Origin: Actinomycetota bacterium
GTDB lineage: Bacteria > Actinomycetota > Actinomycetes > Streptosporangiales > Streptosporangiaceae
Direction of reading: 5' to 3'
NCBI GenBank assembly: GCA_003168295.1
Contig: PMST01000001.1
Span: 1 to 17,887, forward strand
DNA length: 17,887 nt
Part shown: piece by piece, positions 1 through 17,887 of the stretch
How the letters are laid out: each line of letters opens with the position of its first letter
How positions within the stretch are numbered: position 1 is the first letter of the stretch
Position numbers and translations under genes: made by a program
The notes under the pieces: generated by a model
Told to the model about the DNA's origin: nothing
Databases searched by the model: none
The model's input: the letters and a program-made list of their open reading frames with translations, nothing else

Positions 1-980
1 GCCCTGGGCCTCCCCGGTAAGCTCGAGTACATAGCCTGATACGTTGCGAGAATGTCCTGCGCAGAAAGGATGCTGTCGTAGATGGCGACCTTCCCGATGG
101 CGCCATCAAAGAACGAATCCAGGTCTCGAGTCCCTATCCGCAGCGGAGCATTCGATGCCCCGGGCTTGACATTAAACTGGCTCAGGCTAACCTGACGACC
201 TCGCATTTGCCCATTCTTGTATATTGAAATATACCCATCGGGCCATTCCGCGGACGATCGGCTGTCGATAACGAATGCTACCATAATCCAATCGCCGGGA
301 TGAACTACATCCTGAAAGTACGCTCCGGAGCCCTTACCGCCCGCCAGGTTGAACAGGTATGCTGATATTCGATTTGGCCTCGGCGGAACCTCTGAATTCG
401 AATAAGAGTACATGCGCATAGCATATTCTTGCTTGCCGACGGTTCCTTTCCCGAGAACATACACGTAGCCTGAGCCTTGAGTATGCGGAAACTGGAGAAC
501 GGCAGGCTTTATCCACGCCTCAACGGTGAGGCAGCCCGTGTCCGTTACCGACAGTGACCTAGATGAAGGAACCTGGACATATTGGCTCACGCCATCGAAG
601 GCGCTCGCCAGGTCCCCGTTCGGAAGAGTAGTGAGATCTGGCTTCCCACCGCTAGGTTCATAAATCCCGTTATTACCATTACCGGACAGGTCTGGTTCAA
701 TCCCAGACGATGCATTCCCGAGGGCTAGGTAAAGCACGGGGTGGAATGATAGAACCTGGCGATCGTATCGATCGGTCACCTGCGGGGGCGACGTGACCGA
801 CACTGGCTCGCGCTGATCAGTCACGGGTCCCGTGCTGCTTCCTGCCGAACTGCTCCCGTCGCGGGCGCACCCCAGCACCACGCCTACAAACATGACTATG
901 GCCCCGACCAGGGTAGCCGCACGCCAAGGCGTTCGCGCCGAGACGCCGACTAGTTTCCAGCTCACCTTAACCACGTTCAT
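1..980 (-). CDS. LamG-domain lipoprotein, 3' end outside window
   Basis: An open frame of 326 codons runs from an ATG at 980 off the left edge without a stop. The N-terminus has basic residues, then a hydrophobic stretch (about residues 21-37) ending in VVLGC, which looks like a lipobox with Cys38 as the lipidated residue. A Ser/Thr/Pro-rich linker follows to about residue 70. The rest resembles a LamG/concanavalin A-like lectin fold: AFDGVSQYVQVP (127-138), LTVEAWIKP (151-159), WIMVAFVID (231-239), and the closing FFDGAIGKVAIYDSILS (290-306). Such domains bind carbohydrate, so a surface-anchored glycan-binding protein is inferred. In-frame ATG 989 and GTG 992 are other possible starts; an in-frame TAA at 998-996 limits the choice. 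It lies about 75 nt downstream of the lyase/deacetylase gene and is probably in the same operon. Whether a catalytic domain follows beyond the edge cannot be seen. Confidence 0.8.
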   Translation of the reverse strand, partial: MNVVKVSWKLVGVSARTPWRAATLVGAIVMFVGVVLGCARDGSSSAGSSTGPVTDQREPVSVTSPPQVTDRYDRQVLSFHPVLYLALGNASSGIEPDLSGNGNNGIYEPSGGKPDLTTLPNGDLASAFDGVSQYVQVPSSRSLSVTDTGCLTVEAWIKPAVLQFPHTQGSGYVYVLGKGTVGKQEYAMRMYSYSNSEVPPRPNRISAYLFNLAGGKGSGAYFQDVVHPGDWIMVAFVIDSRSSAEWPDGYISIYKNGQMRGRQVSLSQFNVKPGASNAPLRIGTRDLDSFFDGAIGKVAIYDSILSAQDILATYQAMYSSLPGRPR

Positions 981-1063
981 CCCCACCATCACACATTACA
1001 AAAAGGGTATTCATGCTGGGCGCGAAGTCGGCTCCTCTCCTGGCCCGCCCACGTTCGGCGCGG

Positions 1064-4000
1064 TCAGCCGGTGATAGTTGCGGTGATCAGCGACTTCTCA
1101 CCGGCATTTACGTAGATATGGTTTTTGACGGGCACTGCGTTGCTTCGGTCGAGCTCGCTCAGCGTCATCACCCGGATGCCCGAGGCGCGGATGCCGTTGA
1201 TGACTTCCTCGAACTGGGCTAGCGGGAATCCGGGCAGGTCACTAGGCTCGGAATGGATACGATGAAACGTCAAGAGAAGCGTTGTATGATACTCTTCAGC
1301 AGATTTAACGGCGGCCAGAATCAGCGAGGGCGGAGTGTACCCGATGTCGCCGTCCTCTCCATCGCCGGGATACTGGATCACCAGGTTGTTCACATCTTTT
1401 GGATTACCGAACGGGTAGCTATCTGGGTTGTTAATGATGCCACGCCCGAACATATAATAGCGGCCGACGGCTTGCTCTAGGGCGTCGTTCATGTCGCCAT
1501 ACGGGTAAATAATCCAGTTGGGCGCGGAGTTCAGCCCGTTCGCCTCCAGCCAGGCGGCCTGCTGAAGAATATCGGAAGCATACCCGGTCGGGTCATTTCG
1601 GTCATAATACGCCTGTACCGCATCCACGTCGGACTGGGTCTGATTGACCATATCCCAGCCCCAGTTATTCTGCAGGGCGCGGAGCTGATAAAGATTCAGG
1701 TAGTACTGGGCTGGATAGTCAACGTATTTGCCGATGACCCCTATGTTGCCTTGCATCCCCAACTCATGCATGTAGGTCGCGGCTGGAAGTATCGACTGGT
1801 AACCGTCGTCGAAGATGATCACGACTTTGCCGGAAGTCTGGGCAGGTGTGAGTGTTAGCCCGCCGATACTGACCGTCGGGACGGGGCCGGGGCCAGCCTT
1901 CGCCTCGAGCGTAACCGCCATTGCGTCCACATCGGCCCAGTTGACTGCCGGGCCGTTGGCGAGCCAGCCGCCCGAGGCGCCGAACTGACCTCCCGGGCCA
2001 AGAAAGACATCTATCCAGTCGCCGGCTACGTCAGGGGTGTACGCATTCAGCAGGTCTGTCGTAGCCGACCGAGCCCGGCCGTCGCTGTACAGGGTCAGCC
2101 TCAGCACATCGACCCGCCGTAGTCCCGTCACCCGCAGCCGAAGCCGGGCGTCATGCTGCAGCAGATCCAGCCGGATGGCGTCGTTCACCATCGTGACAGG
2201 CTCCGTGCCGCTGGCAGTAAGGCTATCGACGACCGAGCCCTGCTGACCCCGCGAGGCAATGGTTCCGCCTCCTGATGCGGTCCAGTTATCCGGGGCCGTA
2301 GCCGCCGTCACCGCGGCTGTCGGCACGGTCGGCGGATTCGGATCGGTGGCCCAGGCTTTCGGTGCGACAGCTTGGCTGAGGCCCAGGGCGATGCTGAGCC
2401 GTCGGGTACCAAGGGTCACCGCGACCCCGCCCTTATCGACGCTAATGCTGAAGCCAGCCTGCTGCGGTTGGCCGATGGTCAACAGCGTCATGAACGTAGC
2501 CTGACGCCCTCTGATTGCATAGCCGATTTGGTAGCACGGCAACAACTGCCCGTACGAATCGGAACAGAGGCCAGCCGGATCCTGCCCTCTGCGATTGATC
2601 ACAACGCTCTCGGAAATCCCTTGAGGTTGCAGCTGCTGGATTGTCACCTCGCGACGCGGCGTGCCGCCGATTCCCGAAACTGTCAGGCCAGATCTTTGCA
2701 ACTGCGCAGCGGGGAAGAGATGGAACAGCTGCTGGTAGGTATGTACTGATGCTGAATCAAGCTGGTCGATAACCAGCACATGATCAGGGTCAAGCAGCAT
2801 CACCATCCGCCGGTGCTGCACTCCCGCGTACAACGAGCTTTCACCGGCCTGGTAGGTTATACCGTCTTTACTAACCAGCGGCCCGGCTTCACCGTTACCT
2901 TGAGCTTGCGATTTCCCATCGACGGTAACCGTGTTGTGCGACTCTGTGCCATGGAAGTAGTTGTGATAGGGGCCCGCCGCGTACGTGTACAGGCCAGGGT
3001 CCGTAAGAAGATCTCCGCCATCACCATACAGCGTAATTCCCATCGCATCCAGATCGCTATGCGCCGTCCGATAACGTCCGAGGTTGAAAGTTAGGTAGGT
3101 GCTGTCTGCATAAGCGGCGCCGCTCGGCCACCCTGACCGCATGACCGTCAACGAAGAAGCAGGGAAAAACTTGCTGTTAACCGGCGGCGCTGAACCCTTG
3201 GCTCCATGGGTCAGGACATAGAGAAAATTCGGATCCGAGTTGGCCATGCCGATATAGACACCATGATAGTTAATGGTCTCATCAAGAGATGCGCCCAGCA
3301 GGGGGACCTGCGAGTTGGGTTGCAGGATATAAGACGCGAAGTTGATCATCGAGGCGAGCTTTGACGACATCCCAGCCGGGAGCGGCTGCCGCTGGGCTAG
3401 CATATATTGATAAATATTCCAGTATTTCTCAAGCGCGTAAAAGTCGTAGTACGGCGCATTCTCGATTAGCTGACCATCTGCATCGATAAGACCCAACAAC
3501 TGCCATTCGAATCTGTCCATGGCAAGCTGCTTCCACTGCTGAGCGTTCGGCAGAGAGGGGAAGGCAACAGCAAGATTGTAAAGAGCGGCCGCTTCGTTCG
3601 TGCCATGGTTCTCCCCGGTCTGGTAATGATTCGGATCAGCCAAGAAGGCGCCGGTCTTTTCGAGTTCCTGCAGGATTGCTGTGCTCGCCGACTCGCTAAG
3701 CGCATGGGCCTGCCGCAACTTCCACCATGTATCGATAAGCGACATGCAGCGGAAAGCTACAGCATGGGGATCCTTCCATGCCCACGGGGATTTCGGTTCG
3801 GCCGCGATAAAGCTCATGTCGAGGTTTACTAGCCGCTTAGCATAAACCACGTCGCCAGTCGTTCGGAAAGCATAGAGAAGGTTTAGAGTCGGTCGCAGTG
3901 AATAAAATTCAAATCGCCAGTAATTCGCGTCATACGGGTTTTCAGACCAGGTGGGTGAAGCAGGCAACCGGACTGAAGCGTAACGCGGGACGTCCCAGAC

Positions 4001-4435
4001 ATTTTGCAAGAGGTAATTGGCCGCCTGGATGGTGCCCTGATCTGTACTGGGATAGATTACTTCCCGGCCCATGCCGACCAATGGGTATGCCTTGTATATC
4101 GAAGCGTACTGACCAGAAGCAAAAGGCTGAACACACACGTAGCCACCGGACACGTCGGACATCTTAAGTGCACTTGGGCAGCTGTTCAGGAACGGCAGGT
4201 TGCTTATTGCGCTAACCGTGTTGTCGGTAGCAACCGATACCGTCTGTGTTATCGTTGACAGCCTGAAAGCGTTGGGAGCTACGTAATTAGCGATTTTCAG
4301 AGAAAAGATTGCCAGCACCACAAAACTAATGCCCGCTTCAACTATGAAGTGACGAATAGTTCGTGGGCGCTTCTCTTTGCGATCTTTGGGCGGCGTCTTT
4401 ACGAGTCCGCCGAAGATCGTTATCCGCGGTACCAT
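1064..4435 (-). CDS. Membrane-anchored heparinase II/III-type lyase fused to polysaccharide deacetylase-like domain
   Basis: This protein has 1123 residues. One membrane segment (about 31-52) follows a basic N-terminus, so the bulk should be outside the cell. Residues about 130-400 look like the alpha-helical half of heparinase II/III or alginate-lyase folds: ENHGTNEAAALY at 275-286 carries the Asn-His pair (N276, H277), and NAPYYDFY at 326-333 holds candidate catalytic tyrosines. Residues about 420-690 look like the beta-sandwich half (AHSDLDAMG 458-466, HGTESHNTVTVDG 495-507). These lyases cleave uronate-containing glycans by beta-elimination. A beta-rich linker domain (about 720-865) may bind sugar. 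Residues about 868-1095 resemble a NodB deacetylase (FDDGYQS 875-881, YPYGD 977-981, TFHRI 1056-1060), but the usual His-x3-His metal motif reads NQTQSD at 931-936, so that activity is doubtful. AGGAAG lies 5 nt before the ATG. The start overlaps the end of the GT2 gene by 16 nt, suggesting translational coupling. Confidence 0.85.
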   Translation of the reverse strand: MVPRITIFGGLVKTPPKDRKEKRPRTIRHFIVEAGISFVVLAIFSLKIANYVAPNAFRLSTITQTVSVATDNTVSAISNLPFLNSCPSALKMSDVSGGYVCVQPFASGQYASIYKAYPLVGMGREVIYPSTDQGTIQAANYLLQNVWDVPRYASVRLPASPTWSENPYDANYWRFEFYSLRPTLNLLYAFRTTGDVVYAKRLVNLDMSFIAAEPKSPWAWKDPHAVAFRCMSLIDTWWKLRQAHALSESASTAILQELEKTGAFLADPNHYQTGENHGTNEAAALYNLAVAFPSLPNAQQWKQLAMDRFEWQLLGLIDADGQLIENAPYYDFYALEKYWNIYQYMLAQRQPLPAGMSSKLASMINFASYILQPNSQVPLLGASLDETINYHGVYIGMANSDPNFLYVLTHGAKGSAPPVNSKFFPASSLTVMRSGWPSGAAYADSTYLTFNLGRYRTAHSDLDAMGITLYGDGGDLLTDPGLYTYAAGPYHNYFHGTESHNTVTVDGKSQAQGNGEAGPLVSKDGITYQAGESSLYAGVQHRRMVMLLDPDHVLVIDQLDSASVHTYQQLFHLFPAAQLQRSGLTVSGIGGTPRREVTIQQLQPQGISESVVINRRGQDPAGLCSDSYGQLLPCYQIGYAIRGRQATFMTLLTIGQPQQAGFSISVDKGGVAVTLGTRRLSIALGLSQAVAPKAWATDPNPPTVPTAAVTAATAPDNWTASGGGTIASRGQQGSVVDSLTASGTEPVTMVNDAIRLDLLQHDARLRLRVTGLRRVDVLRLTLYSDGRARSATTDLLNAYTPDVAGDWIDVFLGPGGQFGASGGWLANGPAVNWADVDAMAVTLEAKAGPGPVPTVSIGGLTLTPAQTSGKVVIIFDDGYQSILPAATYMHELGMQGNIGVIGKYVDYPAQYYLNLYQLRALQNNWGWDMVNQTQSDVDAVQAYYDRNDPTGYASDILQQAAWLEANGLNSAPNWIIYPYGDMNDALEQAVGRYYMFGRGIINNPDSYPFGNPKDVNNLVIQYPGDGEDGDIGYTPPSLILAAVKSAEEYHTTLLLTFHRIHSEPSDLPGFPLAQFEEVINGIRASGIRVMTLSELDRSNAVPVKNHIYVNAGEKSLITATITG

Positions 4436-5817
4436 GTCATCTTCCTAATAGTCGCTACGGAATAGAAGATGAGCCAGGAGAACATAAGGGTCGACATCAG
4501 GCTCATCGCAGGCCTGTACAGCCATCGCCTAGAGCCAGGATTTTCGTAACGGAAAGCTAGTCCGAAAGATAGGCCGATGTAACCAATTCCGGCTAGATAT
4601 AGGACTCCAGATACAGGGTCGCCACGTAGCGGTAGATAGATCAGGTGGCGGGCCGCTACAAAAGGACCGAGGAAAACAAATATCACGTGTATGTAGTAGA
4701 ATAGTGCGGGCAAGAAGGGGCGGCGCCAGTAAAATCTGCCAGTGACAAAGATATTTCGGATAAAGCTTTTCTTCCACCGGATCTGCTGCTTGATCACGCC
4801 GCGAAAAGTGGCGGGCACGTTGGTCCAGGCACGCGTAGACTTGGAGTATACGACCTTCCAGTCTCGCAGCGGATACGTCGGTGTTGAGAAGGGAGAATCG
4901 GTGAACTTAGGTAGCACTCGCGGTCCTAGGAATGTACCGCCGAGCACGTAGGCGGTGAGCGTCCGATCGGTGGCGAACCGGAACTCCTGGCCGAGAAATT
5001 TGTCGGCCTGCCAGGCAGGCATGAAATTGTAGATTGCAGATCGCCGGAAGAGAGCCAGTGGCCCGGAGACACATGTTACCGCCCCGAAGACACTTTCAAA
5101 TGCCTTGCGGACCGAAAACTGACCTTCATACCAAGTGTCTTGCGCCTTAGTAAGAAAGTTAACGTTGCTATTCAATGCCCGGCAATGACCGCTTACCGCA
5201 CCGACGTCTGGATCGTTAACGAAGATCGGGGCAGCGCAGGCCAATGCGTCGTTTTTCCAGACCGTATCGCTATCTGCAAAAGCGATAATGGAACCTTTGG
5301 AAACCCATAGTCCGGCCGCCAGAGCTCCTTTTTTCCCGCGGTTGACGGGCAGCTCAGTAAGGCTAAAACCGTATCTCTGGCTTAGCTCTCGTAGTACGCC
5401 GACTGTGCCATCGGTGGACGCGTCGTCCACAACGATTATCTCTGTGTTCTCGTAGGTCTGACTGATCATTGAAATTATGCATTCCGTTACTAGTTCCTTC
5501 TCGTTGTGCACCGCTACAATGCAGCTAATAAGTGAATCTTTCATCTGAATATCTCCGGCGGCAATCCGCGCGCCAGCGACCGCGGCCGGGTCTCGGTAGA
5601 ACGCCAGAGATACGGTCATGACCACAAATACGACCGCGGTCACCAGTACGCCGTATGCAAAAAAGGCGTCATTAGAATCTGGATTCTTGAATTCGATTTT
5701 CACTGCGAGTAGAAGAGCGAGAGCGAGTACGGCCAGCAATGCAACACCACGCAGGCGTGTACCTAGCGGAAGGCTTGTGGTTCGATGACCATGAGGCAGT
5801 GCTTGTGATTTAGACAT
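4420..5817 (-). CDS. Hyaluronan/chitin-synthase-like processive GT2 glycosyltransferase
   Basis: An integral membrane GT2 synthase. It would polymerise a polysaccharide from UDP-sugars on the inner face and export it through its own membrane helices. Numbered from the upstream TTG at 5832 (470 residues), it has two N-terminal membrane segments (about 28-45 and 58-78). The cytosolic catalytic domain has VVDDAS (134-139), DSD (187-189), SGP (256-258) and ATDR (287-290, in the place of the usual EDR). QQIRWKKS (349-356) is the Q-x-x-R-W signature of processive synthases. Three or four C-terminal helices follow. I prefer the ATG at 5817 (465 residues), because GAGG lies 5 nt upstream; the TTG at 5832 overlaps the preceding dehydrogenase fragment. 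The set of motifs fits HasA/NodC/PgaC-type enzymes, and the sequence alone does not fix the product. The adjacent dehydrogenase remnant and uronate-lyase-like protein favour a uronate-containing polymer. All key motifs are intact. Confidence 0.88.
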   Translation of the reverse strand: MSKSQALPHGHRTTSLPLGTRLRGVALLAVLALALLLAVKIEFKNPDSNDAFFAYGVLVTAVVFVVMTVSLAFYRDPAAVAGARIAAGDIQMKDSLISCIVAVHNEKELVTECIISMISQTYENTEIIVVDDASTDGTVGVLRELSQRYGFSLTELPVNRGKKGALAAGLWVSKGSIIAFADSDTVWKNDALACAAPIFVNDPDVGAVSGHCRALNSNVNFLTKAQDTWYEGQFSVRKAFESVFGAVTCVSGPLALFRRSAIYNFMPAWQADKFLGQEFRFATDRTLTAYVLGGTFLGPRVLPKFTDSPFSTPTYPLRDWKVVYSKSTRAWTNVPATFRGVIKQQIRWKKSFIRNIFVTGRFYWRRPFLPALFYYIHVIFVFLGPFVAARHLIYLPLRGDPVSGVLYLAGIGYIGLSFGLAFRYENPGSRRWLYRPAMSLMSTLMFSWLIFYSVATIRKMTWYRG

Positions 5818-5828
5818 AAATGCCTCAG

Positions 5829-6104
5829 TCAAAAACGCTCTATGTGCGGGTCGACCATACAGCCGCGTGCGTCAAGGATCCGGCACCCGGCGCGCGAGAT
5901 CTGGTCGAGGTTGTATACCGTGACTTCGTGTTCCAGATCATTTGCGCGCCGAACCGGCCTCCCGTCCACGGACCATGCGGGTGCGTATGGATCGTGGTAT
6001 GCAAGCATCGCGCCGCGCGCCATCAGTCTGCGGGCGACGCGAGGGACGGGAGATTCGCGCATGTCGCCAATATCTCTCTTATAGGCCACGCCCAATTGAA
6101 CGCC
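5829..6104 (-). pseudogene. C-terminal remnant of a UDP-sugar (HexNAc-type) 6-dehydrogenase
   Basis: About 88 residues match the C-terminal UDP-binding domain of nucleotide-sugar dehydrogenases: LGVAYKRDIGDMRESP, then AYHDPYAP, and ILDARG near the end. The LGVAYK...RESP wording is closer to WecC/WbpA-type UDP-HexNAc dehydrogenases than to UDP-glucose dehydrogenase, judged from memory. The N-terminal Rossmann domain and the central helix are absent, and an in-frame TAA sits at 6107-6105 right before the homology starts. The stretch DLEHEVTVYNLDQI looks shortened by roughly a dozen residues compared with relatives. The remnant ends 11 nt before the ATG of the GT2 synthase on the same strand. 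This suggests that a dehydrogenase-synthase (HasB-HasA-like) operon existed and lost the 5' part of the dehydrogenase. A functional product is unlikely. Confidence 0.75.
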
Positions 6105-6619
6105 TTATTCGGCGTCTTCTCCCCACTTAGTATGCCATTACGCCCGGGCGGTACGCTATCGCCTGAAAGGGCGCCAATTAACGGCATTGATGTCTGCTAA
6201 GCCCGTGTTTCTAGAGCGAACTCGAAATTTGCGCTCGCGTCACCTAGACCGTTATATCCGGACAAGATCACGACCGTTCGTGGTCGCCTCCCCTATTGCC
6301 GCCATGACTGGTGCCGCAGATGATCATCAAGGTGACGGCTCCCCCTACGGGCCGCCCTCCATTAGATAATACGACCAGCGGGGATGGCAAGCGGTTACGC
6401 GAATGTTTAGGCTCTGGCCCTGCCTTTTGGTCCGGACGTAGAGCTGGGACGGCGCGCCTAACGTAGGAAGTGCTCCTAAACTGGTGCGATACGGGGTGTC
6501 GAGGTGCTTACTTAATAGGTGCGGCGCCTCTTGGGTGATGCAACGTGGAAGGTTCTAGCGTGCTTGTTGCCGCGGTGTCCGGGCTGCTCGAGTCGGCGGG
6601 TGCATAAGGGGCTCCGTCC
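6105..6619. other. Non-coding, probably decayed DNA
   Basis: I see no intact gene in these roughly 515 bases. Stops are frequent in the frames I followed on the minus strand, where the missing part of the dehydrogenase would lie. I found none of its expected middle motifs. Near the right end (about 6547-6610, plus strand) two overlapping frames give VEGSSVLVAA and CPGCSSRRVHK, which resemble the start and zinc-binding part of ISL3-type transposases separated by a frameshift. This may be a remnant of an older insertion sequence next to the IS4 target site, at low confidence. Confidence 0.45.
6610..6619 (+). repeat. Left target-site duplication of the IS4 element
   Basis: GGCTCCGTCC here is repeated exactly at 8710-8719, directly outside both ends of the insertion sequence. 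Because the element ends are C/G-rich, the true duplication could be read as 8, 10 or 12 bp. I chose 10 bp so that the element starts at CAATGCC. Confidence 0.75.
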
Positions 6620-6636
6620 CAATGCCATGTAGATCG
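6620..6636 (+). repeat. Left inverted repeat of IS4 element
   Basis: CAATGCCATGTAGATCG is the inverted partner of 8693-8709, with mismatches only at positions 9 and 16 of the 17. Confidence 0.75.
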
Positions 6637-6823
6637 GCGTTTTCGCGGCCGGGTTCAGGCTGCGGTGGCGGTTACGTTGCGTGATTCCTGACGCTGGCTG
6701 GATCGACGGCTTGTTGGTGCCGGCGGGACACGCGGTGAGTGTTTTGCCTGTGGTTACGGGCTTTCTGGCGGGACTCCCGGTAGGAGAAGAGGTGCTGACG
6801 CCCTTCTGATCCGGGAGCCCCTC

Positions 6824-8536
6824 GTGTCTTTGTATCCTGCCGTGCTGTTTCCTGTCAGTCCAGCGGACGAGGCCGCCTGGTGGCAGCCGGGACCAGGCAG
6901 CGCCCGGATGGTCGCGATCCGCCTTGGGGACCTGCGGTCCCCGGCCCGGCATGGCAGCGGTAAAGATGGCCGGACGGCGCTGACGGCGGCGGGTGCGGGG
7001 CCGGTCCGCAGCGGGGACCTGGTGGTGTTCTGCAAGCCGGTCGCGGTGGCACCGGCGCTGGTGCGCCGGGACGGGCGGGTGCAGGCCGCCGGGCACCCGG
7101 CCGATCACGTCCGGCTGGGCGTCATCGAGCAGCAGCTGGATGAGATGACCGGCACGAAGGACACGATCGGCCAGGTCGCCGCGCAGGTCACGCCGCGCGG
7201 GGCGGTTAAGGGAACCGCGCGTCGGGCGATGAGCATCGCCGCCGCGGTGCGCGGGTCGCTGCTGATGACGCTGATGCCGGACGCCGATCACGCCGAGATC
7301 CTGGCGGCGCTGTTCGGTGACCTTGCCGCGGTGCCGTGGCAGGCGCCGTTCACCGTGCCGACCGGTACCGTGTTCTCTGCCTGGCGCAAAGCGGCCGGCC
7401 CCGAACCGCTGGCCGTCCTGCAGGACCTGGTGCTGGCCGCCTCGGCCGCCGGGCACGAGCAGCATGACTGGCGTGCGATCGAGATAGGTGATCTCAAGCC
7501 CGGCTCGGTTGACGGGACCGTGACCCGGATGCCGGACACCACGGCCAACCGTGCCCTGTTCGGCTCGGCGGCCGGCGACGACGTCAGCCCCTATCCGCAG
7601 CTGAGGGACCTGCTGGTCACCGATGCTTCTACCCGCGGCACGCTCGCGGTAGTGACCGGGCCGTCCGGCGGTGACAAGGCCGAAGCCGAGCAGCAGCTCC
7701 TGGACCGGGCGCTCATCCAGTACGGGCACGTGTTCACCAAGGACCGGATCTGGGTACTGGACCGTAACTTCCCCGGCGTCGCGCGGATCAAGAAGATGAC
7801 GACGGTCACCCGCCTCCTGATCCGGCTGCGCAGCAGCATCACGCTGCGGCGGGTCAGCGGGTTCTTTCCCGGCGGCTCCTGGCTGGCTGATGTCAGCGGC
7901 AGCGGGGAGACGATCCGGATGCGGATCACCGAGTACGACGTCGACGTCGACGGCCAGGACGTGCCGGAGACGTTCTGCCTGGCCACCGACCTGCTCGACT
8001 GGTCTGCCTACCCAGCCGCCGTGCTGGCTGCGGCGTATAAGTGGCGCTGGGACGGGTCGGAGACCGCGCTGCGTGAGGACAAGTCCGCCATCCGCGGCGC
8101 CGGGCCGTCGACCGGGCCGATCTTCCGCTCCGGCACCCCGGAGATGATCCGCGCCGAGCACGCCGCGTGGATCACCGCCTGCGAACTGGTCCGCGCCGTG
8201 ATCCGGGCAGCCGCCCGCCAGGCCGTCCCGGCCAGGAAAGGCCACCGGGCCGGGCAGCCCGTCCATCCCCGCGAGATCTCGTTCACCGCCGCCCGCCGCG
8301 CCGCTATCACCGCCGCCCGCGACGGCACCGCCACCGCCAGCCTCCCCGCTGCGGCCCGCTGCGACAGACGCGACGCCGTCCTGCACGAACTGGGCAGACG
8401 CTGGATAACGACCGGCCGTGACCGGCACCGCGACCACAAAACCAAAGCCGGGCAGGCGTTCCCCGCCGCCGGACGCGGCATCACCACCCGCAAGGCACCC
8501 GCCCGCATCACCATCTGCGGCCCCCTCGCCGCCTGA
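6824..8536 (+). CDS. IS4-family DDE transposase
   Basis: A 570-residue transposase of the IS4 (DDE_Tnp_1) type that cuts and joins the ends of its own element. The likely catalytic triad is D230 in SVDGTVTRMPD, D313 in WVLDRNFPG, and E413 in YKWRWDGSETALREDK. The last stretch is the family's Y-R-E-K signature, but it has four residues between R408 and E413 rather than the usual three. The N-terminal 180 residues form the helical DNA-binding part. The C-terminal tail (about 440-570) is rich in Arg and Ala. It starts at GTG 6824, with GGGAG six nt upstream. The frame is unbroken and all three catalytic positions are filled, so it is probably active. Similar transposases occur in many actinobacteria. 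Confidence 0.9.
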   Translation: MSLYPAVLFPVSPADEAAWWQPGPGSARMVAIRLGDLRSPARHGSGKDGRTALTAAGAGPVRSGDLVVFCKPVAVAPALVRRDGRVQAAGHPADHVRLGVIEQQLDEMTGTKDTIGQVAAQVTPRGAVKGTARRAMSIAAAVRGSLLMTLMPDADHAEILAALFGDLAAVPWQAPFTVPTGTVFSAWRKAAGPEPLAVLQDLVLAASAAGHEQHDWRAIEIGDLKPGSVDGTVTRMPDTTANRALFGSAAGDDVSPYPQLRDLLVTDASTRGTLAVVTGPSGGDKAEAEQQLLDRALIQYGHVFTKDRIWVLDRNFPGVARIKKMTTVTRLLIRLRSSITLRRVSGFFPGGSWLADVSGSGETIRMRITEYDVDVDGQDVPETFCLATDLLDWSAYPAAVLAAAYKWRWDGSETALREDKSAIRGAGPSTGPIFRSGTPEMIRAEHAAWITACELVRAVIRAAARQAVPARKGHRAGQPVHPREISFTAARRAAITAARDGTATASLPAAARCDRRDAVLHELGRRWITTGRDRHRDHKTKAGQAFPAAGRGITTRKAPARITICGPLAA

Positions 8537-8692
8537 ACACCAGCACCCGCCCAGCCGCCATCTGCCGGATCGTGGAACCGGCCACCGCAGCGGAGCGTCA
8601 TCCGCCGCCCAGCCATGCCCGGAACAGAATCAGTCACTGACCGTAAACCTCAAAGATGCCCCCACGGAGACGGCCAGGAAAGCCCAACCGAG

Positions 8693-8709
8693 CTATCTAC
8701 CTGGCATTG
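8693..8709 (-). repeat. Right inverted repeat of IS4 element
   Basis: CTATCTACCTGGCATTG on the plus strand is the inverted partner of 6620-6636. Confidence 0.75.
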
Positions 8710-8719
8710 GGCTCCGTCC
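8710..8719 (+). repeat. Right target-site duplication of the IS4 element
   Basis: GGCTCCGTCC is identical to 6610-6619 and directly follows the right inverted repeat. Confidence 0.75.
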
Positions 8720-8769
8720 CGTTTCGTTCCTGGTTGTCTTACGACCAGAACGGAAAGGAGCAGCCCGAT

Positions 8770-9799
8770 TCAAGGGTATGTGGCCAGGCCGGGTTCGGGG
8801 GCTGCGAACTGCTGCGGTACCTGTTCCAGGACCGGCTGGAGCCGATAGCTGCCCGTACTACCTGATTCGGTGGTTTGGTTAGGTGGGTCGCGAGACAGGA
8901 TCTCGTCGCGGATCGCGGCCCACTGAAGCGAGTGACGGATGCCTTCGGTGATGTCGTACTGGGGCTGCCAGCCAAGAAGGCGCTCCGCGCGGTCGATGCG
9001 CGTGTAGGCGCCAGCAACGTCCCCCGGTCGGCGGTCGGCGTCGAGCGCCTCGACCGGGCTCTGGGCGACGTGATTAAAGGCGTCGAGAAGTTCCCGGACG
9101 GTGGTGCCTCGGCCAGTCCCCAAGTTGATAACGGTCGTCGGCCCCGGCAGGCATCGAACCTATCCAGCGCGGCCACGTGCGCCGCGGCCAGATCCCAGAC
9201 ATGAATGTAATCTCTGATGCCCGACCCATCCCGCGTCGGATAGTCAGTCCCCGTGACCACGAACGGAACGCCTTCTTCATGCGCCTGGATCATCTTGCCC
9301 AGGGCATGGGTCGGCCGCGCGAGCTGCAGGCCAGTGCGCATCTTGGGATCGGCGCCGATCGGGTTGAAGTATCGCAGGGACAGCACCCGGATAGGCTCTG
9401 CCGCTGCGATATCCGCGAACATCGCCTCGCACATGGCCTTGGTGCGTCCGTACGGGCTCTGCGGATCGACGGGCGAGTCCTCATCCATGGTCAGGTCCTC
9501 GCTCACCTGGTAAATGGCGGCCGACGAACTGAAGATCAGCCGCCTGCAACCGTTGCGCAGCAAGTGACCGACGAAGTCCAGGCAATGGATCACCGCGCCG
9601 ATGTCAGGGTGCTCCGCGAAGATGCGATCGATCAGCTGCCCGTCCGCGATATCACCCTCGTAGAACTCCCGGCCCGCCGCCATCTCGCGTCTGCCACTGA
9701 CCAGACTGTCCAGGATTACCGAATTGATCCCGGAATCCGAGCAAACCGAGGCAATTGTGCTTCCGATGTAGCCCGCGCCCCGGCGATAAGAACCCGCAC
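8770..9799 (-). pseudogene. galE: UDP-glucose 4-epimerase, frameshifted and deleted
   Basis: An SDR-family UDP-glucose 4-epimerase homologue, which would interconvert UDP-glucose and UDP-galactose. The proper start is GTG 9799 (VRVLIAG...), with GAAAGG seven nt upstream. The Rossmann motif GAGYIGS continues in another frame, so one base is missing near 9776-9782. After AVIHC the sequence jumps to LDFVGHLLRNG, dropping about 24 residues that relatives have there, at about 9580. The middle is well kept: SSSAAIY, the catalytic SPYGRTK (YxxxK), LRYFNPIGADP and DGSGIRDYIHVWD. A second frameshift near 9146-9152 moves the C-terminal part (INLGTGRGTTVREL ... LLGWQPQYDITEGIRHSLQWAA) to a new frame, which runs about 35 residues past the normal end to a stop at 8770. 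Three separate lesions make it a pseudogene unless the sequence contains errors. Confidence 0.85.
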
Positions 9800-10199
9800 C
9801 GTCGTACCTTTCGGTTAAGGCCGCCTTTACTGACGCACGGAGCCTATTCAAGAGGTTATGGCATCTTCAAGCCAGGGGCCGATGAAAGTAACGATCGCCC
9901 GGTCGCAGTATCAGCGATGTCGGGCACAAATCGTACATTCGGGGCCTGAATGTTTACGAACAAGGAGGATTATTCAAAACTCCCGTCAATATGACCAAAC
10001 AGACCTGTGACCTGTAGTGGCGTAATGAGTGTCGCGCAAGTAAAGCGGGTGTTAAATAAAATTCAAAGACCATCTCTCGGTCATCGCAGGTGCTACTCTG
10101 ATCGTCGCCAACTGAGAAGCGGACCCCCGCTACTTCCCAGACGGAAGGTCCTGACTTTCCGAGGCATAAGCGGATAATTAGTAACGATTGAGAATTTTC
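9800..10199. other. Divergent intergenic region between galE remnant and GT2 remnant
   Basis: About 400 bases separate two outward-facing damaged genes. It is more AT-rich than the GC-rich genes nearby and probably held both promoters. An AAGGAGG at 9962-9968 looks like a strong ribosome site, but no usable start codon follows at normal distance: the nearest ATG is at 9991, and the only ORF crossing the site is very short. I see no gene I can defend here. Confidence 0.45.
10151..10178 (+). promoter_or_regulatory. Candidate sigma-70-type promoter
   Basis: CTGACT (10151-10156) and GATAAT (10173-10178) are separated by 16 bp and lie 22 nt before the ATG at 10200. They match four and five of the six consensus positions. 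This is a pattern match only, with no experimental support. Confidence 0.3.
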
Positions 10200-10592
10200 A
10201 TGGGGGATAATGTGGGCCTGGACGCATACGACGCGGACTTCCAGGCATCTGCAGCTAACGGTGAAGTCTTCTTGTCCATAATTATGCCGACATACAACGA
10301 AGGTCCTACGATACGGCGCGCCGTGTGTCAAGTGCTCTCCACAAGCTATCCCTGCCGCATTGAGCTGATCGTCGTTGACGACGAAAGCTCGGATGAAACC
10401 GTCGAGCAACTTGACGGACTCTCCTGTGACCGGCCAAAAGTCTGCCGCAACTCTCGGAACACGGGAAGGGCACTGCCCTCCCAACTGACATGGGCAGATC
10501 CCGGTGGTGCTGCCCGACCAGAGAAAGCCCGATACGGGGACGATCTTCGCATCGTGTTGATAACGCGCAGTAATTTACACTTTCTTCACTAA
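10200..10592 (+). pseudogene. Remnant of a DPM1-like GT2 glycosyltransferase
   Basis: The first 75 residues or so are a clear GT2 N-terminus: LSIIMPTYNEGPTIRRAV, then IELIVVDDESSDETVEQL with the nucleotide-binding aspartates. After CRNSRNTGRA similarity is lost in this frame. A second frame (10457-10477) reads EHGKGTA, the expected GKG-x-A motif, and further on the first frame again gives DDLRIVL, a plausible remnant of the segment after the DxD motif. The gene therefore looks broken by small indels from about 10450 on. The frame stops at 10592, less than half the length of intact relatives. The ATG at 10200 seems the best start, though a TTG lies in frame at 10188. Intact relatives transfer sugar from GDP-mannose or UDP-glucose to polyprenyl phosphate. 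Confidence 0.65.
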
Positions 10593-10615
10593 AAAATGGG
10601 GGGGTAGTTAACACC

Positions 10616-11047
10616 GTGGTGAACGGGGGGGTTCACTCTGCGCCTGAGCCTGAACAATCGGAGGCGTCAGAGACCGGCCGCGACAAGAGTCGCGCCACTG
10701 TCATTGCACAGGACCGCAGTCCGACCAACATTGTTGATGTGCCTTGGCCACGGGTGTCCGTAGTCATTCCTGCGATGAACGAGGCACGCAACCTCCCGCA
10801 TGTTTTTGCGCTGATACCGCACACAGTTTACGAGGTGATCTTGGTAGACGGTCGCTCAGTAGACAACACCGTGGCAGTGGCCCGGGAACTGTGGCCAGAC
10901 GTACAGGTTGTGATGCAAAACTGGACTGGCAAAGGAAACGCGCTGGCTTGCGGTTTCGCGGCGGCGACCGGCGACATCATCGCCATGATCGACGCGGAGG
11001 GCTCCGATGATCCCGGAGAGATCCCGGCATTCGTCAAACATTGCTAA
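10616..11047 (+). pseudogene. Truncated GT2 glycosyltransferase, N-terminal half
   Basis: A 143-residue product with a variable N-terminus of about 45 residues. The GT2 nucleotide-binding half follows: VSVVIPAMNEARNLPHVF, EVILVDGRSVDNTV, WTGKGNALACGFAAATGDII, then MIDAEGSDDPGEIPAFV. It stops right after this, where relatives of about 300 residues continue with the acceptor half and membrane helices. The DxD motif reads DAE instead of DAD, so a metal-binding aspartate is replaced as well. The start is taken as GTG 10616; a run of seven Gs lies upstream but is far from ideal spacing. I did not find a continuation in other frames after 11047. It is probably inactive. Confidence 0.7.
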
Positions 11048-11331
11048 TTCGCTGCCCCCAGCCAGTCACTCAGGAAACGGGAATCCCGGCACTGCGCCCC
11101 ATGGCGGTGCGCCTGTAGCGACCCCGGCGGTCAGCGCCGAGATGCTGACCTGATAAGCGCATCGCGGACATCGCGCGCGTTTTGGTGGTGGCCCGGTGCC
11201 CGATTCACGGGTCTTATCGCTCTCTTCGCCGACGGGTTCCGGCCGGGTGCCGCGGAGTGAATCTAAGTGCTGATTTTTGATTACTCTCGGCTACCAAGTG
11301 ATCACTAAATTAATACAGAAAGGTCATTTGC
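11048..11331. other. Intergenic region upstream of the GT-C/synthase operon
   Basis: No gene is recognised. A short hairpin GGTCAGC (11129-11135) / GCTGACC (11144-11150) with an 8-nt loop could end transcription of the GT2 remnant, but no T-run follows. The last 60 bases are AT-rich and probably contain the promoter of the operon starting at 11332. I could not place convincing -35 and -10 boxes. Confidence 0.4.
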
Positions 11332-13179
11332 ATGGGGGATCGTGGCGTAAGTCATTATGACGGGGCCGCGTCCGTACGTGGTGCGCCGGCCGGGCCGGAC
11401 TCGCCTTCGCGGGCCGGTCGGGCTAGCTCTCCGCCGTGGGAGCGGTCCAGTGCGCCGACGCTGCTCGACACGCCGGTGTACGTGCCGTTCGATGATGTGA
11501 CCGTCCCGCTGCCGGCCCCGCCGAAAAGGGCGGGCAGGGCGGGAAAGGCACAACAGCCGACGAGAGACACCGGGCGGCACTGGTTGCCCCGCCGCAGCCC
11601 CTGGTCCTTCCTCGACGGCGTTCCGTGGCCGCTTGTCATCATCCTTGCCGCCCAGGCGGCGATGTCGCTCCGGCTGATCTGGACCAACACGGCGTTCCTG
11701 GACGAGGCCACCTACCTGTGGGCCGGGCACGTGGAGTGGGCGCACTGGCTGCACGGAACGTCCGAGCCGGCTTATGCGACCTACTTCTCCGGCGCGCCCG
11801 TCATCTACCCGCCGCTGGCCGCCATTGCCGCGCATTTCGGCGGGCTGGCCGGGGCCAGGCTGCTGTCCCTGGCCTTCATGCTCGGGGCGACCAGCCTGCT
11901 GTGGGGGATGACCAGGCGGCTGTTCGGCCAGTGGGCCGCCTTCGCCGCGGCGGCGCTGTTCGCCGCTCTCGGGCCGACCCAGTTCATCGGCGCCTTCGCG
12001 ACCTACGACGCGATGTCGCTCTTCTTCATGGCGGCCGCCGCCTGGTGCGTAGTCGCCGCGCGGGACCAAGAGGATTCCTCCCAGCTGCTGATCGCCGGGG
12101 CGGCGTTGCTCACCCTGGCCAACGCCACGAAGTACGCCAGCATGCTGTTCGACCCGACCATCGTGGCCCTGAGCGGCCTGACCGCGGTCGTGAACCACGG
12201 AACCGCGAGCACGGTGGGGCGCGGCCGACTCAAGATCGCGGTGGGGCGGGCCGGACTGGTCGGCGGCGTCACGGTGGCCCTGAACGCGGGGCTGCTCGCG
12301 CTGGGCGGTTCCTGGTATCTCGCCGGGCTTATGTCGACCACGATCTCGCGATCGTCCAGTAATACCCCGGCCAGCGCGATCCTTATCGAGGCGGCCCAAT
12401 GGATCGGCCTGGCCGGCATCCCCGCGGCCCTCGCGGCCGTGCTCGCCCTGTCCCGCCGCCACCGAATCGAGGCTGGCATCGTCGCCCTGCTGGCCGTATC
12501 GGCGGCGCTCGTGCCGCTTAACCAGGCCCGCATCCACACCTTGACGTCGCTGTCCAAGCACGTCGACTTCGGGGTCTGGTTCGCGGCCGCGGCTGCGGGT
12601 TACCTCATCGCTCAGCTGGCGCGGGCCGGCCGGCGCCGGTGGCCGGCTGCCGCCGGCGCCCTGGCGGTCGCGGGGGCCGCGCTTGTCCCCGCGGCGGTCG
12701 TCGGCAGCTCGCAGGCCTCGGCCTTTTACCAGGAGTGGCCGAACTCGACCGTGGTCTCGGACCAGCTCGCGGCGCTCACGCGGGAATACCCGGGCCGTTA
12801 CCTGACCGAGGATTACGAAGTCCCCGCGTACTACCTGAAGGATCAGGTGCCCTGGCAGGACTGGTACGACACCTGGTACTTCGCCTGGCGTCCCCCCGGC
12901 GGCAAGCGAACCCTCCTCAACCTGGCCGCCTACAAGGCGGCCATCGCGCGCCACTACTTCCGGCTGATCGTCCTCGACTTCGGTGACACGGCCCATACGG
13001 ACAGCGCGGTCACCGCTGATCTCAGGAAAGCCGGCGGCTATCACCTGATCGCCGAACTGCCCTACTGGGACCGGTTCGGCGTGGGCCAGTTCACCGTGTG
13101 GTTGTACCGGCCGGCGGCGGCCACCACCTCAGTCCGCCTTGCGAACAGCAACCGGAGGCACCGTGAGCGTCCGCACTAA
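11332..13179 (+). CDS. GT-C membrane glycosyltransferase (GT39/PMT-like)
   Basis: A 615-residue polytopic membrane protein. A Pro/Arg-rich cytosolic tail of about 95 residues precedes the first helix (about 98-116). The first outer loop has TAFLDEATYLWAGH, with D124-E125 in the place where GT-C enzymes carry their catalytic acid, and PVIYPPLAAI further on. About nine more hydrophobic segments reach to about residue 455, followed by a soluble domain of about 150 residues (EWPNSTVVSDQLAAL ... YWDRFGVGQFTVWLYRP). GT-C enzymes use polyprenyl-phosphate sugars as donors on the outer side of the membrane, so this one may glycosylate a polymer or protein outside. The ATG at 11332 has GAAAGG eight nt upstream. 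Its end overlaps the next gene, which marks it as first of a three-gene operon. The donor sugar is unknown; the DPM1-like enzyme at 16123 is a candidate supplier. Confidence 0.82.
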   Translation: MGDRGVSHYDGAASVRGAPAGPDSPSRAGRASSPPWERSSAPTLLDTPVYVPFDDVTVPLPAPPKRAGRAGKAQQPTRDTGRHWLPRRSPWSFLDGVPWPLVIILAAQAAMSLRLIWTNTAFLDEATYLWAGHVEWAHWLHGTSEPAYATYFSGAPVIYPPLAAIAAHFGGLAGARLLSLAFMLGATSLLWGMTRRLFGQWAAFAAAALFAALGPTQFIGAFATYDAMSLFFMAAAAWCVVAARDQEDSSQLLIAGAALLTLANATKYASMLFDPTIVALSGLTAVVNHGTASTVGRGRLKIAVGRAGLVGGVTVALNAGLLALGGSWYLAGLMSTTISRSSSNTPASAILIEAAQWIGLAGIPAALAAVLALSRRHRIEAGIVALLAVSAALVPLNQARIHTLTSLSKHVDFGVWFAAAAAGYLIAQLARAGRRRWPAAAGALAVAGAALVPAAVVGSSQASAFYQEWPNSTVVSDQLAALTREYPGRYLTEDYEVPAYYLKDQVPWQDWYDTWYFAWRPPGGKRTLLNLAAYKAAIARHYFRLIVLDFGDTAHTDSAVTADLRKAGGYHLIAELPYWDRFGVGQFTVWLYRPAAATTSVRLANSNRRHRERPH

Positions 13180-14758
13180 ACCGGTCGGCGCGGCCCTCCC
13201 CGCGCTGGCGGCCGAACGGTCCGCGCAGAAACACCGCCAGAAGCTGCCCGTCCCGCCCTCGGATGCCGAGAAGGCGATGTACGCGGACCGGAACCTGGCG
13301 CTGATCAACCGGGCTTCGCTCGCGAGTTTCGGCGCCCTGCTGATCAGCCAGGCCAGATTCATCATGCTCAGCCCGCTTCTGCTCGTGCTCACCCCACTGG
13401 TCGCGTTCACACTGGCGTACTACGTGATCTCGCTGTTCGTGAACATCGACGCCGGGGGCTTCGACCTGACGGCGCATCGGCGGCTAGTTCAGGACTGGAG
13501 GCCGCATGAGTATCCCGCCCTCGACATTTTCCTGCCCATTTGCGGTGAGCCGATCGAGGTCCTGCGCAACACCTGGGTCCACGTGGCCCGGTTGTTGCGC
13601 GCTTATCCCGGCGTGGGCACCGCCTACGTGCTCGACGACGCCGACAGCGCGCAGGCGCGGGAGCTGGCCGAGACCCTCGGCCTGACCTACCTGGTCCGGC
13701 CGGACCGGGGCTGGATGAAGAAGGCGGGGAACCTGCGCTACGGGTTCAGCCAGTCATCGGGTGAGTTCATCCTCATCCTCGACGCTGACTTCGCGCCCCG
13801 CACCGACCTGCCCGCCGAGATGCTCCCCTATTTGAGCGCCGACCCGACCCTGGGCATCATCCAGTCGCCGCAGTACTTCAGGACCCGGGGGCGCATGTCC
13901 TGGATCGAGCGTGGGGCTGGTGCCGTCCAGGAGCTCTTCTACCGGCTGGTGCAGCCATCGCGGGACGTACACGACGGTGCGATCTGCGTGGGCACCTGCG
14001 CGATCTACCGGCGGACGGCCCTGGCGGCGCATGGCGGCGTGTCGCTCGTCGACCACTCGGAAGACGTGTATACCGGCTTCGACCTGCGCCGGGCCGGATG
14101 GGGACTGCGCTATATCCCCATCCTGCTGGCCACCGGGCTGTGCCCGCCCGACCCGGACTCGTTTCTTACCCAGCAGTACCGGTGGTGCGCCGGATCGATG
14201 TCGCTGCTCGTCTCGCGGACATTCTGGTCTACACGCATGCGCCTGCGGACCCGCTGCTGCTACCTGTCCGGGTTCTGCTACTACGTGCACACAGCGCTGT
14301 TCACGTTCGCCACGCCGATCATCCCCCTGGTGATGCTGATCTTCCTGCCCAGCGGCGTCCAGTTCATCAACTACCTGCTCATCCTGCCGTCCTTCATCTA
14401 CACCGCGGCCGTGTTCCCGGCCTGGCACCACTCCCGGTTCGGCCCTTCGGCGGTGATGGCCAAGCTGCTGTACGGCTGGGCGCACACGTTCGCGATATGG
14501 GATCAGCTGCGCGGGCGCCCCGTGGGCTGGCAGCCGACCGGCGGCTCCGCGCGCAAGTCCAGGACCCGGCGGGTCTGGACCGGGATCGCGCTGTGGAACG
14601 GCGGCACGAGCGCGGCCTGGGTGCTGCTGGCCCTGTGGCGCACCGTGAACGACAATCCGAGCTTCATCGTCCTGCTCGCCATCGGGCTGATGAACAGTGT
14701 CGTGACGGTCATGGCGCTGCTTTCCCGCCGTAATTACGCGATGCTGGAAGGAGCTTGA
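13163..14758 (+). CDS. Cellulose-synthase-like GT2 glycosyltransferase
   Basis: A 531-residue membrane GT2 synthase of the BcsA/CslA type. It has an N-terminal helical pair (about 60-95), then a catalytic domain with all key motifs: YVLDDADS (aspartates at about 158-161), ILDADFAP (DAD at about 207-209), HSEDVYTG (about 298-305) and TQQYRWCAGS (QxxRW at about 337-341). Four or more helices follow. It would build a beta-linked polymer from a UDP- or GDP-sugar and export it. No PilZ domain is visible after the helices, so c-di-GMP control by that route is not indicated. Start GTG 13163 is preferred because GGAGG lies four nt upstream; an in-frame codon at 13139 lies deeper in the previous gene. 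It overlaps that gene by 17 nt and is followed after 1 nt by the hydrolase gene, so the three are co-translated. Confidence 0.88.
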   Translation: MSVRTKPVGAALPALAAERSAQKHRQKLPVPPSDAEKAMYADRNLALINRASLASFGALLISQARFIMLSPLLLVLTPLVAFTLAYYVISLFVNIDAGGFDLTAHRRLVQDWRPHEYPALDIFLPICGEPIEVLRNTWVHVARLLRAYPGVGTAYVLDDADSAQARELAETLGLTYLVRPDRGWMKKAGNLRYGFSQSSGEFILILDADFAPRTDLPAEMLPYLSADPTLGIIQSPQYFRTRGRMSWIERGAGAVQELFYRLVQPSRDVHDGAICVGTCAIYRRTALAAHGGVSLVDHSEDVYTGFDLRRAGWGLRYIPILLATGLCPPDPDSFLTQQYRWCAGSMSLLVSRTFWSTRMRLRTRCCYLSGFCYYVHTALFTFATPIIPLVMLIFLPSGVQFINYLLILPSFIYTAAVFPAWHHSRFGPSAVMAKLLYGWAHTFAIWDQLRGRPVGWQPTGGSARKSRTRRVWTGIALWNGGTSAAWVLLALWRTVNDNPSFIVLLAIGLMNSVVTVMALLSRRNYAMLEGA

Positions 14759-14759
14759 C

Positions 14760-15680
14760 ATGATGAGCCTGCTCCGCCGGCTCGGCACGGTCGTAGTCGT
14801 CGCGGCCTCGGTCGTCGCCGTCGTAGCGTTCGGCCTGCACGAGGAGGCGGCCGGATCGGTCAAGGCCCTCCCGGCCACGCCGCACGGTTACCTGGGGGTC
14901 TACGTCCCGGGCATGCCGGCCTCCGACGCCGCGCTGACCACCTTCGGTTCCCGGACCGGTACCAGCCCGAACGTGGCGGTCTACTACAGCGGATGGCTGG
15001 AGCCGTTCCAGACCGGCTTCGCCGCGCAATTGTCGGCACGCGGAGCGGTGCCGCTGGTGCAGATCGACCCGCAAGGGGTCAGCCTGGCTGCGATCGCCCG
15101 GGGCACGTACGACAGCTACCTCGTGTCCTTCGCACAGGCCGTCCGTAATTCCGGCCATCCGGTGATCATCAGCTTCGGCCACGAGATGAACGGCGACTGG
15201 TACTCGTGGGCCAGCGGGAAAACCTCACCGGCCGACTTCGTGGCGGCCTGGCGGCACATCGTCAATGTATTCCGCTCCTGGGGGGCATCCAACGTGACCT
15301 GGCTGTGGACCGTCAACTCGCTGGCCGGGGGTCGGGGCGCGGCCGCCCCGCCGAAGCCCTGGTGGCCGGGCGCGGCCTACGTCGACTGGGTTGGGATAGA
15401 CGGCTACTACTACTATGCGGGCGAGAGCTTCAGGACAGTGTTCGGCTCCACGATCTCGGTTATCCGCCATTTCACCGACGATCCCGTTTTCATTCCAGAG
15501 ACCGGTATCGCCCCGGCCGCGGGCAAGGCGGCCATCATCCCGCAGGTATTCGCAGGAGCCAGGTCCGACGGGGTGCTCGGGGTCGTTTATTTCGACGCTG
15601 GAGGAAGCATGAACTGGAGCCTGGACGGCGATGCGGCCGCGCTCGCCGCTTTCGGTAAGGCCGCACGCGGCTTCGGCTGA
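14760..15680 (+). CDS. Secreted GH26-like glycoside hydrolase
   Basis: A 306-residue protein with an N-terminal signal or anchor sequence (basic RR at 6-7, hydrophobic 9-25). The rest looks like a GH26-type TIM barrel: IISFGHEMNGDWYSW carries the expected acid/base Glu142, and PVFIPETGIAP the expected nucleophile Glu247. WLWTVNS and WVGIDGYYYY are further barrel strands typical of the group. GH26 enzymes mostly cut beta-mannans and related beta-glycans. Following a synthase at 1 nt, the enzyme likely trims or releases the polymer, as BcsZ does for cellulose. The ATG at 14760 has GGAG six nt upstream; a second ATG is directly next. Both catalytic residues are present, so it is probably active. 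The substrate cannot be told from the sequence. Confidence 0.82.
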   Translation: MMSLLRRLGTVVVVAASVVAVVAFGLHEEAAGSVKALPATPHGYLGVYVPGMPASDAALTTFGSRTGTSPNVAVYYSGWLEPFQTGFAAQLSARGAVPLVQIDPQGVSLAAIARGTYDSYLVSFAQAVRNSGHPVIISFGHEMNGDWYSWASGKTSPADFVAAWRHIVNVFRSWGASNVTWLWTVNSLAGGRGAAAPPKPWWPGAAYVDWVGIDGYYYYAGESFRTVFGSTISVIRHFTDDPVFIPETGIAPAAGKAAIIPQVFAGARSDGVLGVVYFDAGGSMNWSLDGDAAALAAFGKAARGFG

Positions 15681-15755
15681 CCCGCGGTCCGCAAGTAACC
15701 GACCGTGCGCCAGGTAAAAGAATTTTGACCTAATTCACATCAGGGGGAGATATTC

Positions 15756-16004
15756 ATGCCCCATTTTTTGCGGCTGACCGTGCTCGGCGCGGGCTACCAG
15801 GGTGTCATCCATGCCGCCTGCGTGGCGAGCCTCGGGTTCGAGGTTTTCACCCTAGACACCGACGCCGCCAAGAGCAACCGTCTCAAGGCCGGGCAGATCG
15901 TCATGCATCAGCCGGGGCTCCAGGAACTCCTCGATGGCCGCCTCCGCAACGGGCGGCTCAGGTTCACGACCTCCTACCAGGAGGTCGCGGAATTCGATGA
16001 CTAG
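15756..16004 (+). pseudogene. N-terminal fragment of UDP-glucose 6-dehydrogenase
   Basis: These 82 residues are the beginning of a UDP-glucose/GDP-mannose dehydrogenase. The NAD-binding VLGAGYQG (GxGxxG) is followed by GFEVFTLDTD with the ribose-binding acid, QPGLQELLDGRLRNGRLRFTTSY, and then a stop just past the second beta-alpha unit. Full-length enzymes have about 430 residues, so the catalytic cysteine and UDP-binding domain are gone. The start has GGGGGAG about seven nt upstream and looks genuine. I found no continuation in the next 118 bases. The sequence style (HAACVASLG, FTTSY) is that of actinobacterial Ugd enzymes and differs from the HexNAc-type C-terminal remnant at 5829-6104. It lies after the synthase operon and may once have supplied UDP-glucuronate. 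Confidence 0.75.
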
Positions 16005-16122
16005 CACTCGCTCTCGACTTTTGAAGGTAGGAGCGGAGCAGACGCGATTTCGAAGCGTGCAAGTGTTATTGATAGTTAGCGGAAGTTCGTGACAGGGTTA
16101 CCGAGGCTTATCTGGAGGGGAA

Positions 16123-16917
16123 ATGAGTGTCGGCGAGCGGGAAATAGTCCAGAGTAGAAGTCATGGCGTGAATCTTCCCGAACCGTGGCGGTCGGCGCAC
16201 GTGATTGTGGTGCTGCCGACCTATCAGGAAGCGAACAACCTGTCTAAGATCGTCGGAGTCCTGATGGAGTCGCCGTTGTCGGGACTGCGGGTCCTGGTCA
16301 TCGACGACAACTCTCCAGATGGAACTGGACAACTAGCAGAGCGGCTGGCCGACAAGTACGGCAGGCATCGCATCGGGGTTGTGCATCGCCCGGGCAAAGA
16401 GGGGCTGGGCCGGGCTTACCTGGACGGGATGTCTCGAGCAATCAGAGAAGGGGCGGAGTTCGTCGTCCAAATGGACGCGGACCTTTCACATAGCCCTGAG
16501 CACCTACCGGGTATGCTCGGCACCCTCCTATCTGCGGAGGCCGATGTAGTGATCGGCTCCCGCTACATCGTCGGCGCCAGCGTGGCTAGGGACTGGCCGT
16601 GGCACCGCAAGGTCCTGTCGGCATTCGCCAACGCGTACGTGCGGATGCTGCTCCGTCTGGGCGTCAGGGACGTAACGGCTGGTTACAAGATGTGGCGGTC
16701 CACCGCTCTGCAGGCGATCGGCCTCGGAAACGTCCGGAGCAACGGCTACAGCTTCCAGGTCGAAATGAACTATCGGGCACGGCTGCGCGGCCTGAAGGTC
16801 GTGGAGTTGCCGATTCACTTCGCTGAACGCGAGGCTGGCGAGTCGAAGATGAGCTTTAAGGTGCAACTGGAGTCCGCAGTGATGCCGTTCAAGCTTCGCC
16901 GCTTTGTGCGTGGCTGA
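16123..16917 (+). CDS. Polyprenol-phosphate mannosyltransferase (DPM1/Ppm1-like GT2)
   Basis: A 264-residue soluble GT2 enzyme without membrane helices, as in eukaryotic DPM1 and the catalytic part of actinobacterial Ppm1. Motifs are complete: VVLPTYQEANNL, VIDDNSPDGTG (aspartates 61-62), VVQMDADLSH (DAD 118-120), VIGSRY, DVTAGYKMWR (183-192), SNGYSFQVEMNYRA, and the closing AGESKMSF. The expected reaction is transfer of mannose from GDP-mannose to polyprenyl phosphate; UDP-glucose as donor is possible. The product feeds GT-C enzymes outside the membrane, such as the one at 11332. GGAGGGG lies just before the ATG. It is separated from the operon by the dehydrogenase fragment and 118 nt, so it probably has its own promoter. 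It is the only undamaged DPM-like gene of three related GT2 genes in the window. Confidence 0.87.
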   Translation: MSVGEREIVQSRSHGVNLPEPWRSAHVIVVLPTYQEANNLSKIVGVLMESPLSGLRVLVIDDNSPDGTGQLAERLADKYGRHRIGVVHRPGKEGLGRAYLDGMSRAIREGAEFVVQMDADLSHSPEHLPGMLGTLLSAEADVVIGSRYIVGASVARDWPWHRKVLSAFANAYVRMLLRLGVRDVTAGYKMWRSTALQAIGLGNVRSNGYSFQVEMNYRARLRGLKVVELPIHFAEREAGESKMSFKVQLESAVMPFKLRRFVRG

Positions 16918-16953
16918 CTTCGGCGCTTCGCGTACCGGAGGGTTTAATCTTGA

Positions 16954-16990
16954 CGTCCCCGGTACCGACAGCAAATCTCTGCCGGGGACG
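16954..16990 (+). terminator. Hairpin downstream of the DPM1-like gene
   Basis: CGTCCCCGG (16954-16962) pairs perfectly with CCGGGGACG (16982-16990) across a 19-nt loop, starting 37 nt after the stop codon. No T-run follows, which is common for actinobacterial terminators. The role is inferred. Confidence 0.5.
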
Positions 16991-17086
16991 ACAGTCCTAC
17001 CTGGGTTCCGTAGCTCCTGGGTGCCGCAGCCGTGTAGCGCGATAGTCGGCGAATCCGGGGTTTGACGTGCCGAAATGTGCCGGTTC

Positions 17087-17527
17087 CTAGCTGGAGGGCG
17101 TGTATTTAGGCTGGGCTTTTCCGCTGGTCAGCGGGTTGCGGCTGGGGTGAGCTGGTAGATCTTCGGGGGCGGGTCGACAGCGAACTCGGCGAGGATGGCG
17201 GCCCGGGCGTCGGTGATCTGGGTGAGCTGGCGGAAGGTCCCGGCGGGGCCGGTCAAGGTGCCGATTTACGCCCTCGCCGTTGTCCCGCCGCACGCGGAGC
17301 CGGTTTGCCAGATCAGCCAGCGCCAGCAGGCCCGCCGTCGTGAACGGGCACCGTGCCGCCGCGATCACCACGAACGGGTCCGCCGGCGCCACGTCGGTCC
17401 AAGCCGCTGGCAGCGAGAACAGCTGCCCGGTGTCGTCGTGCAGGTGGACCCGGTCCTCACCCCAGTTCTGCCGGTAGGCGACGAACTCGAAGTCCCGGCC
17501 ATGCAGAGGGTGCAACGGGTGCGTCAC
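17087..17527 (-). CDS. DUF5372-like protein with aberrant C-terminus
   Basis: The first 78 residues or so (THPLHPLHGRDFEFVAYR, NWGEDRVHLHDD, LFSLPAAWTDVAPADPFVVI, LLALADLANRLR) match what I remember as DUF5372, a short family of unknown function found next to transposases and integrases in actinobacteria. The name is from memory. The remaining 65-70 residues are Arg/Pro-rich and look like out-of-frame translation, so the true protein probably ended near residue 80 and the original stop has been lost. It starts at GTG 17527 and is divergent from the recombinase fragment 45 nt away. No clear ribosome site is seen. It is most likely part of a decayed mobile element. Confidence 0.55.
   Translation of the reverse strand: MTHPLHPLHGRDFEFVAYRQNWGEDRVHLHDDTGQLFSLPAAWTDVAPADPFVVIAAARCPFTTAGLLALADLANRLRVRRDNGEGVNRHLDRPRRDLPPAHPDHRRPGRHPRRVRCRPAPEDLPAHPSRNPLTSGKAQPKYTPSS
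17128..17265 (-). pseudogene. Short fragment, possibly the tail of a transposase
   Basis: A 45-codon stretch after an in-frame TAA (17268-17266) reads AGTFRQLTQITDARAAILAEF, then PPPKIYQLTPAATR and a stop at 17130-17128. It looks like true coding sequence, with GC-rich third positions and a plausible helix, and recalls the C-terminal ends of some actinobacterial transposases. I cannot name the family. It overlaps in another frame the nonsense-looking second half of the DUF5372-like gene, which suggests a frameshift or fusion between two mobile-element genes. Confidence 0.3.
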
Positions 17528-17571
17528 CCGGACACGTCGGTACCGATCGCGCGGATCGGGTGTAGTTGACG

Positions 17572-17887
17572 ATGCGGGGTAAGCTGCTCACCGAGCGGAT
17601 GGTGGCCATCGATGAGGAAACCCTCGAGATCATCGACCGGATCGTCGCCAACCGATCGGCGGGGCGGTCGCTGCGCCACCCGCGCACCGGCAAGCTGGCC
17701 GACTTCCTGCTCACCCACCAGGGCCGCCGCGTCTCGGCGGACACGCTGCGCGAGGAGCTGCAACGACCTGCCGCCGAGGCGGGCCTGGACGGCGTGGTGC
17801 CCCACCAGCTCAGGCACATTGTTCCCGCTACCGGTTACGAAGGAGGCGTGCCGCTGCCCTACATCCGCGACATCCTCGAGCACATCG
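17572..17887 (+). pseudogene. 5'-truncated tyrosine recombinase, 3' end outside window
   Basis: An open frame from ATG 17572 to the window end shows the C-terminal catalytic part of a phage-type integrase. GKLLTERMVAIDEETLEII matches the strand pair before the catalytic core, FLLTHQGRRVSADTLREEL follows, and VVPHQLRHIVPATGYEGGVP contains the HxxRH box. PYIRDILEHI occupies the place of the LGH box, with H kept. The N-terminal core-binding domain and the first catalytic arginine are missing; an in-frame TAG at 17563-17565 precedes the fragment. The box after HQLRH is unusual (IVPATGYEGG, where relatives have a TxATxxxxxG pattern). The nucleophilic tyrosine would lie beyond the edge. It is probably a remnant of an integrative element together with the neighbouring DUF5372-like gene. 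Confidence 0.65.

Follow-up and report, generated by a model that had tools for sequence, protein, structure and literature searches.

The window analyzed here, a 17,887-nucleotide stretch of an Actinomycetota contig, carries at its left end four genes on the minus strand that follow each other, from upstream to downstream, as a dehydrogenase remnant, a GT2 synthase, a lyase/deacetylase fusion and a LamG lipoprotein (Table 1). ORF and Pfam searches confirmed the positions and the shared strand that the initial annotation had given for all four. When the ATG at 5817 is taken as the start of the synthase, the dehydrogenase remnant stops 11 nt before it. The GC3 of the genes from 3 to 5817 is 0.57-0.66. 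To the right of the module, the transposase, PMT, CelA-like, GH26, and integrase ORFs reach 0.85-0.89, and values of 0.74-0.75 were obtained for the epimerase and for the GT2 at 16123; the lower value of the module relative to the right-hand ORFs fits a foreign or differently evolving block.

A scan for promoters and terminators gave no excess over shuffled sequence, PADLOC returned no match for the lyase or the synthase, and a PHROGs search conducted with the LamG and lyase proteins only gave weak matches for the former and none for the latter. Two dehydrogenase pieces in the window were also considered as halves of one inverted gene. The piece at 15756-16004 on the plus strand covers only positions 2-74 of TIGR03026 and that at 5829-6095 on the minus strand only positions 319-376, and this reading was rejected because the pieces resemble different dehydrogenase types and cover only these parts of the model.

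Table 1. Features of the module, with window positions for genes and residue numbers for parts of the fusion protein
Feature	Position	Strand	Basis or remark
LamG (Laminin_G_3/concanavalin A-like) lipoprotein	3..992	-	PF13385, E 6.9e-17; 3' end beyond window edge
Putative PL12-like lyase/CE4 fusion, membrane-anchored, 1,123 aa	1064..4435	-	Pfam and structure matches
Hepar_II_III_C (E 6.4e-25) and Hepar_II_III_N (E 8.5e-17)	within 1064..4435	-	Pfam search
Overlap of synthase 3' end and lyase 5' end, 16 nt	4420..4435	-	MTWYRG(stop) / MVPRI
HAS/NodC-like processive GT2 synthase	4420..5832 (TTG, 470 aa) or from ATG 5817 (465 aa)	-	PF00535, E 5.8e-27
Nucleotide-sugar 6-dehydrogenase C-terminal remnant, 91 aa	about 5829..6104	-	PF03720, E 2.5e-12
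Transmembrane helix, N-terminal	residues 26-52 of fusion		
PL12-like lyase domain	residues about 108-690 of fusion		
Beta-sandwich	between lyase and CE4/NodB-like domains of fusion		
CE4/NodB-like domain	residues about 868-1123 of fusion		

Conservation and distribution of the synthase-lyase pair

In protein searches the fusion had 134 relatives and the synthase 1,213, with 120 listed in each case. For 26 of the 120 lyase relatives on the list, a contig of identical size occurs among the listed synthase relatives; shifted-size controls (n=2,000) averaged 0.6 such matches and never exceeded 4. The pairing of synthase and lyase is beyond chance, and the figure of 26 is likely to be too low, given that most of the 1,213 synthases fell outside the 120 listed. 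Relatives of 87-94% identity exist in both searches; among further relatives, P0003, on a 284-kb contig, is 89% identical and P0011, on a 919-kb contig, 68%. The nearest named relatives of the fusion are P0097, a Gaiellaceae MAG protein (45% identity), and that of L009, from an Actinomycetota MAG (43%), in line with an actinobacterial host.

A scan of GTDB representative contigs provided 12 loci, namely, ten of the family (L001-L010) and two general lyases (L011 and L012) without a GT2 of the cassette kind. The titles of the family loci include Ryanbacteria, Magasanikbacteria, Yanofskybacteria, Berkelbacteria, Moraniibacteriota, the Parcubacteria group, Paceibacterota, Moranbacteria, and one Actinomycetota. 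The initial annotation had pointed to genome neighbours as the place where a conserved pairing of synthase and fusion should appear, and in all nine family loci with upstream DNA the gene immediately ahead of the fusion codes for a GT2: L001, L002, L004, L005, L006, L007, L008, L010, and, from the actinobacterial genome G001, L071. This count leaves aside L003 and L009, which start at a contig edge, the general lyases L011 and L012, and genome G475. The conserved module is genuine. The paired loci belong to CPR bacteria and one Actinomycetota genome, so that the cassette, described earlier as an actinobacterial operon, is not confined to actinobacteria.

The 16-nt overlap, from which coupling of the two genes had been proposed, is exact in the window and recurs with the same length in three CPR loci (L001, L002, and L010), where M-x-W-x-R-(G/E)-stop is the end of the synthase; the proposed coupling is thereby supported. 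A GTG at the same offset may be the start in L007, the overlap is 19 nt in L008 and 8 nt, with a GTG, in L071, and in L004, L005, and L006 the two genes are instead separated by 1-5 nt. In L005-L007 the partner of the fusion is a second GT2 type, placed by the tree outside the clade of the window synthase.

The cassette is rare. In a scan of 61 genomes, 14 match at E 0.001, the best beyond G001 at 5e-16; in a scan of 396 genomes, 53 match at this threshold, and only G001 falls below 1e-60, followed by 7e-55. Of 399 genomes sampled from the class of G001, four reach 1e-60, namely, G001 itself, G475, where a partial lyase match comes after a GT2, and G532 and G552, with a lyase but no such GT2 in the 14-15 kb read. 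Three of 379 genomes sampled from the phylum of G003 match at 1e-60, all of them already among the loci of the GTDB scan. No close actinobacterial genome was found in the genome scans and no relative in the viral contigs searched, and a plasmid search returned 14 records with distant lyases or deacetylases, none of which covers 80% of the fusion. No description of the cassette was found in the literature searched, which comprised few subscription papers.

Catalytic features of the encoded proteins

The synthase carries a DxD motif (D187/D189), ATDR at 287-290, and QQIRW at 349-353; DxD and QxxRW, as in class I HAS, are invariant or nearly so in the alignment of its relatives. Its predicted fold matches the HAS-type membrane GT2 architecture, and hyaluronan synthases are its structural nearest neighbours among the VIA-align matches listed, of which the best 50 include no NodC or PgaC structure, a result that applies to the listed families only. 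PMC11750622 calls a GDDR motif invariant in hyaluronan synthases, but the window synthase has ATDR in its place, as do 11 other clade members of the tree set, and A287, T288, D289, and R290 are invariant in 40 alignment rows. In the tree, which came with long-branch warnings, the synthase falls in a clade of its own (98/100) outside PgaC, and a CvHAS fragment, NodC, and a Lactococcus HasA-like enzyme form another clade (99/98). The NodC and PgaC models each score it at about 117 bits, far below their cut-offs of 550 and 422. By our own mapping, the synthase has equivalents of the CvHAS donor-site residues K177, R341, W342, D201, D203, D302, R303, and R348. However, equivalents of K177 and R341 also occur in NodC and PgaC, so that they are not markers of uronate use. 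The label "HasA-like" is borne out by fold, DxD, and QxxRW but not by the ATDR motif, and the tree, with its long-branch warnings, does not place the synthase with HAS.

The lyase domain of the fusion has the predicted heparinase III fold of PL12, and heparinase III is the nearest lyase structure. A putative catalytic triad, N276/Y330/H459, is kept and aligns, counted by hand, to the heparinase III residues named N240/Y294/H424 in a table of PMC12088678. The heparinase II/III-type assignment stands on fold and triad, and eliminative cleavage of a uronate polymer is a prediction from the family. The full Asn/Tyr/His triad is present in 95 of the 120 listed relatives and incomplete in 25, in one case by a gap. 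The C-terminal domain has the CE4 fold and belongs to Pfam Polysacc_deac_1, with an E value of 6.7e-5 barely over the cut-off (23.3 vs 23.1 bits); the precomputed Pfam annotation of the identical protein P0001 does not list this family. CE4 deacetylases possess an Asp-His-His metal site. In the window copy, its histidines are replaced by Q932 and D936, whereas relatives have His, and DDHH is present in 72 of 115 aligned relatives. Because of this loss the CE4 domain of the window probably does not deacetylate.

Residues 22-46 of the LamG lipoprotein form a hydrophobic leader, and the protein has a lipobox-like ...VVLGC, read by eye. Its link to the module, part of the original proposal, gained support from Pfam annotation, in which 15 of 120 listed relatives carry LamG and lyase/CE4 in a single protein, and from G001, where LamG is a separate downstream ORF (L072). 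A hydrophobic segment, perhaps a retained leader, precedes the LamG part in the seven fusions examined. No match to the window LamG protein was found in the CPR loci searched, and seven ORFs that lie there downstream of the fusion, 275-342 aa long, reach no Pfam cut-off.

Dehydrogenase and donor sugar

A search for PF03721 in ten genomes located a full-length dehydrogenase directly upstream of the synthase in four of the nine loci (L001, L004, L006, and L008). In L002 an enzyme of the UDP-glucose-dehydrogenase type lies 5 kb upstream, and this search found none beside the synthase in L005, L007, L071, or L010 (about 325 bases there). In G002, G003, and G009, the cassette dehydrogenase is the only PF03721 match in the genome. 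For all four adjacent enzymes, NCBIfam models of UDP-N-acetylmannosamine/glucosamine dehydrogenases outrank those for UDP-glucose; that of L001 scored 317, 257, and 231 bits against 196, 159, and 69, and the E. coli Ugd and WecC controls scored as expected. In a tree of dehydrogenases, the adjacent enzymes are set apart (94/94) from E. coli Ugd and the Lactococcus HasB-like enzyme, and that of L002 is on the Ugd side. The structures nearest to the L001 and L004 enzymes are 4r16, Cap5O, and 3g79, of which two are named N-acetylhexosaminuronate dehydrogenases and Cap5O is not named by substrate, then CalS8, known as a UDP-glucose dehydrogenase, and then other UDP-glucose dehydrogenases. This class assignment is not proof of substrate, since only the two E. 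coli controls reach the equivalog cut-offs and CalS8 is among the nearest structures. The adjacent dehydrogenases nevertheless look to be of the UDP-N-acetylhexosamine type rather than HasB-like, and the only UDP-glucose type seen in the relatives is the distant one of L002. A dehydrogenase, first proposed to make a UDP-uronate, is recurrent in upstream position, but the uronate need not be GlcA.

The remnant of the window, 91 residues with internal gaps relative to full-length enzymes, cannot fix the substrate. Its nearest matches are dehydrogenases of Streptomyces anulatus (44%) and Nonomuraea (40%), both with their higher scores on the UDP-HexNAc models; by contrast, its weak PDB matches (E 0.001-0.006) are UDP-glucose dehydrogenases only. 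ManNAcA requires a 2-epimerase (PF02350), for which G002, G003, and G009 gave no match, whereas G001, G004, and G007 have one each (three of six genomes). Given that the genomes may be incomplete and that G007 counts among the four whose dehydrogenase is adjacent, ManNAcA as the polymer unit is only disfavoured. The epimerase of G001 is beside a WecC-like dehydrogenase on another contig, which is therefore not that of the cassette. In L001, one gene after the fusion, and in L002, immediately behind it, there is a nucleotidyltransferase ORF that is GlmU-like by its best scores, which are below cut-offs; it would fit a supply of UDP-GlcNAc.

Known systems and proposed function

Several known systems share parts of this arrangement. 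Alginate biosynthesis is a uronan synthase system that, like the cassette, encodes a lyase for its own polymer, but it differs in its Gram-negative export machinery and its use of GDP-mannuronate. The class I HAS operon hasAB, represented here by the Lactococcus dehydrogenase-GT2 pair L084, labelled HasA/HasB-like in the present analysis, has a dehydrogenase directly before a membrane GT2 of the same overall fold with DxD and QxxRW; the cassette departs from it by its own GT2 clade with ATDR, its UDP-HexNAc-type dehydrogenase, and the lyase/CE4 fusion in the operon. PL12 heparinase III (4mmh, 5jmd, and 4fnv) has the fold and the Asn/Tyr/His triad in common with the window lyase, which shares only 18-19% identity with it and differs by its membrane anchor, its beta-sandwich and CE4 fusion partners, and the synthase encoded alongside. 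The HFTV1 turret head protein (8qpg) is a viral capsid protein whose 412-residue chain, unlike the fusion, has no lyase domain. Streptomyces MatAB (PNAG), which had been named among the closest known parallels, likewise combines GT2 and CE4 activities in one actinobacterial locus, but it is not a close one: the accessible text of PMC5972031 describes MatB as a GT2-CE4 fusion nearest PgaC and MatA as lacking a known domain, and mentions neither a lyase nor a dehydrogenase, whereas the GT2 of the cassette is a separate gene outside PgaC.

We consider it probable that the window contains a degraded copy of a conserved cassette for a synthase-dependent exopolysaccharide with its own lyase. In intact relatives, the dehydrogenase would provide a UDP-uronate, which the HAS/NodC-like processive GT2 would polymerize, alone or with a second UDP-sugar, passing the chain through the membrane. 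The lyase-CE4 protein, tethered in this model on the outer face, would cut the chain by beta-elimination and deacetylate it where the metal site is intact, and in Actinomycetota the LamG lipoprotein would bind the product. We infer the polymer and its sugars, as well as orientation, export, trimming, and binding, from the protein families. With its dehydrogenase remnant and lost CE4 site, the window copy would make polymer only with UDP-uronate from elsewhere. These two losses, together with the second dehydrogenase fragment, the broken epimerase, the GT2 fragments, and the transposase next door, would also agree with a decaying pseudo-operon without present function; we regard this as possible but rather unlikely, as the synthase, lyase, and LamG frames are open, the synthase motifs and lyase triad are intact, and close relatives exist.

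As to the product, the module of the initial annotation survives, but its account of what is made was too specific. A GlcA polymer is not established, and one of N-acetylhexosaminuronate has at least the same likelihood. A tentative proposal, itself fairly unlikely, is that CPR bacteria and Actinomycetota share an undescribed cassette for an N-acetylhexosaminuronic acid polymer (chitouronate-like or alternating GlcNAc/GlcNAcA), in which the synthase represents a new GT2 clade and a PL12-like lyase/deacetylase, membrane-bound and dedicated to this polymer, does the trimming; the equivalog cut-offs missed by the dehydrogenases and the PDB matches of the remnant make it slightly less probable. 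The same PDB matches, the hyaluronan synthases as structural neighbours, the CvHAS donor-site equivalents, heparinase III as the nearest lyase, and the distant L002 dehydrogenase with its GlmU-like ORF would suit the earlier proposal of a hyaluronan- or heparosan-like GlcA-GlcNAc polymer made by a true HAS-type enzyme. This is unlikely in view of ATDR in place of the reported GDDR, the sharing of the K177/R341 equivalents with NodC and PgaC, the separation of the clade from CvHAS and the Lactococcus enzyme, and the UDP-HexNAc class of the four adjacent dehydrogenases.

Alternatively, the synthase may make a neutral GlcNAc polymer and the lyase domain be kept for binding or attacking polymers of other organisms. 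The equal NodC and PgaC scores, a CE4 domain suited to GlcNAc, the relatives without a full triad, and the second GT2 type in L005-L007 are consistent with this, but the recurrent upstream dehydrogenase and the triad intact in most listed relatives make it quite doubtful. By analogy with human dermatan sulfate epimerase 1, an enzyme of the same fold, the Hepar_II_III domain might be a polymer-level C5 epimerase rather than a trimming lyase, which we hold to be very unlikely.

To our knowledge, few bacterial routes to glycosaminoglycan-like polymers are known. The cassette, an exopolysaccharide system with its own lyase in the preferred reading, is compact, combines a synthase from a separate clade with a built-in lyase, and is present in reduced CPR genomes. 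It would suggest the kind of surface polymer that the poorly understood CPR cells make, and the new synthase/lyase pair would serve for the production of size-controlled amino-uronans.

Catalytic residues and topology of the lyase/CE4 fusions

The CE4 histidines, which seem to have been lost repeatedly, on several occasions, among the fusion proteins, contrast with the lyase triad (Asn/Tyr/His), which the residue table of the fusion relatives shows to be mostly retained in the CE4-fused proteins. In P0048, one of these relatives, and in 6 other lyase/CE4 fusions, a hydrophobic segment precedes the LamG part. Given the N-terminal helix together with this segment, LamG would be intracellular unless the chain is cut there.

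The CPR loci L005, L006, and L007 carry a lyase/CE4 fusion of the same kind with a partner GT2 of a different type: GDDR is present in these partners, and they are placed outside the clade of the window synthase.

Surroundings of the cassette

The transposase-like ORF separates the cassette from a run of disrupted sugar genes. The GalE-like epimerase looks to be split across frames. A single inverted pair lies on both sides of this ORF and might mark its ends. The fragment of a second dehydrogenase scores closer to the UDP-glucose type and is followed by a GT2 gene. The row of consecutive genes that begins with the PMT_2 protein is perhaps a second polysaccharide locus.

Features of the window outside the cassette
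Feature	Position	Strand	Remarks
Inverted pair (17 nt)	6618-6634 / 8695-8711		94%; one pair
ORF with IS4-family transposase match	6824-8536	+	50 bits, below the cut-off of 115 bits
GalE-like epimerase and two truncated GT2 fragments	8739-11047		
PMT_2 protein, cellulose-synthase-like GT2, GH26-like protein	11332-15680	+	consecutive
Second nucleotide-sugar dehydrogenase	15756-16004	+	N-terminal fragment
Phage-integrase-family ORF	17566-17886	+	at window edge
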